Part shown: in pieces, positions 1 to 64,000 of the stretch | How the letters are laid out: every line of letters begins with the position of its first letter | How positions within the stretch are numbered: the stretch's first letter is position 1 | Origin: Hungatella sp. | GTDB lineage: Bacteria > Bacillota > Clostridia > Lachnospirales > Lachnospiraceae | Assembly (NCBI GenBank): GCA_022795805.1 | Contig: JAAWHK010000004.1 | Span: 1 to 64,000, forward strand | Length of the DNA stretch: 64,000 nucleotides | Reading direction: 5' to 3' | Notes under the pieces: generated by a model | Told to the model about the DNA's origin: nothing | Seen by the model: only the letters and a program-made list of their open reading frames with translations | Databases searched by the model: none | Program-made: the position numbers and the translations under genes

Positions 1-75
1 ATCGCCAGGCGCAGGTATGAGCAGTTCTGCCAGGAGATGGTGGCCTATGTGAGAAAAAACGGGGGGATCCTGTGA
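1..75 (+). CDS. C-terminal end of a probable LytTR response regulator (partial)
   Basis: Only the last 24 codons are in the window; the frame is open from base 1 to TGA at 73-75. The tail carries a basic RRRY stretch followed by a short amphipathic helix, which resembles the end of the LytTR DNA-binding domain. The next gene is a GHKL sensor kinase whose GTG start overlaps this stop (GTGA), as expected for a LytTR regulator and kinase pair. The family call rests on this short tail and on the neighbour. Confidence 0.55.
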   Translation: MARRRYEQFCQEMVAYVRKNGGIL

Positions 76-1457
76 GCGGGGAGGAAGGATTTCTGGACGG
101 AGGGCTGTGGTTGGCGTGCCATATTCTGTATGCGGGGGGCATTTCCAGGTTTTTGGGGACGCATCTTCAGGGAAGCAGGCGGCGGGAGGGGATCTTCGGT
201 CTGCTTATTTTGGGCGGGAGTCTGATTCTCAGGATGTGGGCGGCAGGAGGGAACGTCCCCTATATCACCCATGCGGCATGCAGTCATATTCTGCTGGGGA
301 TCCTTACGGCGGCGGTGTTTGGAGGGGAGATGGAGAAGCGGGTTTTGGCGGCTGTCCTTGGGATGGTTATGACGGAGCTTCTGTGGAATTTCGGGGACTC
401 CTTTTTCTCCTTCGGGGCCCTGGTGCTGATTGGCTGTGTAAAAGGCAAAGGGGAGGCCGCTGCGGTCATAGGACCGTGGATGGGAAGGGTCTGTACGGTT
501 ATGACTTATGGGGCCGGGATATGGGCTGTAGGCAGGCTGTCAAAGGCTCTCAAACCGGTATTCGAGGGCAAAAGGGGAAGCTTATATCTCTGGCTGTCAG
601 CGCCTCTTGGGTGCCTTCTCTTTGTGACTGACCTTGTGAATTGGGGTGCCAGCAACGGGATCCTGGTCCAGAACTGGATGAAGTTCGGGCTGTATGAGAA
701 CCAGCTTTTCAGTCACGGCGCCATGTGCGTATTTACCGGGCTGTCCATGGCTGCGGCGGGCTTTTTTGTCTTTGGGACGGACCGGATCGTAAGGGAGGAG
801 CAGGAGAGGGAGCAGTACCGGGCCCAGGCGGCCTATTATGAGATGATGGAGGAGCAGTACGGTTCCATGGAGCGGCTGCGGCATGACATGAAAAACCATA
901 TGCTGGCCCTGGAGAACCTGGTGCAAAACCGGCAGTGGCAGCAGGCTGTGGAGTATCTGAGGGAGATGTGGCAGATGGGAGCCGTGGGGGCAGGCGATGA
1001 GGCTACGGGAAGTCTGGTGATGGATGCCCTTCTGTACCATAAAAGGCAGCAGGCCCTTAAACGGGATATCCGCTGGCAGTGTGATGTGAGAGTGCCAAAG
1101 AATTGTCCGGTGAAGGAGGTGGACCTGTGCATCATCGCCGGGAATATCCTGGACAATGCCCTGGAGGCCTGCGCAAGGCTTAAGGTGCAGGACGGCCCCT
1201 TTATCCGTGTGTATATGGGGACGGTGAAAAGCTGTCTTTTTATGGAGGTGCAAAACTCCATGGAGATGGGGGAGGGAGGCGGCCCCAGGCAAGACAGCGG
1301 AAAGGTGGGCAGAAGGGGGAAGGGAGATTTTCGCAGACACGGACTGGGGCTTGGAAATATCAGGGCAGCGGCCGCAGGATACAACGGAGCGGTCCGCGTG
1401 GAGGCGGAGAACGGAATATTTACCATATCGGTTCTCCTGCCCATGTACCGTACATAA
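72..1457 (+). CDS. GHKL-domain sensor histidine kinase (AgrC/VirS type)
   Basis: A 461-residue membrane sensor kinase. The first 240 residues are mainly hydrophobic and form about six membrane segments, the usual sensor half of peptide-sensing kinases. The cytoplasmic half has the H-box RLRHDMKNH with the likely phosphorylated His271, an N-box NILDNALEA near residue 358 and a G-box GLGLGNI near residue 436. These are the signatures of the GHKL ATPase used by AgrC-like kinases. The GTG start at 72 overlaps the upstream regulator stop, so the two are translationally coupled. No signal-peptide precursor gene of the agrD type is visible nearby, so the ligand is unknown. Confidence 0.9.
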   Translation: MSGEEGFLDGGLWLACHILYAGGISRFLGTHLQGSRRREGIFGLLILGGSLILRMWAAGGNVPYITHAACSHILLGILTAAVFGGEMEKRVLAAVLGMVMTELLWNFGDSFFSFGALVLIGCVKGKGEAAAVIGPWMGRVCTVMTYGAGIWAVGRLSKALKPVFEGKRGSLYLWLSAPLGCLLFVTDLVNWGASNGILVQNWMKFGLYENQLFSHGAMCVFTGLSMAAAGFFVFGTDRIVREEQEREQYRAQAAYYEMMEEQYGSMERLRHDMKNHMLALENLVQNRQWQQAVEYLREMWQMGAVGAGDEATGSLVMDALLYHKRQQALKRDIRWQCDVRVPKNCPVKEVDLCIIAGNILDNALEACARLKVQDGPFIRVYMGTVKSCLFMEVQNSMEMGEGGGPRQDSGKVGRRGKGDFRRHGLGLGNIRAAAAGYNGAVRVEAENGIFTISVLLPMYRT

Positions 1458-1613
1458 CACGAAAGAGACCGTTTGTTCCATGGTTCTAAAACTTCCGGCA
1501 GAGAGGCCGAAATCATAAGTGTCGATATAAAACTGCGTGCGCGGTTTCCGGCCGGCGGCAGCACTTTATCGCCGCTGTCCGGGAGTCGTGCAGGGACAAA
1601 AGGAGGCTGGAAT

Positions 1614-2141
1614 ATGAACATAAAGACCATGGAAGGCCTGGCAGGGGCCGGAGCCAGTATAAGCCTGATATCCACACCCATGAGCGTGGCTAAGGAAGCA
1701 GAGCGCAAAGGGGATACGGACAAGATGCAGCGTGCCCTTGGATATGCGGCCGGGATGAAGGAACAGGCCGACCAGTACGGGGAGAAAGCCGGGGAGGGCA
1801 TGAAGGCGGACGCCGAAGAGATGAAGGAGCAGGAGAAAATGCTTCGGGAGGAGCTGACAGAGGCCAGGCGACGGGAGCGAAAAGAGCTGGAAAAGCGGCT
1901 TAAAGAGGAAGCCTCAGGCAGTGAGGCCGGGGTCAGTGAGAGTTCAGACCTGGATGATCTGCAGATCAGCCCGGAGGGAAAAAGCCAGACAGAGTCGGCG
2001 GGAGAAGGGCCTGTGGCCGGGGCCGGGGACACGGCGGCCGCAAAAGCCGGCATGGAGGATACGACCTACGACGGTTCGGGGGCGGGCCTGCACCCGGCCC
2101 CGGCCCCGGCCGTGGGCGAATATGTGGACGTGACCGTGTAG
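1614..2141 (+). CDS. small charged low-complexity protein, unknown function
   Basis: A 175-residue protein with no recognised domain. The start is the ATG at 1614 behind AAAGGAGG; the frame stays open further upstream without a good ribosome site. Residues about 20-105 are rich in Lys, Glu, Ala and Arg and likely form a long helix or coiled coil. The C-terminal third is Gly/Ala/Glu rich and ends in an Ala-Pro repeat (PAPAPA). There is no signal peptide or membrane segment. It lies 156 bases after the kinase gene, so it may share that transcript. Confidence 0.6.
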   Translation: MNIKTMEGLAGAGASISLISTPMSVAKEAERKGDTDKMQRALGYAAGMKEQADQYGEKAGEGMKADAEEMKEQEKMLREELTEARRRERKELEKRLKEEASGSEAGVSESSDLDDLQISPEGKSQTESAGEGPVAGAGDTAAAKAGMEDTTYDGSGAGLHPAPAPAVGEYVDVTV

Positions 2142-2192
2142 CAGGGCTGTATGTTTAGGCATCTCTGCGTGAATCCTGTGTGACGGGAAAGG

Positions 2193-2239
2193 GCAGAGCC
2201 GATGAACTGTGACATAAACGCAAAATTCATCGGCTCTGC
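2193..2239. terminator. 14-bp hairpin between convergent genes
   Basis: GCAGAGCCGATGAA (2193-2206) and its exact complement (2226-2239) form a 14-bp stem with a 19-base loop. It sits between the stops of two convergent genes. Neither side has a clean T-run, so it may be a weak bidirectional terminator or a processing hairpin. Confidence 0.5.
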
Positions 2240-2242
2240 GGC

Positions 2243-2620
2243 TTAACGGTTATCTGCACATCCGGTGAGTCTGTCAACCGCAAGGGAGGCAGTGGGCTGA
2301 AAGTAAAAATCCTTTCCTCTATTGCTCTCATACATAAAATCCTTTAGCGGCTTACTGGTATAGTTTGAAAAATCGCCGTATACAGCAAACCTCACGCCAT
2401 AGTTGATGAATTTCTGTAATATTTCTCCTGCCAGACAAGTACTGAGGACAAAAAAATCGTTTACAATAGCTTCCTTGTTTACGGCAATATTTGTGCAGCC
2501 TGTTTCATACTTTACTGTCATAATCAGGTCCAATGCCGACTGGACATCCGTAATCAGCAGTTCGTCACTGCTGATAAGTGCAACCTCTGTATTATTTTTT
2601 CTTATAACTTCTGTTTTCAT
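2243..2620 (-). CDS. DUF4180 domain protein
   Basis: A 125-residue protein matching the DUF4180 family along its whole length. It has the family-typical stretch DFFVLSTCLAGEILQKF, then FAVYGDFSNYTSK and a short C-terminal helix. DUF4180 has no established biochemical role. It is commonly found next to TetR-type regulators, as here. The start has GGAGGT upstream. It lies 12 bases downstream of the tetR-type gene and is very likely co-transcribed with it. Base composition is clearly more AT-rich than the flanking genes. Confidence 0.85.
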   Translation of the reverse strand: MKTEVIRKNNTEVALISSDELLITDVQSALDLIMTVKYETGCTNIAVNKEAIVNDFFVLSTCLAGEILQKFINYGVRFAVYGDFSNYTSKPLKDFMYESNRGKDFYFQPTASLAVDRLTGCADNR

Positions 2621-2632
2621 TTTGTACCTCCA

Positions 2633-3214
2633 TCAATTTTGAATTAAACTGTCAATCAGATGGTCAACCATAAAATCAAAAGTTCCCACATGATTGTGTG
2701 GAAGAATATCCTTATTTTTGATATTCATAATCAAAGAGTAGATAACGGACAAGGCCAAATCCTCATCAACTTTGAATTTTAAATAGGGCCGGCCTGTAAA
2801 AAGCTGCCGGCTCATGCGATTGGATTCCCGGATTTTCTCTGCCTGTTCCTCTGATAGCTTATTCATCAAGATTGTAAAGTCCGTACTGTCCGAATGGTAC
2901 AAAAAATTGTTTTTATCATATTCCCGGTAAATGAGCTTTAAGGCTTCGGCAACACCGCGCTTTTCTTTGTGCTTTTCGATTACCTTGAGCGCCGCAGTAC
3001 AGATTTGTTCCTGCACGGAACACAGCACCTCACAAAAGAGAGCCTCTTTCGATTCGCAGAAAAGATAGAACGCCCCTTTTGAGATTCCTGCCTGTTTGCA
3101 AAGGTCATCGACACTTGTTTTCTTATAGCCGTACTGGGTCCAACTCTGCTTACAGGCTTCCTGCAAACTTCTTTTGATGTTTTCTTTTTCCCGTTCTGTA
3201 AAACCTCTTGCCAT
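2633..3214 (-). CDS. TetR/AcrR family transcriptional regulator
   Basis: A 193-residue regulator. Residues about 10-60 form the TetR helix-turn-helix, including TSVDDLCKQAGISKGAFYLF, with the usual SKEALF sequence after it. The remaining 130 residues are a divergent ligand and dimer domain, so the inducer cannot be predicted. It heads a two-gene unit with the DUF4180 gene. A 28-bp interrupted palindrome next to its -10 box suggests autorepression. AT-rich composition suggests the pair arrived by transfer. Confidence 0.92.
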   Translation of the reverse strand: MARGFTEREKENIKRSLQEACKQSWTQYGYKKTSVDDLCKQAGISKGAFYLFCESKEALFCEVLCSVQEQICTAALKVIEKHKEKRGVAEALKLIYREYDKNNFLYHSDSTDFTILMNKLSEEQAEKIRESNRMSRQLFTGRPYLKFKVDEDLALSVIYSLIMNIKNKDILPHNHVGTFDFMVDHLIDSLIQN

Positions 3215-3229
3215 ATGGTTTTCTCCTTG

Positions 3230-3289
3230 TATGACTTAAAATACTAAAATAGTCATAGATATAATACACCATACACCGGTAAACGTCAA
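3230..3289 (-). promoter_or_regulatory. tetR-type promoter with candidate operator
   Basis: Read on the minus strand, TTGACG (3289-3284) and TATTAT (3266-3261) are separated by 17 bases, a good housekeeping promoter. Just downstream, TATGACT at 3230-3236 and AGTCATA at 3251-3257 form a 7-bp inverted repeat with a 14-base centre that itself contains ACTATTTTAGT on the minus strand. This position, over the transcription start, fits a TetR autorepression operator. Confidence 0.65.
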
Positions 3290-3557
3290 GAAATATTTTC
3301 AATATTGCGAAACAGTACAAGGGAGGAAGAGAGGAAAGAAGAAGAGAGAGTATACAGTGCCCAGAATGTGATAAAGTGGAAAGTCCGTCTATATGGACCC
3401 CCAGGTAAAGTTACACTATCGTGGGAATATGGTTACTTGCTAAAGCCAGAACCTTATGTTAGAATCGGTGTATGGAAGACGGCAAAATCCGGGCAGAATA
3501 CAGATTGTTGGTGAAAGAACCGGTTTTTGCAGTAAGGAAAAGTATATAGAGTGATGC
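3290..3557. other. intergenic stretch without a supported gene
   Basis: An AT-rich spacer between the divergent tetR-type promoter and the broken ATPase. A 69-codon open frame on the plus strand (3305-3514) has no ribosome site and no recognisable family. Nothing further is supported. Confidence 0.5.
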
Positions 3558-3974
3558 ATGAAGATATCAAGGATTACAGAGCAGAATTTTAGGGGCATAA
3601 GGGAACTGAAATTGGAACTTGACGGAAAGAGTACCGTTATTTTCGGGGTCAACGGTGTGGGAAAGTCAAAGGCTTCCATTACAGGAGTATTTCGGTTTGA
3701 TTCCGGGGAGGAATTTGAATACTACCGCTCAATAAGCAGGCTGGATTTCAGTACTTTGTTTGAATGGTTTCGAATAAGGGAGGACCTGGAGAATCAGGAG
3801 AAGGTGCGCCAGGCTTTAGATCACGAAGACCGGGATTTAAAAGCTGTTCGGAAGGCTACGCTGGCCATCGCCAATCCGGTGCTGATAGATCCCCTGGAAG
3901 GCAGCGGGGGTGTTCTGATCGACGAGCTGGAACTCCACATGCATACCCAGTGGCAGAGAAACTGGCTGCCGTGA
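3558..3974 (+). pseudogene. decayed AAA/ABC-type ATPase of the PtuA/OLD-like kind
   Basis: An ATPase remnant of 138 residues where such proteins normally have 350-500. It begins with the typical FRGIRELKLELDGKS beta-strand and a Walker A GVNGVGKS, then jumps straight to a late strand (ITGVFRFDSGEEFEYYRSISR). It jumps again to FEWFRIREDLENQEKVR, and again to the Walker B region EGSGGVLIDELELHMHTQWQR, where the frame ends. Intact relatives have long segments at each of these joins, so at least three internal deletions are inferred. Full-length relatives occur in anti-phage systems such as Septu and retron-linked ATPases. The fragment keeps Walker motifs but lacks most of the fold and is very unlikely to work. 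Confidence 0.75.
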
Positions 3975-4040
3975 TCGATCAGATAACCCGGGGCAGAAAT
4001 AACAGTACCACAAAGGCCAGAGCGCAGAGGGGCAAAAGAG

Positions 4041-4307
4041 ATGATTGATCATCTGGGGCTTAACAGCTATTATCTGGTCCGGAACCGGGAGACTGCCATT
4101 GAAGAGAGCGGCTTCTATGATGAGGAAGCGTACACGGAGGATGAGATTCTGGATGTGATCAATTATTTCAATAAAAAATACATTGTAACAGATGACGAGA
4201 CGGATTTTGACATATTTATAGGAAGTACCAATAAAAAGGTAAAGCGACCGGAAAACTTTGGAAGTAATAGAATAAAAGACGATTTCAGGCTGATGTTATC
4301 ACCGTGA
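4041..4307 (+). CDS. small acidic hypothetical protein or gene remnant
   Basis: An open frame of 88 residues (MIDHLGLNSYY...), rich in Asp, Glu and Tyr, with no membrane segment. No family is recognised. No strong ribosome site precedes it, and it directly follows the broken ATPase in the same AT-rich patch. It may be the tail of a partner gene from the same lost system rather than an independent gene. Confidence 0.35.
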   Translation: MIDHLGLNSYYLVRNRETAIEESGFYDEEAYTEDEILDVINYFNKKYIVTDDETDFDIFIGSTNKKVKRPENFGSNRIKDDFRLMLSP

Positions 4308-4454
4308 TACATCAGCTTTTTATTGTGATATTGATGCGAAATTTAATAAGTCGATTGTATATAAAACAACATTGATTTAATAGGAATAAAATAGACGGAT
4401 GCCATGTATGTATAGAGATAGAAAAATGAGCTTCCTTATTTTCGGCAACTATCG

Positions 4455-4708
4455 TATAATGAAAATGCATAATATTAGTTGTATATTTCAATAGTCTATT
4501 ATGTATTTTTTATTTTCCGCGGTAAAAATCGTTGTCTGCAGGGTTTTGGGGGACGCAAAGCTGTTTAAGTATAAACGGCGGGCTGATGCAGGGACGGCGG
4601 TAGCATCTGACACGAAGGACACTGAGAACGGACATGAAGAGGGGAATGACAGAAAGAAAAAACTTGGCTGGACAGGAATCAATTCCAGAACACAGGAGGG
4701 TATGACCA
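4455..4708 (+). promoter_or_regulatory. probable promoter and long 5' leader of the polysaccharide operon
   Basis: The 401 bases between 4307 and 4709 hold no supported gene. A perfect TATAAT lies at 4455-4460 with a poor -35 (TTCCTT) 17 bases upstream, giving a leader of roughly 240 nt. The leader contains GGGGGACGCAAAGC (4549-4562), similar to the conserved core of GEMM (c-di-GMP-I) riboswitches. A hairpin GCTGTTTA/TAAACGGC (4560-4579) and a GGTAGC (4599-4604) follow. The first conserved GEMM hairpin is not evident, so the riboswitch reading is tentative. Confidence 0.3.
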
Positions 4709-6889
4709 ATGAATATATTACTGGTCGGCGGAAGCAGTAAGATCATGGACGCCATGATCGACAAATTGAATAAGGGCAGCCACCGGGTCTACCTTTTGAC
4801 AGGGCGCAGGGAAAAGAAATTCACCTACAAGCGTGCTTTTGAGAGGTATGATTTTTTGTATGACGACGACAATGTCATGAATATCGCAGAGAGCGTAAAG
4901 CCGGAAGCGGTGCTGTTTATGGGCGCTTACGACACGAACTTTGACTGGAGTAAAGGGAGGCAGGAGGCGGTGCGGTTCACCTCATCGCTGATCAATCTGC
5001 TGTCGGTCTGCTCCGCGGCAGGCAAAAACGGCTGCCGCTTTCTCTATCTTTCCTCCCAGGAGGTGTACAGCGGCTCCTACGGCGGCTGTGTTTTAGAGGA
5101 TGAGCCCGCTGCACCGAAAGACTACAGGGCTATGGCCCTGGCCCAGGGGGAGAGTATCTGTGAAAACTACCGGAAGATGCAGGGGATCAATGCCATTACG
5201 CTGAGGATGGACCGGGTTTACGGTATTCCAAGGGAAGGGCAGGAGGAGGATAACCCCTGTTTCAGAATGTGCCTGGAGGCGCTGAGAACCGGCTCCATAT
5301 CGGCTGACAGCAAAAACGTGTTCTCCATGATCTATCTCAGCGACGCCGTGGAACAGATCTGCCGCATGCTGATTGAGCGGGAGTCAAAGGCATCCTGCTA
5401 CCACATTTCTTCCATGGAGGAGATAAGCGAGATGGAGCTGGCACAGATGGTGAAAGACGGGCTGGATGCGGGTGTGACCATCACGGACAATACAATGGGG
5501 GATGTCAGACGCCTGATTCTGGACGGAAAGCGGTATCGGGAAGAGTACGGCCAGAAGACGTTTGTCCATTACGGGGAGGGCGTGAAAAAAGTCGTTCAGT
5601 TTATGGCAAAGCACAGAGATTCCTACATCAGCGCCGGGGACGCGGCGGGGGGATGGGGGGCGCGGCTCATGCACGGCGCCAGGGTCCTGCTTCGGAGGAT
5701 GGTGCCATACATGGAGAATATCGTGTGTTTCATCCTGTTCTTTATTGCGGATAACCGGACGGCGGGCAGCCGGTATTTTGAGCGGCTGGATTTCTATCTT
5801 CTGTATGTGCTTTTGTTTGCCACGGTCCACGGCCAGCAGCAGGCCATCTTCTCAGGTCTTCTGGCTGTGGCGGGATACATATTCGGCCAGATGTACGGAC
5901 AGTCGGGATTCGAGGTCCTGCTTGATTTCAATACATATGTGTGGATGGCGCAGCTGTTTATCGTGGGAATGGTGGTCGGCTATATGAGGGACCATTTGTA
6001 TCAGATCAGGGACGAGAAGGATGAGGAGCTGCGGTACCTCAGTGAGAAGCTGGAGGGCATTGCGGACATCAACGACAGCAATGTGCGGATGAAGCACAGC
6101 TTCGAGGCCCAGCTGGTGAATCAGAAGGACAGTCTGGGCAAGATTCACGAGATTACGTCCAGCCTGGATAAGTACGAACCGGAGGAGGTCCTGTTCTATG
6201 CCGCCCAGGTGCTGGGCAGGCTGATGGACAGTCGGGATGTGGCGGTGTACACGGTGGCCAACCGGGACTACGCCAGGCTGTTTTCCTCCACATCCGCCCA
6301 GGCCAGAAAGCTGGGAAGCTCCATCAAATACACGGATATGACAAAGCTGTACGGGGAACTGAGGGAGCACAGGGTGTTTATCAACAGGGAGATGGACGAA
6401 GACCTGCCTCTGATGGCCTGCGGCGTGTACGCGGCGGAGGAGATGCAGCTGATCCTGATGATATGGGGGATTCCGTGGCAGCGGATGACGCTGGCGGAGG
6501 CCAACAGGCTGACTATCGTGGGAACCCTGATTCAGAACGCCACCGTGCGTGCCAGCCGCTATCTGGAGAGCCTGAAGAGCCAGCGCTATGTGGAAGGCAC
6601 CAACGTGCTGACGGAGGCGGCTTTCGGCCAGCTGGTGAAGGCGTTCTTTGAGGCCAGGGACAAGGGGCTGACCGAATGCACCCTTCTGGAGATACAGGGA
6701 GGAAACGGCAGTTACAAAGCCGTGGGCGCCATGCTGGAGAAGAATATCCGTCAGACGGATTATATAGGCCTGCTGGAGGGAACGCTGTGCGTGCTTCTGT
6801 CCAACACCGGCAGAGACAACGCAAAGGGTGTGGTGGAGCGATTCCGCAGTTCAGGCTTTGAGAGCCTGCCGAAGGAGGAGATGGTATGA
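4709..6889 (+). CDS. pelD: SDR-PelD fusion: putative c-di-GMP receptor of a Pel-type polysaccharide synthase
   Basis: 726 residues in four parts. Residues 1-300 are an SDR/epimerase-like domain with SSQEVY and VYGIPRE. Residues about 325-435 contain about four membrane helices. A coiled coil and GAF-like domain follow to about 595, and a degenerate GGDEF domain fills about 600-726. The GGDEF motif itself is lost (LLEGTL replaces it), but RQTD at 681-684 sits where the inhibitory RxxD site lies. PelD of Pseudomonas binds c-di-GMP there and thereby activates Pel synthesis. The SDR part looks inactive: Tyr139 is kept but the +4 Lys is Ala143, and the glycine loop is GGSSKIM. The following genes are pelE-, pelF- and pelG-like, which supports the assignment. 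Confidence 0.85.
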   Translation: MNILLVGGSSKIMDAMIDKLNKGSHRVYLLTGRREKKFTYKRAFERYDFLYDDDNVMNIAESVKPEAVLFMGAYDTNFDWSKGRQEAVRFTSSLINLLSVCSAAGKNGCRFLYLSSQEVYSGSYGGCVLEDEPAAPKDYRAMALAQGESICENYRKMQGINAITLRMDRVYGIPREGQEEDNPCFRMCLEALRTGSISADSKNVFSMIYLSDAVEQICRMLIERESKASCYHISSMEEISEMELAQMVKDGLDAGVTITDNTMGDVRRLILDGKRYREEYGQKTFVHYGEGVKKVVQFMAKHRDSYISAGDAAGGWGARLMHGARVLLRRMVPYMENIVCFILFFIADNRTAGSRYFERLDFYLLYVLLFATVHGQQQAIFSGLLAVAGYIFGQMYGQSGFEVLLDFNTYVWMAQLFIVGMVVGYMRDHLYQIRDEKDEELRYLSEKLEGIADINDSNVRMKHSFEAQLVNQKDSLGKIHEITSSLDKYEPEEVLFYAAQVLGRLMDSRDVAVYTVANRDYARLFSSTSAQARKLGSSIKYTDMTKLYGELREHRVFINREMDEDLPLMACGVYAAEEMQLILMIWGIPWQRMTLAEANRLTIVGTLIQNATVRASRYLESLKSQRYVEGTNVLTEAAFGQLVKAFFEARDKGLTECTLLEIQGGNGSYKAVGAMLEKNIRQTDYIGLLEGTLCVLLSNTGRDNAKGVVERFRSSGFESLPKEEMV

Positions 6890-7845
6890 CACTGACGTAC
6901 GAGGAGGAGCTTTTCAGGAGCGTTCTGATCATCAACCTTGTGGCAGCGGTACTGTATCTTCTTATAGGAACCCTTGTGGTGGCTCCTGTGCGGGCGCGCA
7001 GGAGAGAGGGGGAGGAGGAGATACTCCGGGATAATCGGAGGGCCTACGTGCTCCGGTTTCTGGTGATGGTCCTGTGTCCTGTGGTTGGTCCCCTGTTTTT
7101 CTTCGTGTCCCATCTGCTGTACCTGACCGTGTTCCGGTTTCAGGTTGATTTGGATGATGTGGTCTTCGGCAAGGAGCGGGTGAGAACTCAGCAGAAAGCC
7201 GACGAGAACAGGGAGAGGAACGTGATCCCCGTGGAGGAGGCCATCGCGGTAAACGACAAGAAAAGTTTGCGCATGGCCATGATGAACATTATCAAGGGCG
7301 AGATGGAGGATTCACTGGCATCGATCGCCCTGGCGCTGGACGCGGAGGACTCCGAATCGGCCCACTATGCGGCCGCTGTCCTCAGCAGCAAGCTGAACGA
7401 ATTCCGCATGGATGTACAGAAATTATACGGATGTCTCAAGGAGGAGCCGGAGGATCAGACGGAGTGCGAGGAGCAGCTTCTCAATCAGATGAACAGCGTC
7501 TTGAGGCAGAACGTGTTCACGAAGATGGAACAGAACCGGTTTGTGAAGATGATGGACCAGGTGGCGGAGACATTTTACGCCAAGGACCCTTGGAAGATTA
7601 CCGACGAGCAGTATGAGAGCGTGTGTCTCAGGCTGATGGAGATAAACGATTTTGAAAATTCGGGCAAATGGTGCCAGAGGCTGAGGGAGCAGTACCCGGA
7701 CCGGCTGGCCGCTTATACCTGCAGGCTGAAGCTGTACTTTACCACCAGGGACCGGGAGGCCTTTTTCGGGGCGCTGGAGGAATTGAAGAGATCCGATGTG
7801 GTGATCAACAGCGAGACTCTGGATATGATACGAATTTTCAGCTGA
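6886..7845 (+). CDS. pelE: PelE-like membrane-anchored protein
   Basis: A 319-residue protein whose ATG overlaps the pelD stop (ATGA). Two hydrophobic helices, near residues 11-33 and 53-80, precede a long helical cytoplasmic region with TPR-like character. This matches PelE, which joins PelD and the other inner-membrane synthase parts. Sequence similarity to the Pseudomonas protein cannot be judged by eye; order and topology carry the call. The soluble part is rich in Glu, Met and Gln. Confidence 0.65.
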   Translation: MTLTYEEELFRSVLIINLVAAVLYLLIGTLVVAPVRARRREGEEEILRDNRRAYVLRFLVMVLCPVVGPLFFFVSHLLYLTVFRFQVDLDDVVFGKERVRTQQKADENRERNVIPVEEAIAVNDKKSLRMAMMNIIKGEMEDSLASIALALDAEDSESAHYAAAVLSSKLNEFRMDVQKLYGCLKEEPEDQTECEEQLLNQMNSVLRQNVFTKMEQNRFVKMMDQVAETFYAKDPWKITDEQYESVCLRLMEINDFENSGKWCQRLREQYPDRLAAYTCRLKLYFTTRDREAFFGALEELKRSDVVINSETLDMIRIFS

Positions 7846-7852
7846 GGAGAGA

Positions 7853-9682
7853 ATGCAGATGGTATCACGTAGAAATTATCTGGCGATCACGGCGGTGATG
7901 CTGGTGGTGTTTTTTCTTTTCCAGTTTACCAATGTGGCGCTGGAGAGCTGGAATGATTATAAGAATAATTCATATGCCGTGGACAGAGAGAGTCTTCCCC
8001 CTGAAAGCGGGGCGTACACGGCAGGGACAGAGGGGAAAGCGGATCTGGAGGGAATACCCGGCGGCAGGATAGCGGTCTTTATAGGAAGTGAAGAGGATCC
8101 TGTGGGCCGGGTGGTAAACACATGGGCCGTCTACGGAAAAAAGAAGATAAAGACGTACGGCACCGTGGAGGAATACCAAAAGAACAAAAAGAGGGACGGG
8201 ACGGACGATGCACGGATGGTCGTCATAGATCCCGACGCCCTGGACTGGGAGCGAAAGGAGACCGTGGAAGGCATTAACGGCCTGGTCAGGCCCGGAGTGA
8301 GCATCGTGTTCACCGGCCTTCCGGACGTGTCGGTTATTGAGGGAAACCGGAGGCTTATGGACATTCTGGGCATCCGCGGCGTCAGGGAGAAGGAGACCTT
8401 TGTGACAGGGCTTCATCTGTACCAGGGATTTCTGCTGGGTGGGGAGATGGTGTACAGGGCGGCCGATGAGGAGGAGTACAGCCGGCGACAGGACATGGAG
8501 TTTACATTCCCCTGGTTCACCCTCAAAGAGGGTACAAAGGCCTACATGAGAGGCATTGGCGAAAACGACGAGGAGAAGGAAGAGGACGGGCCGGCGGTGA
8601 TCTGGAGAAACCGGCTGGGAGGAGCCTCCGTGTTCGCGGTTAACGGGGGATACATGGAGGACGCGGCGGGAATCGGGATTCTGTCCGCCATGTGCGCCCA
8701 GTCCGGGGATCACTTGATCTATCCTGTGGTCAATGCCCAGAACATGATCTTTACCGGTTACCCGGGGCTGGCCAGGGAAAACAGCAAAGAGATGATGGAG
8801 CGCTACGGCCACACGCTGCCTGAGATGCTCAGAAACAACGCCTGGCCGGCCATCGTTGCGGTCAGCAACCGCAGCCCCATGGGCCTTTCGTCCATGCTGT
8901 CCCCCCAGTACGATTACGAGGACAGCAATTATCCGGATCAGGCGGAATTTCTGTATCATATGAAGCGGCTCAACGAGCAGAACGGGGAAGTGGGGCTGTC
9001 GGGCGTAAGCGTATCCCCAACCCCCGTAAAGAAGAAGCTTCTGGAGGATGCCCGGCTGATGGAGGACACGATCCCTGAGTACCGGTTTGCCTCCTTCTAC
9101 GGAGGCGGTCTGGGAGACGATGAGATAAGCAAGGCTCTGGAGAGCGGGTTCCTGGACAAGGTGCGGACCGTGGTTACGGATTATGACGGCGGCAGCCAGG
9201 TTATCGGATACCAGTCAGAGCACGTCACCAGGCAGCAGATCGTCTCCGACGGCACCCGGCACACGTTTATGGAGGACTTCAGGGTCAGAAGCCTGGAGAC
9301 TGCCCTCGCTTACACCAGCACCGCGGCGGATATAAGCCGGGCGGCCTTCCCGGAAGGGGAGGAGGACACCTTTGAGAAAGTGATCTCCGACTTTGGCTGG
9401 AATATCCAGCATTACTGGGAGCCGTTTAAGGACTTTGCCGGGACTACGGTGTCAGACTGCGACGAGCGCATCCGCCGCTTCCTGGCCCTCGACTACCGGG
9501 AGATTGAGGAGAACGGCGCCATCCGGCTGGAGCTGGAGTGGACGCCGACGCCGGTGTGGTTTATCCTGCGAAGCGACGGCAGGGATGTGGACCGGGTAGA
9601 GGGCGGAAGGGTGAAAAAACTGGAGGACGGAGCGTGGCTTTTGGAAGCAGATGAGCTGATGGTGACGATCCGGATGAAATAG
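7853..9682 (+). CDS. DUF2194 / PelA-like extracellular protein
   Basis: 609 residues. An N-terminal signal anchor (about residues 9-28) leads to an extracellular part with a Rossmann-like region (GGRIAVFIGS, VVIDPDALDW), a central domain around LSSMLSPQYDYEDSNYP, and a C-terminal beta-rich end. It resembles DUF2194 proteins, which take the place of PelA in Gram-positive Pel loci. No HxxxH metal motif of NodB-type deacetylases is visible and there is no glycosidase domain, so catalytic activity is uncertain. AGGAGAG lies just upstream of the ATG. It follows pelE by 7 bases. Confidence 0.65.
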   Translation: MQMVSRRNYLAITAVMLVVFFLFQFTNVALESWNDYKNNSYAVDRESLPPESGAYTAGTEGKADLEGIPGGRIAVFIGSEEDPVGRVVNTWAVYGKKKIKTYGTVEEYQKNKKRDGTDDARMVVIDPDALDWERKETVEGINGLVRPGVSIVFTGLPDVSVIEGNRRLMDILGIRGVREKETFVTGLHLYQGFLLGGEMVYRAADEEEYSRRQDMEFTFPWFTLKEGTKAYMRGIGENDEEKEEDGPAVIWRNRLGGASVFAVNGGYMEDAAGIGILSAMCAQSGDHLIYPVVNAQNMIFTGYPGLARENSKEMMERYGHTLPEMLRNNAWPAIVAVSNRSPMGLSSMLSPQYDYEDSNYPDQAEFLYHMKRLNEQNGEVGLSGVSVSPTPVKKKLLEDARLMEDTIPEYRFASFYGGGLGDDEISKALESGFLDKVRTVVTDYDGGSQVIGYQSEHVTRQQIVSDGTRHTFMEDFRVRSLETALAYTSTAADISRAAFPEGEEDTFEKVISDFGWNIQHYWEPFKDFAGTTVSDCDERIRRFLALDYREIEENGAIRLELEWTPTPVWFILRSDGRDVDRVEGGRVKKLEDGAWLLEADELMVTIRMK

Positions 9683-9717
9683 AAGAGGGTCAGCCGTCCA
9701 GTATAGGGAGATATGTC

Positions 9718-11190
9718 ATGAGAATATGTATAATAGCAGAAGGGTGCTATCCGTATGTGGTAGGCGGCGTGTCCAGCTGGACACACAGCCTGATAAAATC
9801 TTTTCCTGACCAGGAGTTTGTTATTCTGGCCATAGTGGCCGACCGCTCCCTGCGGGGAAAGTATGTGTACGATCTGCCGGACAATGTGACGGAGGTCCAT
9901 GAGCTGTACCTTAACGACGCGGACTGGGGCAGGAGAGGGCGGCGCAAAAAGCAGATGAGCCGAAAAGAGTACGAGGCGCTGCGCAGGCTGCTTCTGGGGC
10001 AGGAGACGGACTGGGACGTGCTGTTTGACTTCTTTCAGAAAAAGAAGATGTCCCTGGACGACATGCTCATGGGCGAGGATTTTCTGGACGCGGTGGCGGC
10101 GTACTATGATCTGGAATACAGCCAGCTGGTGTTCTCCGACTTTTTGTGGATGATGCGGTCCATCTATCTGACGCTGTTTACCACTTTAAAGATGAAAATT
10201 CCCAAGGCGGACGTGTACCACTGCGTGTGCACCGGCTATGCGGGAGTGCTGGGGAGCATGGCCAAGTATATCCACGGAGGAAAGCTTCTCATAACGGAAC
10301 ACGGGATCTACACCCGGGAGCGGGAGGAAGATCTCATCGTGGCAAAGTGGGTCCAGGGCGTGTATAAGACCATATGGATTGAACAGTTTCGGAAGATGTC
10401 CAATCTGGCCTACGAAAGGGCCGATCTGGTCACCAGCCTTTATAAGGAGGCCAGGGAGCTGCAAATAGAGGTGGGGTGTCCGCCTGAGAAGACGAGGGTC
10501 GTGCCCAACGGCATACGGGTGGAGGACTTTCAGAATATTCCCGGCAGGAGTCAGGAGGATGAGGGGAAGATCCATATCGGAGCCGTGCTTCGCGTGACCC
10601 CCATTAAGGATATTATGACCATGATACAGGCCTTCGGCTTTGCCAAGGAGAGAGAGCCGGCCTTAAAGCTGTGGATCATGGGTTCCTGGGAGGAGGATGA
10701 GGAGTATGCCAGGGGATGCTTTGAACTTGTTCGAACCATGGGCGTGAAGGATGTGGAGTTTACGGGGAAGATAAAGGCCGCGGATTACTACGGCAGAATG
10801 GATATGACCCTGCTCACCAGCATCAGCGAGGGGCAGCCCCTGACCATCCTGGAGAGCTTCGCAGCCAGAAAGCCGGTGATTGCCACGGATGTGGGCAACT
10901 GCCGGGGGCTGATCTGCGGCGAGGACGACGATCTGGGCCCGGCGGGCATCGTCACCCGGATCATGAATGTGCAGGAGATCGCCCAGGCCATGGTGCACCT
11001 GGCCCACAGCCAGCAGGAGCGGCAGCGGATGGGGGAAAACGGATACAGGCGCGTGGTTTCAGGCTATCAGTTCCGGTATATGCAGGATGCATACAGGGAA
11101 ATCTATAAAGAGTTTGCACAGAGCATGGGGATTGAGTGGACACAAAAGGATGCAGCGACGCAGGAAGGGGTGAGAGAATGGGAGGCGTAG
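9718..11190 (+). CDS. pelF: PelF family GT4 glycosyltransferase
   Basis: A 490-residue cytoplasmic GT-B glycosyltransferase that in Pel systems polymerises the sugar chain from UDP-sugars. PelF hallmarks are visible: GGVSSWTHSLI near the N-terminus, ITEHGIYTREREEDL in the middle, VVPNGI, then KDIMTMIQAF and the donor-site stretch SEGQPLTILESFAARKPVIA. It has no membrane segment and must dock on the membrane subunits. GGGAGA lies upstream of the start. The reading frame runs 13 bases into the next gene. Confidence 0.92.
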   Translation: MRICIIAEGCYPYVVGGVSSWTHSLIKSFPDQEFVILAIVADRSLRGKYVYDLPDNVTEVHELYLNDADWGRRGRRKKQMSRKEYEALRRLLLGQETDWDVLFDFFQKKKMSLDDMLMGEDFLDAVAAYYDLEYSQLVFSDFLWMMRSIYLTLFTTLKMKIPKADVYHCVCTGYAGVLGSMAKYIHGGKLLITEHGIYTREREEDLIVAKWVQGVYKTIWIEQFRKMSNLAYERADLVTSLYKEARELQIEVGCPPEKTRVVPNGIRVEDFQNIPGRSQEDEGKIHIGAVLRVTPIKDIMTMIQAFGFAKEREPALKLWIMGSWEEDEEYARGCFELVRTMGVKDVEFTGKIKAADYYGRMDMTLLTSISEGQPLTILESFAARKPVIATDVGNCRGLICGEDDDLGPAGIVTRIMNVQEIAQAMVHLAHSQQERQRMGENGYRRVVSGYQFRYMQDAYREIYKEFAQSMGIEWTQKDAATQEGVREWEA

Positions 11191-12629
11191 GCGTCAAGTT
11201 AAACCGGATATTTGGAAAGCGGTCCATCGCGGCGGATCTGGTGGGATTTACTTACAGTATCATCATCACCATTGCGCCCATACTGCTGGTGATTGGGACG
11301 ATTCTGCTGATGGGATTCGTGCTGGGATTCAGTGAGACGGATTATCTTACCAGGGAACTGTTCTCCTGTACCATACTGTATACGTTTATTTTTGCGCTTC
11401 TGACGGTGTCCCCTTTCAATGCGGTGCTGTCCAAGTACATGCAGGATGCCATCTATGAGGAGCGGTTTCAGGATATTCTGCCCTGTTACTACCTGGGGCT
11501 TGCCATGAATATGGCGTTTAGCTGCCTTTTGGGTATCCCGTTCTGTCTCTGGGAACATTTCGTGGGAGGCGTGGAGGTCTTTTACGTGTTCTGCGGGTTC
11601 TGCACCTATATATCCATGGTTCTGGTATTCTACTCCATGGTTTACCTCTCTATCTGCAAGGATTATGAGAGGCTTTTCGTGTTTTTCTTCATCGGAATGG
11701 CCATAGCGTTTATCCTGTGCCTGATTCTGGGGTTCTGGATGGGATGGGAGATTACGGAGAATATGCTGCTGTCTTTGACCGTGGGATTCTTTCTCATAGG
11801 AACCATGGAGTTTGCGGCCGTGAAGCGGTACTTTAAGGAGAACAGCAACCGGTATCTGCCGGTGCTTCGATACTTCAAAAAGTGGTGGAAACTGGTGGTG
11901 GTGAACTTCTTCTACATCTGCGGTCTCTATGTCCACAATTTTGTGTTCTGGACCCACGAGACCAGGACAATCATAGTCAGGAGCTTTGTGTACAATCAAC
12001 CCTACGACATGGCCTCCTGTCTCGCCATGTTTACCAACCTGTCGGCGACCATCATCTTTATCACCAATATCGAGATGCATTTTCACGAGAAATACAGAAG
12101 CTACTCGGAGGCTGTGATCGGAGGGAAAAGGGCGGATATCGTCAATGCCAAGAAGCGCATGTTCAGGCAGCTGGCCGGAGAGCTGATGAACCTGGCCAGG
12201 ATTCAGTTTATTATCTCCGTGGTGATCTATCTGCTGTGTGTGGTGTTTCTGCCCAGGTTCGGATTCGGAGGCTCCGTTCTCAGGATCTATCCCTGTCTGG
12301 CCGCAGGGTATTTCATCCTGTTTCTCATGTACGCATCGGTTCTGTTTATGTATTACTTCAACGACCTGACCGGCGCGGTTATATCCATCCTCTGCTTTTT
12401 CACGGCCACCCTTGCGGGAAGTATATTGGCAAAGAATCTAAGCGAGATCTGGTACGGCATCGGCCTGGTGGGAGGCTCCTTCATGGGCTGGAGCGTGGCC
12501 TACGCGCGGCTTCGATGGATCGAAAAGCACCTGGATACCCACGTGTTCTGCAGCGGTCAGCTTTTAAAACGGGGAATCGGACGCAAACCCTCCGGGCTGG
12601 TGTATCAAAAGAACAAGGCAGGAAAATGA
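11178..12629 (+). CDS. pelG: PelG family polysaccharide transporter
   Basis: 483 residues, almost entirely membrane helices (about 12), starting with LVGFTYSIIITIAPILL, typical of PelG. PelG is a MOP-superfamily-like protein thought to move the Pel chain across the membrane together with PelD, PelE and PelF. The ATG at 11178 has AGGAAGGGG upstream and overlaps pelF. An earlier in-frame ATG at 11136 lies deeper inside pelF and lacks a ribosome site. The stop overlaps the next gene (ATGA). Confidence 0.9.
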   Translation: MGGVGVKLNRIFGKRSIAADLVGFTYSIIITIAPILLVIGTILLMGFVLGFSETDYLTRELFSCTILYTFIFALLTVSPFNAVLSKYMQDAIYEERFQDILPCYYLGLAMNMAFSCLLGIPFCLWEHFVGGVEVFYVFCGFCTYISMVLVFYSMVYLSICKDYERLFVFFFIGMAIAFILCLILGFWMGWEITENMLLSLTVGFFLIGTMEFAAVKRYFKENSNRYLPVLRYFKKWWKLVVVNFFYICGLYVHNFVFWTHETRTIIVRSFVYNQPYDMASCLAMFTNLSATIIFITNIEMHFHEKYRSYSEAVIGGKRADIVNAKKRMFRQLAGELMNLARIQFIISVVIYLLCVVFLPRFGFGGSVLRIYPCLAAGYFILFLMYASVLFMYYFNDLTGAVISILCFFTATLAGSILAKNLSEIWYGIGLVGGSFMGWSVAYARLRWIEKHLDTHVFCSGQLLKRGIGRKPSGLVYQKNKAGK

Positions 12630-13828
12630 AAAAGCTCCTGTTTGTCATCAATACCATGGGGCAGGCCGGAGCGGAGACTGCCCTTCTGGAGGTGCTTAAA
12701 AAGCTGGAGGGATGCGGTCATGAAGTGTTTCTCTATGTGCTTATGGGCCAGGGGGAGATGATGGGGCAGCTGCCGTCAGAGGTCAGGCTTCTGAACCGGA
12801 ATTTCAGCACCATGTCCGTTTTGTCAGGGGCAGGCCGGAGGAGAATGGCCCGTACGGTGTGCCGGGCATTTTTCCGAAACGGAGGCTGCTGGAGGAAACT
12901 GTGCTGCCTGGCAAAGGTTTTCGCCTCTATGGCGAGAGGGGGAAGGATACGGATAAGCAAGCTTTTGTGGCGCATTGTTTCCGACGGGACCGTGCGTTTT
13001 GACACGACGTTCGACGGGGCCGTGGCCTGGCTGGAGGGAGGTTCCGCATACTACGTGGCGGAACATGTGAAGGCCGTTAAAAAGACGGCGTTCATCCACA
13101 TTGACTATGAGAACGCGGGGTATACAAGGGAGATGGACAGAGACTGCTGGAGAGAGTTTGACCAGATCTTTGCCGTATCCGGGGAGGTGAGGGAGCATTT
13201 CCTGGAGTTTTATCCCGCCTATAGATACAAAACAGGCATTCTGTACAATATGCTGGACGAGGAGAGGATCCGGAAAAGGGCCGGGGAGCCGGGAGGTTTC
13301 ACGGACGCCTATGACGGAATGCGGCTGGTGAGCGTAGGCCGGCTGTCCTGGCAGAAGGGCTACGACATTGCGGTGGAGGCCATGAAGCTTCTGAAAGATT
13401 CCGGGTACAGACTCAGGTGGTATGTCCTGGGGGAAGGGGATCAGAGGGGGCGTCTGGAGAAGAAGATACGGGCTCTGGGGCTTAAGGAGGATTTCATACT
13501 TCTGGGGGCGTTGGAAAACCCCTACCCCTACTATGTCCAGGGGGATATCTATGTACATACGGCCAGATTTGAGGGGCGGAGCATCGCCGTTCAGGAGGCC
13601 CGGATACTGGGATGCGCCATCGTGGCCACCGACTGCAGCGGCAACCGTGAGGAGATCACCCACGGAAAGGACGGAATCCTGTGCGGGCTGAGTGCCCGGG
13701 CGGTGGCGGACGCGGTGGCGGCCCTCATTGACGACGATGAGAGGCGAATGGCGCTGGGAAGAGAGGCAGGGAAAACGCGGCTGCCTGAGGGAAAAAGAAC
13801 GGAGGAACTGACGGATATTTTCCTTTGA
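12626..13828 (+). CDS. GT4 family glycosyltransferase
   Basis: A 400-residue GT-B enzyme. The N-terminal domain starts FVINTMGQAGAETALLEVL. The C-terminal half has the GT4 pattern VSVGRLSWQKGYDIAVEA, YVLGEGDQRGRLE and a donor site FEGRSIAVQEARILG. The ATG overlaps the pelG stop, although the frame is open much further upstream in an unused phase. It probably adds a sugar to a lipid-linked or side-chain intermediate; donor and acceptor cannot be read. Confidence 0.88.
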   Translation: MKKLLFVINTMGQAGAETALLEVLKKLEGCGHEVFLYVLMGQGEMMGQLPSEVRLLNRNFSTMSVLSGAGRRRMARTVCRAFFRNGGCWRKLCCLAKVFASMARGGRIRISKLLWRIVSDGTVRFDTTFDGAVAWLEGGSAYYVAEHVKAVKKTAFIHIDYENAGYTREMDRDCWREFDQIFAVSGEVREHFLEFYPAYRYKTGILYNMLDEERIRKRAGEPGGFTDAYDGMRLVSVGRLSWQKGYDIAVEAMKLLKDSGYRLRWYVLGEGDQRGRLEKKIRALGLKEDFILLGALENPYPYYVQGDIYVHTARFEGRSIAVQEARILGCAIVATDCSGNREEITHGKDGILCGLSARAVADAVAALIDDDERRMALGREAGKTRLPEGKRTEELTDIFL

Positions 13829-13856
13829 TATACGAAGAATGGCGGGAGGCGGGATT

Positions 13857-16157
13857 ATGGAGATGCTGTACTGGGCGGCTGAGTATGGGAAGGTGCTGGG
13901 GGGCTATGTGTTTCTGATGTTTGTCTGGCCCATGGTGGTCTTTGGCAGGCATCTGAAGAGGAAGACCGGCATGTATCGGTTCGGTTTCTGTGTGACGGCG
14001 CAGATCGTCCTGGTGAACACGGCCGTTCTGATACCGGGACTTTTTCATATTCTGAACCGGAAGCTGATCGTGTTTTTGTTTTACGGCGCTTTTGTGTGGG
14101 GGCTCTGCATGGAGGGGGAATGGTTTCGCTCCCTGGCCCGGAGCATTCGCAGAATAGAGTCTGTTTTTCGTTTTAACGGTTTTCGCCCGGGACGGTGGAT
14201 CAGGGGGCTTGTGTGGGATCTGTGGTGGCGGCATGGGAACGGGCTCTTGGTGTACCCGGCTTTCGGGGCGGTGGTTATGCTGGGCATGGCCTACTTTTCC
14301 TACGGGGCGTTTCAGGTTGGCTCCTACGGGGGCGGAGATCTGTACACCCATCACGCGTGGATATACGGGCTTATGGAGGGCCGGATCTTTGCCGACGGCA
14401 TCTACCCGGAGGCCATGCACTGCTTTGTCTACTGTCTCAACGCCCTGTTTGGCATCCGGGTGGACAGTATCCTTTTATTTTTGCAGAATATTCATATAAC
14501 CGTGTTTTTTGTCTCCGCTTACTTTCTGATGCGTCAGGTGTTTGCATGGCGCTACACGCCGATCTTCGTTCTGGCGCTGTTTGTGACCTTGGATGTGGTC
14601 AGTGCGGACGAGATCTACGGGATGTACCGCCTCCAGATGACCCTTCCCCTGGAGTTCGGGCTTCACACCCAGTTTCTGTGCGCCCTGTATCTTTTGCGCT
14701 ATCTGAAGGGGGAGGGAGGAGAAACGGTCAGGGGCAGACGGGTGAGGTACCGGCGCAGTGAGGATCTGTTTCTGCTGGCGTCTTCCGTGGCCGCCTCTGT
14801 GGCCGTCCACTACTATACGACCATTATGGCCGTGGTGATGTGCGCTTCCTTTGCCGCTTTTTCCCTGAAGCGGCTGTTTTCAAAGAGATATCTGGCGCCT
14901 GTTATGACGGCGGCAGTCTGCGGCTTTGCCGTGGCGGCGATGCCTATGGCCGGGGCTTTTGCGTCGGGGATACCCTTTAATTACTCCATCACATGGGCGC
15001 TGAACGCCATGGACGGCAGCGAGACCAGGGAGCTGGACGAAAAGCTGGAGGAGGAGAAGGCCGGGGAAGAGGGGAGTTCGGGGAATGAGGCCGCCGGGGA
15101 AGACGGGGGCTATCCCATAGAGAAAAGTGAGGCGGGAAACTGGCAGGAGAAAGTGACTGCGGTGTATGAAAAGGGATATAAGGCTCTCTACGGGCAACGG
15201 ACAGGCCTGGTGCTTCTTCTGACTGCGGTATCCGTGATGCTCTGCCTGTCGGGACGAAGGAATCCGGACCGGCTGCCGGGTACGGTCTGCAGAGGTTACC
15301 CTCCGGCCATCCTCCTGTCATTCTTCTACATCCTTCTGTACGCGGCGCCTTTTATGGGGCTGCCGGAGGTGATCTCCGACTCCCGTTTCTGTTCCACGGG
15401 CCATATGATGATCCTGGCAGTGATGATGATACCAATAGACGCCCTAATAGCGGCGGCTGTATCCGTGTGGGGGGAGAGATTTTTGTTCCACCTGCTGTCG
15501 TTTCTGGCGCCGGCTGGCATATACGCGGCCGTGATCCTGACAGGCAATTACCACGGGTATCTGTTCTATGAGATGACGCGGTGCAGGCAGGCGGTGGCAG
15601 TGACCAACCGGATCATAGAGGAATTTCCGGCGGGAAGCTTTGTGGTGGTCGCCCCCACGGACGAACTGTACCCGGTCAGCCCTTACGGATGGCATGAGGA
15701 GCTTCTCAGTTTTGTGAGAAACAGCGAAAACGGGGAGTATTTTCTTCCGACACAGCATATTTTTATTTATGTGGAGAAGAAACCGTTCCGCTACTCTCAG
15801 GCCCACTTTTTCACCGGGCCTTCCTGGCTGGCAGAGGAAAAATATCAGGATATCTACTGGGACAAGTACTCGAAAAAGTATCCGGAAAAGGGCAGCAGCC
15901 AGGCTCCGGAAGTCGACGCGTCTCAGATCTCCGTGGAGGCGGCCCAGACGGCCATGGAGGAGCTGGATAAGGGATGGCGGGCCTACACCCGTCTGGACAG
16001 GCGCACGGCACTGGAATCGAAAGCCTACGGCTGGTGCAGGAGATTTGCGGAAAGGTATCCCATGGCTCTGAAGGTGTATTATGAGGATGAGGACTTTGTG
16101 TGCTACTATTTGGAACAGGAGCCAGGGGAGGAACCGTATAACCTGGGCATGGAATAG
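13857..16157 (+). CDS. large multi-spanning membrane protein, GT-C-like
   Basis: 766 residues with about 12 membrane helices and a soluble C-terminal part. The ATG at 13857 is preceded by GGAGGCGG; an ATG 18 bases earlier has no ribosome site. An early outer loop reads GGGDLYTHHAW, followed by YPEAMH; an acidic residue in the first outer loop followed by YP..H is typical of GT-C lipid-sugar-dependent transferases. A charged, Glu/Gly-rich loop (about residues 385-430) interrupts the helices. Function is inferred from topology and location: a transferase or polymerase acting outside the membrane. Confidence 0.55.
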   Translation: MEMLYWAAEYGKVLGGYVFLMFVWPMVVFGRHLKRKTGMYRFGFCVTAQIVLVNTAVLIPGLFHILNRKLIVFLFYGAFVWGLCMEGEWFRSLARSIRRIESVFRFNGFRPGRWIRGLVWDLWWRHGNGLLVYPAFGAVVMLGMAYFSYGAFQVGSYGGGDLYTHHAWIYGLMEGRIFADGIYPEAMHCFVYCLNALFGIRVDSILLFLQNIHITVFFVSAYFLMRQVFAWRYTPIFVLALFVTLDVVSADEIYGMYRLQMTLPLEFGLHTQFLCALYLLRYLKGEGGETVRGRRVRYRRSEDLFLLASSVAASVAVHYYTTIMAVVMCASFAAFSLKRLFSKRYLAPVMTAAVCGFAVAAMPMAGAFASGIPFNYSITWALNAMDGSETRELDEKLEEEKAGEEGSSGNEAAGEDGGYPIEKSEAGNWQEKVTAVYEKGYKALYGQRTGLVLLLTAVSVMLCLSGRRNPDRLPGTVCRGYPPAILLSFFYILLYAAPFMGLPEVISDSRFCSTGHMMILAVMMIPIDALIAAAVSVWGERFLFHLLSFLAPAGIYAAVILTGNYHGYLFYEMTRCRQAVAVTNRIIEEFPAGSFVVVAPTDELYPVSPYGWHEELLSFVRNSENGEYFLPTQHIFIYVEKKPFRYSQAHFFTGPSWLAEEKYQDIYWDKYSKKYPEKGSSQAPEVDASQISVEAAQTAMEELDKGWRAYTRLDRRTALESKAYGWCRRFAERYPMALKVYYEDEDFVCYYLEQEPGEEPYNLGME

Positions 16158-16158
16158 G

Positions 16159-17694
16159 ATGGTAAAGACAGGAAAAACAGGAGGCGGTGCAGCCGTGATG
16201 CTTGCTTGTGTGCTGATGCTTGCGGGGGGCGGCCGGTATGCACAAAAGAAGGACTTTCTGTCCGTGGAGGGTCTAAGAAGCACGGCAGAAAAAGCCGCGG
16301 CCCCCAAAGGGTTGGAGGGGACCGTCGAAACCGTTGTCTTTGCGGAGTCAAACCGCAGGCTGGAGAATCCAAACCGGGGGTTCTATCAGCTTTACGAATT
16401 CCTCATCACGGATGAAGGGATGGATTACCGGGAGTTTATCGAAGAGTGGTACCCAAAGATTACGGATATCAGCCTGATGTTCATTCAGGTGAATCTGCAG
16501 TCCTATGTAAACGGTGAGATCACGGAGGAGGGGCTGAAACAGATCGGAGAACTTTTTGACGTGCTGGCCACCTACAAAAAACAGCTGATCGTCCGGTTCG
16601 TGTACGACCGGGAGGGAAAGATCGAGGAGCACGAGCCGGAGAGCCTGGATGTGATCGTGAGGCATATGGAGCAGCTGGAGAGCATTCTGGAGGAGCATGC
16701 AGGCCAGATCTTCATTGTCCAGGGAGTATTTACGGGCAACTGGGGGGAGATGAACGGGAGCCGGTACGACACAAAGGAGGACTGGAGAGTGCTGGCGGAA
16801 AAACTGGCCCGGGTGACGGATGATTCCATCTACCTGGGGGTCCGCACTCCGGCCCAGTGGCGTACGCTTATCCCCATGGAACAGACTGCGGCGGGAGTTC
16901 TGTCCTGCATCGGGGACGGTTTTGGAAGAAAGTCCAATGCGTCCCTCACGCCTCTCTGGGGGCGTCTGGGACTGTTCAACGACGGAATGCTGGGAAGCGA
17001 AAGCGACTACGGAACATACGGTGAGGAGAGCGCCGCAAAGGCCGGCTGGACGGAGCCCTGGATGCGGGAGGAGGAACTGGCCTTTCAGAACTGCCTGTGC
17101 AGGCTGGTGCCAAACGGCGGGGAGGTTATTGTGGACAATCCATGTAACGACCTGGCCAACGCGGTGAGGGACATGGAGCTTATGCATGTGACCTATCTCA
17201 ACAAGTGGCATGACCCGGCGGTTCTGGAAAAATGGAGAGAGACCGCCGTGGAGGAGGAGGGCTGCTTTGACGGACTGGACGGATACACGTATATGGAGCG
17301 GCGTCTGGGATACCGGTTCTTCATTGAATCCGTTCAATTAAAGTACAGGCGAAAGGGTTCCTGCCTGTCGGTGGCCATCAGAATAAAGAATGCGGGGTTT
17401 GCCCCCATATACAGGGAGCCGGAGATGAGACTGGTGCTTCGCGGTGAGGGCGGCGGAACAAAAGTCGTGTCTGTTCCCCTGGAGGGCAGTCTGCAAAGCC
17501 TCGCCGGGGGAACGGAATCGGACAGGGCGGTGACGCTTAGAAAGGACATTGTGCTGGAGGATTTTTCCGCAGGAACATACCGGATATACTTCGATATGAC
17601 GGACTCCGGTACCCGGACCCGCATCCGATTGGGCAATGAACAGAATGAGGAGAAGTACGGCTACTGCCTGGGAACGGTTGAACTGCGGCAGTGA
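16159..17694 (+). CDS. exported DUF4874/DUF4832 protein
   Basis: 511 residues with a signal-peptide-like N-terminus (VMLACVLMLAGGG). The mature part begins with ESNRRLENPNRGFY, the hallmark of DUF4874, followed by a TIM-barrel-like region and the DUF4832 section (LGVRTPAQWR, LGLFNDGMLG). The C-terminal 100 residues are beta-rich. These proteins recur in exopolysaccharide loci and are presumed to bind or cut glycans, but no activity is established. The start at 16159 directly follows the previous stop; its ribosome site is weak. Confidence 0.75.
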   Translation: MVKTGKTGGGAAVMLACVLMLAGGGRYAQKKDFLSVEGLRSTAEKAAAPKGLEGTVETVVFAESNRRLENPNRGFYQLYEFLITDEGMDYREFIEEWYPKITDISLMFIQVNLQSYVNGEITEEGLKQIGELFDVLATYKKQLIVRFVYDREGKIEEHEPESLDVIVRHMEQLESILEEHAGQIFIVQGVFTGNWGEMNGSRYDTKEDWRVLAEKLARVTDDSIYLGVRTPAQWRTLIPMEQTAAGVLSCIGDGFGRKSNASLTPLWGRLGLFNDGMLGSESDYGTYGEESAAKAGWTEPWMREEELAFQNCLCRLVPNGGEVIVDNPCNDLANAVRDMELMHVTYLNKWHDPAVLEKWRETAVEEEGCFDGLDGYTYMERRLGYRFFIESVQLKYRRKGSCLSVAIRIKNAGFAPIYREPEMRLVLRGEGGGTKVVSVPLEGSLQSLAGGTESDRAVTLRKDIVLEDFSAGTYRIYFDMTDSGTRTRIRLGNEQNEEKYGYCLGTVELRQ

Positions 17695-17700
17695 GCGGGA

Positions 17701-18819
17701 ATGACGGATATGGACCGGGGAGAGTGGGGAAGGTTGGACGAGAGGAAAGAAAGCATTGTTTTTTTCATAGGAGACATGAGCCATTCCGGAGGTACGGAGA
17801 GGGTTCTGTCGGTCATAGCCAACGGGCTGTCGGACAGGGGGTATCCCGTGACCGTGGTCAGTCTTTGGGGGGACGGCAGGACGTTTTTCCCGATGGGAAG
17901 ACAGGTGAAGGTCAGGTGGATAAAGAGAGAGTGCCCGAAGGCAGGCATACCGGGACGGCTTAAGTTTCTCTGTTCCGTCTTGAGGAAGGCGGACGCCCGC
18001 ATTCTGGTGGACGTGGATATGATCCTGGGGTGCTACTCCCTGTTTATGAAATGGCGGATACCCGGATTGTACTGGATCTCGTGGGAGCATTTTTACTATG
18101 ATTTCCCCTTTGAAAGGTACAGGCTTGTGCGAAAGGCGGTGAGGAGGCTGGCGGGAAGATACGCGGACCGTCTGGTGGTCCTGACCCGGGCGGACCGGCA
18201 GGTTTACGCTGGGAGGATGGCCTTAAAAAACAGGATCGTCTGCATCCACGACCCGGCTCCCTTTGATACAGGGTATGAAAAAGAGGAGGAGACTCCCATG
18301 ATCTTTGGAGCCGGGCGGCTCACAAAGGTGAAGGGGTTCGACATGCTGCTGAAAAGCTGGAAGCTGCTGGAGGAGAAATATCCCCGGTGGACCATGGTGA
18401 TCGCGGGATGCGGGGAGGAGAGGGAGGCTCTGGAAAAGCAGGCCGGGGACCTGGGGCTAAAACGGCTGACATTTGCGGGCAATGTGCCGGATATTGAGGC
18501 GTATTACCAAAAAGCAGCGTTTTTTGTTCTTCCCTCCAGGAACGAGGGGTTCGGCATGGCGCTGCTGGAGGCCATGTGCTTTGGCCTTCCGGCGGTGTGT
18601 TACGCCTGCAGGATGGGGCCAAAGGAGATCGTGGAGGATCAGAAAACCGGATTTTTGGTGGAACCGGGGGATATATCCGCCTTTGCCGGGAAGATGGAAG
18701 TTCTTATGAGGGATATGGAGCTGCGCAGGCAGATGGGGCAGGCGGCTGCCAGGTCAGCCGGGCGGTTTGAGAGGGAGAAGATTCTGGATAAGTGGGAATC
18801 TTTGATAAGTGGGAGATGA
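17701..18819 (+). CDS. GT4 family glycosyltransferase
   Basis: A 372-residue GT-B transferase. It starts with VFFIGDMSHSGGTERVLSVIA, the acceptor-side glycine loop. It then has FGAGRLTKVKGFDMLLKSW and the donor-site motif RNEGFGMALLEAMCFGLP. This pattern is close to enzymes that transfer hexoses or N-acetylhexosamines onto lipid-linked glycans, but specificity is not readable. It lies 6 bases after the DUF4832 gene, and its stop overlaps the next start (ATGA). Confidence 0.88.
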   Translation: MTDMDRGEWGRLDERKESIVFFIGDMSHSGGTERVLSVIANGLSDRGYPVTVVSLWGDGRTFFPMGRQVKVRWIKRECPKAGIPGRLKFLCSVLRKADARILVDVDMILGCYSLFMKWRIPGLYWISWEHFYYDFPFERYRLVRKAVRRLAGRYADRLVVLTRADRQVYAGRMALKNRIVCIHDPAPFDTGYEKEEETPMIFGAGRLTKVKGFDMLLKSWKLLEEKYPRWTMVIAGCGEEREALEKQAGDLGLKRLTFAGNVPDIEAYYQKAAFFVLPSRNEGFGMALLEAMCFGLPAVCYACRMGPKEIVEDQKTGFLVEPGDISAFAGKMEVLMRDMELRRQMGQAAARSAGRFEREKILDKWESLISGR

Positions 18820-19844
18820 ATAAGAGGGAGATGAAAGTGTCGGTGATTATCCCTGTGTACAACAGACAGGCCTTTATCAGGCAGTGTGTGGGTTCGGTGG
18901 TTGAGCAGACGTGGAGAGATCTGGAGATCATCCTTGTGGACGACGGTTCCGGGGACGAAAGCCTGGCCATATGCAGGCAGATGGAGGCTGAGGACGACCG
19001 GATCCGGGTGGTGTCCCAGGACAGCCGGGGCGTGTCGTCCGCGCGGAACCGCGGGCTTTCCATGGCCCGGGGGGAGTACGTGTTTTTTCTGGACAGCGAC
19101 GATACGGTCTGCCCCCTGCTTTTGGAAACATTTGTCCGGCAGGCGGGGGAATGGGGGGCAGGGGTGCTGTTTTGCTCCTACACCAGGAGAGATCCGAAGG
19201 AGGACGGCGCCGGATGGGAGGACATCCAAAACGGCAGAACGATCCGGGAGCCATGGATCGAGAGTACCAAAAAGGAGAGCGAAGAGTGGTTTCACAAGAA
19301 GCATCACAGGGAACTGTCCGGTATCGGCGGGAAGATGATAGACCGCAGGCTTATAGGAGACTTGCAGTTTGACCGGGAGATTTCCGGCGGGGAGGATACG
19401 GTTTTTATGTACAATCTGATCCGCCGGGGCGTGAGGCTGGCCTGCCTTGACCGGCAGTGGTATTACTACCGGGAGCACGAGGGGAGCCTGTCCCATCTGA
19501 ACCGGATCGAAAAGAGCAGGCAGAGTTTTAAGGCTTATGAGTTTATAAGAGATGAGGAGTACCGAAGGGGCAGCCGGTGGGCCGGAGAGTGGGAGTACCG
19601 GTTTGTCTGGGACATCCTGACCAGATATCTGCTCATGTGTGAGCAGAAGGACAGGGACGGGAGCAGGGATTTGAGAGAGAGGATGCTAAAGGAGATGAGG
19701 CATCCATTATATAGAGCGTTTTCAGCCGGGAGAAAGGCGGTTTTCGGGGGATTGTTTTTTGGCTGTTCCCATATCCCTCCGGTGAGATGGCTGTGGATGA
19801 GAAAGAGGCGGGAGCCGGATCGTAAGATTTGCGGAAAAGCGTGA
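18816..19844 (+). CDS. GT2 family glycosyltransferase
   Basis: A 342-residue GT-A enzyme: SVIIPVYNRQAFIRQC, VDDGSGDES, SARNRGLSMARGEYVFFLDSDD (the DxD metal site) and GEDTVFMYNL. It transfers a sugar from a nucleotide donor in the cytoplasm. The ATG at 18816 overlaps the previous stop. A GTG at 18792 and an ATG at 18831 in the same frame are alternatives, and none has a well-spaced ribosome site. The C-terminal region has a membrane-binding hydrophobic patch (AVFGGLFFG). Confidence 0.88.
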   Translation: MNKREMKVSVIIPVYNRQAFIRQCVGSVVEQTWRDLEIILVDDGSGDESLAICRQMEAEDDRIRVVSQDSRGVSSARNRGLSMARGEYVFFLDSDDTVCPLLLETFVRQAGEWGAGVLFCSYTRRDPKEDGAGWEDIQNGRTIREPWIESTKKESEEWFHKKHHRELSGIGGKMIDRRLIGDLQFDREISGGEDTVFMYNLIRRGVRLACLDRQWYYYREHEGSLSHLNRIEKSRQSFKAYEFIRDEEYRRGSRWAGEWEYRFVWDILTRYLLMCEQKDRDGSRDLRERMLKEMRHPLYRAFSAGRKAVFGGLFFGCSHIPPVRWLWMRKRREPDRKICGKA

Positions 19845-19877
19845 GGGCGAACATAGCGGTGAGAGGGGAGGAAGATT

Positions 19878-21125
19878 GTGACGGATCGGATATCGGTTAT
19901 TGTTCCGGTGTACAATGGGGCACGGTATATCCGGGATTGTGTTGGTTCGGTTCTGGAACAGACGTACACGGATTTTGAGCTGCTGGTCGTGGACGACGGT
20001 TCGACGGACGACAGCAGGCGGATCTGTGAGAAGCTCGGTGAAGAGGACGACCGGATACGGGTGGTGAGCGGGCCCCATAAAGGGGTGTCGGCTGCGCGGA
20101 ACAGAGGGATAGAGGAGGCAGAGGGGAAGTATCTGTTTTTTCTGGACAGCGACGATATGATTCACCCGCGGCTTTTGGAGGAGCTGCAAAGGCTGATGGA
20201 GAAAGACAAAACGGGCATCGCCGGGGAAGGGTACCTTGAGATTAAAGACGGGGATTTTGACAGGCCCGGGGGGAGAGAGAAAAAAGGCAGACGGCCGGAG
20301 GCGATGTATCTTGACAGCAGTCAGGCGGCCGATTACGATACCTTCGGCAGTTCCGGGACGAAATTTTATGCAATCGGAGGCAAGATGCTCCGCCGTGAGG
20401 CCATGCACGGCGTCAGATTCCGTGAGGAGCTGACCCATGGCGAGGATACGCTGTTTATGTATCAGCTGATTTCCTGCGGGTTGGACGCCTCCATTCTGAA
20501 GGCCGACTGGTATTATTACAGGACTCACGAGGGAAAGACTACCAGTGTGTACACGGTTGCGGCCTGCAGGTGCAGACATGGGGTTAACCGATACATACGG
20601 GATCACGAACTTCAGCGGGGAAGAAGAGAGAATGCCGTTCGGTGGGAGAACGCCACGGCGGCTTCCGTCATGAAATGGTATACAGTGGCCGAAGACGCCG
20701 GGGACAGGCAGCTGAAACGGTATGCGAGAATGCTGGGGGCCAGGGAAAGAAGAACGGAGCTGTTTTCCTGCCTGCGTCCGGAGAGAAAAGCAGAATTTTA
20801 TCTGGCGCTTTACTGCCCTCCGGCTTTTCGGATCGCATCCCCTCTGCCGTATAAATGGCTGGGGACAGAGGACAGATGGGAATGGGTGCGGCAGCGGGGA
20901 AAGGTGAAGTGCCGGATATGGAAATTCTGTACCAAATGGAAATGGAAGATAAAGGGAAGGATAACCTGGCTTAAATGGCTGGCCAGGGAGGAGTGGGCGA
21001 AGTCGTGGAAGATACGAACCAAGGTTAAGTGGAGATTTATACGGCTGAAAAGCCTGGTCAGGGAAGCGTGGGCAGGGAGTTGGTTTGAGGAGAGACATGG
21101 AAGGAGGCGGACATGGAGGAGCTGA
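19878..21125 (+). CDS. GT2 family glycosyltransferase with Trp/Lys-rich tail
   Basis: 415 residues; GTG start with GGGGAGGAAG upstream. The GT-A part (1-270) has SVIVPVYNGARYIRDC, VDDGSTDDS, FFLDSDD and THGEDTLFMYQL. The last 90 residues are an unusual basic and tryptophan-rich tail, with repeated short Trp/Lys blocks such as WKFCTKWKWKIKGR and WLKWLAREEW, probably a membrane-surface anchor. It is a close paralogue of the next gene. The reading frames overlap by 13 bases. Confidence 0.88.
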   Translation: MTDRISVIVPVYNGARYIRDCVGSVLEQTYTDFELLVVDDGSTDDSRRICEKLGEEDDRIRVVSGPHKGVSAARNRGIEEAEGKYLFFLDSDDMIHPRLLEELQRLMEKDKTGIAGEGYLEIKDGDFDRPGGREKKGRRPEAMYLDSSQAADYDTFGSSGTKFYAIGGKMLRREAMHGVRFREELTHGEDTLFMYQLISCGLDASILKADWYYYRTHEGKTTSVYTVAACRCRHGVNRYIRDHELQRGRRENAVRWENATAASVMKWYTVAEDAGDRQLKRYARMLGARERRTELFSCLRPERKAEFYLALYCPPAFRIASPLPYKWLGTEDRWEWVRQRGKVKCRIWKFCTKWKWKIKGRITWLKWLAREEWAKSWKIRTKVKWRFIRLKSLVREAWAGSWFEERHGRRRTWRS

Positions 21126-22207
21126 TATCGATAATCGTTCCGGTTTATAACTCAGAATCCTATATCGGCGGATGCATAGAGTCGGTTCTGAATCAGACAT
21201 ACCCGTATTTTGAGGTGATTCTGGCGGATGACGGCTCAAAGGACAAAAGCAGGGACTTGTGCGAATCGTTTTGCCGGAAGGATGAGCGGGTGCGGCTTCT
21301 GAATCTGGAACACAGAGGCGTTTCTGCGGCGCGGAACAGGGCCATGGAGGCGGCCCGGGGGGAGTACCTGTTTTTTCTGGACAGCGACGATGTCATCCAC
21401 CCTCAGCTTTTGGAGGCGCTTTTGGGACTGTTGAGGCGGGATCATGCCGCCATAGCCACGGAGACCCGCTTCTATGCGGGGGGCGGAGCGTTTCGAAAGC
21501 CCACGGAGTGGAGGCAGGAGGAGGACTGCACAGGCGAAAGCATGTATCTGGATTGCGATGCGGCCATTGATTACCGGAATTTCGGCAGTCCGGAGACCAC
21601 GCTGTACGTCATAGGGGGAAAGCTGATCAGCCGAAATGCGCTGGGGCAGGTGCGTTTCAACGAAAAGCTGACCCACGGGGAGGACACGCTGTTTCTTTAT
21701 GAGCTGATCGCCGCAGGCGGGGATGTGTCGGTGTTAAAGAGGGACTGGTACTATTACCGGATCCACGAAGGAGGGATTACCAGTGTATTTTCGGTGCCCA
21801 CATGCAAAAGCCGGCATAGGGTCAACCGGTATATCCGCAACCGGGAGATAAAAAGCGGGAGGCGGGAGAATGCCCTGCGCTGGGAGGGCGTAATCCTGAA
21901 CGCTCTGATGAAATGGTATGAGATCGGGCGCAGAGAGAGGGACACAGGGTTAGCGGCCTACGCAAAAAGGCTGGGGAATGCGGAGGTGAGATCCGGGCTG
22001 TTTTCCGATATGGCGGTAAAAAAGAGAGTCAATTTCTATATAACCATGTACGGCTTTCGGCTCCATCAGATAATCTCAGCAGGCTACAGGGCAGCTCCCT
22101 TTGCACGACGCATATGGTCTAAAGTGTGGACGGCCGTGCCGTTTATCTATCAGGCAGCGTTTATCTGTCAGGTGTTTTTGTCAGGAAAGAAGAGGAGCGG
22201 GGAGTAG
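21113..22207 (+). CDS. GT2 family glycosyltransferase (paralogue of upstream gene)
   Basis: 364 residues; the ATG is preceded by AAGGAGGCGG. It shows SIIVPVYNSESYIGGC, ADDGSKDKS, FFLDSDDVIHP and THGEDTLFLYEL. It shares the upstream enzyme's layout through the WYYYR.HEG and RENA(V/L)RWE stretches, so the two arose by tandem duplication, but it lacks the long Trp/Lys tail. The acidic residue in the second nucleotide-sugar motif reads ADDGS instead of VDDGS. It probably adds a related sugar in the same repeat unit. Confidence 0.88.
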   Translation: MEELISIIVPVYNSESYIGGCIESVLNQTYPYFEVILADDGSKDKSRDLCESFCRKDERVRLLNLEHRGVSAARNRAMEAARGEYLFFLDSDDVIHPQLLEALLGLLRRDHAAIATETRFYAGGGAFRKPTEWRQEEDCTGESMYLDCDAAIDYRNFGSPETTLYVIGGKLISRNALGQVRFNEKLTHGEDTLFLYELIAAGGDVSVLKRDWYYYRIHEGGITSVFSVPTCKSRHRVNRYIRNREIKSGRRENALRWEGVILNALMKWYEIGRRERDTGLAAYAKRLGNAEVRSGLFSDMAVKKRVNFYITMYGFRLHQIISAGYRAAPFARRIWSKVWTAVPFIYQAAFICQVFLSGKKRSGE

Positions 22208-23341
22208 ATGGAAACAGTAGGGAGAAAGAAAGCGGATGTGGGAATCATAACCTTTCACTGCGCAGATAATTACGGGGCCATGCTTCAGGCCTACGGCCTG
22301 AAACGCTATCTTGAGACCAGCGGCGTACCGGCGGATATCGTGCCCTATGAGCCGCCGTTTATGACCGGGAGGCACTGGTGGATTCCCTACATACCCATCG
22401 GAGGCCCAAAGAAATGTATCAGGTGGGGCGTCACCAGGTGGAGGGCCCACAAGCGCATGGGAACGGATTTTTTCAGGCTCAGGGCCAATATGAGGCGGTT
22501 TCGGAGAACGTATCTGGTCAGGCGGGGACAGGGACGCATTCTTTTTGCGTGGCAGATGAAGCGGCTTACGTACCGCTGCTACATCGTGGGAAGCGACCAG
22601 ATCTGGAATCCGGCCATAACCTGCGGCCTGCGGCCGGTGTATTTCGGGGCGTTCGAAAACCGAAGAAAAGAGAAGGTGGCGGCCTACGCGGCCAGTCTGG
22701 GGGGGAAAGCTCTGGAGGAGAGGTATGACGCGGAGTTTTCCGCTCTGCTGGCCCATGTGGACGTCATATCACTCAGGGAGGCTGCGGCTGTCCCCTATAT
22801 AGGGAAATTCCGCAGGGAGCCGATACAGGCGGTGCTGGACCCGGTTTTTCTGCCCGGGAAAGACGAGTGGGAGAAGATCGAGAAGCCGCCCCGAAGAGAG
22901 GGGTACATCCTTCTGTACGCCACGGAGCTGGACAGGGACATGATCGGGTATGCAAGGGAACTGTCGGAGAACACGGGGCTTAAGGTGGTGGAGCTGAGAA
23001 CCAACACCGGGGAGACGGACAAAAGCTTCCTGGTGGACTACACGGCCGGGCCGGCGGAGTTTTTGGGCTACATCCACAGGGCCGATTATGTGGTGACCAA
23101 TTCGTTCCACATGGCTGCGTTCAGCATTATTTATGAGAAGCGATTTCTGGCGTTTCTCCACAGCAGTTTCGGCGCCAGGATTCACAATATCCTTCAGATT
23201 CACGGGCTGGAAAGCCGGCTGTGTGAGAACGGCCGCAGGGCGGATATGAACGGGACCATTGACTGGGAGGACGTAAAGCGGAGGCGGGAAAGCTGCGCGG
23301 AGGAATCGAAGAGGTTTTTGACGGATCATATCCGTGTATGA
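22208..23341 (+). CDS. polysaccharide pyruvyl transferase family protein
   Basis: A 377-residue member of the CsaB/WcaK family, which transfers pyruvate from phosphoenolpyruvate to sugars as a ketal. Family motifs are clear: TFHCADNYGAMLQAYGLKRYL at the N-terminus, the GSDQIWNP motif in the middle, and TNSFHMAAFSIIYEK near the C-terminus. It starts at the base after the previous stop. Pyruvylation would add negative charge to the glycan. The next gene, an iron-sulfur protein, is a frequent neighbour of this family. Confidence 0.9.
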   Translation: METVGRKKADVGIITFHCADNYGAMLQAYGLKRYLETSGVPADIVPYEPPFMTGRHWWIPYIPIGGPKKCIRWGVTRWRAHKRMGTDFFRLRANMRRFRRTYLVRRGQGRILFAWQMKRLTYRCYIVGSDQIWNPAITCGLRPVYFGAFENRRKEKVAAYAASLGGKALEERYDAEFSALLAHVDVISLREAAAVPYIGKFRREPIQAVLDPVFLPGKDEWEKIEKPPRREGYILLYATELDRDMIGYARELSENTGLKVVELRTNTGETDKSFLVDYTAGPAEFLGYIHRADYVVTNSFHMAAFSIIYEKRFLAFLHSSFGARIHNILQIHGLESRLCENGRRADMNGTIDWEDVKRRRESCAEESKRFLTDHIRV

Positions 23342-23378
23342 CGGCCGTAAAGGGCAGTCACGGACAGGAGGAGAGAAC

Positions 23379-24482
23379 ATGAAGCTGTATGAAAACAAGG
23401 AGCAGTGCTGCGGGTGCGGCGCCTGTGAAGCTGTCTGCCAGGCGGGGGCTGTCTCCATGGTGCGGGACAGGGAAGGGTTTGCCTATCCCCGCACGGAGAT
23501 GTCCCTGTGTGTAAACTGCGGCCGCTGCCGGCAGGTATGTCCATTAAAACACAGGAGCCGGGGGGCGGGCGGGCATAAGTATTACGGTGCCCGCGCCCTG
23601 GATGAGTCCGTCAGGCATTCCAGCTCGTCGGGAGGCGTTTTTACGGTATTTGCACGACATATGTTCAGCCGGGGCGGAGCGGTCTTCGGGGCGGCCTACG
23701 ACGAGAACATGAGAGTGGTGCATTGCATGGCGGAGGATGAAACTCAGCTGGAGCGCATAAGGAGGACAAAGTATGTCCAGAGCGACATGGGAGGGATCTA
23801 CGGCCGGATCGAAAGCCTGTTGAAGGAGGGCAGACGTGTGCTGTTTAGCGGAACACCCTGCCAGGCCCATGGGCTGAGGCTTTTTCTGGAGAAACCGTGG
23901 GAGAATCTGGTGACCCTGGATCTGGTGTGTTACGGCGTACCCTCCCCCGGAATCTGGCAGGACTACGTGGCGTATCTGGAACACCGGCACGGCGGGAAGA
24001 TGAGGGAGTTTTCCTTCAGGGACAAACGTGGCGGGGACCACGGGCGGACGCGCTCCTATGTCATAGACGGCGAGGAGTATGCGGGCCCCCACGGAAAGGA
24101 CGGGTACTGCCTGATGTATTTCCGCAACTACATCCTGCGCCCTTCCTGCCATGAGTGTCCCTACTGCAGTGTGGACCGGGGCAGCGACATCACCATCGGA
24201 GATTTCTGGGGAATAGAGAAGGTGAAACCGGAGATGGACGACGGCATGGGAACATCCCTTGTGATCCTCCACACAAAGAAGGGGGAGAGGCTGTGGAATC
24301 AGGTGAGGGATCAGCTGACGGAATTTCAGTGCAAAAAAGAAGATGTCCTGCAGCCACGGCTTCTGACGCCTACGGACAGGGCAAAAGGAAGGCGATGGTT
24401 CATGCTCATGTACAGATTTCTGCCCTTTGACTTCATCGTGAAGGCGGTGGACGACATAAGATCCAGGAGGATATTGGGATGA
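23379..24482 (+). CDS. F420H2-dehydrogenase beta-like iron-sulfur protein
   Basis: 367 residues; ATG at 23379 behind AGGAGGAGAG. Two ferredoxin-type clusters are at the N-terminus (CCGCGACEAVC and CVNCGRCRQVC). These are followed by the FrhB/FdhB-like N-domain (HSSSSGGVFTVFA, FSGTPCQAHGL) and the C-domain with CHECPYC and ITIGDFWG. In methanogens this fold oxidises F420; in bacterial glycan loci it is a flavin/Fe-S redox protein of unproved role, usually beside a pyruvyltransferase as here. A sugar reduction or dehydration step is a reasonable guess only. Confidence 0.85.
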   Translation: MKLYENKEQCCGCGACEAVCQAGAVSMVRDREGFAYPRTEMSLCVNCGRCRQVCPLKHRSRGAGGHKYYGARALDESVRHSSSSGGVFTVFARHMFSRGGAVFGAAYDENMRVVHCMAEDETQLERIRRTKYVQSDMGGIYGRIESLLKEGRRVLFSGTPCQAHGLRLFLEKPWENLVTLDLVCYGVPSPGIWQDYVAYLEHRHGGKMREFSFRDKRGGDHGRTRSYVIDGEEYAGPHGKDGYCLMYFRNYILRPSCHECPYCSVDRGSDITIGDFWGIEKVKPEMDDGMGTSLVILHTKKGERLWNQVRDQLTEFQCKKEDVLQPRLLTPTDRAKGRRWFMLMYRFLPFDFIVKAVDDIRSRRILG

Positions 24483-26272
24483 GCGGGGATGAAGAGAGGG
24501 GAAAGCAGGCAATCCGGGGAAACGATGATCCAAGCAGTATGGAAGAATGGAAAGCGTACAAACAACAGAAACGAAGCCGCCTGAAAAACACGGATTTCAG
24601 CATCATATCCTTAAACTGCTGCGGGACCATTATCTACCGCGACATGGAGATGCCGTACCTGTCCCCGACAAACAACTTAAGCATGAGCGTGTCCGACTAC
24701 ATGAAACTGGCCGAGAACCTTAGGTGGTATATGGCGCAGGAACTGACGGAAGTGGAGGCGGACGCCCCCTACCCTGTGGGCATGCTGGGGGATATAAAGA
24801 TATACTTTGTCCACTACAAGACGTTTGAGGACGCAAAGGAGAAGTGGGAGAGGCGGAGAGAGAGGATCAACTGGGACAATCTGTTTTTTATGACCATGGA
24901 GAAGGCGGGGAATACCCGCGAACTTATGGAGCGCTTCGAACAGCTGCCCTGCAGAAATAAGGTTATTTTTACCAACAGGGAGTATCCGGAGTTTTCCGCT
25001 GCCTTTTATATAAAAGGGTTTGAGGGGCAGGACGGGCTGGGGGATATTACCGCTTTCCGGAGCAGATCGCCTATAAGAAGGTATGAGGACGATTTTGACT
25101 ACGTGGCGTTTCTGAACGGGGAGGGGAATTGCAAGGAACCCTGGTCCGGATTCGTAAAGGACAGGGTTACGGTCATAACCCCGGTGTACAACGGTGAGTC
25201 GCACCTGGCTTTCATGCTGGATTCCGTCCTGGGGCAGACGTATCCTCACATAGAGATGACCCTGATCGACGACGGTTCCACGGACAGGACGGTGGAGGTG
25301 GCGGAAAGCTACCGGGATAAGTTCAGGGCCAAAGGGTACGGCTACCGCATTATACGGGGATTTCACAAAAATGCCTCCGCAGCCGTCAATGGGGGCCTTC
25401 CCTATGTGACCGGGGAGTTTCTGATCTGGCCGGACAGCGACGACATTCTGGAGCCAGAGTCCGTGGAAAAGAGAGCCGCCTTTCTGAAGGCGCATCCAAC
25501 ATACGGCGCGGTGCGCTCCCAGTCCTACTATTTTGACCGGGACAAGGGCATGCTGGATAAGTCGGACGAAAAGATCGGGGATCCGGACCGGGAAGAACTG
25601 TTCTGGGATATTCTGGAGTTTAAGACGTACGTGTGCTGCGGATGTTACATGGTAAGGTCCGAGGAGTTTTTTAAGATTTATCCGGAGCGCCGCATACCGG
25701 AGTACCCGGTGGGACAGAATTTCCAGATGCTTCTGCCCTTTATGTACCGCCACAGATGCTTCACGATCCGGGAGCCTCTGTACGGGGTCTGCGTCCGGGA
25801 AGGAAGTCACTCCAGGACGCCCCTTGGCCGTGAGGAGGAGGAGCAGAAATACCGGGATTATGAGAGTCTGGTGGACGAGATTGCGGGCATCTGCGGGATC
25901 CGGGACAAGGCGTCCAAAAGGCGTATCCTGTGCTGGAAGGTGAAGAGGCGGTACGAGATCGCGTGGAAGTACGGGGAGAGGAAACAGATGGCAAAGGCGC
26001 TGTTCCATCTGTGTCTGTGCGGGAGAAGCGGGCTGAAACTCTTCGGGGAGCGGGTCAGGATCCTGTGGAAGCACAACCGGATCGCGGGGGTGAAGACGTG
26101 GCTCTACTGGAGATTCAGGATCGGTACGGCGAAAGTCCTGGGGGTATGTATAAGGGGTTGGAAAAAGACTGCAGGCTGGTGTGTGCGAAAGGGCGGCTGG
26201 GTATACTGGAGGGTCAGGATCTGGAGGGCAAACCGGCGCAGAAAGGGGAAGAAGGAGTCTGAGGACAACTGA
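24479..26272 (+). CDS. DUF1919-GT2 fusion protein
   Basis: 597 residues in two modules. Residues about 35-210 match DUF1919, a family of exopolysaccharide-associated proteins (SLNCCGTIIYRDM, YPVGMLGDIKIYFVHY, INWDNLFFM, CRNKVIFTNREYPE). Residues about 230-480 are a GT2 domain (VITPVYNGESHLAFMLDS, IDDGSTDR, WPDSDD). The last 90 residues are basic and Trp-rich (WLYWRF, GWVYWRVRIW), likely a membrane-surface tail. The ATG overlaps the previous stop. A stand-alone DUF1919 protein is encoded at 28501. Confidence 0.85.
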   Translation: MSGDEERGKQAIRGNDDPSSMEEWKAYKQQKRSRLKNTDFSIISLNCCGTIIYRDMEMPYLSPTNNLSMSVSDYMKLAENLRWYMAQELTEVEADAPYPVGMLGDIKIYFVHYKTFEDAKEKWERRRERINWDNLFFMTMEKAGNTRELMERFEQLPCRNKVIFTNREYPEFSAAFYIKGFEGQDGLGDITAFRSRSPIRRYEDDFDYVAFLNGEGNCKEPWSGFVKDRVTVITPVYNGESHLAFMLDSVLGQTYPHIEMTLIDDGSTDRTVEVAESYRDKFRAKGYGYRIIRGFHKNASAAVNGGLPYVTGEFLIWPDSDDILEPESVEKRAAFLKAHPTYGAVRSQSYYFDRDKGMLDKSDEKIGDPDREELFWDILEFKTYVCCGCYMVRSEEFFKIYPERRIPEYPVGQNFQMLLPFMYRHRCFTIREPLYGVCVREGSHSRTPLGREEEEQKYRDYESLVDEIAGICGIRDKASKRRILCWKVKRRYEIAWKYGERKQMAKALFHLCLCGRSGLKLFGERVRILWKHNRIAGVKTWLYWRFRIGTAKVLGVCIRGWKKTAGWCVRKGGWVYWRVRIWRANRRRKGKKESEDN

Positions 26273-26333
26273 CATCCTGAGATCGGACGGCAATGAGAAG
26301 CCAGAGCGAGTTTCGAAAAAGAGAGGTGTGGAC

Positions 26334-27113
26334 ATGCGCTTTTGGAGAAATTTGAAAAAGTATCACGAGTATGCGCTGTATGAAGCCAGAGCCAGGCTGA
26401 AATCGGAGGTGACCTCCTCCTATCTCAACTGGATCTGGTGGATTCTGGAGCCGTTCCTCACAATGCTTATCTATATTTTTGTGTTTGGCCATATTCTGAA
26501 AGTATCGGAACCTAACTACGCCGTCTTTCTGTTTATGGGAATCCTCATGTGGAATTTTTTCGGCGGGGTGGTGCGGTCCAGCGTTCTGCTGGTGAAGATC
26601 AACCAGGACATCATATCGAAAGTGTATGTGCCCAAATACATGCTGCTCATCAGCAACATGTATCAGTATGTCTGCAAATTCGGATTCGGCATGCTGGTGG
26701 AGCTTGTCATGCTCCTTATATTCCGTGTACGGTTCGGGTGGCATATGCTGTATGCCATTCCGTTTTTCATAGGGTACTCCATGCTGGCATTCGGCGTCTC
26801 CAGCATACTGATACACTTTGGAGTCTATGTCTACGACCTTACCTACGTGGTGGGGATCATACTGAATTTTGTCATGTATCTCAGCGGGATTTTTTACTCC
26901 ATCGAGGGAAGGCTTCCCGGCAATTTCGGGAAGATGGCGTCCAAATTTAATCCGGTGGCGTTTTTTATCTCGTCCATGAGGGATATCATGATATACGGAA
27001 AAGCGCCGTCCCTTGTGTGGCTCTTTCTGTGGTGCGTTGTGTCCGTGCTTTTGGCATCCATCGGAATCATGCTGATTCATAAAAACGAGAACAATTACGC
27101 GAAGGTGATCTGA
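26334..27113 (+). CDS. ABC-2 polysaccharide exporter, permease
   Basis: 259 residues with six membrane helices in the Wzm/TagG arrangement, starting with an amphipathic helix (FWRNLKKYHEYALYEA). The sequence LKSEVTSSYLNWIWWILEP is typical of these permeases. The start at 26334 is preceded by GAGAGG; the frame is open further upstream without a ribosome site. With the next gene it forms an exporter for a lipid-linked glycan or teichoic-acid-like polymer, a route separate from PelG. Confidence 0.9.
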   Translation: MRFWRNLKKYHEYALYEARARLKSEVTSSYLNWIWWILEPFLTMLIYIFVFGHILKVSEPNYAVFLFMGILMWNFFGGVVRSSVLLVKINQDIISKVYVPKYMLLISNMYQYVCKFGFGMLVELVMLLIFRVRFGWHMLYAIPFFIGYSMLAFGVSSILIHFGVYVYDLTYVVGIILNFVMYLSGIFYSIEGRLPGNFGKMASKFNPVAFFISSMRDIMIYGKAPSLVWLFLWCVVSVLLASIGIMLIHKNENNYAKVI

Positions 27114-27114
27114 T

Positions 27115-27837
27115 ATGGTATCCATAAAAGTCGAAGACCTGGTAATCGAGTATAAGCCTTTAAGCGGAATTACCATACAAAAAAATTTTTTTCAGAAGCA
27201 TGAGAAACGGTACATGTACCGGGCCATAGACCATCTGTCTTTTGAAGTGAAGAAGGGGGAGATATTCGGCCTCATAGGGCGCAACGGAAGCGGAAAGTCC
27301 ACGCTTTTGAAGGCCATAGGGGGGATGATATCCCCGGATTCGGGCAGTATCAGTCTGGGAAAACAGTCCGCAGCTCTTCTGGCAATCGGCGTGGGATTTA
27401 AGCGGGATATGACGGGGCGGGAGAATATCTATATCGCGGGACTGCTGCTGGGATTTACCCAGAAGCAGATCAGGAAGAAAGAACAGGAGATCATAGAGTT
27501 CGCCGAGCTGGGGAACTTCATCGACATGCCCGTGAGAACCTACTCCAGCGGTATGCACTCCAGGCTGGGCTTTGCCATCACGGCCATGCTGGAGACGGAC
27601 ATCCTGCTCATCGACGAGGTGCTCAGTGTGGGGGACGAGCGATTCCAGAGAAAAAGTTTTGACAAGATGAAGGAACTGATCGGCGGCAGGGAAAAGACTG
27701 TGGTAATCTGTTCCCACAACCGGCCGGTTCTGGAGGAAGTCTGTGACAGGGTTCTGTGGATGGACCACGGAAAGGCGGTTTTGTGCGGGGAGGCCAGGAC
27801 CGTTTTGGAGGCGTACCAGAAGTATATGGAGGAGTAG
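27115..27837 (+). CDS. ABC-2 polysaccharide exporter, ATPase
   Basis: A 240-residue ATPase of the Wzt/TagH group. Walker A GRNGSGKST, signature YSSGMHSRLGF, Walker B ILLIDEVLSVGDERF and the H-loop ICSHNRP are all present. It ends right after the ATPase core, so there is no C-terminal carbohydrate-binding domain such as the one that checks chain ends in some Wzt proteins. It starts one base after the permease stop. Confidence 0.92.
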   Translation: MVSIKVEDLVIEYKPLSGITIQKNFFQKHEKRYMYRAIDHLSFEVKKGEIFGLIGRNGSGKSTLLKAIGGMISPDSGSISLGKQSAALLAIGVGFKRDMTGRENIYIAGLLLGFTQKQIRKKEQEIIEFAELGNFIDMPVRTYSSGMHSRLGFAITAMLETDILLIDEVLSVGDERFQRKSFDKMKELIGGREKTVVICSHNRPVLEEVCDRVLWMDHGKAVLCGEARTVLEAYQKYMEE

Positions 27838-27856
27838 CGGCGGAAGGAAATAAAGG

Positions 27857-28471
27857 ATGATGGGATTCGGGAAGAAAAAAGTCATGCTTACATTCGACGA
27901 CGGGTTTAAATACGCCGGGGAGATCCTGGAGGTACTTAAAAAGCACCGGGTAAAAGCCACCTTTTTTGTCTGCGGCCAGTGGATGGAAGGGCACGGCGAA
28001 GAGTACCGGGATATTTTCAGGGAAAAACATGAGATCGGAAACCACGGCTACAGCCATGTGCGCATGGAGGAGCTGTCGGATGAGGAGGCATTGGATGAGA
28101 TAGACAGGGTGCAGCGGCTGTCCAGAGAGCTTGTGGGAGTGGGGGCCAGGTGGTTTCGGTTTCCTTACGGCAGGAAGGATAAGCGGCTGTGCAGGCTGGT
28201 TCGCAGGCGGAGAATGCGGACCGTCGGCTGGACCATTGATACGAAAGACTGGGAAGGGATCAGCGGGGAGCGCATCGCCGGGACGGTTATGGAGAATGTG
28301 ACCAACGGGGCCGTGATTCTTATGCATACCCTGGGCGAGCATACGGCGGAGGCGCTGGATATGATGATTCCGGAGCTGAAAAAGAGGGGGTATAAGATGA
28401 TAACCATGTCCCAGCTGGCCCGCGACCCGGTTTTGTATGTTCGTCTGCGGAGGCAGAAAGTAATCGTTTAG
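27857..28471 (+). CDS. polysaccharide deacetylase (NodB fold, CE4)
   Basis: 204 residues with all five CE4 motifs: TFDDG (catalytic base and metal Asp), NHGYSH (metal His pair), FRFPYG, DTKDW and ILMH. No signal peptide or membrane segment is evident, so it either acts in the cytoplasm or leaves by an unseen route. It could remove N-acetyl groups from hexosamines of this glycan. As the DUF2194 protein of this locus seems to lack these motifs, this gene may supply the deacetylase step of the Pel-like pathway. Confidence 0.9.
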   Translation: MMGFGKKKVMLTFDDGFKYAGEILEVLKKHRVKATFFVCGQWMEGHGEEYRDIFREKHEIGNHGYSHVRMEELSDEEALDEIDRVQRLSRELVGVGARWFRFPYGRKDKRLCRLVRRRRMRTVGWTIDTKDWEGISGERIAGTVMENVTNGAVILMHTLGEHTAEALDMMIPELKKRGYKMITMSQLARDPVLYVRLRRQKVIV

Positions 28472-28500
28472 GGGCGGTTTTGAAGGCCGGGAGGATGAAG

Positions 28501-29139
28501 ATGGGTGAGACGGGACGCGGGCTTCCATGGTATATGGGCTGTGTATACAGGATTCGGGAATACGAGTGGGAGCGATATAAGAGGAGAAAATCGGCCAGGC
28601 TAAAACGCAGAGACTGTACCATTATCTCCTCCAGCTGCAACGGCACGGTTATGTACCACGATCTGGGGATTCCCTACAGGTCGCCCACCATCAATCTCTG
28701 CATTGACGCGGAGGACTTTATAAAGATGGCGGAGAATCTGGAGTGGTATATGGCCGGGCTGCTCCTTGAGGCTGAGGAGGAGGCGCCCTACCCGGTGGGG
28801 ATGCTTTATGATGTCAGGATACAGTTTATACACTACCGGACGTTTCAGGAGGCAAGGGCCAAGTGGGAGGAGCGGAAGAGGCGGATCAACTGGGATAATC
28901 TCTTCATCGTAGGGGTCTCCAGTGACGGGGACCGGGAGGTGATTGAGAGATTCGAGAAGCTTCCCTATGAGAATAAAGTCATCTTCAGTCCCGTAGAATA
29001 CCCGGAGTTTCAGTCTGTTTTCTGCATAAAGGAATTCAGGAGAAACTGGGGCGTTATGACGGAGTTTAAAAACCGGATATTGAAACGGCGCTATCTGGAC
29101 AATTTTGACTATGTGACGTTTCTGAACAGGGGAAAGTGA
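28501..29139 (+). CDS. DUF1919 protein (stand-alone)
   Basis: 212 residues, covering the same region as the N-terminal half of the fusion at 24479: IISSSCNGTVMYHD, YPVGMLYDVRIQFIHY, INWDNLFIVG, ENKVIFSPVEYPEF. The start at 28501 has GGGAGG six bases away; ATG 28495 and TTG 28480 are less likely. The family is known from exopolysaccharide loci, and its reaction is not established. Two copies in one operon suggest that two glycan steps use this module. Confidence 0.8.
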   Translation: MGETGRGLPWYMGCVYRIREYEWERYKRRKSARLKRRDCTIISSSCNGTVMYHDLGIPYRSPTINLCIDAEDFIKMAENLEWYMAGLLLEAEEEAPYPVGMLYDVRIQFIHYRTFQEARAKWEERKRRINWDNLFIVGVSSDGDREVIERFEKLPYENKVIFSPVEYPEFQSVFCIKEFRRNWGVMTEFKNRILKRRYLDNFDYVTFLNRGK

Positions 29140-29145
29140 GGGGCT

Positions 29146-29220
29146 ATGGATAAAAAGGAGAAAATCATGACCATGTTCCTGATGCCGGCTGTTCTGGCAG
29201 GCGGCGCTTCCGTGTATTGA
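29146..29220 (+). CDS. 24-residue hydrophobic peptide coupled to the next gene
   Basis: A short frame, MDKKEKIMTMFLMPAVLAGG followed by ASVY, with GTGAGGGG just before its ATG. Its stop overlaps a TTG (TTGA) that is in frame with the following GT2 gene. It could be a coupling leader, a decayed gene end, or a tiny membrane peptide. No family is recognised. Confidence 0.35.
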   Translation: MDKKEKIMTMFLMPAVLAGGASVY

Positions 29221-29228
29221 GGCGGGCC

Positions 29229-30314
29229 ATGATATCGGTGATTATACCGGTGTACAATATTCAGGGGTATCTGGAAAGGTGCATCCGGTCGGTTCTGGAT
29301 TCCTCATACGGAGATTTTGAGGTGATCCTGGTGGACGACGGATCCCTGGACGACAGTCCAAAGATCTGCAGAGCCTGGTGTGCAAGGGACAGCCGCGTCC
29401 GCTTTGTGAGCCAGAGACACAGAGGTGTGTCCGCGGCCAGGAACCGGGGGATCAAAATCAGCCGGGGACAGTGGATCGTGTTTGTGGACGGGGACGACCT
29501 TATCAGTCCTGATTTTCTGGAAACCGTGGCACAGCAGGAGTATGGCCGCTGCGACCTTCTGCTGTTTGATCTGGAGCGGAAAGGTACATGGAGGGCGGGG
29601 GCGGAGAGAAACGAAAAACAGAGAGGCAGGAAACCGGGAGGAAGAAACAGAAAAGCCCAAGAGGGGAGGGTGTACGGCTTCGGGAAAGCCCACAGGCTGC
29701 GCCTTGTCGAGACGCTTTTGGACATGGGACAGCCGGTTCGCGGCGGGAGCACCAGCCTGGCATCTCCCTGCGCAAAGGCCTACAAAAAAGCGGTCATAGA
29801 CCGATACGGTCTCAGGTTCGCAGAGGATATCGCCATAGGGGAGGACCGTCTCTTCAACATCCAATTTCTGCTGAGGACGGAATCCGGGGCCTATATCCGA
29901 CGGACTGTCTACCATATAACCCTGCGCCCTGACTCTGCCATGCGGGGATACTATGGGGGATACCTGGAGAATGATCTGAGATACCAGAGACGGCTGCGGC
30001 GTATTCTGACAGACCATGGCATCCTCCCCGGGGCTGAGAGGGCCTACTATAACAGTGTTCTCTCCAATATGGCGGACGTTTTAGTGAGGGGGATCTTCAA
30101 CCCCCGCAGCGAAGCGGGATTCGGGGAAAAACGGGGGATGTGCGAAAGGATGCAAAGGGATGGGATCTACCGGGAGGCCATGAGGCATAACGGGAAGGCG
30201 GGGGTGATGCCCAGAAGGCTGCTGCTTTTTTTTCTGCGGCGGGGATGGTATGGGCTGGCCGGGACCGTGAGCCGGGTAAGCTATAAGGTGTTGGAACGAA
30301 CAGAGAGGCTTTAG
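29229..30314 (+). CDS. GT2 family glycosyltransferase
   Basis: 361 residues from ATG 29229; a TTG at 29217 in the same frame overlaps the stop of the small upstream frame and is an alternative start. GT-A signatures: SVIIPVYNIQGYLERC, VDDGSLDDS, SAARNRGIKISRGQWIVFVDGDD and GEDRLFNIQFL. A basic low-complexity insert rich in Arg, Lys and Gly (about residues 125-150) interrupts the domain. It is the last gene of the locus. Confidence 0.88.
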   Translation: MISVIIPVYNIQGYLERCIRSVLDSSYGDFEVILVDDGSLDDSPKICRAWCARDSRVRFVSQRHRGVSAARNRGIKISRGQWIVFVDGDDLISPDFLETVAQQEYGRCDLLLFDLERKGTWRAGAERNEKQRGRKPGGRNRKAQEGRVYGFGKAHRLRLVETLLDMGQPVRGGSTSLASPCAKAYKKAVIDRYGLRFAEDIAIGEDRLFNIQFLLRTESGAYIRRTVYHITLRPDSAMRGYYGGYLENDLRYQRRLRRILTDHGILPGAERAYYNSVLSNMADVLVRGIFNPRSEAGFGEKRGMCERMQRDGIYREAMRHNGKAGVMPRRLLLFFLRRGWYGLAGTVSRVSYKVLERTERL

Positions 30315-30316
30315 GA

Positions 30317-30402
30317 GCATATACTTTTATCGGAAACCCTGTGGAAGCATCTTGCGGAAATTGATGAAGAATGCAATGAGATGATGAACAGCATCATCTG
30401 TG
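30317..30402 (+). pseudogene. TnpV-type transposon protein remnant
   Basis: Directly after the last glycosyltransferase, the plus-strand frame reads SETLWKHLAEIDEECNEMMN, which resembles the middle of TnpV proteins carried by Tn4451-like and other Clostridial mobile elements. No start and no rest of the gene remain. It marks an old insertion or excision at the edge of the polysaccharide locus. Confidence 0.5.
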
Positions 30403-30492
30403 CCTCTTGCTATGAAGTGGTTAAGGGGGGAACAAAATTCTCCCATTGCATTAAAAATGCCAAGTGTCCCGGATGGACCCGGTCGATTTCTC

Positions 30493-30520
30493 TTTACAAT
30501 TTTTGCGGCTGTGCTATACT
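30493..30520 (+). promoter_or_regulatory. promoter of the MATE transporter gene
   Basis: TTTACA (30493-30498) and TATACT (30515-30520) with a 16-base spacer, about 85 bases before the ATG. It separates the transporter from the polysaccharide operon. Confidence 0.65.
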
Positions 30521-30603
30521 GGACAAGACGGCAGTCCTGTGATCTGCCATTGAGCGAATCAGCCGGTACACGGCAATACAGAGAAAGAAACGGAACATTT
30601 GAG

Positions 30604-31956
30604 ATGAAAAGTTATGAGATGGACATGTGCACAGGTTCCCTGTGGAAGAAGATTATGGTGTTCAGCGTGCCGCTGATGTTTTCCAATATTCTGCAGGTGG
30701 TTTTCAACATATCGGACGTGGCGGTTGTGGGGAAGTTTGCGGGCCCCATAGCCCTGGGGGCGGTAGGCTCCACCAGTATTCTGGTGACGCTTTCCACAGG
30801 CCTTCTTTTGGGGCTGGCCAGCGGCGTCAGCGCCCTGACTGCGCTGTATATCGGGGCCAAAGACGACGTGAGCGTGAAGAGCACCGTCCATACGGCGGCC
30901 ATTTTGATGGCTGTGTCAGGGGTGGTTATCATGGTTTTGGGAATCGGGTTTGCCTCCGGGATACTGACGGTGATGCATACCAAGGACGAGCTCATAAGGG
31001 ATGCGGTCCTCTATCTGCGGATCTACCTGCTGGGAACCCCGGCGCTGGCCATGTTTAACCTGGGCAATGCGATCCTGAGCGCGGCCGGGGATACCAGAAG
31101 GCCTCTGTACTATCTGACCTTTGCAGGGGTGGTCAATGTAATCCTGAACCTGTTTTTTGTCATTGCGTGCCATATGGGTGTGGCGGGCGTGGCAGTGGCC
31201 AGCATCATCTCCCAGTATATATCGGCGTTTCTCGTTATCCGGCTTTTGGTGAGGAGTGGGGAGGCGTTTGCCCTGCGGCCGGGCTGCCTGAAAACAGACA
31301 GGGACAAGCTAAAAAGGATCCTGCAGATCGGGATTCCGTCGGCCATCCAGTATGCGCTGTTCGCGGTGGCCAACCTGTTTGTCCAGGCCAGCGTCAACTC
31401 CTTTGACCATGTGATGGTGGAGGGCAATTCGGCCGCCGCCAACTCAGACCCTCTGGTGTACGATATGATGGCGGCCTTTTACACGGCCTGCACCAGTTTT
31501 ATCGCCCAGAATCTGGGGGCGAAAAGACGGGACCGGATCCTGAAAAGTTTTTATATCTGCACGCTCTATTCCTTTATGCTGGGACTTTTTCTGGGGGTGG
31601 GGCTGTATGTGCTGCGGTACCCGTTTTTATCTCTGTTTACCAATGAAAGCGCCGTTGTCAGTGCAGGGATTAAGCGCATCTCCGTCATGGCCCTGTCCTA
31701 CTGTGTCAGCGCCTTCATGGACTGTACCATCGCGGCCTCCAGAGGACTCGGGAAGACCATTGTTCCCATGCTGATTGTGACGGCAGGGTCAACGGTGTTC
31801 CGGCTTTTGTGGATATGGATCGTGTTTGCCCATTTCAGAACCATAGAATCCCTGTATCTTCTGTATGTCTGTTCGTGGACCATCACCGCGGCGGCGGAGA
31901 TTGTCTACTTTGCGAAGATATTTAGGTCTCGGGATCTGTCAAGGCAGCTGGCATGA
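30604..31956 (+). CDS. MATE family efflux transporter
   Basis: 450 residues, the usual MATE length, with 12 predicted helices. It opens with a short charged stretch and GSLWKKIMVFSVPLMFSNILQ, typical of the DinF/NorM-like MATE group, and carries the repeated N- and C-half helices (FNISDVAVVGKFAG). It exports small cationic compounds or drugs using an ion gradient; the substrate is unknown. The start at 30604 fits the family; an open stretch upstream is not homologous. The ribosome site is weak. Confidence 0.92.
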   Translation: MKSYEMDMCTGSLWKKIMVFSVPLMFSNILQVVFNISDVAVVGKFAGPIALGAVGSTSILVTLSTGLLLGLASGVSALTALYIGAKDDVSVKSTVHTAAILMAVSGVVIMVLGIGFASGILTVMHTKDELIRDAVLYLRIYLLGTPALAMFNLGNAILSAAGDTRRPLYYLTFAGVVNVILNLFFVIACHMGVAGVAVASIISQYISAFLVIRLLVRSGEAFALRPGCLKTDRDKLKRILQIGIPSAIQYALFAVANLFVQASVNSFDHVMVEGNSAAANSDPLVYDMMAAFYTACTSFIAQNLGAKRRDRILKSFYICTLYSFMLGLFLGVGLYVLRYPFLSLFTNESAVVSAGIKRISVMALSYCVSAFMDCTIAASRGLGKTIVPMLIVTAGSTVFRLLWIWIVFAHFRTIESLYLLYVCSWTITAAAEIVYFAKIFRSRDLSRQLA

Positions 31957-31998
31957 CAGCTCCCTTCACAGGTGAAAAGACAGGTACTCCCGGCCTCC

Positions 31999-32403
31999 CT
32001 ACAGCAGGGAGTCCACCTTTTCGCACACTAAGCGGATGTATTCTCCCAGGCCGGCCTCCCGGCAGCCCACGATGTAGTGGCTGCACCGGTTTACCGGAAT
32101 CAGAATCTTGTAGGCCTTGCTGGAACCGATGGCCTGGGCGATGGCCGGGGTTATCTCACCTAAAAGGGCGTCGGCAAAGACGATGCCGATGGGACCGATG
32201 ATGATGTCGGAGTCCCGGGCATTGACAATACAGGGATTTTCCCCGGTGGCCCCGTAGTCCGCCCCCGCCTTTACCATGGCGGCAGTTGCGGTGGAGTTGG
32301 TGCCCACGGCGTACAGCACAAGTTCCGGATGATTTTTTTTCAGCTGTTCAATGACAGTGCGGCCCATCTTGCCGCCCTGTCCGTCTATGACGGTGATTTT
32401 CAT
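31999..32403 (-). CDS. DUF3842 family protein
   Basis: 134 residues with an N-terminal Rossmann-type loop IDGQGGKMGRTVIEQL, followed by AVGTNSTATAAMVKAGAD and IIIGPIGIVFADALLGEITP. This matches DUF3842, a family common in clostridia, probably binding a nucleotide, with no assigned function. AAAGGGGAG is the ribosome site. The gene is convergent with the MATE gene and is transcribed from its own strong promoter. Confidence 0.85.
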   Translation of the reverse strand: MKITVIDGQGGKMGRTVIEQLKKNHPELVLYAVGTNSTATAAMVKAGADYGATGENPCIVNARDSDIIIGPIGIVFADALLGEITPAIAQAIGSSKAYKILIPVNRCSHYIVGCREAGLGEYIRLVCEKVDSLL

Positions 32404-32504
32404 GTATAAGCTCCCCTTTTCCTGCAGATGTACTCCCGGAGTACAAGTAGTTTAAATCGTATCTCGCTGCTGCCGGACAAAATGCCCGCCTGCGCCTTTT
32501 TCCT

Positions 32505-32533
32505 ATTATACCGTTAAGGGGAAGGCTTTTCAA
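32505..32533 (-). promoter_or_regulatory. promoter of the DUF3842 gene
   Basis: On the minus strand TTGAAA (32533-32528) and a perfect TATAAT (32510-32505) are 17 bases apart. About 100 bases lie between the -10 and the ATG. The divergent LRR gene starts 124 bases away; a TATAGT at 32578-32583 could be its -10, without a clear -35. Confidence 0.7.
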
Positions 32534-32656
32534 CCGGCAGATGGTTTTTGGTGATGACTTTCTCCGTCACTGTGTGGTATAGTGGTCTTATGGCGGGAAG
32601 CGGCCCGGGTTCTTGATCGGTCCGGGAAATTTGACGCTTCCGAAAAGAGGTGCGGA

Positions 32657-34375
32657 ATGAGATACAGGGAAGGTATATGGGGGATTGGTTTGGCGGTGAT
32701 TTTGGCGGTGGTTCTTATGACGGCCGGCGGATGTAAACCGGCCGGCCGGTTCGGAGGCGGGGAATATACGGCTGCGGCGGTGGAGGATGGGGCGTACGGG
32801 GACACGGGGGGAACGGCAGAGGAATATATGGAGGATGAGGGGGAGCTTAAAAGGCCTGTGCGGGGGAAGATTAAGAGGGAGGAGTGGGAAAAACCGGATC
32901 CGGTGGAAGAGGTCAGGGCCGTCCCCGGGGCAATCACATTTCGAGAGCCGGCCATTGAGGCGGCGGCCAGAGAATTTCTGGGGAAACCGGAGGGGGACAT
33001 CGCTCCGTGGGAAGTGCTTTCCGTTACGGAGCTGGATTTAAACCAGGATATCGACAGCGTTGAGGATCTCAGGTGGTTTTTGAATCTTGAGAGCTTCTCC
33101 GCGATGTTCGGTGATCTGAAAAGCCTGAGGGGAATTGAGGGACTGGGGAAGCTGCAGGTTCTGGAGGTGAGAAAGAACAAGATTACCAGCCTTGAACCGG
33201 TGAGAAACTTAAAGAATCTTAAGGAGCTTGACTGCGCCATGAACGCGATCCGGGACTACGGGCCCCTGTCAGGGCTGGTGAATCTGGAGAGGCTGTGCAT
33301 CGGGGACAATGACATGTTCTATACGGATCTGTCCCCATTAAAAGACCTGAAAAACCTGAAATCTTTCTACGGGCCATATTGCGGGATCCGGGATATCTCC
33401 GTTTTCGCCGGTATGGAAGAGCTGGAGTACCTGCAGCTGTCCCGCAATGTAATCAGGGACGTAAGTCCCCTGGCAGGTCTTAAAAAACTGCGGTACCTGG
33501 AACTGTGGAGCAACTATGTTGCGGATATTGAGCCCCTGAAGAATCTGCGCATGCTGTCCCATGTGAATCTTCGGGAAAATAAGATTTCGGAGGAGGAGCT
33601 GGAGGATTTCTATGAGCCGAAGGAGGAGGACTATTTTGTCACCACGGTCAGGGGAAGGCTGAAGGAGGAGATGCCGGAGTTTGCCTTTGACATTGACGCG
33701 GCACTCTGCCGGGAGACATCCGATTACTGGATCCGGTCTGTTACGGTCCGGGAAAATAATCGGAAACTGCAGGTTATCTCCATACCGGAGCTGACATGCT
33801 TCGGCCAGACGGCGGTGCCCTGTCAGGAAAACATGGGGGTCGACATGGCGCTTAGTCTGGAGGATGTGAACTTTGACGGGTACAAAGACATCCGGCTGTG
33901 GGACACCCTCAACGGAAATTACAGGCAGGAGTGGGTCTATCTGGTGTGGAATCCCGAAACCGGGCAGTTTGAACACGATCCAAGGCTCAGCGAAATCTCC
34001 ATGGCAGGTTTTGACCAGGAAGAGAAGTGTATCTACGGGATGACACGGGCTTGGGCCGCAGGACACAGCTATTATACCTATCGGTATATAGACGGCGAGA
34101 TCGTTCTCACGGTCATGGAGACGGAGGAGCTTGTAATGATAGACGAGGAGAATACAGGCAGGTGCCTTGCCATGGCAGGCGTGGAAGAAGACGGCGCCTA
34201 TGCGGAAGTCTTGCACAGGACGCTTATGGAGAGGAATCCTGAAACCGGGAGGCTGGAAAATGTGAAAGACGAATATGAGTTTATCCTCGAGTATTCAGAG
34301 GAAAACAGGAATGAGACTTTTACCGTGGAAGCAGACTCGCGGGTGGGGAAATTTCTGGAGGAGCTGGAGAAGTAG
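32657..34375 (+). CDS. leucine-rich-repeat lipoprotein
   Basis: 572 residues. The start at 32657 gives a lipoprotein signal peptide ending LMTAGGC, so the mature protein is probably lipid-anchored on the outer face. Residues about 120-315 contain six or so SDS22/internalin-type LRRs (for example LEVRKNKITSLEPVRNLKNL and LELWSNYVADIEPLKNL). The C-terminal 230 residues are a mixed domain with an EF-hand-like LEDVNFDGYKDIRL segment. Its target is unknown. GAGG precedes the ATG. Confidence 0.85.
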   Translation: MRYREGIWGIGLAVILAVVLMTAGGCKPAGRFGGGEYTAAAVEDGAYGDTGGTAEEYMEDEGELKRPVRGKIKREEWEKPDPVEEVRAVPGAITFREPAIEAAAREFLGKPEGDIAPWEVLSVTELDLNQDIDSVEDLRWFLNLESFSAMFGDLKSLRGIEGLGKLQVLEVRKNKITSLEPVRNLKNLKELDCAMNAIRDYGPLSGLVNLERLCIGDNDMFYTDLSPLKDLKNLKSFYGPYCGIRDISVFAGMEELEYLQLSRNVIRDVSPLAGLKKLRYLELWSNYVADIEPLKNLRMLSHVNLRENKISEEELEDFYEPKEEDYFVTTVRGRLKEEMPEFAFDIDAALCRETSDYWIRSVTVRENNRKLQVISIPELTCFGQTAVPCQENMGVDMALSLEDVNFDGYKDIRLWDTLNGNYRQEWVYLVWNPETGQFEHDPRLSEISMAGFDQEEKCIYGMTRAWAAGHSYYTYRYIDGEIVLTVMETEELVMIDEENTGRCLAMAGVEEDGAYAEVLHRTLMERNPETGRLENVKDEYEFILEYSEENRNETFTVEADSRVGKFLEELEK

Positions 34376-34391
34376 GGCGGAAGAAAAAAGG

Positions 34392-34420
34392 TTTTATTTT
34401 GTGTCCGTATGTGATAAAAT
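34392..34420 (+). promoter_or_regulatory. candidate promoter for the MFS gene
   Basis: TTTTAT (34392-34397) and TAAAAT (34415-34420) with a 17-base spacer. The -35 is poor. It would give a leader of about 210 nt that includes the leader peptide and hairpins. Confidence 0.4.
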
Positions 34421-34488
34421 TATGGAAGCGCCGGCATATCAGGCTGGCGGCAGAGAACAAAAATACTGTGAGACAGGAGGCGGATCCC

Positions 34489-34548
34489 ATGAAAAGAGGA
34501 AACTGCATGTACATGTGCATTGCAAAAGCTCCGTGCAGGGTCTTTTAG
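34489..34548 (+). CDS. 19-residue leader peptide before the MFS transporter
   Basis: A frame with its own ribosome site (CAGGAGG, seven bases before the ATG) encoding MKRGNCMYMCIAKAPCRVF. Its last codons overlap the left arm of a 9-bp hairpin. The arrangement matches leader peptides that control resistance genes by ribosome stalling. Confidence 0.55.
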   Translation: MKRGNCMYMCIAKAPCRVF

Positions 34549-34639
34549 AGCAGGATTGCACGGAGAGGAGCATTTGAAGACTGCTCTGGGACTTTGCACA
34601 CCCGGGTAAATCAAATTTATCTGAAAAGGAGCAAAGTCT
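34529..34639 (+). promoter_or_regulatory. attenuation-type hairpins in the MFS leader
   Basis: Three complementary pairs are visible: CTCCGTGCA (34529-34537) with TGCACGGAG (34557-34565); AGAGCAG (34547-34553) with CTGCTCT (34581-34587); and GACTTTGC (34590-34597) with GCAAAGTC (34631-34638). The first two exclude each other, because one arm lies in the other's loop. The third pairs the bases between the ribosome site and the ATG of the transporter. Confidence 0.55.
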
Positions 34640-35938
34640 ATGAATAACATGAAAGAATTTATAACAGCTGTAAAAGAGATGAGGACCTACCTGATCCTTT
34701 GGCTTACCCAGTCGTTTTCCGGTCTGGGCAGCGCCATGACCAGCTACGCGCTGGTGATCTGGTCCTACAACGAACATGGCTCAGCGCTGATGACCGCCCT
34801 TTTGATGGTCAGTTCCTACGCGCCCTACGTGGTGTTCAGCATTTTTGCCGGGGCTCTCAGCGACAGGTGGGACAAGAAAGCCACCATGCTGTCATGCGAC
34901 TTTGCAGCGGCAGCTACCACGGTGATCATGCTGGTTCTGCTTAAAGGGGGCAGGCTCCGGATATGGCATCTCTACCTTTTAAACATGATCAACGGGCTGA
35001 TGAACACGGTGCAGCAGCCGGCGTCGGAAGTGGCGGTCACCAGGGTGCTGCCCAAGAAGTACTACCAGCGGGTGGGAGGGCTTAAATACTTTGCAGCCTC
35101 CTTAAACTCCATCATGACGCCGATCATCGCCACTGCGGTTCTGGGACTGGCGGGTATGGAAGCCGTCGCGGCTTTTGATCTGTTTACCTTTGGCGTCGCC
35201 TTTGTGACCCTGGCCTTCTGCATAAAGATTCCCCGGAAGGAGAGGGACGGGGCTGGGAAGGAGAAACTGCTTGCCGCGGCTGGAAAGGGAATCGCTTACC
35301 TGAGACGGGAGAGAGGGATCTTTCAACTGATCCTCTTTCTGGCAGCCATCAACCTGGTGGCCTCTGTCTACGAAGCCGCCTTTCCCGCCATGATGCTTTC
35401 GCGGGAAGGGGGAGGAGAAAAGGTTCTGGGCCTGGTCAATGCGGTTATCGGCCTCACCACCTTCGCAGGAAGCATTCTGGCATCCTTCATGAAGGCGCCA
35501 AAAAGCCGGGTGAAGGTTATCTGCAGATGCCTGCTGTTTTCCATGAGCACGGAGAATTTCCTGCTGGCATTAGGAAGGACGCCTTTTGTGTGGTGCCTGG
35601 GAGGCTTTCTGGGGTGGATCGCCATTCCTCTTATGAGCACGAACCTGGACGCTATTATGCGGCTTCGTGTGCCGGAGGATATGCAGGGGAGGGTGTACTC
35701 CGTGAGAAATTCCCTGCAGTTTTTTACCATTCCCGTGGGGTATTTCCTGGGAGGCTTCCTGGTGGACGTGGTCTTTGAGCCGATTATGGCCGGGCAGGAA
35801 GCGGGGAGTATTCTGGTCGGGATGTTTGGAAGCGGGAAAGGGTCCGGAGCGGCGTTTCTCTTCTTTGTCATCGCCTTCGCGGGAATCGGCGTGTGCCTCC
35901 ATTTCAGGAGAAACAGGGATATATGGGAGCTGGAGTAG
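34640..35938 (+). CDS. MFS transporter (Mef-like, MFS_3)
   Basis: 432 residues and 12 membrane helices. It starts KEMRTYLILWLTQSFSGLGSAM, and the loop between helices 2 and 3 reads GALSDRWDKKATML, the MFS signature. The layout is like the Mef/MdfA-type drug exporters of Firmicutes, which use the proton gradient. AAAAGGAG lies 8 bases before the ATG. The leader peptide and hairpins upstream suggest induction by a ribosome-targeting compound, which is inferred. Confidence 0.88.
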   Translation: MNNMKEFITAVKEMRTYLILWLTQSFSGLGSAMTSYALVIWSYNEHGSALMTALLMVSSYAPYVVFSIFAGALSDRWDKKATMLSCDFAAAATTVIMLVLLKGGRLRIWHLYLLNMINGLMNTVQQPASEVAVTRVLPKKYYQRVGGLKYFAASLNSIMTPIIATAVLGLAGMEAVAAFDLFTFGVAFVTLAFCIKIPRKERDGAGKEKLLAAAGKGIAYLRRERGIFQLILFLAAINLVASVYEAAFPAMMLSREGGGEKVLGLVNAVIGLTTFAGSILASFMKAPKSRVKVICRCLLFSMSTENFLLALGRTPFVWCLGGFLGWIAIPLMSTNLDAIMRLRVPEDMQGRVYSVRNSLQFFTIPVGYFLGGFLVDVVFEPIMAGQEAGSILVGMFGSGKGSGAAFLFFVIAFAGIGVCLHFRRNRDIWELE

Positions 35939-36034
35939 GAGGAATCAAATATATACATTGTGTTGGCCATTGTGATCATAGCCGGGGACTCGCAACGCTG
36001 CTGCTGTTGCAGCTGTAATATATAAAACCTGTGG

Positions 36035-36073
36035 CATGAAAAGACCTGTCAGATGCTGGCAGGTCTTTTCATG
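36035..36073 (+). terminator. terminator hairpin after the MFS gene
   Basis: CATGAAAAGACCTG (36035-36048) and its exact complement CAGGTCTTTTCATG (36060-36073) form a 14-bp stem with a short loop. It ends just before the -35 box of the padR promoter, so it insulates the two units. Confidence 0.7.
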
Positions 36074-36074
36074 C

Positions 36075-36123
36075 TTGACAATATCGAATATCGATATTAT
36101 AATATAACTATCGATATTCGATA
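36075..36123 (+). promoter_or_regulatory. padR promoter with double palindromic operator
   Basis: A consensus promoter: TTGACA (36075-36080), 17 bases, TATAAT (36098-36103). Two 15-bp sites, TATCGAATATCGATA (36082-36096) and TATCGATATTCGATA (36109-36123), are exact inverted copies of each other. Each is also a palindrome TATCG-N5-CGATA. One lies in the spacer and the other just after the -10, so a bound regulator would block RNA polymerase. Confidence 0.85.
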
Positions 36124-36144
36124 CAAATGAAGGGAGGAGATTCT

Positions 36145-36492
36145 ATGGCCCGGGAACAGTTTCAGAGTCTCAGCGAGCAGATGTACTATATCTTGCTGGC
36201 TCTGTGGGACGTGCAGTGCGGGGCGGATATTTCCAGGCGGGTGGATCAGCTGTCGCAGGGGCGCATCCGGATCGGTCCCGGCACGCTGTATACGCTGCTG
36301 GGGCGTTTTCAGGAGCAGGAGATGATTCGGGAGACGCAGAGCGCCGGCAGAAAGCGGTACTATGTGATCACGGAGAAGGGAAAACGGATGATGTACACGG
36401 AGTACGTCAGACTTCAGACGCTGATCCAGGACGGAGCGCCTTATCTGGGTGCGGAGAAGGCAAAAGAGACGGGGATAAAAGGAGGTCTGTGA
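36145..36492 (+). CDS. PadR family transcriptional regulator
   Basis: 115 residues. The winged helix-turn-helix is clear: QMYYILLALWDVQCGADISRR, GPGTLYTLLGRFQEQEMI and GRKRYYVITEKGKRMM. The short C-terminal helix makes it a PadR-s2 type dimer. The ATG at 36145 is chosen over 36127 because GGGAGGAGA precedes it. It is followed by a DUF2812 membrane protein, a standard pair. The palindromic sites in its promoter suggest autorepression, lifted by a small ligand. Confidence 0.93.
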   Translation: MAREQFQSLSEQMYYILLALWDVQCGADISRRVDQLSQGRIRIGPGTLYTLLGRFQEQEMIRETQSAGRKRYYVITEKGKRMMYTEYVRLQTLIQDGAPYLGAEKAKETGIKGGL

Positions 36493-36493
36493 G

Positions 36494-37372
36494 ATGGGAA
36501 GAGGGAGAAAGTATGCGGCCGCGTTTTTTCAGGTCTACGAGAACGATTCTTTGAGGGATTACCTGGAGGATATGGCTCTTAAGGGATGGCGGCTGGAGCG
36601 TGTGGGAAACGTATTTTTTCGTTTTGAGCCGTGTGCACCCCACAGGATACGCTACTGTGTGGAGGTCATGGAGAAGCCCAGCGTCTACGCGTCCAATCAG
36701 TCCGAAAAGCTGAAAGCGTACCGGGAATTCTGCCGTGACGCGGGGTGGGACTATGCCGGGTCCACGGGATATCTCCACATATTTTACACGGAGGAGGATG
36801 AGGCGGTGGTGGTGGAGACCGACCCTGAGGAGCGGTATGAGCGGATCTGTCAGGCCTGCCAGGGGAATGGCCGGCTGACGTACGCGATTTTCGGGCTGGT
36901 CATCCTCTCCAATCTGTTCAGCTGTTACATGAAAAAAAGTTTCATGAATATCAACGGCTGGATCGTTCTGCTTATGATCGGATTCATGGCCGTGAGCCAG
37001 GGAGAGTTTCTGCGGTGGAAAGCCAGAACCGGCAGGTCTATGAGGGAGGACGGCGTTCTTTTCTGCTCCCCGTGGCAAACGGTGAAAAGGAAGAACTATG
37101 GCTTGATCCTGTCAGTCCTTGTCATGAGCGCGGCCCCTCTGATCTATACCCTGGGTCAGTATTCGTCGAAGGCCGTGGTGTTTGTTATGGTGGGGTTCTG
37201 GATGATTTACATTCTGATTCTGGCGTTTGTCTTCTCAAAGCTGCTGTACTGGCTGAAGGCGAAGCGGGCCTACAGCGCCAGAACCAACATGTTTCTCTAC
37301 TGGGGAATAAGCCTGGTGATCTGTATCGGGGCCTGCGCCGGTTTTCTGGCCGTAATTTTCCGGATTCTGTGA
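36494..37372 (+). CDS. DUF2812 membrane protein
   Basis: 292 residues. Residues about 1-125 are the soluble DUF2812 domain (LEDMALKGWRLERVGNVFFRFE is typical), and the rest holds about four membrane helices. It begins 1 base after the padR stop behind AAAAGGAGG. DUF2812 proteins are nearly always encoded after a PadR regulator in Firmicutes and are thought to sense or respond to envelope stress; the mechanism is unknown. Confidence 0.88.
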   Translation: MGRGRKYAAAFFQVYENDSLRDYLEDMALKGWRLERVGNVFFRFEPCAPHRIRYCVEVMEKPSVYASNQSEKLKAYREFCRDAGWDYAGSTGYLHIFYTEEDEAVVVETDPEERYERICQACQGNGRLTYAIFGLVILSNLFSCYMKKSFMNINGWIVLLMIGFMAVSQGEFLRWKARTGRSMREDGVLFCSPWQTVKRKNYGLILSVLVMSAAPLIYTLGQYSSKAVVFVMVGFWMIYILILAFVFSKLLYWLKAKRAYSARTNMFLYWGISLVICIGACAGFLAVIFRIL

Positions 37373-37404
37373 GACGAAGCGGGTGGGGAGGGAAAATTTT
37401 TGAC

Positions 37405-37432
37405 TTGACAAAATCCTGTCCAATGATATAAT
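37405..37432 (+). promoter_or_regulatory. thrS promoter
   Basis: TTGACA (37405-37410), a 16-base spacer and TATAAT (37427-37432): a strong housekeeping promoter directly before the T-box leader. Confidence 0.85.
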
Positions 37433-37440
37433 CACACATA

Positions 37441-37699
37441 AGGAAATACCAATAAGCCAATGCGTTGACGGGGACAGTAGGTTGTCAGGAAGCGTTCAGA
37501 GAGGGATGGAAAGGTGTGAGCATCCCACGTGACCGGCAAAGGAAGACCACCCCTGAGCGGTCCTTAATCGGACACGGTGATTCCGTTATCATCTCAAAAG
37601 CGGTCAGAGCGGCAGTTATGCTCTGACAAGAAGGGTGGAACCGCGATGTGATCGTCCCTTCCTGCAGGAAACTTGCCTGCAGGAAGGGATTTTTGTTTT
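37441..37699 (+). promoter_or_regulatory. T-box leader, threonine specificity
   Basis: The leader has the T-box core AAGGGTGGAACCGCG (37631-37645), which pairs with the tRNA acceptor end. Stem I closes with CGTTCAG and CTGAGCG. The specifier is read as ACC at 37546-37548, three bases before CCTGAG, which codes for threonine. A terminator follows: TCCCTTCCTGCAGG (37655-37668) pairs with 37676-37689 and is followed by TTTTTGTTTT. Uncharged tRNA-Thr should switch it to the antiterminator and raise thrS expression. The specifier is supported by both the codon and the gene behind it. Confidence 0.9.
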
Positions 37700-37790
37700 G
37701 CCGGAACATGCGTCCTGTGAAGTACGGCGCGCTGCGGGGAATCCACCGGATAATGAGGAACCGAAACAATAAGAGAAGGAGAGATTTGTC

Positions 37791-39719
37791 ATGAAAGTAA
37801 CACTGAAAGACGGAAGTTTTAAAGAGTATGAGCAGCCCATGTCCGTAATCGACATCGCCGCGTCCATCAGTGCCGGCCTGGCCAGGATGGCCTGCGCGGG
37901 GGAGGTAGACGGCGAGAGCGTGGATCTGAGGTATGTGGTGGACAGGGACTGCCAGTTAAACATTCTCACGGCCAGGGATGAGAAGGGGCTGGCGGCTCTG
38001 CGCCACACGGCCAGCCACGTGATGGCACAGGCAGTAAAGAGACTGTATCCCGATGCAAAGCTGGCCATCGGGCCGTCCATCGCCGACGGATTCTACTATG
38101 ATATCGACTTTGCCAACCCCATTGCGGCGGAGGATCTGGAGAAGATCGAGGGGGAGATGAAGAAGATCGTCAAGGAAGGGCTGTGCTTGGAGCGGTTTAC
38201 CCTGCCCAGGGAGGAAGCCCTGGCCCTGATGAGGGAGAAGGAGGAGCCCTACAAGGTGGAGCTTATCGAAGACCTGCCGGAAGGGGAGGAGATCAGCTTC
38301 TACAGGCAGGGAGAATTTACGGACCTGTGCGCCGGGCCTCACCTGATGAACACCAAAGATGTGGGGAAGGCCTACAAGCTGATGAGCATCGCGGGCGCTT
38401 ACTGGAGGGGCAATGAGCACAACAAGATGCTGACCCGCATCTACGCAACGGCATTCGGTAAGAAGGAGGAACTGGAGGCCTACATTACCATGATGGAGGA
38501 GGCCAAAAAGAGGGATCACAGGAAACTGGGGAAGGAACTGGGACTTTTCATGATGCACGACGCAGGTCCGGGATTCCCCTTCTTCCTGCCAAAGGGCATG
38601 GTGCTCAAGAACACGCTGATGGAGTACTGGCGTGAGATTCACAAGAAGGCCGGCTATGTGGAGATCTCCACGCCCGTCATGCTGAACCGGAGCCTGTGGG
38701 AGACTTCCGGCCACTGGGATCACTACAAGAACAACATGTACACCACCGTCATTGACGAGCAGGATTTCGCCATCAAGCCCATGAACTGCCCCGGCGGCGT
38801 GTTGGTGTACGCTTCGGAGCCCCGCTCCTACCGTGACCTTCCTCTCAGGATGGGGGAGATCGGCCTGGTACACCGCCATGAGAAGTCGGGCCAGCTTCAC
38901 GGCCTTATGCGGGTGCGGTGCTTCAGCCAGGACGATGCCCACATTTTCATGACCCCGGAGCAGATCAAGGAGGAGATCAAGGGGGTTGCAACGCTGATCA
39001 ACCAGGTTTACACCCTGTTTGGGTTTAAGTACCATGTGGAGCTGTCCACCAGGCCGGAGGACAGCATGGGAAGCGACGAAGACTGGGAGATGGCTACGGA
39101 GGGCCTTCGCAGCGCCCTGGATGAGCTGGGACTGGACTATGTGGTCAACGAGGGGGACGGCGCGTTCTACGGGCCGAAGATCGACTTCCACCTGGTGGAT
39201 GCCATCGGGAGAACGTGGCAGTGCGGAACCATCCAGCTGGACTTCCAGCTGCCCCAGCGGTTTGAGCTGGAGTACCAGGGTGCGGATGGGGAGAAGCACC
39301 GCCCCATCATGATCCACCGGGTGGCCTTCGGCTCCATCGAGCGGTTCATCGGCATCCTCATCGAGCACTTTGCGGGGGCGTTCCCCACATGGCTGGCTCC
39401 GGTGCAGGTGAAGGTTCTGCCTATCTCCGACAAGTTCGGGGAGTACGCAGAGTCCGTGAGAAAGCAGCTGGATGACGCGGGGATTCGGGTTGAACTGGAT
39501 ACCCGGTCCGAGAAGATCGGCTACAAGATCCGTGAGGCTCAGATGCAGAAGATACCCTACATGCTCATTGTAGGGCAGAAGGAGCAGGAGGAAGGCCTGG
39601 TGGCCGTGAGAAGCAGGTTCGCGGGGGACGAAGGCCAGAAGAGTCTGGGCGAATTTGTGGAGGCCGTCCGGGAGGAGATCCGGACAAAGGCGGTTAGAGA
39701 GGCGAAGGCCCAGCCGTAA
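37791..39719 (+). CDS. thrS: threonyl-tRNA synthetase
   Basis: A full-length 642-residue class II enzyme that joins threonine to tRNA-Thr and edits mischarged serine. Order of domains: TGS (1-60), editing domain with HTASHVMAQAVKRLYPD near residue 70, the catalytic core with KPMNCPGGVLVY, HEKSGQLHGLMRVR and DDAHIF, and the C-terminal anticodon domain (VLPISDKFGEYAESV). GAAGGAGAG precedes the start. It is controlled by the T-box just upstream. Confidence 0.98.
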   Translation: MKVTLKDGSFKEYEQPMSVIDIAASISAGLARMACAGEVDGESVDLRYVVDRDCQLNILTARDEKGLAALRHTASHVMAQAVKRLYPDAKLAIGPSIADGFYYDIDFANPIAAEDLEKIEGEMKKIVKEGLCLERFTLPREEALALMREKEEPYKVELIEDLPEGEEISFYRQGEFTDLCAGPHLMNTKDVGKAYKLMSIAGAYWRGNEHNKMLTRIYATAFGKKEELEAYITMMEEAKKRDHRKLGKELGLFMMHDAGPGFPFFLPKGMVLKNTLMEYWREIHKKAGYVEISTPVMLNRSLWETSGHWDHYKNNMYTTVIDEQDFAIKPMNCPGGVLVYASEPRSYRDLPLRMGEIGLVHRHEKSGQLHGLMRVRCFSQDDAHIFMTPEQIKEEIKGVATLINQVYTLFGFKYHVELSTRPEDSMGSDEDWEMATEGLRSALDELGLDYVVNEGDGAFYGPKIDFHLVDAIGRTWQCGTIQLDFQLPQRFELEYQGADGEKHRPIMIHRVAFGSIERFIGILIEHFAGAFPTWLAPVQVKVLPISDKFGEYAESVRKQLDDAGIRVELDTRSEKIGYKIREAQMQKIPYMLIVGQKEQEEGLVAVRSRFAGDEGQKSLGEFVEAVREEIRTKAVREAKAQP

Positions 39720-39793
39720 AAGGCAGTGGGAAAGGAGAAGCAGCGGACGTAAAAAGGCAGTGGGAGATGTGAAGGCATAAGCGCAAAAAAAGG

Positions 39794-39832
39794 AGCCGGG
39801 GGTATGGCATACACGATACCCCCGGCTTTTTT
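39794..39832. terminator. bidirectional terminator between thrS and the GH1 gene
   Basis: AGCCGGGGGTAT (39794-39805) pairs with ATACCCCCGGCT (39816-39827). T-rich sequence follows on the plus strand, and an A-run on the other side serves the minus strand, so it ends both convergent genes. Confidence 0.9.
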
Positions 39833-39848
39833 GCGTCTCTATGAATTC

Positions 39849-41339
<1,491 letters not shown>

Positions 41340-41352
41340 TTATTTATGTAAA

Positions 41353-41381
41353 ATTTTACCATGGACACAGGAGGTTGTCAA
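41353..41381 (-). promoter_or_regulatory. promoter of the GH1 gene
   Basis: On the minus strand TTGACA (41381-41376) and TAAAAT (41358-41353) lie 17 bases apart. The leader is only about 30 nt, so no antiterminator RNA precedes the gene. Confidence 0.75.
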
Positions 41382-41429
41382 TTGACGGCAGCGTATCTTT
41401 GCCTGATTTTCAGGTGAAGAATTCATTTC

Positions 41430-41458
41430 TTGCAGATGTTATATGAATGTGCTAGACT
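41430..41458 (+). promoter_or_regulatory. promoter of the NTF2-like/Nmad3 unit
   Basis: TTGCAG (41430-41435) and TAGACT (41453-41458) with a 17-base spacer, 40 bases before the ATG. Confidence 0.5.
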
Positions 41459-41497
41459 AAGCGTAACGACAAATTCGTATAAGGAAGGCGGAGATTT

Positions 41498-41872
41498 ATG
41501 GATATATACAAATTTTGGAAAGATGTTTTGGAGCAGAATGCAGATGCTGTCAGAGATTATTTTGACGAGAACGCTTATATAAACTGGCATTGCACCAATG
41601 AGCATTTTAACGTAAATGAATTTATTACTGCAAATTGCGAATATCCCGGTGACTGGGACGGTGAAGTGGAGAGAATTGAAGAAATAAATGATTTATTTAT
41701 TACAGTAACCCATGTGTATTCCAAAGATAAAACTCTGTCATTTCATGTTACTTCGTTCATTAAGGTTGTTAATGACAAAATTGCAGCAGTTGATGAATAT
41801 TGGGCAGATGACGGTATTGCGCCTAAATGGAGATTGGACAAACATATCGGAAAGGCTATTGCCGTGTCCTAA
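41498..41872 (+). CDS. NTF2/SnoaL-like small protein
   Basis: A 124-residue protein with the NTF2/SnoaL cone fold pattern: an N-terminal helix (FWKDVLEQNADAVRDYF), NAYINWHCTN, NEFITANCEYPGDWDG, and strands ending VNDKIAAVDEYW. Members bind small molecules or act as isomerases; substrates differ widely. AAGGAAGG is the ribosome site. The gene is much more AT-rich than its neighbours, which points to transfer. It may be co-transcribed with the next gene. Confidence 0.8.
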   Translation: MDIYKFWKDVLEQNADAVRDYFDENAYINWHCTNEHFNVNEFITANCEYPGDWDGEVERIEEINDLFITVTHVYSKDKTLSFHVTSFIKVVNDKIAAVDEYWADDGIAPKWRLDKHIGKAIAVS

Positions 41873-41904
41873 GACAGAAGCAAACAGCAGAAGGAGGCGG
41901 GGAT

Positions 41905-42741
41905 ATGAAGGTTGTATTGAGCAGAAAGGGCATGGACAGCGCTGCCGGAGGAATGGCAAGTCCCATACTCCCGGACGGCATGCTGCTATCTCTCCCCATA
42001 CCCGACAAGGCAGGAGGACAATCATACGGCGGCTTATCCTATAAAGGACAGAGCTACCATGCAATCATTCACCAGTTAAATTCTTCTTTTGATTTTTCCA
42101 AAAAGGGGATTTGTCATTTTGACCCCGATATCTATGAGAACATCACAGGCAGACCCAAGGGGTGGAAACCGGCATTTGGCCAGAGCGGAATTTCGGCCGG
42201 ACACTTAGACCGATTAGGTGTGGGAATCGGTGATATTTTTCTGTTCTACGGAATGTTCCAAAAAACAGAACGACGAGGCAGTTGCGGACTCTCCTATGTG
42301 AGAGGCTTTCCTGCCAGACATATTATATATGGCTATATGGAAGTGGGGGGAATACTCCGTGGGAAACAGGACATAGAACAATACTTCTGGCATCCTCACA
42401 GCGTGAACGCCGCGCGCCCCCATAACCGCCTGTATGTGCCCAAAAGATACGGGACATTTCGCTATTGCGAATCACTGGTACTGACTAAGAAAGAGCAGCA
42501 CAGCCGGAGGCTGTGGCGCCTGCCCTCATTCTTTGCGGATGACGGTATTTCGGTCTCATGGCAGGGGAAAAACCGGCCTGTTCTAAACGGAGCGTATGCG
42601 GAATTAAATTCCTCCCGCAGAGGACAGGAATTTGTGGTTGCTGCCTCCACCGCAAAACTGGAGCAAACGCTGCGGGAATGGGCGGAGAGCCTGATAGAAG
42701 AAGGCATGCCGAAGACAGACGGAGCCGCCCCGTTGACGTGA
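41905..42741 (+). CDS. Nmad3-type putative nucleotide modification protein
   Basis: 278 residues from ATG 41905 behind AAGGAGGCGGGG. The start MKVVLSRKGMDSAAGG, then SPILPDGMLLSLPIPDK, and later FFYGMF-like and FWHPH segments match the Nmad3 (nucleotide modification associated domain 3) family. That family was defined in phage and bacterial loci that make modified DNA bases. Here no kinase, transferase or phage gene is nearby, so its role is open. It follows the NTF2-like gene by 32 bases. Confidence 0.75.
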   Translation: MKVVLSRKGMDSAAGGMASPILPDGMLLSLPIPDKAGGQSYGGLSYKGQSYHAIIHQLNSSFDFSKKGICHFDPDIYENITGRPKGWKPAFGQSGISAGHLDRLGVGIGDIFLFYGMFQKTERRGSCGLSYVRGFPARHIIYGYMEVGGILRGKQDIEQYFWHPHSVNAARPHNRLYVPKRYGTFRYCESLVLTKKEQHSRRLWRLPSFFADDGISVSWQGKNRPVLNGAYAELNSSRRGQEFVVAASTAKLEQTLREWAESLIEEGMPKTDGAAPLT

Positions 42742-42783
42742 CGGCTCCCGAATCTTACAGATATTTTGTGACGGGAAAGGGTG

Positions 42784-43881
42784 TCAGACATTAAACCGGA
42801 ACAAAATCACGTCTCCGTCCCGGACCACATAATCCTTCCCCTCCAGGCGGATAAGCCCCTTGTCCCTGGCGGCGGAGTAGGCGCCGCAGTCCAAAAGATC
42901 CTGATAGTTCACCACCTCGGCGCGGATAAAGCCTCTCTCAAAGTCAGAGTGGATCTTGCCGGCAGCCTGGGGCGCCTTTGTGCCCACCTTGATGGTCCAG
43001 GCCCTGGTCTCGTCCTCTCCGGAGGTGAGGAAGCTTAAGAGTCCCAGAAGGCTGTAGCTGGCTGCGATCAGCTTCTCAAGGCCCGATTCTTTGAGCCCCA
43101 GCTCCTCCAGGAACATGGCTTTCTCGTCGTCGTCCAGCTCGGCGATCTCCTGCTCGATCTGGGCGCAGATAACAAAGACCTGGGAACCGCTGCCGGCGGC
43201 AAACTGCCGGACAGACTGGACGTGGGAGTTGGAGGTCCCGTCGTCGGCCAGATCTTCCTCCCCTACATTGGCGGCAAAGATCACCGGCTTCCAGGTGAGA
43301 AGGTTTAAGGAGGAGACAAAGCTTTCCGTGTCCTCGTCGCCGCACCGGAAGGTCCGGGCCGGTTTTCCGTCCTCCAGATGGGCTTTCAGGGCTTTCAGAA
43401 TCTCCACCTCCCTGGCAAGGGACTTGTCGTTGAAGGCGCTTTTTGAGGTCTTGGCGATGCGGCGCTCCAGAATCTCCAGATCAGAGAAAATAAGTTCCAG
43501 GTCAATAGTCTCAATGTCACGCAGAGGGTCCACGGTGCCGTCCACATGGATTACGTTGGAATCCTCAAAACATCGGACCACATGGACGATGGCATCCACC
43601 TCCCTGATGTTGGAGAGAAACTGGTTGCCCAGGCCCTCGCCCTTGGAGGCGCCCTTTACCAGGCCTGCGATGTCCACAAACTCGATTACGGCGGGGGTGA
43701 CTTTCTTTGAGTGGTAGAAATTTCCCAGAAGCTTAAGCCGGTGGTCCGGAACCGGCACCACGCCGATGTTGGGGTCAATGGTGCAGAACGGATAGTTGGC
43801 GGATTCCGCGCCGGCCTTTGTCAGGGAGTTGAACAGCGTGCTTTTGCCCACATTGGGCAAACCGACAATACCTAATTTCAT
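42784..43881 (-). CDS. ychF: redox-regulated P-loop NTPase YchF (Obg family)
   Basis: 365 residues. G1 motif GLPNVGKST (residues 7-15), switch region FCTIDPNIGVV, G3 VDIAGLVKGASKGEGLGNQFL, and a C-terminal TGS domain ending DGDVILFRFNV. YchF/OLA1 proteins prefer ATP and bind ribosomes. Length and sequence are typical. It is convergent with the Nmad3 gene, with 42 bases between stops. GGAAGG lies upstream of its start. Confidence 0.97.
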   Translation of the reverse strand: MKLGIVGLPNVGKSTLFNSLTKAGAESANYPFCTIDPNIGVVPVPDHRLKLLGNFYHSKKVTPAVIEFVDIAGLVKGASKGEGLGNQFLSNIREVDAIVHVVRCFEDSNVIHVDGTVDPLRDIETIDLELIFSDLEILERRIAKTSKSAFNDKSLAREVEILKALKAHLEDGKPARTFRCGDEDTESFVSSLNLLTWKPVIFAANVGEEDLADDGTSNSHVQSVRQFAAGSGSQVFVICAQIEQEIAELDDDEKAMFLEELGLKESGLEKLIAASYSLLGLLSFLTSGEDETRAWTIKVGTKAPQAAGKIHSDFERGFIRAEVVNYQDLLDCGAYSAARDKGLIRLEGKDYVVRDGDVILFRFNV

Positions 43882-44090
43882 ATGATTACCTTCCTTATTT
43901 TAAATACTATAACAGAATAGCATGAGGACTGCGGGAGTACAAAGTACGAGCAATCCGATATCAGAGGGGAAAAAGACCTTTTGCCCCCAACATCATAGCA
44001 TATATGGGCGAGAATGAAAAGAGGGAAAAGATTTTGGGGGCAAAATGACGTATTATATCACATTATAACGAAAAATAATACCAAATAGGG
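43882..44090. other. AT-rich intergenic stretch upstream of ychF and spo0E-like
   Basis: This part of the 467-base gap holds the ychF leader. On the minus strand a TATAGT near 43909 may be its -10, but no good -35 is seen. The rest is AT-rich and holds no supported gene. Confidence 0.4.
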
Positions 44091-44095
44091 CGAAA

Positions 44096-44160
44096 AGTCG
44101 AATTTTGACGAAATATGTCGGTCGAAATAAATTGCATTTTGTCCCAAATAAGGGTAAAAT
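44096..44160 (+). promoter_or_regulatory. spo0E-like promoter with three 0A-box-like sites
   Basis: TTGCAT (44132-44137) and TAAAAT (44155-44160) are 17 bases apart. Upstream lie AGTCGAA (44096-44102), TGACGAA (44106-44112) and GGTCGAA (44120-44126), each one or two bases from the Spo0A box TGTCGAA. The first two are exactly 10 bp apart. A leader of about 180 nt follows, with a hairpin CCCGAA/TTCGGG at 44226-44246. Confidence 0.45.
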
Positions 44161-44348
44161 GAAGAAAACCTGATATAGTTTCCGGCGTCCGAATTGCGCA
44201 ATAGGATGAAGGAAGAAGGTAAAGTCCCGAATGGTTACGGTTCGGGCAGAAAGTTTTAAAAAGCGATGCTGGCAGCTTGGCGCAGGAGAGGCCTTTGGAA
44301 GCAGGCAGATGCCAAATAAAGTTACAGACACAAGAGAGGAGAAACAGC

Positions 44349-44504
44349 ATGGGATATTCAAAAGAGGAGTTAATCGAGAGGATTGAGGCAGCCAGAGTTG
44401 TTCTGAACAGAAGCATTGACGAGAGACGTGCTTATGAGGAGATCTACGAGAAGAGCGTAGCGCTGGACAGTCTCATCGAGCAGTACATTGACGCAGGTTA
44501 TTAG
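44349..44504 (+). CDS. Spo0E-like aspartyl-phosphate phosphatase
   Basis: A 51-residue protein starting at ATG 44349 behind GAGAGGAG. It has the Spo0E-family pattern of two helices and the signature region SVALDSLIEQYI, equivalent to SQELD in Bacillus proteins. Spo0E-type enzymes remove phosphate from Spo0A and so delay sporulation. The catalytic Asp and the preceding Ser are kept; Gln and Glu of SQELD are Val and Ala here. The small size is normal for the family. Confidence 0.82.
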   Translation: MGYSKEELIERIEAARVVLNRSIDERRAYEEIYEKSVALDSLIEQYIDAGY

Positions 44505-44523
44505 ACACTAAGAAAACTTAAGA

Positions 44524-44566
44524 AAGGAACAGCTGTTTGGGAGACCGGCAGCTGTTCCTTTTTTGT
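44524..44566 (+). terminator. terminator after the spo0E-like gene
   Basis: AAGGAACAGCTG and CAGCTGTTCCTT form a strong stem with a 13-base loop, followed by a T-run (44559-44564). Confidence 0.92.
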
Positions 44567-44588
44567 TGCCTGAAAATTCAAATTGTCC

Positions 44589-44672
44589 TTGCTATTTCCT
44601 CCGGTTTGTAATAAAATTAAGGTACAAGTGGTGAAAAGTGGTATAAAGTGGTGTAAAGTGGTTGAAAAGTGG
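44589..44672 (+). promoter_or_regulatory. mraZ promoter with AAAGTGG MraZ boxes
   Basis: TTGCTA (44589-44594) and TAAAAT (44612-44617), spacer 17. Directly downstream are AAAGTGG repeats at 44635, 44645, 44655 and 44666, with a weaker CAAGTGG at 44625. Four intervals are 10, 10, 10 and 11 bp. MraZ is known to bind such tandem repeats upstream of its own operon, so this is its autoregulatory site. Confidence 0.9.
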
Positions 44673-44700
44673 CGGATGTAGAAACAGCAGGTGATTGCTT

Positions 44701-45126
44701 ATGTTCATGGGTGAGTACAATCATACAGTGGATGCTAAGGGACGTCTTATCGTTCCCTCAAAGTTTCGGGAGCAGCTAGGAGATGAATTCGTGGTTACGA
44801 AGGGTCTGGACGGCTGTCTTTTCGTGTATGAAAACACCGAGTGGAAGATCCTGGAAGAGAAGCTGAAAAGTCTGCCCCTGACCAACGCCAACGCCCGAAA
44901 AATCACCCGCTTTTTCCTGGCAGGAGCCACTCTGTGCGAGGTGGACAAACAGGGAAGAATCCTGCTCCCCGCCGTGCTGCGGGAGTTCGCGAAGATTGAG
45001 AAGGATGCCGTGATGGTGGGAGTGGGGAACCGAATCGAAATCTGGAGCAAAGAATCCTGGACATCTGCCAACGTGTATGATGATATGGATGAGATTGCGG
45101 AAAGTATGGAAGGACTTGGAATATGA
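44701..45126 (+). CDS. mraZ: transcriptional regulator MraZ
   Basis: 141 residues with two SpoVT/AbrB-like half sites: [13 protein letters not shown] and [13 protein letters not shown]. MraZ forms a ring oligomer and regulates the division and cell wall cluster that it heads. The ATG at 44701 has AGGTGA upstream. Its stop overlaps the start of rsmH (ATGA). The repeat array just upstream is the expected binding site. Confidence 0.97.
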
Positions 45127-46067
45127 CGTTTGAGCACAAGTCGGTGTTGCTGACGGAGACAGTGGACGGTCTGAATGTAAGAACCGGAGGCGTCTATGTA
45201 GACGGGACTCTGGGGGGAGGAGGCCACGCGTCCCTGGTGTGTGAGAGACTGGGGGAGGGCGGAAGGCTTATCGGAATCGATCAGGATGAGGACGCTGTTA
45301 AGGCGGCTTCCGTACGTCTGGAGAAATACAAAGATAAAGTTACCATAGTAAAAGATAATTACAGAAATATAGAGAGTGTGCTTCATGAGCTTAACATCCC
45401 GGCGGTGGACGGGATCTGCCTGGACCTGGGGGTGTCTTCCTATCAGCTTGATACCCCTGACAGGGGATTTACCTACCGGGATGAGGACGCGCCCCTGGAT
45501 ATGAGGATGGACAGGCAGGGGCCGGTGACGGCGGCGGACATTGTCAATGATTACGGCGAAACAGAGCTTTACCGAATCATCAGGGATTACGGGGAGGAGA
45601 AATTTGCGAAACATATAGCCAGGCATATTGTGAGGGAACGACAGAGGGGCCCTGTGACCACCACGGGACAGCTGACAAATATCATCAGGGCGGCCATTCC
45701 CGCCAGGGCGCGGGCCGGAGGGGGACACCCATCCAAGAGGACGTTCCAGGCTCTCCGGATCGAGGTGAACCGGGAGCTGGAGGTTCTGGAGGAGTCCATT
45801 GACACGATGATCGGCCTGTTAAAGCCAGGCGGAAGGCTGTGCGTCATTACCTTCCACTCCCTGGAGGACAGGATCGTAAAAAACCGGTTTAAGACCAACG
45901 AAAACCCCTGCACCTGTCCGCCGGATTTTCCGGTGTGTGTCTGCGGAAAGAAGAGCAGGGGGCGGGTTGTGACGCGAAAGCCCATTGTGCCCGATACGAA
46001 AGAGGTTGAGGAGAATAAGAGATCGAAGAGCTCCAAGCTGAGAGTATTTGAGAGAGGAGAGGAGTGA
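45123..46067 (+). CDS. rsmH: 16S rRNA (cytosine(1402)-N4)-methyltransferase
   Basis: 314 residues. It methylates C1402 in the decoding centre of 16S rRNA using S-adenosylmethionine. The SAM-binding loop is [13 protein letters not shown]; other family blocks are [30 protein letters not shown] and [13 protein letters not shown]. Length and position after mraZ are standard. Confidence 0.97.
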
Positions 46068-46071
46068 GCGT

Positions 46072-46593
46072 ATGGCATCACGAAACGGATATTCCCGCCG
46101 GGGACGTAAAGAAACGGGAGCGATACATAGAAATCAGGCGTACATCCACGGAAGCGCCGTGCGAAAGGTGCAGGAGGCGGCGCCTGTCCGCAGAAAGGAG
46201 CAGGAGAAGGAGAGGCCGAAGGAACACAGGAAGGTCAGCAGCAGGGTAAGGAGAAACCAGCAGAAGGCGCTGCGGATCGATCTTCCGTACCTGGTTCTTC
46301 TCATGGCGGCATCCTGCTGTACACTGTTCATCTGCATCAATTACCTTCAGGTTCAGACCACCACCACCAGGCGTATGGACCGCATAGAGAAGCTGGAGAA
46401 AGACCTGGACTCACTCAGGGCAGAGAACGACACCCTGCAGACCAGGATCAACACGTCGGTGGACCTGGATTATGTGTATAAGGTGGCTACGGAACAGCTG
46501 GGCATGGTCTACGCAGGAAAGAACCAGGTCCGCATGTATCATCAGACAGAAAGCGAGTTTGTAAGACAGTATGAAGACATCCCGACCTACTAA
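46072..46593 (+). CDS. ftsL: cell division protein FtsL-like
   Basis: 173 residues: a long basic cytoplasmic N-terminus, one membrane helix (LPYLVLLMAASCCTLFICI, about residues 68-90) and an extracellular coiled coil (MDRIEKLEKDLDSLRAEN). This topology and the place between rsmH and the PBP fit FtsL, which with FtsQ/DivIB and DivIC activates septal synthesis. ATG 46072 follows GAGAGGAGTGAG. The last 23 bases overlap the PBP gene. Confidence 0.85.
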   Translation: MASRNGYSRRGRKETGAIHRNQAYIHGSAVRKVQEAAPVRRKEQEKERPKEHRKVSSRVRRNQQKALRIDLPYLVLLMAASCCTLFICINYLQVQTTTTRRMDRIEKLEKDLDSLRAENDTLQTRINTSVDLDYVYKVATEQLGMVYAGKNQVRMYHQTESEFVRQYEDIPTY

Positions 46594-48832
46594 GAAGAGA
46601 CCGGAGCGGGAAGGAAAGCCTTCCCGCTCCCGGGTTCCTGTATTTACGGTACATATGCAGCAAAAGCTGGCGTTCACGGTTTCCGTGATCTTGCTGGCTT
46701 TGTTTGCATTGGTTATGGTGCTTTACAGCATCGTCAGGGAGAACAATGAGGAGTACACCAGGGTGGTGCTGTCCCAGCGGTCTACCTACGACAGCCGCAC
46801 CATTCCCTTTCGGAGGGGGGACATTGTGGACAGGAACGGCACATACCTGGCCACCAGCGACAAGGTCTACAATCTGATCCTGGACCCGGACCAGATGTAC
46901 AGCCGGGAAGAATATTTTCTCAACCCCACGGTGGATGCCCTGGTGCAGGTCTTTGGGTATGACAGAACCGAACTTCTGGAGACGCTTCTGGACCACAAGG
47001 AATCCAAGTATCTTCGGTACGAGCGGAGGCTGACGTACGACAAGAAAGATGAATTCGAGGCCCTGCAGAAGTCTGTCAATGAGGCCAACGCGGAGGCGGG
47101 GGACGGCAGGAGGATAAAGGGCGTCTGGTTTGAGGACGAGTACAAAAGGGTATATCCTTACAATTCCCTGGCCTGCAGTGTCATCGGTTTTACCTCCGGT
47201 GACGGAAGCCAGGGCAACGGAGGCATTGAGCAGTATTACGACGAGACTCTCATAGGAGTCAACGGACGGGAGTACGGTTACCTGAATGACGACTCCAATA
47301 TGGAGACCGTCATTAAGCCGGCAAGAAACGGCAACACGGTGATGTCAACCATTGACATCTACATCCAGCAGCTGGTGGAGAGAAGGATCGAGCAGTGGCA
47401 GGCGGATCCGGGAAGCAAGCGCATAGGGATTCTGGTGATGGACCCCAACAACGGCGAGATCCTGGCCATGGCCGACGATTCCCGGTATGATCTGAACAAC
47501 CCCAGGGACTTGAGCGAAAGCTACACCCAGGAGGAGGTCGACGCCATGACGGACCAGGAGAAGGTGGACGCTCTGAGCCGGATGTGGAGAAATTTCTGCG
47601 TCAGCGATACGTATGAGCCGGGTTCTCCGGCCAAGGTACTGACGGTGGCGGCGGGCCTGGAGGAGAATGTCTTCCAGACCACCACCTACTTTAACTGCGA
47701 CGGCCTGGAATACATAGAACCCTACAGGATCAAGTGTACGGCCTATTCAAAAGAAGGACACGGCGACCTGGCGCTGGATGAAACCATCATCGTGTCCTGC
47801 AATGACGCCATAATGCACATGGCGTTTATGGAAGGAAAGACTGTTTTCAAGAAGTACCAGGATCTGTTTAACATCGGTTTTAAGACGGGAATCGATCTGC
47901 CCGGGGAGGCGGACGCGTCGTCACTGGTATATAAAGTGGATAACATGGATCCGGCCAGCCTTGCCACCAACGGTTTCGGCCAGAATTTTAACTGCACCAT
48001 GGTGCAGATGGCGGCTGCGTTCGCCTCGGTGATCAACGGCGGCTCCTACTACGAACCCCATGTGGTGAAGCAGATCCTCAACGAAAACGGCGCGGTGATC
48101 CAGAAGAATGACGGTGTCCTGGTGCGGGAGACGGTGTCCGACTCTACCAGCCGGTTTATGCGGGAGGCGCTGAGGCGCACCGTGGCTGAGGGTACCGGAA
48201 AGGCGGCCCAGGTGGAAGGCTATGATGTGGGAGGAAAGACGGGAACCGCGGAGAAAGTGGGGCGCAACAAGGAGGACTATGTGGTGTCCTTCTGCGGTTT
48301 TGCCCCGACGGACAACCCAAAGGTACTGGTGTACGTGGTTATCGACGAGCCCAATGTAGACAGGCAGGACAGCAGTTCCTACGCCAGCAAAGTGTTCGCC
48401 CAGGTTATGGGGGATATCCTTCCGTATATAAATGTATTTCCGGACACAGGAGATGAGGAGGATATCCTCACGCCGGAGGAGATCGAGGAGAATGAGGGCG
48501 TGCAGATTGAGGAAGAGACGGAGGAAAGCCGCGTGTATGAGACCGACGAGAACGCTCCGCCCGTGGAGACGGCGGAGGACGGTTCCGTGGTGGACGAAGA
48601 TATGCCCTATCTTCCGGCGGGAGAGGAGAGCCTGCCGGAAACCCTGCCGGCGGCAGCGGAGCCTGCGGGAACGGAAGGCGGTACGCCCGGCGGCGGAGTG
48701 TCCGGTGAGAGCGGCAGTGCGGCCGGAGAAAGCAGCGGGCCGCCCGGAGAAAGCGGCAGTGCGGCCGGTGAAGGCGGGGGTACTGCCGAAGAGAGTACGA
48801 CTGGCGCGTCCGGCGGCACGCATCTGCCGTAA
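46571..48832 (+). CDS. class B penicillin-binding protein (PBP2B/FtsI-like)
   Basis: 753 residues. A basic N-terminus and one membrane helix (about 34-55) lead to the dimer domain (RGDIVDRNGTYLA) and the transpeptidase. The active-site motifs are SPAK with Ser352, SCN and KTGTAEK. It cross-links septal peptidoglycan. After the catalytic domain there is a 120-residue tail rich in Glu, then Gly, Ser, Ala and Pro, with repeated GESGSAAGE-like units. The start has no strong ribosome site and overlaps ftsL, which suggests coupling. Confidence 0.93.
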   Translation: MKTSRPTKKRPEREGKPSRSRVPVFTVHMQQKLAFTVSVILLALFALVMVLYSIVRENNEEYTRVVLSQRSTYDSRTIPFRRGDIVDRNGTYLATSDKVYNLILDPDQMYSREEYFLNPTVDALVQVFGYDRTELLETLLDHKESKYLRYERRLTYDKKDEFEALQKSVNEANAEAGDGRRIKGVWFEDEYKRVYPYNSLACSVIGFTSGDGSQGNGGIEQYYDETLIGVNGREYGYLNDDSNMETVIKPARNGNTVMSTIDIYIQQLVERRIEQWQADPGSKRIGILVMDPNNGEILAMADDSRYDLNNPRDLSESYTQEEVDAMTDQEKVDALSRMWRNFCVSDTYEPGSPAKVLTVAAGLEENVFQTTTYFNCDGLEYIEPYRIKCTAYSKEGHGDLALDETIIVSCNDAIMHMAFMEGKTVFKKYQDLFNIGFKTGIDLPGEADASSLVYKVDNMDPASLATNGFGQNFNCTMVQMAAAFASVINGGSYYEPHVVKQILNENGAVIQKNDGVLVRETVSDSTSRFMREALRRTVAEGTGKAAQVEGYDVGGKTGTAEKVGRNKEDYVVSFCGFAPTDNPKVLVYVVIDEPNVDRQDSSSYASKVFAQVMGDILPYINVFPDTGDEEDILTPEEIEENEGVQIEEETEESRVYETDENAPPVETAEDGSVVDEDMPYLPAGEESLPETLPAAAEPAGTEGGTPGGGVSGESGSAAGESSGPPGESGSAAGEGGGTAEESTTGASGGTHLP

Positions 48833-48847
48833 GCCGTGCAGTTTCCT

Positions 48848-48875
48848 GCATATTTTGGAGACGGCCTCATATATT
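48848..48875 (+). promoter_or_regulatory. SigE-type sporulation promoter before spoVD
   Basis: GCATATT (48848-48854) fits the SigE -35 KMATATT exactly. CATATATT (48868-48875) fits the -10 CATACAHT in seven of eight positions, with a 13-base spacer. It lies 26 bases before the spoVD ATG. Confidence 0.65.
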
Positions 48876-48900
48876 ATACCAATATTGCTGGGATTGGACG

Positions 48901-50637
48901 ATGCATATGGTTCAGACCAAGTCCCGTCACAGAGGAAAGATGACGGCTGTGTGGCTGATTGCTTCCCTGCTCATGGTATGCCTTATGGGCCGGCTGGTAT
49001 ATCTTATGATCTTCTGCTCGGAGCATTACAGCCGGATGGCGGAGGATCTGCACCAGAGGGAAAGGACCATCAAGGCAGCCAGAGGGCGCATCCTGGACCG
49101 CAACGGTACGGTGATTGCCACCAACCGCACGGTGTGTACCATATCCGTGATTCACAACCAGATCACGGACAAAGATGAGGTGACAAACGTTCTGTCCAAC
49201 GCCCTGGGCCTGCCCCGGGACGATGTGCGAAAGAAGGTGGAAAAATACAGTGCCAGAGAGATTGTGGCGGTCAATGTGGATAAGGAGCTGGGGGATACCA
49301 TAAGAAATTACCGTCTGGACGGCGTGAAGGTAGACGAGGACTATAAACGGTATTATCCCTACAACAGCCTGGCCTCCAAAGTCCTGGGATTTACAGGCGG
49401 AGACAACCAGGGGATCATCGGTCTGGAGGTGGTGTACGAGGAGTGGCTGAAAGGTACCAACGGTCTGATCCTGACCCAGGCGGACGCGGCGGGGGTGGAG
49501 ATCGAAAACGCGTTCGAGGATCGGGTGGAGCCGGTGGCGGGTGCGGATCTCACCATAAGCCTGGATGTAAACATCCAGACCTATGCCCAGCAGGCTGCGG
49601 GCAAGGTCATGGAGGAAAAGGGGGCCAAAAGGGTTTCGGTGATTGTCATGGACCCGAGAAACGGGGAGATCTACGCCATGGTCAATGTTCCGGAGTTTGA
49701 TCTCAACGATCCTTTTGCCCTGAATACGGAGCCTGAGGCGGGGGCGGCGGTTTCCAGACAGGATCTTCTGAATCAGATGTGGAGGAATCCCAGCATCAAC
49801 GACACTTATGAGCCGGGGTCCACCTTCAAGATCATAACCGCAGCCGCAGGTCTGGAGGCGGGGGCGGTAAATCTGGAGGACCGGTTTTCCTGTCCCGGTT
49901 TTCGGGTGGTGGAGGACCGGAAGATCCGGTGCCACAAGGTGGGAGGCCACGGGGCGGAGACATTTCTTCAGGGGGCCATGAATTCCTGCAATCCGGTGTT
50001 CATTGACGTGGGGCAGAGGCTGGGGGTGGATCAGTACTACCACTACTTTACTCAGTTCGGTCTCTTGGGAAAGACAGGCATCGACCTTCCCGGCGAGGCA
50101 TCCACCATCATGCACAGGAAGGAGAATATGGGGCTGGTGGAGCTGGCCACCGTATCCTTCGGTCAGTCGTTCCAGATTACGCCGCTGCAGCTTATCACCA
50201 CGGCGGCGTCTATCGTAAACGGGGGAAACCGGGTGACGCCCCATTTCGGCATTCGGGCGGTCAGCTCTGACGGCACCAGCGTGAGGAAGTTTTCCTATCC
50301 GATCAGGGAGGGCGTGGTGTCGGAGGAGACCAGTGAAAAGATGAGGTATATTCTGGAACAGGTGGTATCGGAGGGAAGCGGAAAAAAGGCGGCCCTTCCC
50401 GGATACTCCATAGGCGGAAAGACGGCCACGTCGGAGAAGCTCCCCAGAAGCCTGAAAAAGTACATATCCAGCTTTGTGGGATTTGCCCCGGCAGACGATC
50501 CCCAGGTCATTGCGCTGGTGACCATCGACGAGCCGGTGGGGATTTATTACGGAGGAACCATAGCGGCCCCGGTGATCGCGGATCTGTTTAAGAATATTCT
50601 GCCGTATCTGGGAATTGAGGCCGAAAAAGCGCAATAA
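48901..50637 (+). CDS. spoVD: sporulation-specific penicillin-binding protein SpoVD-like
   Basis: 578 residues: one N-terminal membrane helix, dimer domain (RGRILDRNGTVIA) and transpeptidase with STFK (Ser307) and SCN. The third motif reads KTA (507-509) instead of KTG. SpoVD makes spore cortex peptidoglycan with SpoVE, which is also in this cluster. It lacks the PASTA domain that Bacillus SpoVD has. A SigE-type promoter precedes it. A second ATG 6 bases downstream is possible; neither has a strong ribosome site. Confidence 0.85.
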   Translation: MHMVQTKSRHRGKMTAVWLIASLLMVCLMGRLVYLMIFCSEHYSRMAEDLHQRERTIKAARGRILDRNGTVIATNRTVCTISVIHNQITDKDEVTNVLSNALGLPRDDVRKKVEKYSAREIVAVNVDKELGDTIRNYRLDGVKVDEDYKRYYPYNSLASKVLGFTGGDNQGIIGLEVVYEEWLKGTNGLILTQADAAGVEIENAFEDRVEPVAGADLTISLDVNIQTYAQQAAGKVMEEKGAKRVSVIVMDPRNGEIYAMVNVPEFDLNDPFALNTEPEAGAAVSRQDLLNQMWRNPSINDTYEPGSTFKIITAAAGLEAGAVNLEDRFSCPGFRVVEDRKIRCHKVGGHGAETFLQGAMNSCNPVFIDVGQRLGVDQYYHYFTQFGLLGKTGIDLPGEASTIMHRKENMGLVELATVSFGQSFQITPLQLITTAASIVNGGNRVTPHFGIRAVSSDGTSVRKFSYPIREGVVSEETSEKMRYILEQVVSEGSGKKAALPGYSIGGKTATSEKLPRSLKKYISSFVGFAPADDPQVIALVTIDEPVGIYYGGTIAAPVIADLFKNILPYLGIEAEKAQ

Positions 50638-50677
50638 CATGCATGGAAGAAATTGCTTTGCGGTTTGGAATCTTTGG

Positions 50678-50706
50678 TTGATTATTCCCGTAAAAAGACG
50701 TATACT
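50678..50706 (+). promoter_or_regulatory. promoter upstream of mraY
   Basis: TTGATT (50678-50683) and TATACT (50701-50706), spacer 17, in the 141-base gap after spoVD. It would let mraY and the following genes be read in growing cells independently of spoVD. Confidence 0.65.
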
Positions 50707-50778
50707 ATGGAAGGACAATTTTTTGACGGCAGCGGCAGGAGATGCCCTGTGGGTATACATAAGAATTTGAGGTGCGAT

Positions 50779-51747
50779 ATGATTAACGAAACCATACTTG
50801 CGATTATTATCGCTTTTGCGATCAGCGCCGTTTTGTGCCCGATCGTGATTCCTTTTCTCCATAAATTAAAATTCGGACAGCAGGTTCGGGACGACGGCCC
50901 CCAGACCCATCTGAAGAAGGCGGGAACCCCCACCATGGGCGGCCTGATCATACTGGGAAGCATCATCATCACATCCATGTTTTACCTGTGGGATTACCCG
51001 AAGATGATTCCCGTGCTGTTTGTTACCGTAGGATTCGGTATCATCGGCTTTCTGGACGACTACATTAAGATCGTGATGAAGCGATCGGAAGGGTTGAACC
51101 CGAAGCAGAAGATCCTGGGGCAGATTGCCATTACGGGTATTTTCACCTACTATCTGGTGAATTCCGGGGAGGTGGGGACGACGGCTCTGATCCCCTTCAC
51201 CGGCGGATTTGAGAACGGATACTATCTGAATCTGGGGATTTTATATGTGCCTTTCGTGTTTGTGGTCATGCTGGGAACGGATAACGGAGTCAACTTTACC
51301 GACGGTCTGGACGGCCTGTGCACCAGCGTCACGATACTGGTGGCTACCTTCCTGACCATCATCTCCCTGGGAGAGAAGAGCGGAATCAGCCCCATAACCG
51401 GGGCTGTGGTGGGAAGTCTTCTGGGATTTCTCCTTTTTAACGTGTATCCGGCCAAAGTGTTTATGGGGGATACAGGGTCTCTGGCGCTGGGAGGCTTTGT
51501 GGCGGCCAGCGCCTGCATGATGCAGATTCCGCTTTTTATTCCCATTATCGGGCTCATCTATCTGGTGGAAGTGCTGTCGGTTATGATTCAGGTGACTTAT
51601 TTTAAGAAGACAGGGGGAAAAAGGGTCTTTAAGATGGCTCCCATCCATCACCATTTTGAACTGTGCGGATGGTCGGAGACCCGGGTGGTGGCGGTGTTCT
51701 CCATCATCACAGCCATTCTTTGTTTAATAGCGTACTTAGGATTGTAG
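50779..51747 (+). CDS. mraY: phospho-N-acetylmuramoyl-pentapeptide transferase
   Basis: 322 residues with 10 membrane helices. It makes lipid I from UDP-MurNAc-pentapeptide and undecaprenyl phosphate. Family motifs: RDDGPQTHLKKAGTPTMGG, IIGFLDDYIK with the Asp pair, NFTDGLDGL, and HHHFELCGWSETRVV. The start at 50779 follows GAGGTG; the frame is open upstream without a suitable site. Confidence 0.97.
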   Translation: MINETILAIIIAFAISAVLCPIVIPFLHKLKFGQQVRDDGPQTHLKKAGTPTMGGLIILGSIIITSMFYLWDYPKMIPVLFVTVGFGIIGFLDDYIKIVMKRSEGLNPKQKILGQIAITGIFTYYLVNSGEVGTTALIPFTGGFENGYYLNLGILYVPFVFVVMLGTDNGVNFTDGLDGLCTSVTILVATFLTIISLGEKSGISPITGAVVGSLLGFLLFNVYPAKVFMGDTGSLALGGFVAASACMMQIPLFIPIIGLIYLVEVLSVMIQVTYFKKTGGKRVFKMAPIHHHFELCGWSETRVVAVFSIITAILCLIAYLGL

Positions 51748-51760
51748 GAGGAAAGAGAAT

Positions 51761-53125
51761 ATGAGCCGGAGTCAGAAAGTACTGGTGGCGGGAACCGGGA
51801 TCAGCGGCATCTCGTCCGCAAAGCTTCTGCTGGAAAAGGGCGGTGAGGTGATTCTTTATGACGGCAATGCCGATCTGGATCAGGAGAAACTGAGAAGTGA
51901 GTTTGAGGAGGATGCGAAGCTTACGATCCTTTTGGGAGAGTTGGACCGGAGAGATCTGACAGGGGTGGAGCTGTGTATCATCAGTCCGGGAATTTCTCTG
52001 GAGGCCCCGTTTGTGGAAGTTCTGGATCAGGCCAGAATTCCCATCTGGGGGGAGATACAGCTGGCTTACCAGTGTGCCAGAGGGCGTCTGGCGGCGATTA
52101 CGGGAACCAACGGGAAGACGACCACCACGGCTTTGGTGGGGGAGATCATGAAGTCCAAGTACGAGGATGTGTATGTGGTGGGCAATATCGGTATCCCCTA
52201 CACCCAGGTGGCTCTGGAGACAAAGGACGACAGCGTGACGGTTGCGGAAATTTCCAGTTTTCAGCTGGAAACCATCATGGATTTCAGGCCGGATGTCAGT
52301 GCCATCCTCAACATAACCCCTGACCATTTAAACCGCCACCACACCATGGAGAATTATATCGCCGTCAAGGAGAGCATTACGATGAACCAGACGGAGAGCG
52401 ATATATGTGTCTTAAATTACGATGATCCGGTTCTGCGGGCTTTCGGCTCCCCGGAAAATGAGCGGCGCAGGTGCAGGGTTATCTTTTTCAGCAGCCGTAC
52501 GCCCCTGGCGGAGGGGTACTACCTGGACGGGGACATGATCTGCTTCGCCCACAACGGCCGCATCAGCGAGATTGTGGATGTGAGGGAATTAAATCTTCTG
52601 GGCCGGCATAATTATGAGAATGTGATGGCCGCCGTGGCCATCGGGTCCGCCATGGGGGTTTCCATTGACCGGATCCGCAGGGCGGTGAAAGCCTTCAGGG
52701 CTGTGGAGCACCGCATCGAGTTCGTGCTGGAGCGGTCAGGGGTCAGGTACTACAACGACTCCAAGGGGACGAACCCGGATGCGGCCATCCAGGCCGTAAG
52801 AGCCATGCCGGGTCCCACCCTGCTGATTGCCGGAGGATACGATAAGGAAGCGCAGTACGATGAGTGGGTGGAGGAGTTTGACGGCAAAGTCAAATACCTG
52901 GTTCTCATCGGCCAGACCAGGGATAAGATTGCGGAATGTGCCAAGGAACACGGGTTTACGGACATCATGTATGCGGAGGACATGTCCGAGGCCGTGAGGG
53001 TATGTGCCTCCTATGCCAACATGGGAGACAATGTCCTGTTGTCCCCGGCCTGTGCCAGCTGGGGGATGTTCAGGAATTATGAGGAGCGGGGCAGGATATT
53101 CAAGGAATGTGTCCGAAATCTGTAA
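51761..53125 (+). CDS. murD: UDP-N-acetylmuramoylalanine-D-glutamate ligase
   Basis: 454 residues; adds D-glutamate to UDP-MurNAc-L-Ala with ATP. Mur ligase signatures: P-loop TGTNGKTTTT, NITPDHLNRH, the ADP site VEHRIEFV and YNDSKGTNPDA. AGGAGG precedes the ATG by 10 bases. murE, its usual neighbour in Bacillus, is absent. Confidence 0.96.
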   Translation: MSRSQKVLVAGTGISGISSAKLLLEKGGEVILYDGNADLDQEKLRSEFEEDAKLTILLGELDRRDLTGVELCIISPGISLEAPFVEVLDQARIPIWGEIQLAYQCARGRLAAITGTNGKTTTTALVGEIMKSKYEDVYVVGNIGIPYTQVALETKDDSVTVAEISSFQLETIMDFRPDVSAILNITPDHLNRHHTMENYIAVKESITMNQTESDICVLNYDDPVLRAFGSPENERRRCRVIFFSSRTPLAEGYYLDGDMICFAHNGRISEIVDVRELNLLGRHNYENVMAAVAIGSAMGVSIDRIRRAVKAFRAVEHRIEFVLERSGVRYYNDSKGTNPDAAIQAVRAMPGPTLLIAGGYDKEAQYDEWVEEFDGKVKYLVLIGQTRDKIAECAKEHGFTDIMYAEDMSEAVRVCASYANMGDNVLLSPACASWGMFRNYEERGRIFKECVRNL

Positions 53126-53220
53126 AGGCGGACCGGCGGATTTGCAGACATGTCCAAAGGGCAGAAGACCGCGCCGGGAAAGCCCCGCTATAGGCATGAA
53201 TCCGGAAGGAGGAGGCTGTT

Positions 53221-54363
53221 TTGCCGAAAAAGAAGAAAAAGAAAGTAAGGCGGTTCTATGACTACAGCCTTCTGTTCACCATCGTATTCCTGACGATTTT
53301 CGGTTTGGTGATGATATACAGCAGCAGCTCCTATATGGCGCAGATCAACTACAAGGGCAATGCGGGCTATTTCATGACACGGCAGGCGATGATAGCCCTG
53401 GGCGGTTTCTTTGTTATGATTATTATCTCCAGAATGGATTACCACTGGTATGCCGGGCTGGCTTCCCTGGCGATTATGGTGTCATGGGGGCTTATGATCG
53501 CCGTGACTCTGTTCGGCAGGGAGGTAAACGGCAAGAAACGGTGGATTGAACTGGGGCCTGCCAGCTTTCAGCCCACGGAGCTGGTGAAGATCACAGTGAT
53601 CGTGGCGCTGGCCGTTCTCATAACCCGCCTGGGCAAAAACATAGACAGAATGGCCGGCGTGGTGAGAGTCGGCCTCATCGCAGGTCCCCTGGCGGCTATC
53701 GTGGCTGCCAACAACCTTAGTTCCGGTATTATCATCGTGGGAATTGCCTTTGTGATGATGTTTGTGGCCAGCCAAAAGAAAATGCCTTACTTCCTGTGTG
53801 TGCTGGCCGCCGCGGTGGTGCTTATCTTTGCGGGGCCTATCGGCCATGTCCTGACGGCGCTTAAGATCCTGAAGCCCTACCAGCTGTCCCGCATCAATGT
53901 GTGGCTGGACCCGGAGGCGTATCCCACCACAGGTGGTTACCAGGTGCTTCAGGGGCTCTATGCCATCGGCTCCGGCGGTCTGTTCGGAAAGGGACTGGGG
54001 GAGAGCATTCAGAAGCTGGGGTTTGTGCCGGAGTCCCAGAATGACATGATTTTTGCTATAATCTGCGAGGAGCTGGGGCTTTTCGGGGCGATGATGGTAA
54101 TCTTTTTGTTTGTGTTTATGATCTACCGGTTTATGCTGATTGCCAGCAACGCGCCGGATCTTTTCGGGGCGCTTCTGGTGGTGGGCGTCATGGCGCACAT
54201 CGCCATTCAGGTAATTCTCAACATAGCGGTGGTTACCAACACCATCCCCAATACGGGAATCACGCTGCCTTTTATCAGCTACGGCGGAACGTCGGTCTTG
54301 TTTCTGATGATCGAGATGGGGATGGTGCTCAGCGTTTCCAATCAGATCAGGCTGGAAAAGTGA
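53221..54363 (+). CDS. spoVE: SEDS glycosyltransferase FtsW/SpoVE
   Basis: 380 residues with 10 membrane helices. It polymerises peptidoglycan glycan strands from lipid II in partnership with a class B PBP. SEDS motifs: NGKKRWIELGPASFQPTEL, NLSSG, GYQVLQGLYAIGSGGLFGKG, PESQNDMIFA and LPFISYGGTS. TTG start with GGAAGGAGGAGG upstream; no in-frame ATG exists before the first helix. Being next to spoVD, it may serve spore cortex, division or both. Confidence 0.93.
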   Translation: MPKKKKKKVRRFYDYSLLFTIVFLTIFGLVMIYSSSSYMAQINYKGNAGYFMTRQAMIALGGFFVMIIISRMDYHWYAGLASLAIMVSWGLMIAVTLFGREVNGKKRWIELGPASFQPTELVKITVIVALAVLITRLGKNIDRMAGVVRVGLIAGPLAAIVAANNLSSGIIIVGIAFVMMFVASQKKMPYFLCVLAAAVVLIFAGPIGHVLTALKILKPYQLSRINVWLDPEAYPTTGGYQVLQGLYAIGSGGLFGKGLGESIQKLGFVPESQNDMIFAIICEELGLFGAMMVIFLFVFMIYRFMLIASNAPDLFGALLVVGVMAHIAIQVILNIAVVTNTIPNTGITLPFISYGGTSVLFLMIEMGMVLSVSNQIRLEK

Positions 54364-54431
54364 CAGGAGAGGGCAACAGACAGGCCGCATTTACATAGGA
54401 TAGTATAAAGGAAGCCGCAGGAGGGAACAGG

Positions 54432-55682
54432 TTGTCTGTAATTGTAGTCCAGGGTTACTATCCGCTAAAAGGTGAAGTTGAGATTCAGGGTTCCAAAAAC
54501 GCGGTTCTGCCCATGATGGCGGCTGCAATTCTCCATAAAGGCACCACCGTATTGAAACATGTCCCCATGATACAGGACGTTTTCTGTATGATGGGGATAT
54601 TGGAGTCTATGGGGTGCGTATGCCGCTTTTGTGACCATACCCTGACTGTGGATGCCGGTGAGCTGACCTGCACCGGCGTGTCTAAGGAGCGGGGGAGAGC
54701 CATGCGGTCCTCCATCATCGTCTTGGGGGCGCTTCTGGGACGGTGCGGGGAGGCGGATGTCTACTATCCTGGCGGCTGTTCCATCGGCAGCAGACCCATT
54801 GACCTGCACCTGGCTGCCCTGAGACAGATGGGGGCAGTGATACGGGAGGAGGGGGAAGCCCTGCGGGCCTGCACCCGGGGGCTTAAAGGAACGGATATCA
54901 CCCTGTCCTATCCCAGTGTGGGGGCCACGGAGAATGTGATCCTGGCGGCGGTGAGGGCCAGCGGAATTACGGTTTTGAGGGGAGCGGCCAGGGAGCCGGA
55001 GATCGATGCCCTGTGCCGGATGCTCTCTTCCATGGGGGTGCGTATCGGCGGAATCGGCACGTCCGTCCTGAAAATTCAGGGGACCAAAGACCTGGCGGAC
55101 GCAGAGTACCAGGTTCCCGGCGACAGGATCGTGGCAGGCACTTACCTTTCGGCGGTGATAGCGGCCGGCGGGGAGGCCCTCCTGAGAAATGCCTCTCCCG
55201 GACAGCTTGCCTGTGTGCTGAATATCATGAGGGAGATGGGGGCGCGTATTGCCGTGTCCGGCGACGCCGTCCGCATATCCATGGACGGCAGGCCCAGGGC
55301 GGTATCCATAGAGACCAGCCCGTACCCCGGGTTCCCCACGGACTTACAGTCCATGGCTCTGGTGCTTCTGAGCGTGGGCCGGGGAAAAGGGTATTTGAAA
55401 GAAACGGTATTTGAGGGAAGATTTGCCACCGCAAAAGAATTGCATAAAATGGGTGCAGAGATTATAATAGAAGGAACCGAGGCATGTGTCACAGGAAAAG
55501 GCTTCCTTAAAGGCGCCGGCGTCCGGGCCTGCGATCTGCGGGGCGGAGCCGCTCTGGCGGTGGCCGGGCTGGCCGCCGAGGGAGAGACCAGGATCACGGA
55601 CTGCGGTCATATCGTTCGGGGATATGAGGATATCTGCGGAGATCTTCAGCACTTAGGAGGCATCATACGGAGAGAATTATGA
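54432..55682 (+). CDS. murA: UDP-N-acetylglucosamine 1-carboxyvinyltransferase
   Basis: 416 residues; first committed step of peptidoglycan synthesis, transferring enolpyruvate to UDP-GlcNAc. The N-terminal GSKNAVLPMMAA and the catalytic loop PGGCSIGSRPID with Cys116 are present, so it should be fosfomycin-sensitive. TTG start with GGAGGGAACAGG upstream. The stop overlaps ftsQ (ATGA). Its place between spoVE and ftsQ replaces murG/murB of Bacillus. Confidence 0.95.
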   Translation: MSVIVVQGYYPLKGEVEIQGSKNAVLPMMAAAILHKGTTVLKHVPMIQDVFCMMGILESMGCVCRFCDHTLTVDAGELTCTGVSKERGRAMRSSIIVLGALLGRCGEADVYYPGGCSIGSRPIDLHLAALRQMGAVIREEGEALRACTRGLKGTDITLSYPSVGATENVILAAVRASGITVLRGAAREPEIDALCRMLSSMGVRIGGIGTSVLKIQGTKDLADAEYQVPGDRIVAGTYLSAVIAAGGEALLRNASPGQLACVLNIMREMGARIAVSGDAVRISMDGRPRAVSIETSPYPGFPTDLQSMALVLLSVGRGKGYLKETVFEGRFATAKELHKMGAEIIIEGTEACVTGKGFLKGAGVRACDLRGGAALAVAGLAAEGETRITDCGHIVRGYEDICGDLQHLGGIIRREL

Positions 55683-56407
55683 GAAAATTCAGAATAAAAA
55701 AACCTGGGGCAGCCTTTCTGGGAATAGCAGCCATAGGGCTGGCCCTGAGTATCACAGCCATGTCGCTGAATATACGGCAGGTGACGGTGAGCGGCAACAA
55801 CCGCTACACTCAGGAGCAGCTGACGGACATTATTTTCAGGACCAAGGCAGACAGAAACTGGCTGTACTGCTATGGGAAAGACAGATTCGGAGAACACTTA
55901 CAGATTCCCTTTGTGGAGGATTACCGTCTGGTGTTCCACAGCCCCTTTGAGGTGGAAGTGATTGTCCACGAGAAAAGTGTGGTGGGGTATGTAAACTATA
56001 TGTCCAGCTGCATGTACTTTGATAAAGACGGAATTATCGTGGAAAGCACCAATGAGAAGGTGGAGGGTATTCCCTGCATCGCAGGCCTGGAGTTCGGGCA
56101 GATCGTGCTTCACAAGCCCCTGCCGGTGACGGATCAGGCCATCTTCGGCCAGATCCTTATACTGACCCAGGTTCTGTCCACCTACAATCTGGGTGTGAAC
56201 AAAATACAGTACGACAGAAAGGGGGATGCCACACTGTACATGGAGGATTTGGAAGTCGTTCTGGGCGACGGTTCCAATATTGACGGGAAAGTACTGCGGC
56301 TGTCCAACATGTTGCCGGAACTGGAGGGCCTTAAGGGGACGCTGTATCTGGATACCTATGACCCGTCCAATAATCAGATGGCATATACCTTCAAAAAGAA
56401 CTCCTAA
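55679..56407 (+). CDS. ftsQ: cell division protein FtsQ/DivIB-like
   Basis: 242 residues: a short basic cytoplasmic start (RKFRIKKPG), one membrane helix (about 11-30), a POTRA-like region (IRQVTVSGNNRYTQEQL), and a beta domain (VEVIVHEKSVVGYVNY, VEGIPCIAGLEF). This is the DivIB/FtsQ layout, a scaffold of the divisome. Its start overlaps the murA stop. Confidence 0.9.
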   Translation: MRKFRIKKPGAAFLGIAAIGLALSITAMSLNIRQVTVSGNNRYTQEQLTDIIFRTKADRNWLYCYGKDRFGEHLQIPFVEDYRLVFHSPFEVEVIVHEKSVVGYVNYMSSCMYFDKDGIIVESTNEKVEGIPCIAGLEFGQIVLHKPLPVTDQAIFGQILILTQVLSTYNLGVNKIQYDRKGDATLYMEDLEVVLGDGSNIDGKVLRLSNMLPELEGLKGTLYLDTYDPSNNQMAYTFKKNS

Positions 56408-56432
56408 ACTCCTAAAAAGTTGAAAAAAACAG

Positions 56433-56461
56433 TTGCTATTTTGGGGGAAATAAAATATAGT
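56433..56461 (+). promoter_or_regulatory. ftsZ promoter
   Basis: TTGCTA (56433-56438) and TATAGT (56456-56461), 17-base spacer, about 100 bases before ftsZ, giving ftsZ a supply independent of the upstream operon. Confidence 0.65.
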
Positions 56462-56563
56462 ATTAGATAGGTTAGAAGGTAGGCCTGATTTTTTCACAGA
56501 GAGAGACATCAGGGATTTACATAGGGAAGAAGAGATTACCGATAGGTTGAAGGAGGAAATATC

Positions 56564-57871
56564 TTGTTAGAGATTAAGATAAATGAGGCGGAGAATACAG
56601 CCAGGATCATAGTAGTCGGTGTAGGCGGTGCCGGAAACAACGCGGTGAACCGCATGATTGACGAGAATATCGCAGGAGTGGAGTTTATCGGGGTCAACAC
56701 GGACAAGCAGGCCCTGGGATTCTGCAAGGCTCCCACGGCCATGCAGATCGGGGAGAAGCTGACCAAGGGGCTGGGGGCAGGTGCCAGGCCTGATATCGGC
56801 GAGAAGGCTGCGGAGGAGAGTTCTGAGGAGCTGTCACAGGCCCTTAAGGGGGCGGATATGGTGTTCGTCACCTGCGGTATGGGCGGCGGCACAGGCACGG
56901 GGGCAGCCCCGGTGGTGGCCAAGATCGCCAAGGATATGGGTATCCTTACGGTGGGTGTGGTGACCAAGCCGTTTAAGTTTGAAGCCAGAACCCGTATGAC
57001 CAACGCCCTTCAGGGCATTGAGCGCCTCAAGGAGAGCGTGGACACCCTGATCGTCATCCCCAACGACAAGCTTTTGGAGATCGTGGACCGCAGGACCACT
57101 ATGCCTGACGCGCTGAAGAAGGCCGACGAGGTGCTTCAGCAGGCTGTGCAGGGCATCACGGATCTGATCAATGTGCCGGGCCTCATTAATCTGGACTTTG
57201 CGGACGTTCAGACCGTTATGATCGACAAGGGAATCGCTCACATCGGCATCGGCAGGGCCAAGGGAGACGAGAAGGCCCTGGAGGCGGTGAAGCAGGCTGT
57301 ATCCAGCCCTCTTCTGGAGACCACCATCGAGGGAGCTTCCCACGTGATTATCAATATTTCCGGAGATATCAGCCTCATCGAAGCCAACGAGGCGGCGAGC
57401 TTTGTTCAGGATATGGCCGGTGAGGAGGCCAATATTATCTTCGGCGCCATGTATGACGAGAGCGCCCAGGACGAGGCCGTGATCACCGTCATCGCCACCG
57501 GTCTGGACGGACATGTATCCTCCGCGGGAACGGGCGTATCCGGCGCCATGTCAGGCTTCGGATACAACCGGCAGAAGGCCCAGACAGAGGCTGCGGCCAC
57601 GGCCGCGGCGCCGGCCATGAACATGAACCAGGGGTACGGCCAGGGCCGTCCGGTGCCGGTTCAGGGACAGCCCCCTCTGCGTACGGTGCCGGGAGGGAAT
57701 CAGAGGCAGATCCCGCCGGTACAGGGCGGCGGAGCCGTGGGCGCGGGAGGCCAGCAGCAGCCGGGGCAGGCGCCGGTGCCGCCTCAGCCGGGTACACCCT
57801 ATCGTCCCAATGTAAATGTGAAAGATATCAATATCCCGGATTTTCTGCGGAACAACAACGGCCGGAGGTAG
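56564..57871 (+). CDS. ftsZ: cell division protein FtsZ
   Basis: 435 residues; the tubulin-like GTPase that forms the division ring. GTP-binding motif [15 protein letters not shown]-terminal [14 protein letters not shown], and T7 loop NLDFADV. A Gln/Pro/Gly-rich linker of about 95 residues leads to the C-terminal peptide [10 protein letters not shown] that binds partner proteins. The start is TTG with AAGGAGG at the right distance and no in-frame ATG before residue 31. ftsA is not adjacent. Confidence 0.97.
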
Positions 57872-57933
57872 GGCCAAAGCCCCGGGGATCCCAAGCTGCA
57901 GATAAGGATGTGCAGATAGAAATAAAAGAGATA

Positions 57934-57989
57934 AAAAGGATACTGCAGGGCAGGCGGAGTCTCATCCGTCTGGTCTGTTGTATCCTTTT
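57934..57989 (+). terminator. terminator after ftsZ
   Basis: AAAAGGATAC (57934-57943) pairs with GTATCCTTTT (57980-57989) around an inner GCGGA/TCCGT helix. TGTTGTTTT follows. Confidence 0.8.
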
Positions 57990-58063
57990 GTTGTTTTAAA
58001 GATGTTTTCCTGTCATTTTCTGACGTATTTTCCCGATAAATTTTCGCTGTGCCATACCCGATT

Positions 58064-58096
58064 TTGACAAAATCCCCACGCATAATTTTCTATAAT
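58064..58096 (+). promoter_or_regulatory. spoIIG-type long-spacer promoter
   Basis: Consensus TTGACA (58064-58069) and TATAAT (58091-58096) are separated by 21 bases instead of 17. The Bacillus spoIIG promoter, used by SigA only with Spo0A, has the same kind of over-long spacer. The -35 lies in ATTTTGACAAAATC, two bases from a Spo0A box. Confidence 0.7.
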
Positions 58097-58157
58097 GGGT
58101 CTGTGAGGGCCGCCGCAGTGAAGCGGCGGTCTCCGGGCAGGAGGTGAGAGCAGGTGC

Positions 58158-58970
58158 GTGGGTCTTGACCTGTACATAGACGTTATTTTTTTTGTGAATT
58201 TTATTATGGATCTGCTTTTGCTCATCCTCCTGAGAAGGATTCTGAAGAAAGTGATTTTAAGAAGACGCCTTCTTCTCGGGGCGGTTTTTGGGGGACTTTT
58301 CGGATGCCTGGAGATTTTCCTGTGGAAGATCCCGGGATATATGTTTGTGTTTATCTCCCTTGGGGAGGCCTTTGTTATGGTGCGGGCGGTGTTTGGCCGG
58401 CAGGAGATTCGGGAGCTTGTCAAGGGTACGGGAATCCTGTTTGGCCTGGCCGTGGCGGCCGGCGGCGCCATGGAGTTTATGCTGCGCTGCACTGCGGCGG
58501 AGAAACTCTTTGCGCTGCCTCTGCTTTTCTGGGTATTTATGGCGGCAGGGGTTTTCTTTCTGGTACAGGGGATGTGGCAGTTCGCGGATGAGGTGGGCAG
58601 GGAGAGGAGAAACCGGTTCACTCTGACCCTTACGGACGCGGGGGTGTCTGAGTGTGTGACGGGATATCTGGACACGGGCAACCGGCTGCAAATGCCTGAA
58701 ACCGCGGAGGGCGTGCATATTGTGGCGGAACGGGTGTTTAAGCGGTTTGCGGATTCAAAGGGAGAGCGGGCGATGATTCCGTACCGCACCATCGGCAACC
58801 CGTGGGGCGTTATGGAGGGAGTCAGGATTGAGAGGATGGAGATCGCGGGAAAGAGGGGAAAAATCAGGATAGATGCCCCCTGGATAGCAAAGGCGCCTTT
58901 CGGGCTGTCCCAAAAGGAGGGCTATGAGGTGCTGCTGTACGGGGAGACAGCCATCAGGGAGGACAAATAA
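58158..58970 (+). CDS. spoIIGA: sigma-E processing peptidase SpoIIGA
   Basis: 270 residues: five membrane helices in the first 145 residues, then an aspartic protease domain with GYLDTGNRL (Asp172) and MIPYRTIG. It cuts the pro-sequence of SigE when triggered by the forespore protein SpoIIR. GTG start, with AGGAGGTGAG nine bases upstream. It is followed by sigE after 13 bases. Confidence 0.93.
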
Positions 58971-58983
58971 GGAGGAATTACAA

Positions 58984-59724
58984 ATGGTTATAAAAGTATC
59001 CATACCAAATCGTTTTCAGTTTAAAACAGTGCCAAGCTTCCGGACCATGCTGTTTAAGCGGGAGGGGGAGATACATTATATCGGCGGTGCGGACATCCTG
59101 CCGGCGCCTCTGGACAATGAGGAGGAGGCGCGTCTTATCGAAAAGCTGGGAACCGATGAGGAGGGGGAAGCCAAGTCAGCGCTTATCGAGCACAATCTCC
59201 GGCTGGTGGTGTATATAGCAAAGAAATTTGACAATACCAGCGTAGGGGTGGAGGATCTGATCTCCATCGGCACCATCGGGCTTATAAAAGCCATTAACAC
59301 CTTTAACCCGGGGAAGAATATTAAGCTTGCCACCTATGCTTCCAGATGCATTGAGAACGAGATTCTCATGTACTTAAGACGAAACAACAAGACCAAGATG
59401 GAGGTGTCCATAGACGAGCCCCTGAATGTGGACTGGGACGGCAATGAGCTGCTTTTGTCGGATATTCTGGGCACGGAGGAGGATGTGATCTACCGGGAGC
59501 TGGAATATGAGACGGAGAAGGACCTTCTGAACCTGGCCATCAGCCGGCTGAACCCCAGGGAGAGGAAGATCGTGGAACTTCGGTACGGTCTTACCAACGA
59601 GGACGGGGAGGAGATGACCCAGAAGGAGGTGGCGGATCTTCTGGGGATCTCCCAGTCATACATCTCCCGGCTGGAAAAGAAGATCATGAAGAGGCTGAAA
59701 AAAGAGATCGTCAGGTTTGAGTAG
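58984..59724 (+). CDS. sigE: mother-cell sporulation sigma factor SigE (pro-form)
   Basis: 246 residues with a pro-sequence of about 30-45 residues before the sigma-70 region 2 ([34 protein letters not shown]). Regions 3 and 4 end with the helix-turn-helix [23 protein letters not shown]. It directs early mother-cell genes such as spoVD. AAGGAGG precedes ATG 58984. sigG, its usual neighbour, does not follow. Confidence 0.96.
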
Positions 59725-59757
59725 GCTGTCGCTTCTGTCGATTTATTCTCCTTTTTG

Positions 59758-59786
59758 TTGAAATATTGACAGATATATGGTATGAT
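59758..59786 (+). promoter_or_regulatory. promoter of the beta-CASP hydrolase gene
   Basis: TTGAAA (59758-59763) and TATGAT (59781-59786) with a 17-base spacer in the gap after sigE. Confidence 0.55.
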
Positions 59787-59857
59787 AAATTTATTAAAAT
59801 CTGGAAATTGATACGGCATTAGAGGATTAATTACACAAACGAAGAAGGAGGTACGGC

Positions 59858-61459
59858 ATGAAGTTAATGTTCATCGGCGCGGATCACGAGGTGACCGGAA
59901 GCTGTCATTACATTGAGTGCGGCGACACGAAACTGGTAGTGGACTATGGGATGGAGCAGGGGGTCAACCGCTATGAGAACGCCGAGCTGCCTGTAGACTG
60001 CGGGGATCTGGACTATGTGCTCCTGACCCACGCCCACATCGATCATGCGGGCTGCATTCCTCTTCTGTACGCCAGAGGATTCCGCGGACAGATTGTCACG
60101 ACCCATGCCACCGGGGATCTGTGTCAGATCATGCTGAGAGATTCCGCCCACATTCAGGAGATGGAGGCGGAGTGGAAGAACCGGAAGGCCAGGCGTGCCG
60201 GCCAGCCGGAGGTGGTTCCTCTGTATACCATGGAGGACGCCCAGGGGGCCTTGAGTCATCTTACTACCTTTGACTACGGAGAGATCATAAAGCTGAACGA
60301 CGACATTACCGTCCGGTTTACGGATGCAGGGCATCTTCTGGGTTCCGCGTCCATCGAGGTGTGGTGCCATGAGGGGGATGTGGAGAAAAAGATCGTGTTC
60401 TCCGGCGATATCGGCAACACCAACAAGCCTCTCACCAAGGACCCGGATTACATAGAGGAGGCGGACTACGTGGTCATGGAGTGTACCTACGGCAATCGGG
60501 AGCACGATGCCGTTATGGGGCATATCGACGATCTGGCCCGCATTATCCAGACGACCCTGGACCGGGGCGGCAACGTGGTGATTCCGGCCTTCGCCGTAGG
60601 ACGTACCCAGGAGCTTCTGTATTTTATCAGGAAAATCAAGGAGGAGCACATGATATTCGGCCACGAGGGATTTGAGGTCTATGTGGACAGCCCTCTGGCG
60701 GTGGAGGCAACCAATGTGTTCAAGAAGAACCTTCTCCAGTGCTTTGACGACGAGACCAGGGAGCTGGTGAAGCAGGGCATCAATCCGCTGGAATTCCCCG
60801 GGCTGAAACTGTCCGTCACCAGCGAGGATTCCAAGGCCATCAATTTTACCCCCAACGCCAAGGTTATCATCTCCGCTTCGGGAATGTGCGACGCGGGCCG
60901 GATCCGACACCATCTGAAGCACAATTTGTGGTATCCGGAGAGCACCATCGTGTTTGCAGGGTATCAGGCTGAGACGACTTTGGGCCGCAGCCTTATCGAC
61001 GGGGCCAAGACGGTGAAGCTCTTCGGCGAGACCATTGATGTCAGGGCCCGCATCGAGATGATCCAGGGGCTAAGCAGCCATGCGGATGTTAACGGCCTGT
61101 TAAAGTGGATCAGATCCTACAAGAAAAAACCGGACATGGTGTTTGCGGTTCACGGCGACGACGCGGTGTGCGATGTGTTTGCGGAGCGCCTGACGAAGGA
61201 AATGGGGCTGACGGCTGCGGCGCCCTTCAGCGGCTCCGTGTTTGATCTGGCAACGGGGCAGTGGATCACCCGGACGGAGGGCGTCCCTGTGGCCAAGGTT
61301 ACCGCAGCCAGAAAACGTGCCGACTCCGTATTTGCCCGCCTTGTGGCTGCCGGAGAGCGGCTTGCCCGGGTTATCCTCCACAACGAGGGCGGTACAAACA
61401 AGGATTTGGCCAGATTTGCCGACCAGATCAATCTGCTGTGTGATAAGTGGGACAGATAG
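59858..61459 (+). CDS. MBL-fold beta-CASP RNA hydrolase
   Basis: 533 residues. The metallo-beta-lactamase core has the metal motif THAHIDHAG and a later DAGHLLGSASIEV. The beta-CASP insert and the RMMBL end (MIQGLSSHADVNGLLKW) complete the layout of the YSH1/CPSF-like RNA-cleaving family. It probably cuts or trims RNA in the cytoplasm; no RNase J-type C-terminal domain is present. AAGGAGGT precedes the ATG. Confidence 0.92.
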   Translation: MKLMFIGADHEVTGSCHYIECGDTKLVVDYGMEQGVNRYENAELPVDCGDLDYVLLTHAHIDHAGCIPLLYARGFRGQIVTTHATGDLCQIMLRDSAHIQEMEAEWKNRKARRAGQPEVVPLYTMEDAQGALSHLTTFDYGEIIKLNDDITVRFTDAGHLLGSASIEVWCHEGDVEKKIVFSGDIGNTNKPLTKDPDYIEEADYVVMECTYGNREHDAVMGHIDDLARIIQTTLDRGGNVVIPAFAVGRTQELLYFIRKIKEEHMIFGHEGFEVYVDSPLAVEATNVFKKNLLQCFDDETRELVKQGINPLEFPGLKLSVTSEDSKAINFTPNAKVIISASGMCDAGRIRHHLKHNLWYPESTIVFAGYQAETTLGRSLIDGAKTVKLFGETIDVRARIEMIQGLSSHADVNGLLKWIRSYKKKPDMVFAVHGDDAVCDVFAERLTKEMGLTAAAPFSGSVFDLATGQWITRTEGVPVAKVTAARKRADSVFARLVAAGERLARVILHNEGGTNKDLARFADQINLLCDKWDR

Positions 61460-61512
61460 GACAGGAAAGGCGCGCCGTCTGTCCGTGGGAAGCCGGGATA
61501 TATATACCAGAG

Positions 61513-61547
61513 AGCTGCAGCCGTTTTATGGGCTGCAGCTGTTTTTA
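61513..61547 (+). terminator. terminator after the beta-CASP gene
   Basis: AGCTGCAGCC (61513-61522) and GGCTGCAGCT (61531-61540) with an 8-base loop, followed by GTTTTTAATTTTT. Confidence 0.93.
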
Positions 61548-61654
61548 ATTTTTAATTAAATCTTACAATATATTACTAATTCTGCATGTCTATTCCATTT
61601 GCGAGAGGATTGTGATATGTTTAGTCTATCACAAAAAATAAAGGAATGATCCCA

Positions 61655-62536
61655 ATGAAGAATAAAGGAGTCATGATTTCACTGGCAGTCATTGTGCTCA
61701 TTGGAATGGTAATCACAACAGGCACTCACAGATTCATAGAGAAGAACAGTTTCCCTACCTCAGCCGCAGCCGGGGATTTGGCAGCGGCAGGCACCGCTCC
61801 GGAGGCAGAGAAGGCCGCCCGTAAGGAAGCAGCGGCTCAGGATCAGGCTGCTGCGGCAGCAGAGGCCGCGGATGAGCAGCCCGTGGCGTATGCAGGCGAT
61901 TTTGCCGGAGAGGATGAGAGCGGGGCTTTTCGGACTTCCGGCGGCACGGAGGGAAGCGGAGGAGGCACGGACGACTTTTGGTCCTCTGAGAGTATCGTCT
62001 TTTCGGAGGACGCCGATTCGGGGGATGCCGGGATGAGGGCCGGAGGGTCCGGCGGCGTTACGGATCAAAGCACCAAAACAGATATTTTATCTCCGCTGGA
62101 GCCCGGAGAGACGCAGGCGGTGATGCCGGCGGAGGCCAAGCTGACAGCGGAGGCGGCCTCCGGAGAATCCCTGTCTTACTATGTGAAGCGGCTTCAGGAT
62201 CTGGACAGTCAGATTCAGAAGACCAGGGAGATCCAGGGCAGCGCCAATGGGGGCAATTCTGCCAAATCGGCGGCTTCCAGCGAATTAAAGCTGTGGGACA
62301 GTGAGCTGAACACCATCTACAATGCCATCCTGGACAGGCTGGAACAGGAACAGTCCGAGGCCCTGGTGAAAGAAGAGCGTGCCTGGCTGAAAGAGCGGGA
62401 CAGCCTCGCCATGGAGGCGGCCCAGAAGACGGCGGGAGGATCCGGAGAGAGCATCGAGTACACAGTGTCCCTCATGGAATCCACCAGACAGCGGGCCTAT
62501 GAGCTGGCAGAGCAGTACGCATGGCTTTTGGAGTAG
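61655..62536 (+). CDS. exported protein with LprI-like domain
   Basis: 293 residues. An N-terminal membrane anchor (VMISLAVIVLIGMVITTG) is followed by a 140-residue low-complexity linker rich in Ala, Gly, Glu and Asp. The C-terminal domain (about 200-293) has LWDSELNTIYNAIL and EERAWLKERD, the pattern of LprI/DUF1311 proteins, some of which inhibit lysozyme. The family's paired cysteines are missing here. ATG 61655 is chosen because AAAGGA directly abuts the earlier ATG at 61646. Confidence 0.75.
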   Translation: MKNKGVMISLAVIVLIGMVITTGTHRFIEKNSFPTSAAAGDLAAAGTAPEAEKAARKEAAAQDQAAAAAEAADEQPVAYAGDFAGEDESGAFRTSGGTEGSGGGTDDFWSSESIVFSEDADSGDAGMRAGGSGGVTDQSTKTDILSPLEPGETQAVMPAEAKLTAEAASGESLSYYVKRLQDLDSQIQKTREIQGSANGGNSAKSAASSELKLWDSELNTIYNAILDRLEQEQSEALVKEERAWLKERDSLAMEAAQKTAGGSGESIEYTVSLMESTRQRAYELAEQYAWLLE

Positions 62537-62598
62537 CAGCAGTATGGTTATGAGGCCGGCGCGGACGGGGCCGTATCTTAAAAATCCCGGGAAATGGC

Positions 62599-62627
62599 TT
62601 GATAAATTCCGGGCCTTGTGATAGGAT
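62599..62627 (+). promoter_or_regulatory. promoter before the small membrane protein and alaS
   Basis: TTGATA (62599-62604) and TAGGAT (62622-62627), 17-base spacer. No T-box motif is seen between here and alaS. Confidence 0.5.
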
Positions 62628-62671
62628 AAAAGCGGTTCGGAAAGAGGATATCATGTAAGGAGGAAGAGTTT

Positions 62672-62809
62672 ATGGGAGTCATAATTGGAAGTGTTGTTAA
62701 AAATCTGATAGAGGTAGCTGTGTTTGTGGTGATCGCAGGGGCGGGCATTATGCTGGGCAAAAATATGGCCGTGAAGAAATCAGCCAACAGCAAAGACACT
62801 ACGAAATAG
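62672..62809 (+). CDS. 45-residue single-pass membrane protein
   Basis: A short gene with AAGGAGGAAG before the ATG. It encodes one membrane helix (about residues 10-29) and a basic tail ([11 protein letters not shown]). Similar small proteins with a [10 protein letters not shown] start occur widely in Lachnospiraceae, sometimes mislabelled as vanadium nitrogenase. Function is unknown. It ends 16 bases before alaS and is likely co-transcribed. Confidence 0.75.
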
Positions 62810-62825
62810 ACGCGGAGGAACGGAC

Positions 62826-64000
62826 GTGGAGAAATACGGTGTTAACGAATTGAGAAAGATGTTTTTGGAATTCTTCGAGAGCAAAGACCATCTGGCCATG
62901 AAAAGCTTTTCCCTGGTTCCTCACAATGACAACAGCCTGCTGCTGATCAACTCCGGAATGGCGCCCTTAAAGCCATACTTTACGGGGCAGGAGATTCCGC
63001 CCAGGAGACGGGTCACCACCTGTCAGAAGTGCATTCGCACGGGAGACATCGAGAATATCGGAAAGACTGCCCGCCATGGCACATTTTTTGAGATGCTGGG
63101 CAATTTTTCTTTTGGGGATTATTTTAAGACAGAGGCCATTCACTGGTCCTGGGAATTTTTGACGGAGGTAATAGGGCTGTCTGCAGACAGGCTGTATCCG
63201 TCGGTGTATCTGGAGGACGACGAGGCCTTTGAGATATGGAATAAGGAGATAGGGATTCCCAGCGAGAGGATCTTCCGCTTCGGCAAGGAGGATAATTTCT
63301 GGGAGCACGGCGCAGGTCCCTGCGGCCCCTGCTCGGAGATCTACTATGACAGAGGCGAGAAGTACGGATGTAAAAAGCCCGGGTGTACCGTGGGATGCGA
63401 GTGTGACCGCTACATCGAGGTGTGGAACAACGTGTTCACTCAGTTTGAGAATGACGGCCACGGCAACTACACGGAGCTGGTTCAGAAGAACATTGATACC
63501 GGCATGGGGCTGGAGCGCCTGGCGGTTGTGGTTCAGGACGCGGATTCTCTGTTCACCGTGGACACCAACAAGGCTCTGCTGGATCAGGTGTGCGCACTGG
63601 CGGGCACCCGCTACCAGGCAGACGAGAAGAAGGATGTGTCCCTTCGGATCATTGCGGATCATGTGAAGTCCTGCACATTTATGATCTCGGACGGCATCAT
63701 GCCTTCCAATGAAGGCAGGGGATACGTGCTCAGACGGCTTCTGCGCAGGGCGGCCCGCCACGGAAGGATTCTGGGGATCGACGGGAAGTTTTTGGCAGGC
63801 TTAAGCGAGACGGTGATTGCCCTGTCAAAGGACGGCTATCCGGAGCTTGAGGAGAAGAAGGCCATGATCTTAAAGGTCCTCAGCGAGGAGGAGGACAAGT
63901 TTAACAAGACCATCAACCAGGGTCTGGCCATCTTAAGCGATCTGGAGCAGTCCATGAGCCGAGACGGCGTGACGGTTCTGTCCGGTGAGGACGCGTTTAA
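62826..64000 (+). CDS. alaS: alanyl-tRNA synthetase (partial, runs off the window)
   Basis: The first 391 codons of a class II synthetase that joins alanine to tRNA-Ala. GTG start with CGGAGGAA upstream. Clear family blocks: [67 protein letters not shown], and [18 protein letters not shown]. The frame is open to the last base. The editing and C-Ala domains lie outside the window. Confidence 0.97.

What the first reader, a model, noticed from the sequence alone, without database searches (positions are those of the whole stretch)
4709..5610. SDR domain fused to PelD appears catalytically dead
The N-terminal epimerase-like domain keeps Tyr139 but has Ala143 where SDR enzymes need Lys, and its nucleotide loop is GGSSKIM rather than GGxGxxG. 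A pseudo-enzyme fused to a signalling receptor suggests a second sensing input, for example for a nucleotide sugar, rather than precursor synthesis.
Basis: partly seen in the sequence, partly recalled or inferred. Interest (0 to 1): 0.55.

Follow-up and report, generated by a model that had tools for sequence, protein, structure and literature searches.

The report
Dead epimerase domain on PelD receptor
A gut bacterium's biofilm-control protein (PelD) carries at its front a sugar-enzyme-shaped domain that has lost the residues needed for catalysis; the type is already described, but here the pattern of loss is mapped across about 80 relatives, with the damaged cleft apparently kept for some other use.

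Summary
ORF 4709-6889 is a PelD in a pelDEADAFG operon: extended-SDR domain (1-~301), membrane segment, GAF, degenerate GGDEF with an intact c-di-GMP RxxD site (R681/D684). Aligned with GalE and RmlB, catalytic Tyr149 falls on Arg140 and Lys153 on Leu144; Tyr139 aligns with a proline and is unconserved. Both are lost, as are G10/G13 of the loop, D31, D58, R231 and R292.

Degenerate SDR-PelD in clostridia was published in 2020 and later classified, function 'unknown'. Added here: loss in about 75 of about 81 fusions, against 36-37 of 37 standalone SDRs intact; one fully and one catalytically intact fusion, plus five partly decayed ones; at least two independent losses. In the window's subfamily the old NAD cleft is more conserved than the rest of the domain, with new residues (D75, Y51, K/R140, H169), while UDP-sugar contacts are mostly lost. 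An intact GalE lies elsewhere in the genome. So: pseudo-enzyme supported; specific UDP-sugar sensing not supported; a regulatory/assembly module with a re-specified cleft is likeliest, unproven.

The parts
4709..6889 (+). pelD: SDR - membrane segment - GAF - degenerate GGDEF fusion, 726 aa
   Evidence: ORF; Pfam; AGGAGG about 9 nt upstream of ATG; Foldseek of the C-terminal part hits P. aeruginosa PelD 4etz, E=4.6e-6
4709..5611 (+). degenerate extended-SDR (epimerase-like) domain, residues 1-~301
   Evidence: Pfam Epimerase 3-226; AF2 Rossmann core pLDDT 80-87; Foldseek RmlB 6bi4 / GalE 3aw9 E=1.7e-9
4727..4747 (+). degenerate glycine loop GGSSKIM (residues 7-13); canonical GGxGxxG
   Evidence: alignment; G10 and G13 of the motif not conserved in fusions
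4799..4801 (+). Thr31 at the NAD-ribose Asp31 position (Thr in 92% of close relatives); the following 4-residue loop is deleted
4859..4861 (+). Tyr51, invariant in 36/36 close relatives, at GalE Ile59 beside the lost Asp58
4922..4948 (+). GAYDTNFDW, residues 72-80; Asp75 invariant at the GalE Lys84 position
5051..5056 (+). Ser115-Ser116; Ser116 = GalE Ser124, the only catalytic-triad residue retained
5126..5128 (+). Arg140 at the catalytic Tyr149 position (Lys/Arg in 34/36 close relatives)
5138..5140 (+). Leu144 at the catalytic Lys153 position (Leu, Ile, Val or Phe in all close relatives)
5210..5215 (+). Asp168-Arg169 at GalE Phe178-Asn179 (Asp-His in most relatives)
5321..5323 (+). Phe205 at the GalE Arg231 position (UDP phosphate-binding Arg lost)
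5684..5986 (+). membrane segment, about residues 326-426
   Evidence: hydropathy peaks at 326-349, 379-397 and 403-423; the number of helices was not resolved
5996..6886 (+). coiled-coil, GAF and degenerate GGDEF
   Evidence: AF2 and Foldseek to PelD 4etz; profile hits to GGDEF structures
6749..6760 (+). RQTD (681-684), c-di-GMP inhibitory-site RxxD; R and D invariant in 36 aligned fusions
   Evidence: known role in PMC8461298
6886..7845 (+). pelE
   Evidence: position; 54-75% identical at the same place in nine related loci
7853..9682 (+). pelADA (DUF2194)
   Evidence: Pfam; synteny
9718..11190 (+). pelF glycosyltransferase
   Evidence: NCBIfam PelF equivalog 354.8 bits, cut-off 100
11136..12629 (+). 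pelG exporter (exact start uncertain)
   Evidence: Pfam PelG E=3.9e-140
12626..13828 (+). GT4-type glycosyltransferase next to pelG (start approximate)
   Evidence: Pfam; homologue next to pelG in four of nine related loci
16081..17694 (+). DUF4832/DUF4874 accessory gene
   Evidence: Pfam; the DUF4832 accessory type named for clostridial pel loci in PMC7112168

Best explanation
This is a PelD receptor of the published degenerate-SDR type that keeps its GGDEF c-di-GMP site. Its N-terminal SDR is a pseudo-enzyme (shown by sequence). It most likely sits in the cytosol as part of the PelDEFG synthase complex and serves as a regulatory/assembly module: its reshaped former NAD cleft binds a ligand or a partner segment, and this state, together with c-di-GMP on the RxxD site, biases activation of the PelF polymerase (inferred). 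It does not make UDP-GalNAc; a separate GalE can.
For: PelD identity: pelEADAFG downstream and Foldseek to PelD 4etz. Catalysis lost: Tyr149->R140, Lys153->L144, loop and D31/D58 lost. Lost across the family with standalone SDRs intact as control. Domain kept: fused SDR in essentially all full-length relatives, and dN/dS 0.085 in the one usable pair. Cleft: positions matching GalE NAD contacts are more conserved than the domain (0.646 vs 0.533, P about 0.0005; non-canonical positions only P=0.002; published contact list P=0.012), with fixed new residues. c-di-GMP site invariant and 6 GGDEF matches in the genome. Intact GalE with Cys299 elsewhere.
Against: No ligand or partner is shown. Cleft residues sit at strand ends and are buried, and the random control was not matched for burial; in the sister clade the enrichment fails with the published contact list (P=0.34). 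One streptococcal strain without the SDR region still makes pel-dependent biofilm (PMC7112168). dN/dS rests on one pair. The AF2 model of the domain is only moderate (pLDDT 64).
Confidence: 0.45

Rival explanations
1. Ligand-free scaffold: the SDR fold is kept for dimerisation through its helix bundle, or to pair with a true GalE or with PelF/PelE, bringing UDP-GalNAc supply to the polymerase.
For: Extended SDRs dimerise through a four-helix bundle (GalE, PMC6668579); helices 80-103 and 139-158 are the well-predicted part of the model and carry conserved residues (W80, R84, Q85, E86, R89, E148, C151). An intact GalE exists in the genome.
Against: The strongest family-specific invariants (T31, Y51, D75, K/R140) lie at cofactor-cleft positions rather than only on helix faces. 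No complex was modelled.
Confidence: 0.34
2. Nucleotide-sugar sensor using the ancestral substrate site.
For: The fold derives from sugar-nucleotide enzymes; Ser116 is kept; the Pel precursor UDP-GalNAc would be a sensible signal.
Against: UDP-binding R231, R292 and Y299 are replaced and N179 is switched; UDP-sugar contacts show no excess conservation (P about 0.22).
Confidence: 0.1
3. Relic: the domain is a non-functional leftover of an old fusion.
For: The catalytic residues are lost; one streptococcal strain lacks the domain and still forms pel-dependent biofilm (PMC7112168).
Against: Open, full-length and fused in dozens of genera after divergence to about 20% identity; dN/dS 0.085; about 30 residues newly fixed in the close clade.
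Confidence: 0.07
4. An active enzyme with a non-standard mechanism.
For: Ser116 is retained and a basic residue replaces the Tyr; a Y149F UDP-GlcA epimerase keeps about a thousandth of its activity (PMC7984243).
Against: Tyr, Lys, Gly-loop, D31 loop and D58 are all gone together, so canonical NAD binding is not expected.
Confidence: 0.03

Closest known systems
Degenerate-SDR PelD of clostridia, streptococci and actinobacteria (Whitfield 2020, PMC7112168; four-class scheme cited in PMC12345266)
   Same: N-terminal SDR with altered cofactor and catalytic residues, membrane segment, GAF, GGDEF with RxxD; pelDEADAFG operon; DUF4832 accessory gene.
   Different: The streptococcal class lacks GGDEF; this one keeps it. 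No cotH, polyphosphate polymerase or DUF4956 gene was seen among the Pfam-scanned genes in the 17 kb after pelG.
SDR-PelD of Brevibacillus (Whitfield 2020)
   Same: Same fusion architecture.
   Different: There the SDR was judged probably functional; in the window it is not. A fully intact fusion (L085) and one with intact triad and loop (L122) were found here, the latter in the window's own order.
UDP-glucose 4-epimerase GalE / dTDP-glucose 4,6-dehydratase RmlB (extended SDRs)
   Same: Fold, Ser124, R176, D238 and general layout.
   Different: Tyr149, Lys153, Gly-loop, D31, D58, R231 and R292 are lost.
NmrA-like SDR pseudo-enzymes used as dinucleotide sensors (recalled from general knowledge, a lead only)
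   Same: A Rossmann/SDR fold without catalytic residues in a regulatory role.
   Different: NmrA keeps dinucleotide binding; here the Gly-loop and adenosine loop are lost. No homology test was made.

Membership tests
Gram-positive PelD | encoded first in pelDEADAFG | tested here: met
Gram-positive PelD | membrane helices, GAF and degenerate GGDEF | tested here: met
   Foldseek to PelD 4etz E=4.6e-6; hydropathy peaks; number of helices not resolved
Gram-positive PelD | RxxD inhibitory site for c-di-GMP | tested here: met
   R681, D684 invariant in 36 fusions
Gram-positive PelD | binds c-di-GMP | not testable with these tools
   needs a binding assay
Degenerate-SDR PelD with GGDEF | N-terminal SDR with altered cofactor and catalytic residues | tested here: met
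Active extended SDR / GalE | YxxxK catalytic pair | tested here: not met
   R140 and L144
Active extended SDR / GalE | GGxGxxG loop and Asp31 for NAD | tested here: not met
   GGSSKIM, T31, 4-residue deletion
Active extended SDR / GalE | UDP-binding R231 and R292 | tested here: not met
   F205 and T262
Active extended SDR / GalE | extended SDR fold | tested here: met

The most novel reading that the evidence does not exclude
Repeated loss of catalysis in PelD-fused SDRs was followed by re-use of the former NAD cleft (fixed D75, Y51, T31, K/R140, H169) as the binding site of a new, unknown ligand, making PelD a two-input receptor (c-di-GMP plus that ligand) for Pel production in gut Lachnospiraceae.
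Probability: 0.3. Interest if true: 0.6.

Novelty: new member of a known kind. Interest (0 to 1): 0.3.

Why it matters
The role of the degenerate SDR in PelD is stated as unknown in the 2025 literature. The map of retained, lost and newly fixed positions names the residues to mutate, and the intact and half-decayed fusions (L085, L122, L124/L125, L126, L089) give natural stages of a pseudo-enzyme's origin. If the cleft binds a ligand, Pel output in many gut Firmicutes would have a second input besides c-di-GMP.

Tried and rejected
Tyr139 as the catalytic Tyr: rejected by register and by lack of conservation. Alternative catalytic Lys: none found; the basic residue at 140 sits where the Tyr should be. 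Natural fission of SDR and PelD in a congener (L147): the break lies at a run of seven G and the downstream frame shows no start codon in its first 40 codons, so an indel or sequencing error is likelier. Recognising PelD by profile against PDB sequences: only generic GGDEF hits; the fold search was needed. dN/dS over many pairs: saturated, one usable pair. AU test of a single loss: p=0.057, not rejected on the tree, but the complementary half-losses (Y kept/K lost in L126; K kept/Y lost in L124/L125) still require at least two losses.

Full report
What is there. ORF 4709-6889 (+, 726 aa) begins a pel operon: pelD, pelE 6886-7845, pelADA/DUF2194 7853-9682, pelF 9718-11190 (NCBIfam PelF 354.8 bits against a cut-off of 100), pelG 11136-12629 (Pfam E=3.9e-140), then a GT4-type glycosyltransferase, a 772-aa protein without Pfam match and a DUF4832/DUF4874 gene. 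pelDEADAFG order is kept in nine related Lachnospiraceae loci. The N-terminal 301 residues are an extended SDR (Pfam Epimerase E=8.7e-16; Foldseek RmlB/GalE E=1.7e-9, from a moderate AF2 model with a good Rossmann core). The C-terminal part matches P. aeruginosa PelD 4etz (E=4.6e-6) and keeps the c-di-GMP RxxD site, invariant in 36 fusions.

The observation. The loop GGSSKIM is as stated, but the catalytic residues were misread by one. Alignment with E. coli GalE and with intact SDR-PelD fusions is ungapped from the YxxxK motif to the following conserved Glu: Tyr149 = Arg140, Lys153 = Leu144, Pro148 = Tyr139. phmmer against RmlB structures gives the same register. Tyr139 is Tyr in 5 of 36 close relatives; position 140 is Lys/Arg in 34 of 36; position 144 is Leu, Ile, Val or Phe in all 36. 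GalE D31, D58, G10, G13, R231 and R292 are also lost, and four residues of the adenosine-binding loop are deleted. Ser116 (= Ser124) is kept. The conclusion 'catalytically dead' therefore stands, on firmer ground.

Is the loss conserved? Searches of 299 family, 399 phylum and 245 order genomes gave about 81 SDR-PelD sequences. About 75 lack both catalytic residues. L085 is fully intact apart from D58; L122 keeps loop and catalytic triad but not D58, R231 or R292. L124/L125 keep loop and Lys but lost Tyr, L126 keeps loop and Tyr but lost Lys, L089 keeps the loop with Lys lost, and L127 keeps YxxxK but lost the loop. All seven of these genomes have a PelG, 3-6 kb downstream of pelD. As control, 37 of 37 standalone SDRs in the same alignment keep Lys153 and 36 of 37 keep Tyr149. 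The half-decayed forms are complementary, so loss occurred at least twice whatever the tree. A tree of the PelD part puts intact and partial forms near the base of the fused group with moderate support; a single clade of all non-intact fusions is not formally rejected (p=0.057).

What is kept. In the window's subfamily (36 sequences), positions aligned with GalE NAD contacts are more conserved than the domain average (0.646 vs 0.533, P=0.0006 and 0.0004 in two runs), also when only positions that differ from the canonical residue are counted (P=0.002) and with the contact list of a published GalE structure (PMC6668579; P=0.012). UDP-sugar contacts are not (P about 0.23). Newly fixed residues include T31, Y51, G72, D75, K/R140, D168 and H169 (Arg in the window). 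In the sister clade the effect is weaker and absent with the published list. The control is not matched for burial, so this is a lead, not proof. One usable pair gives dN/dS 0.085 for the SDR and 0.048 for GAF-GGDEF.

How it may work. P. aeruginosa PelD binds c-di-GMP at RxxD and belongs to the PelDEFG complex (PMC8461298). The window's genome has six GGDEF matches, so c-di-GMP is probably available. Its GalE (L071, 58% identical to E. coli GalE, the checked active-site residues kept, Cys at 299) can plausibly supply UDP-GalNAc; that Cys299 permits N-acetylated sugars is established GalE knowledge, and PMC6668579 names this site among those that set specificity. I infer a regulatory or assembly role for the pseudo-SDR, with a re-specified cleft; a pure scaffold is nearly as likely; a UDP-sugar sensor using the old site is unlikely.

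What is known. Whitfield et al. [quoted passage not shown] The 2021 review that defines the classes is not held. The finding is thus a new member of a known kind. The corrected residues, the intact and partial fusions, and the cleft conservation are the additions here; I did not find them in the papers I could read, and the supplementary figure with residue-level detail was not available to me.

Noticed in passing
window 13839-16157: 772-aa protein without any Pfam or NCBIfam match, with several hydrophobic stretches, after pelG; homologues (43-52% over the matched part) lie near pel in three of nine related loci.
   Followed up: partly
window 17701-31956: A long run of glycosyltransferases, pyruvyl transferase, FrhB-like, DUF1919, ABC-2 transporter, deacetylase and MatE genes follows the pel operon directly, like the Roseburia pel loci embedded in a larger capsule-type cluster described in PMC7112168.
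   Followed up: partly
window 3558-4307: Remnant of an AAA_15 ATPase gene (Pfam match covers only the first 38 of 374 positions), apparently broken, between a TetR regulator gene and pelD.
   Followed up: no
genus of the window: pel is patchy: 3 of 25 sampled congeners have a PelD, all only 25-30% identical, while the closest relatives (72-73%) are in an assembly labelled Enterocloster bolteae and in another genus; suggests lateral exchange.
   Followed up: partly
L147, reverse strand, about 1430-1490: SDR and PelD in separate frames, with a GGGGGGG run in the linker; could be a sequencing error or a slippage site.
   Followed up: partly
G103 and G233 (L012/L041, L024/L057): Two different SDR-PelD genes in one genome, one of the close and one of a divergent type.
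   Followed up: no
GalE Asp58 position in L085, L122, L124, L126: Even the catalytically intact or loop-intact SDR-PelD fusions lack the adenine-contacting Asp58, suggesting that it was lost early.
   Followed up: partly
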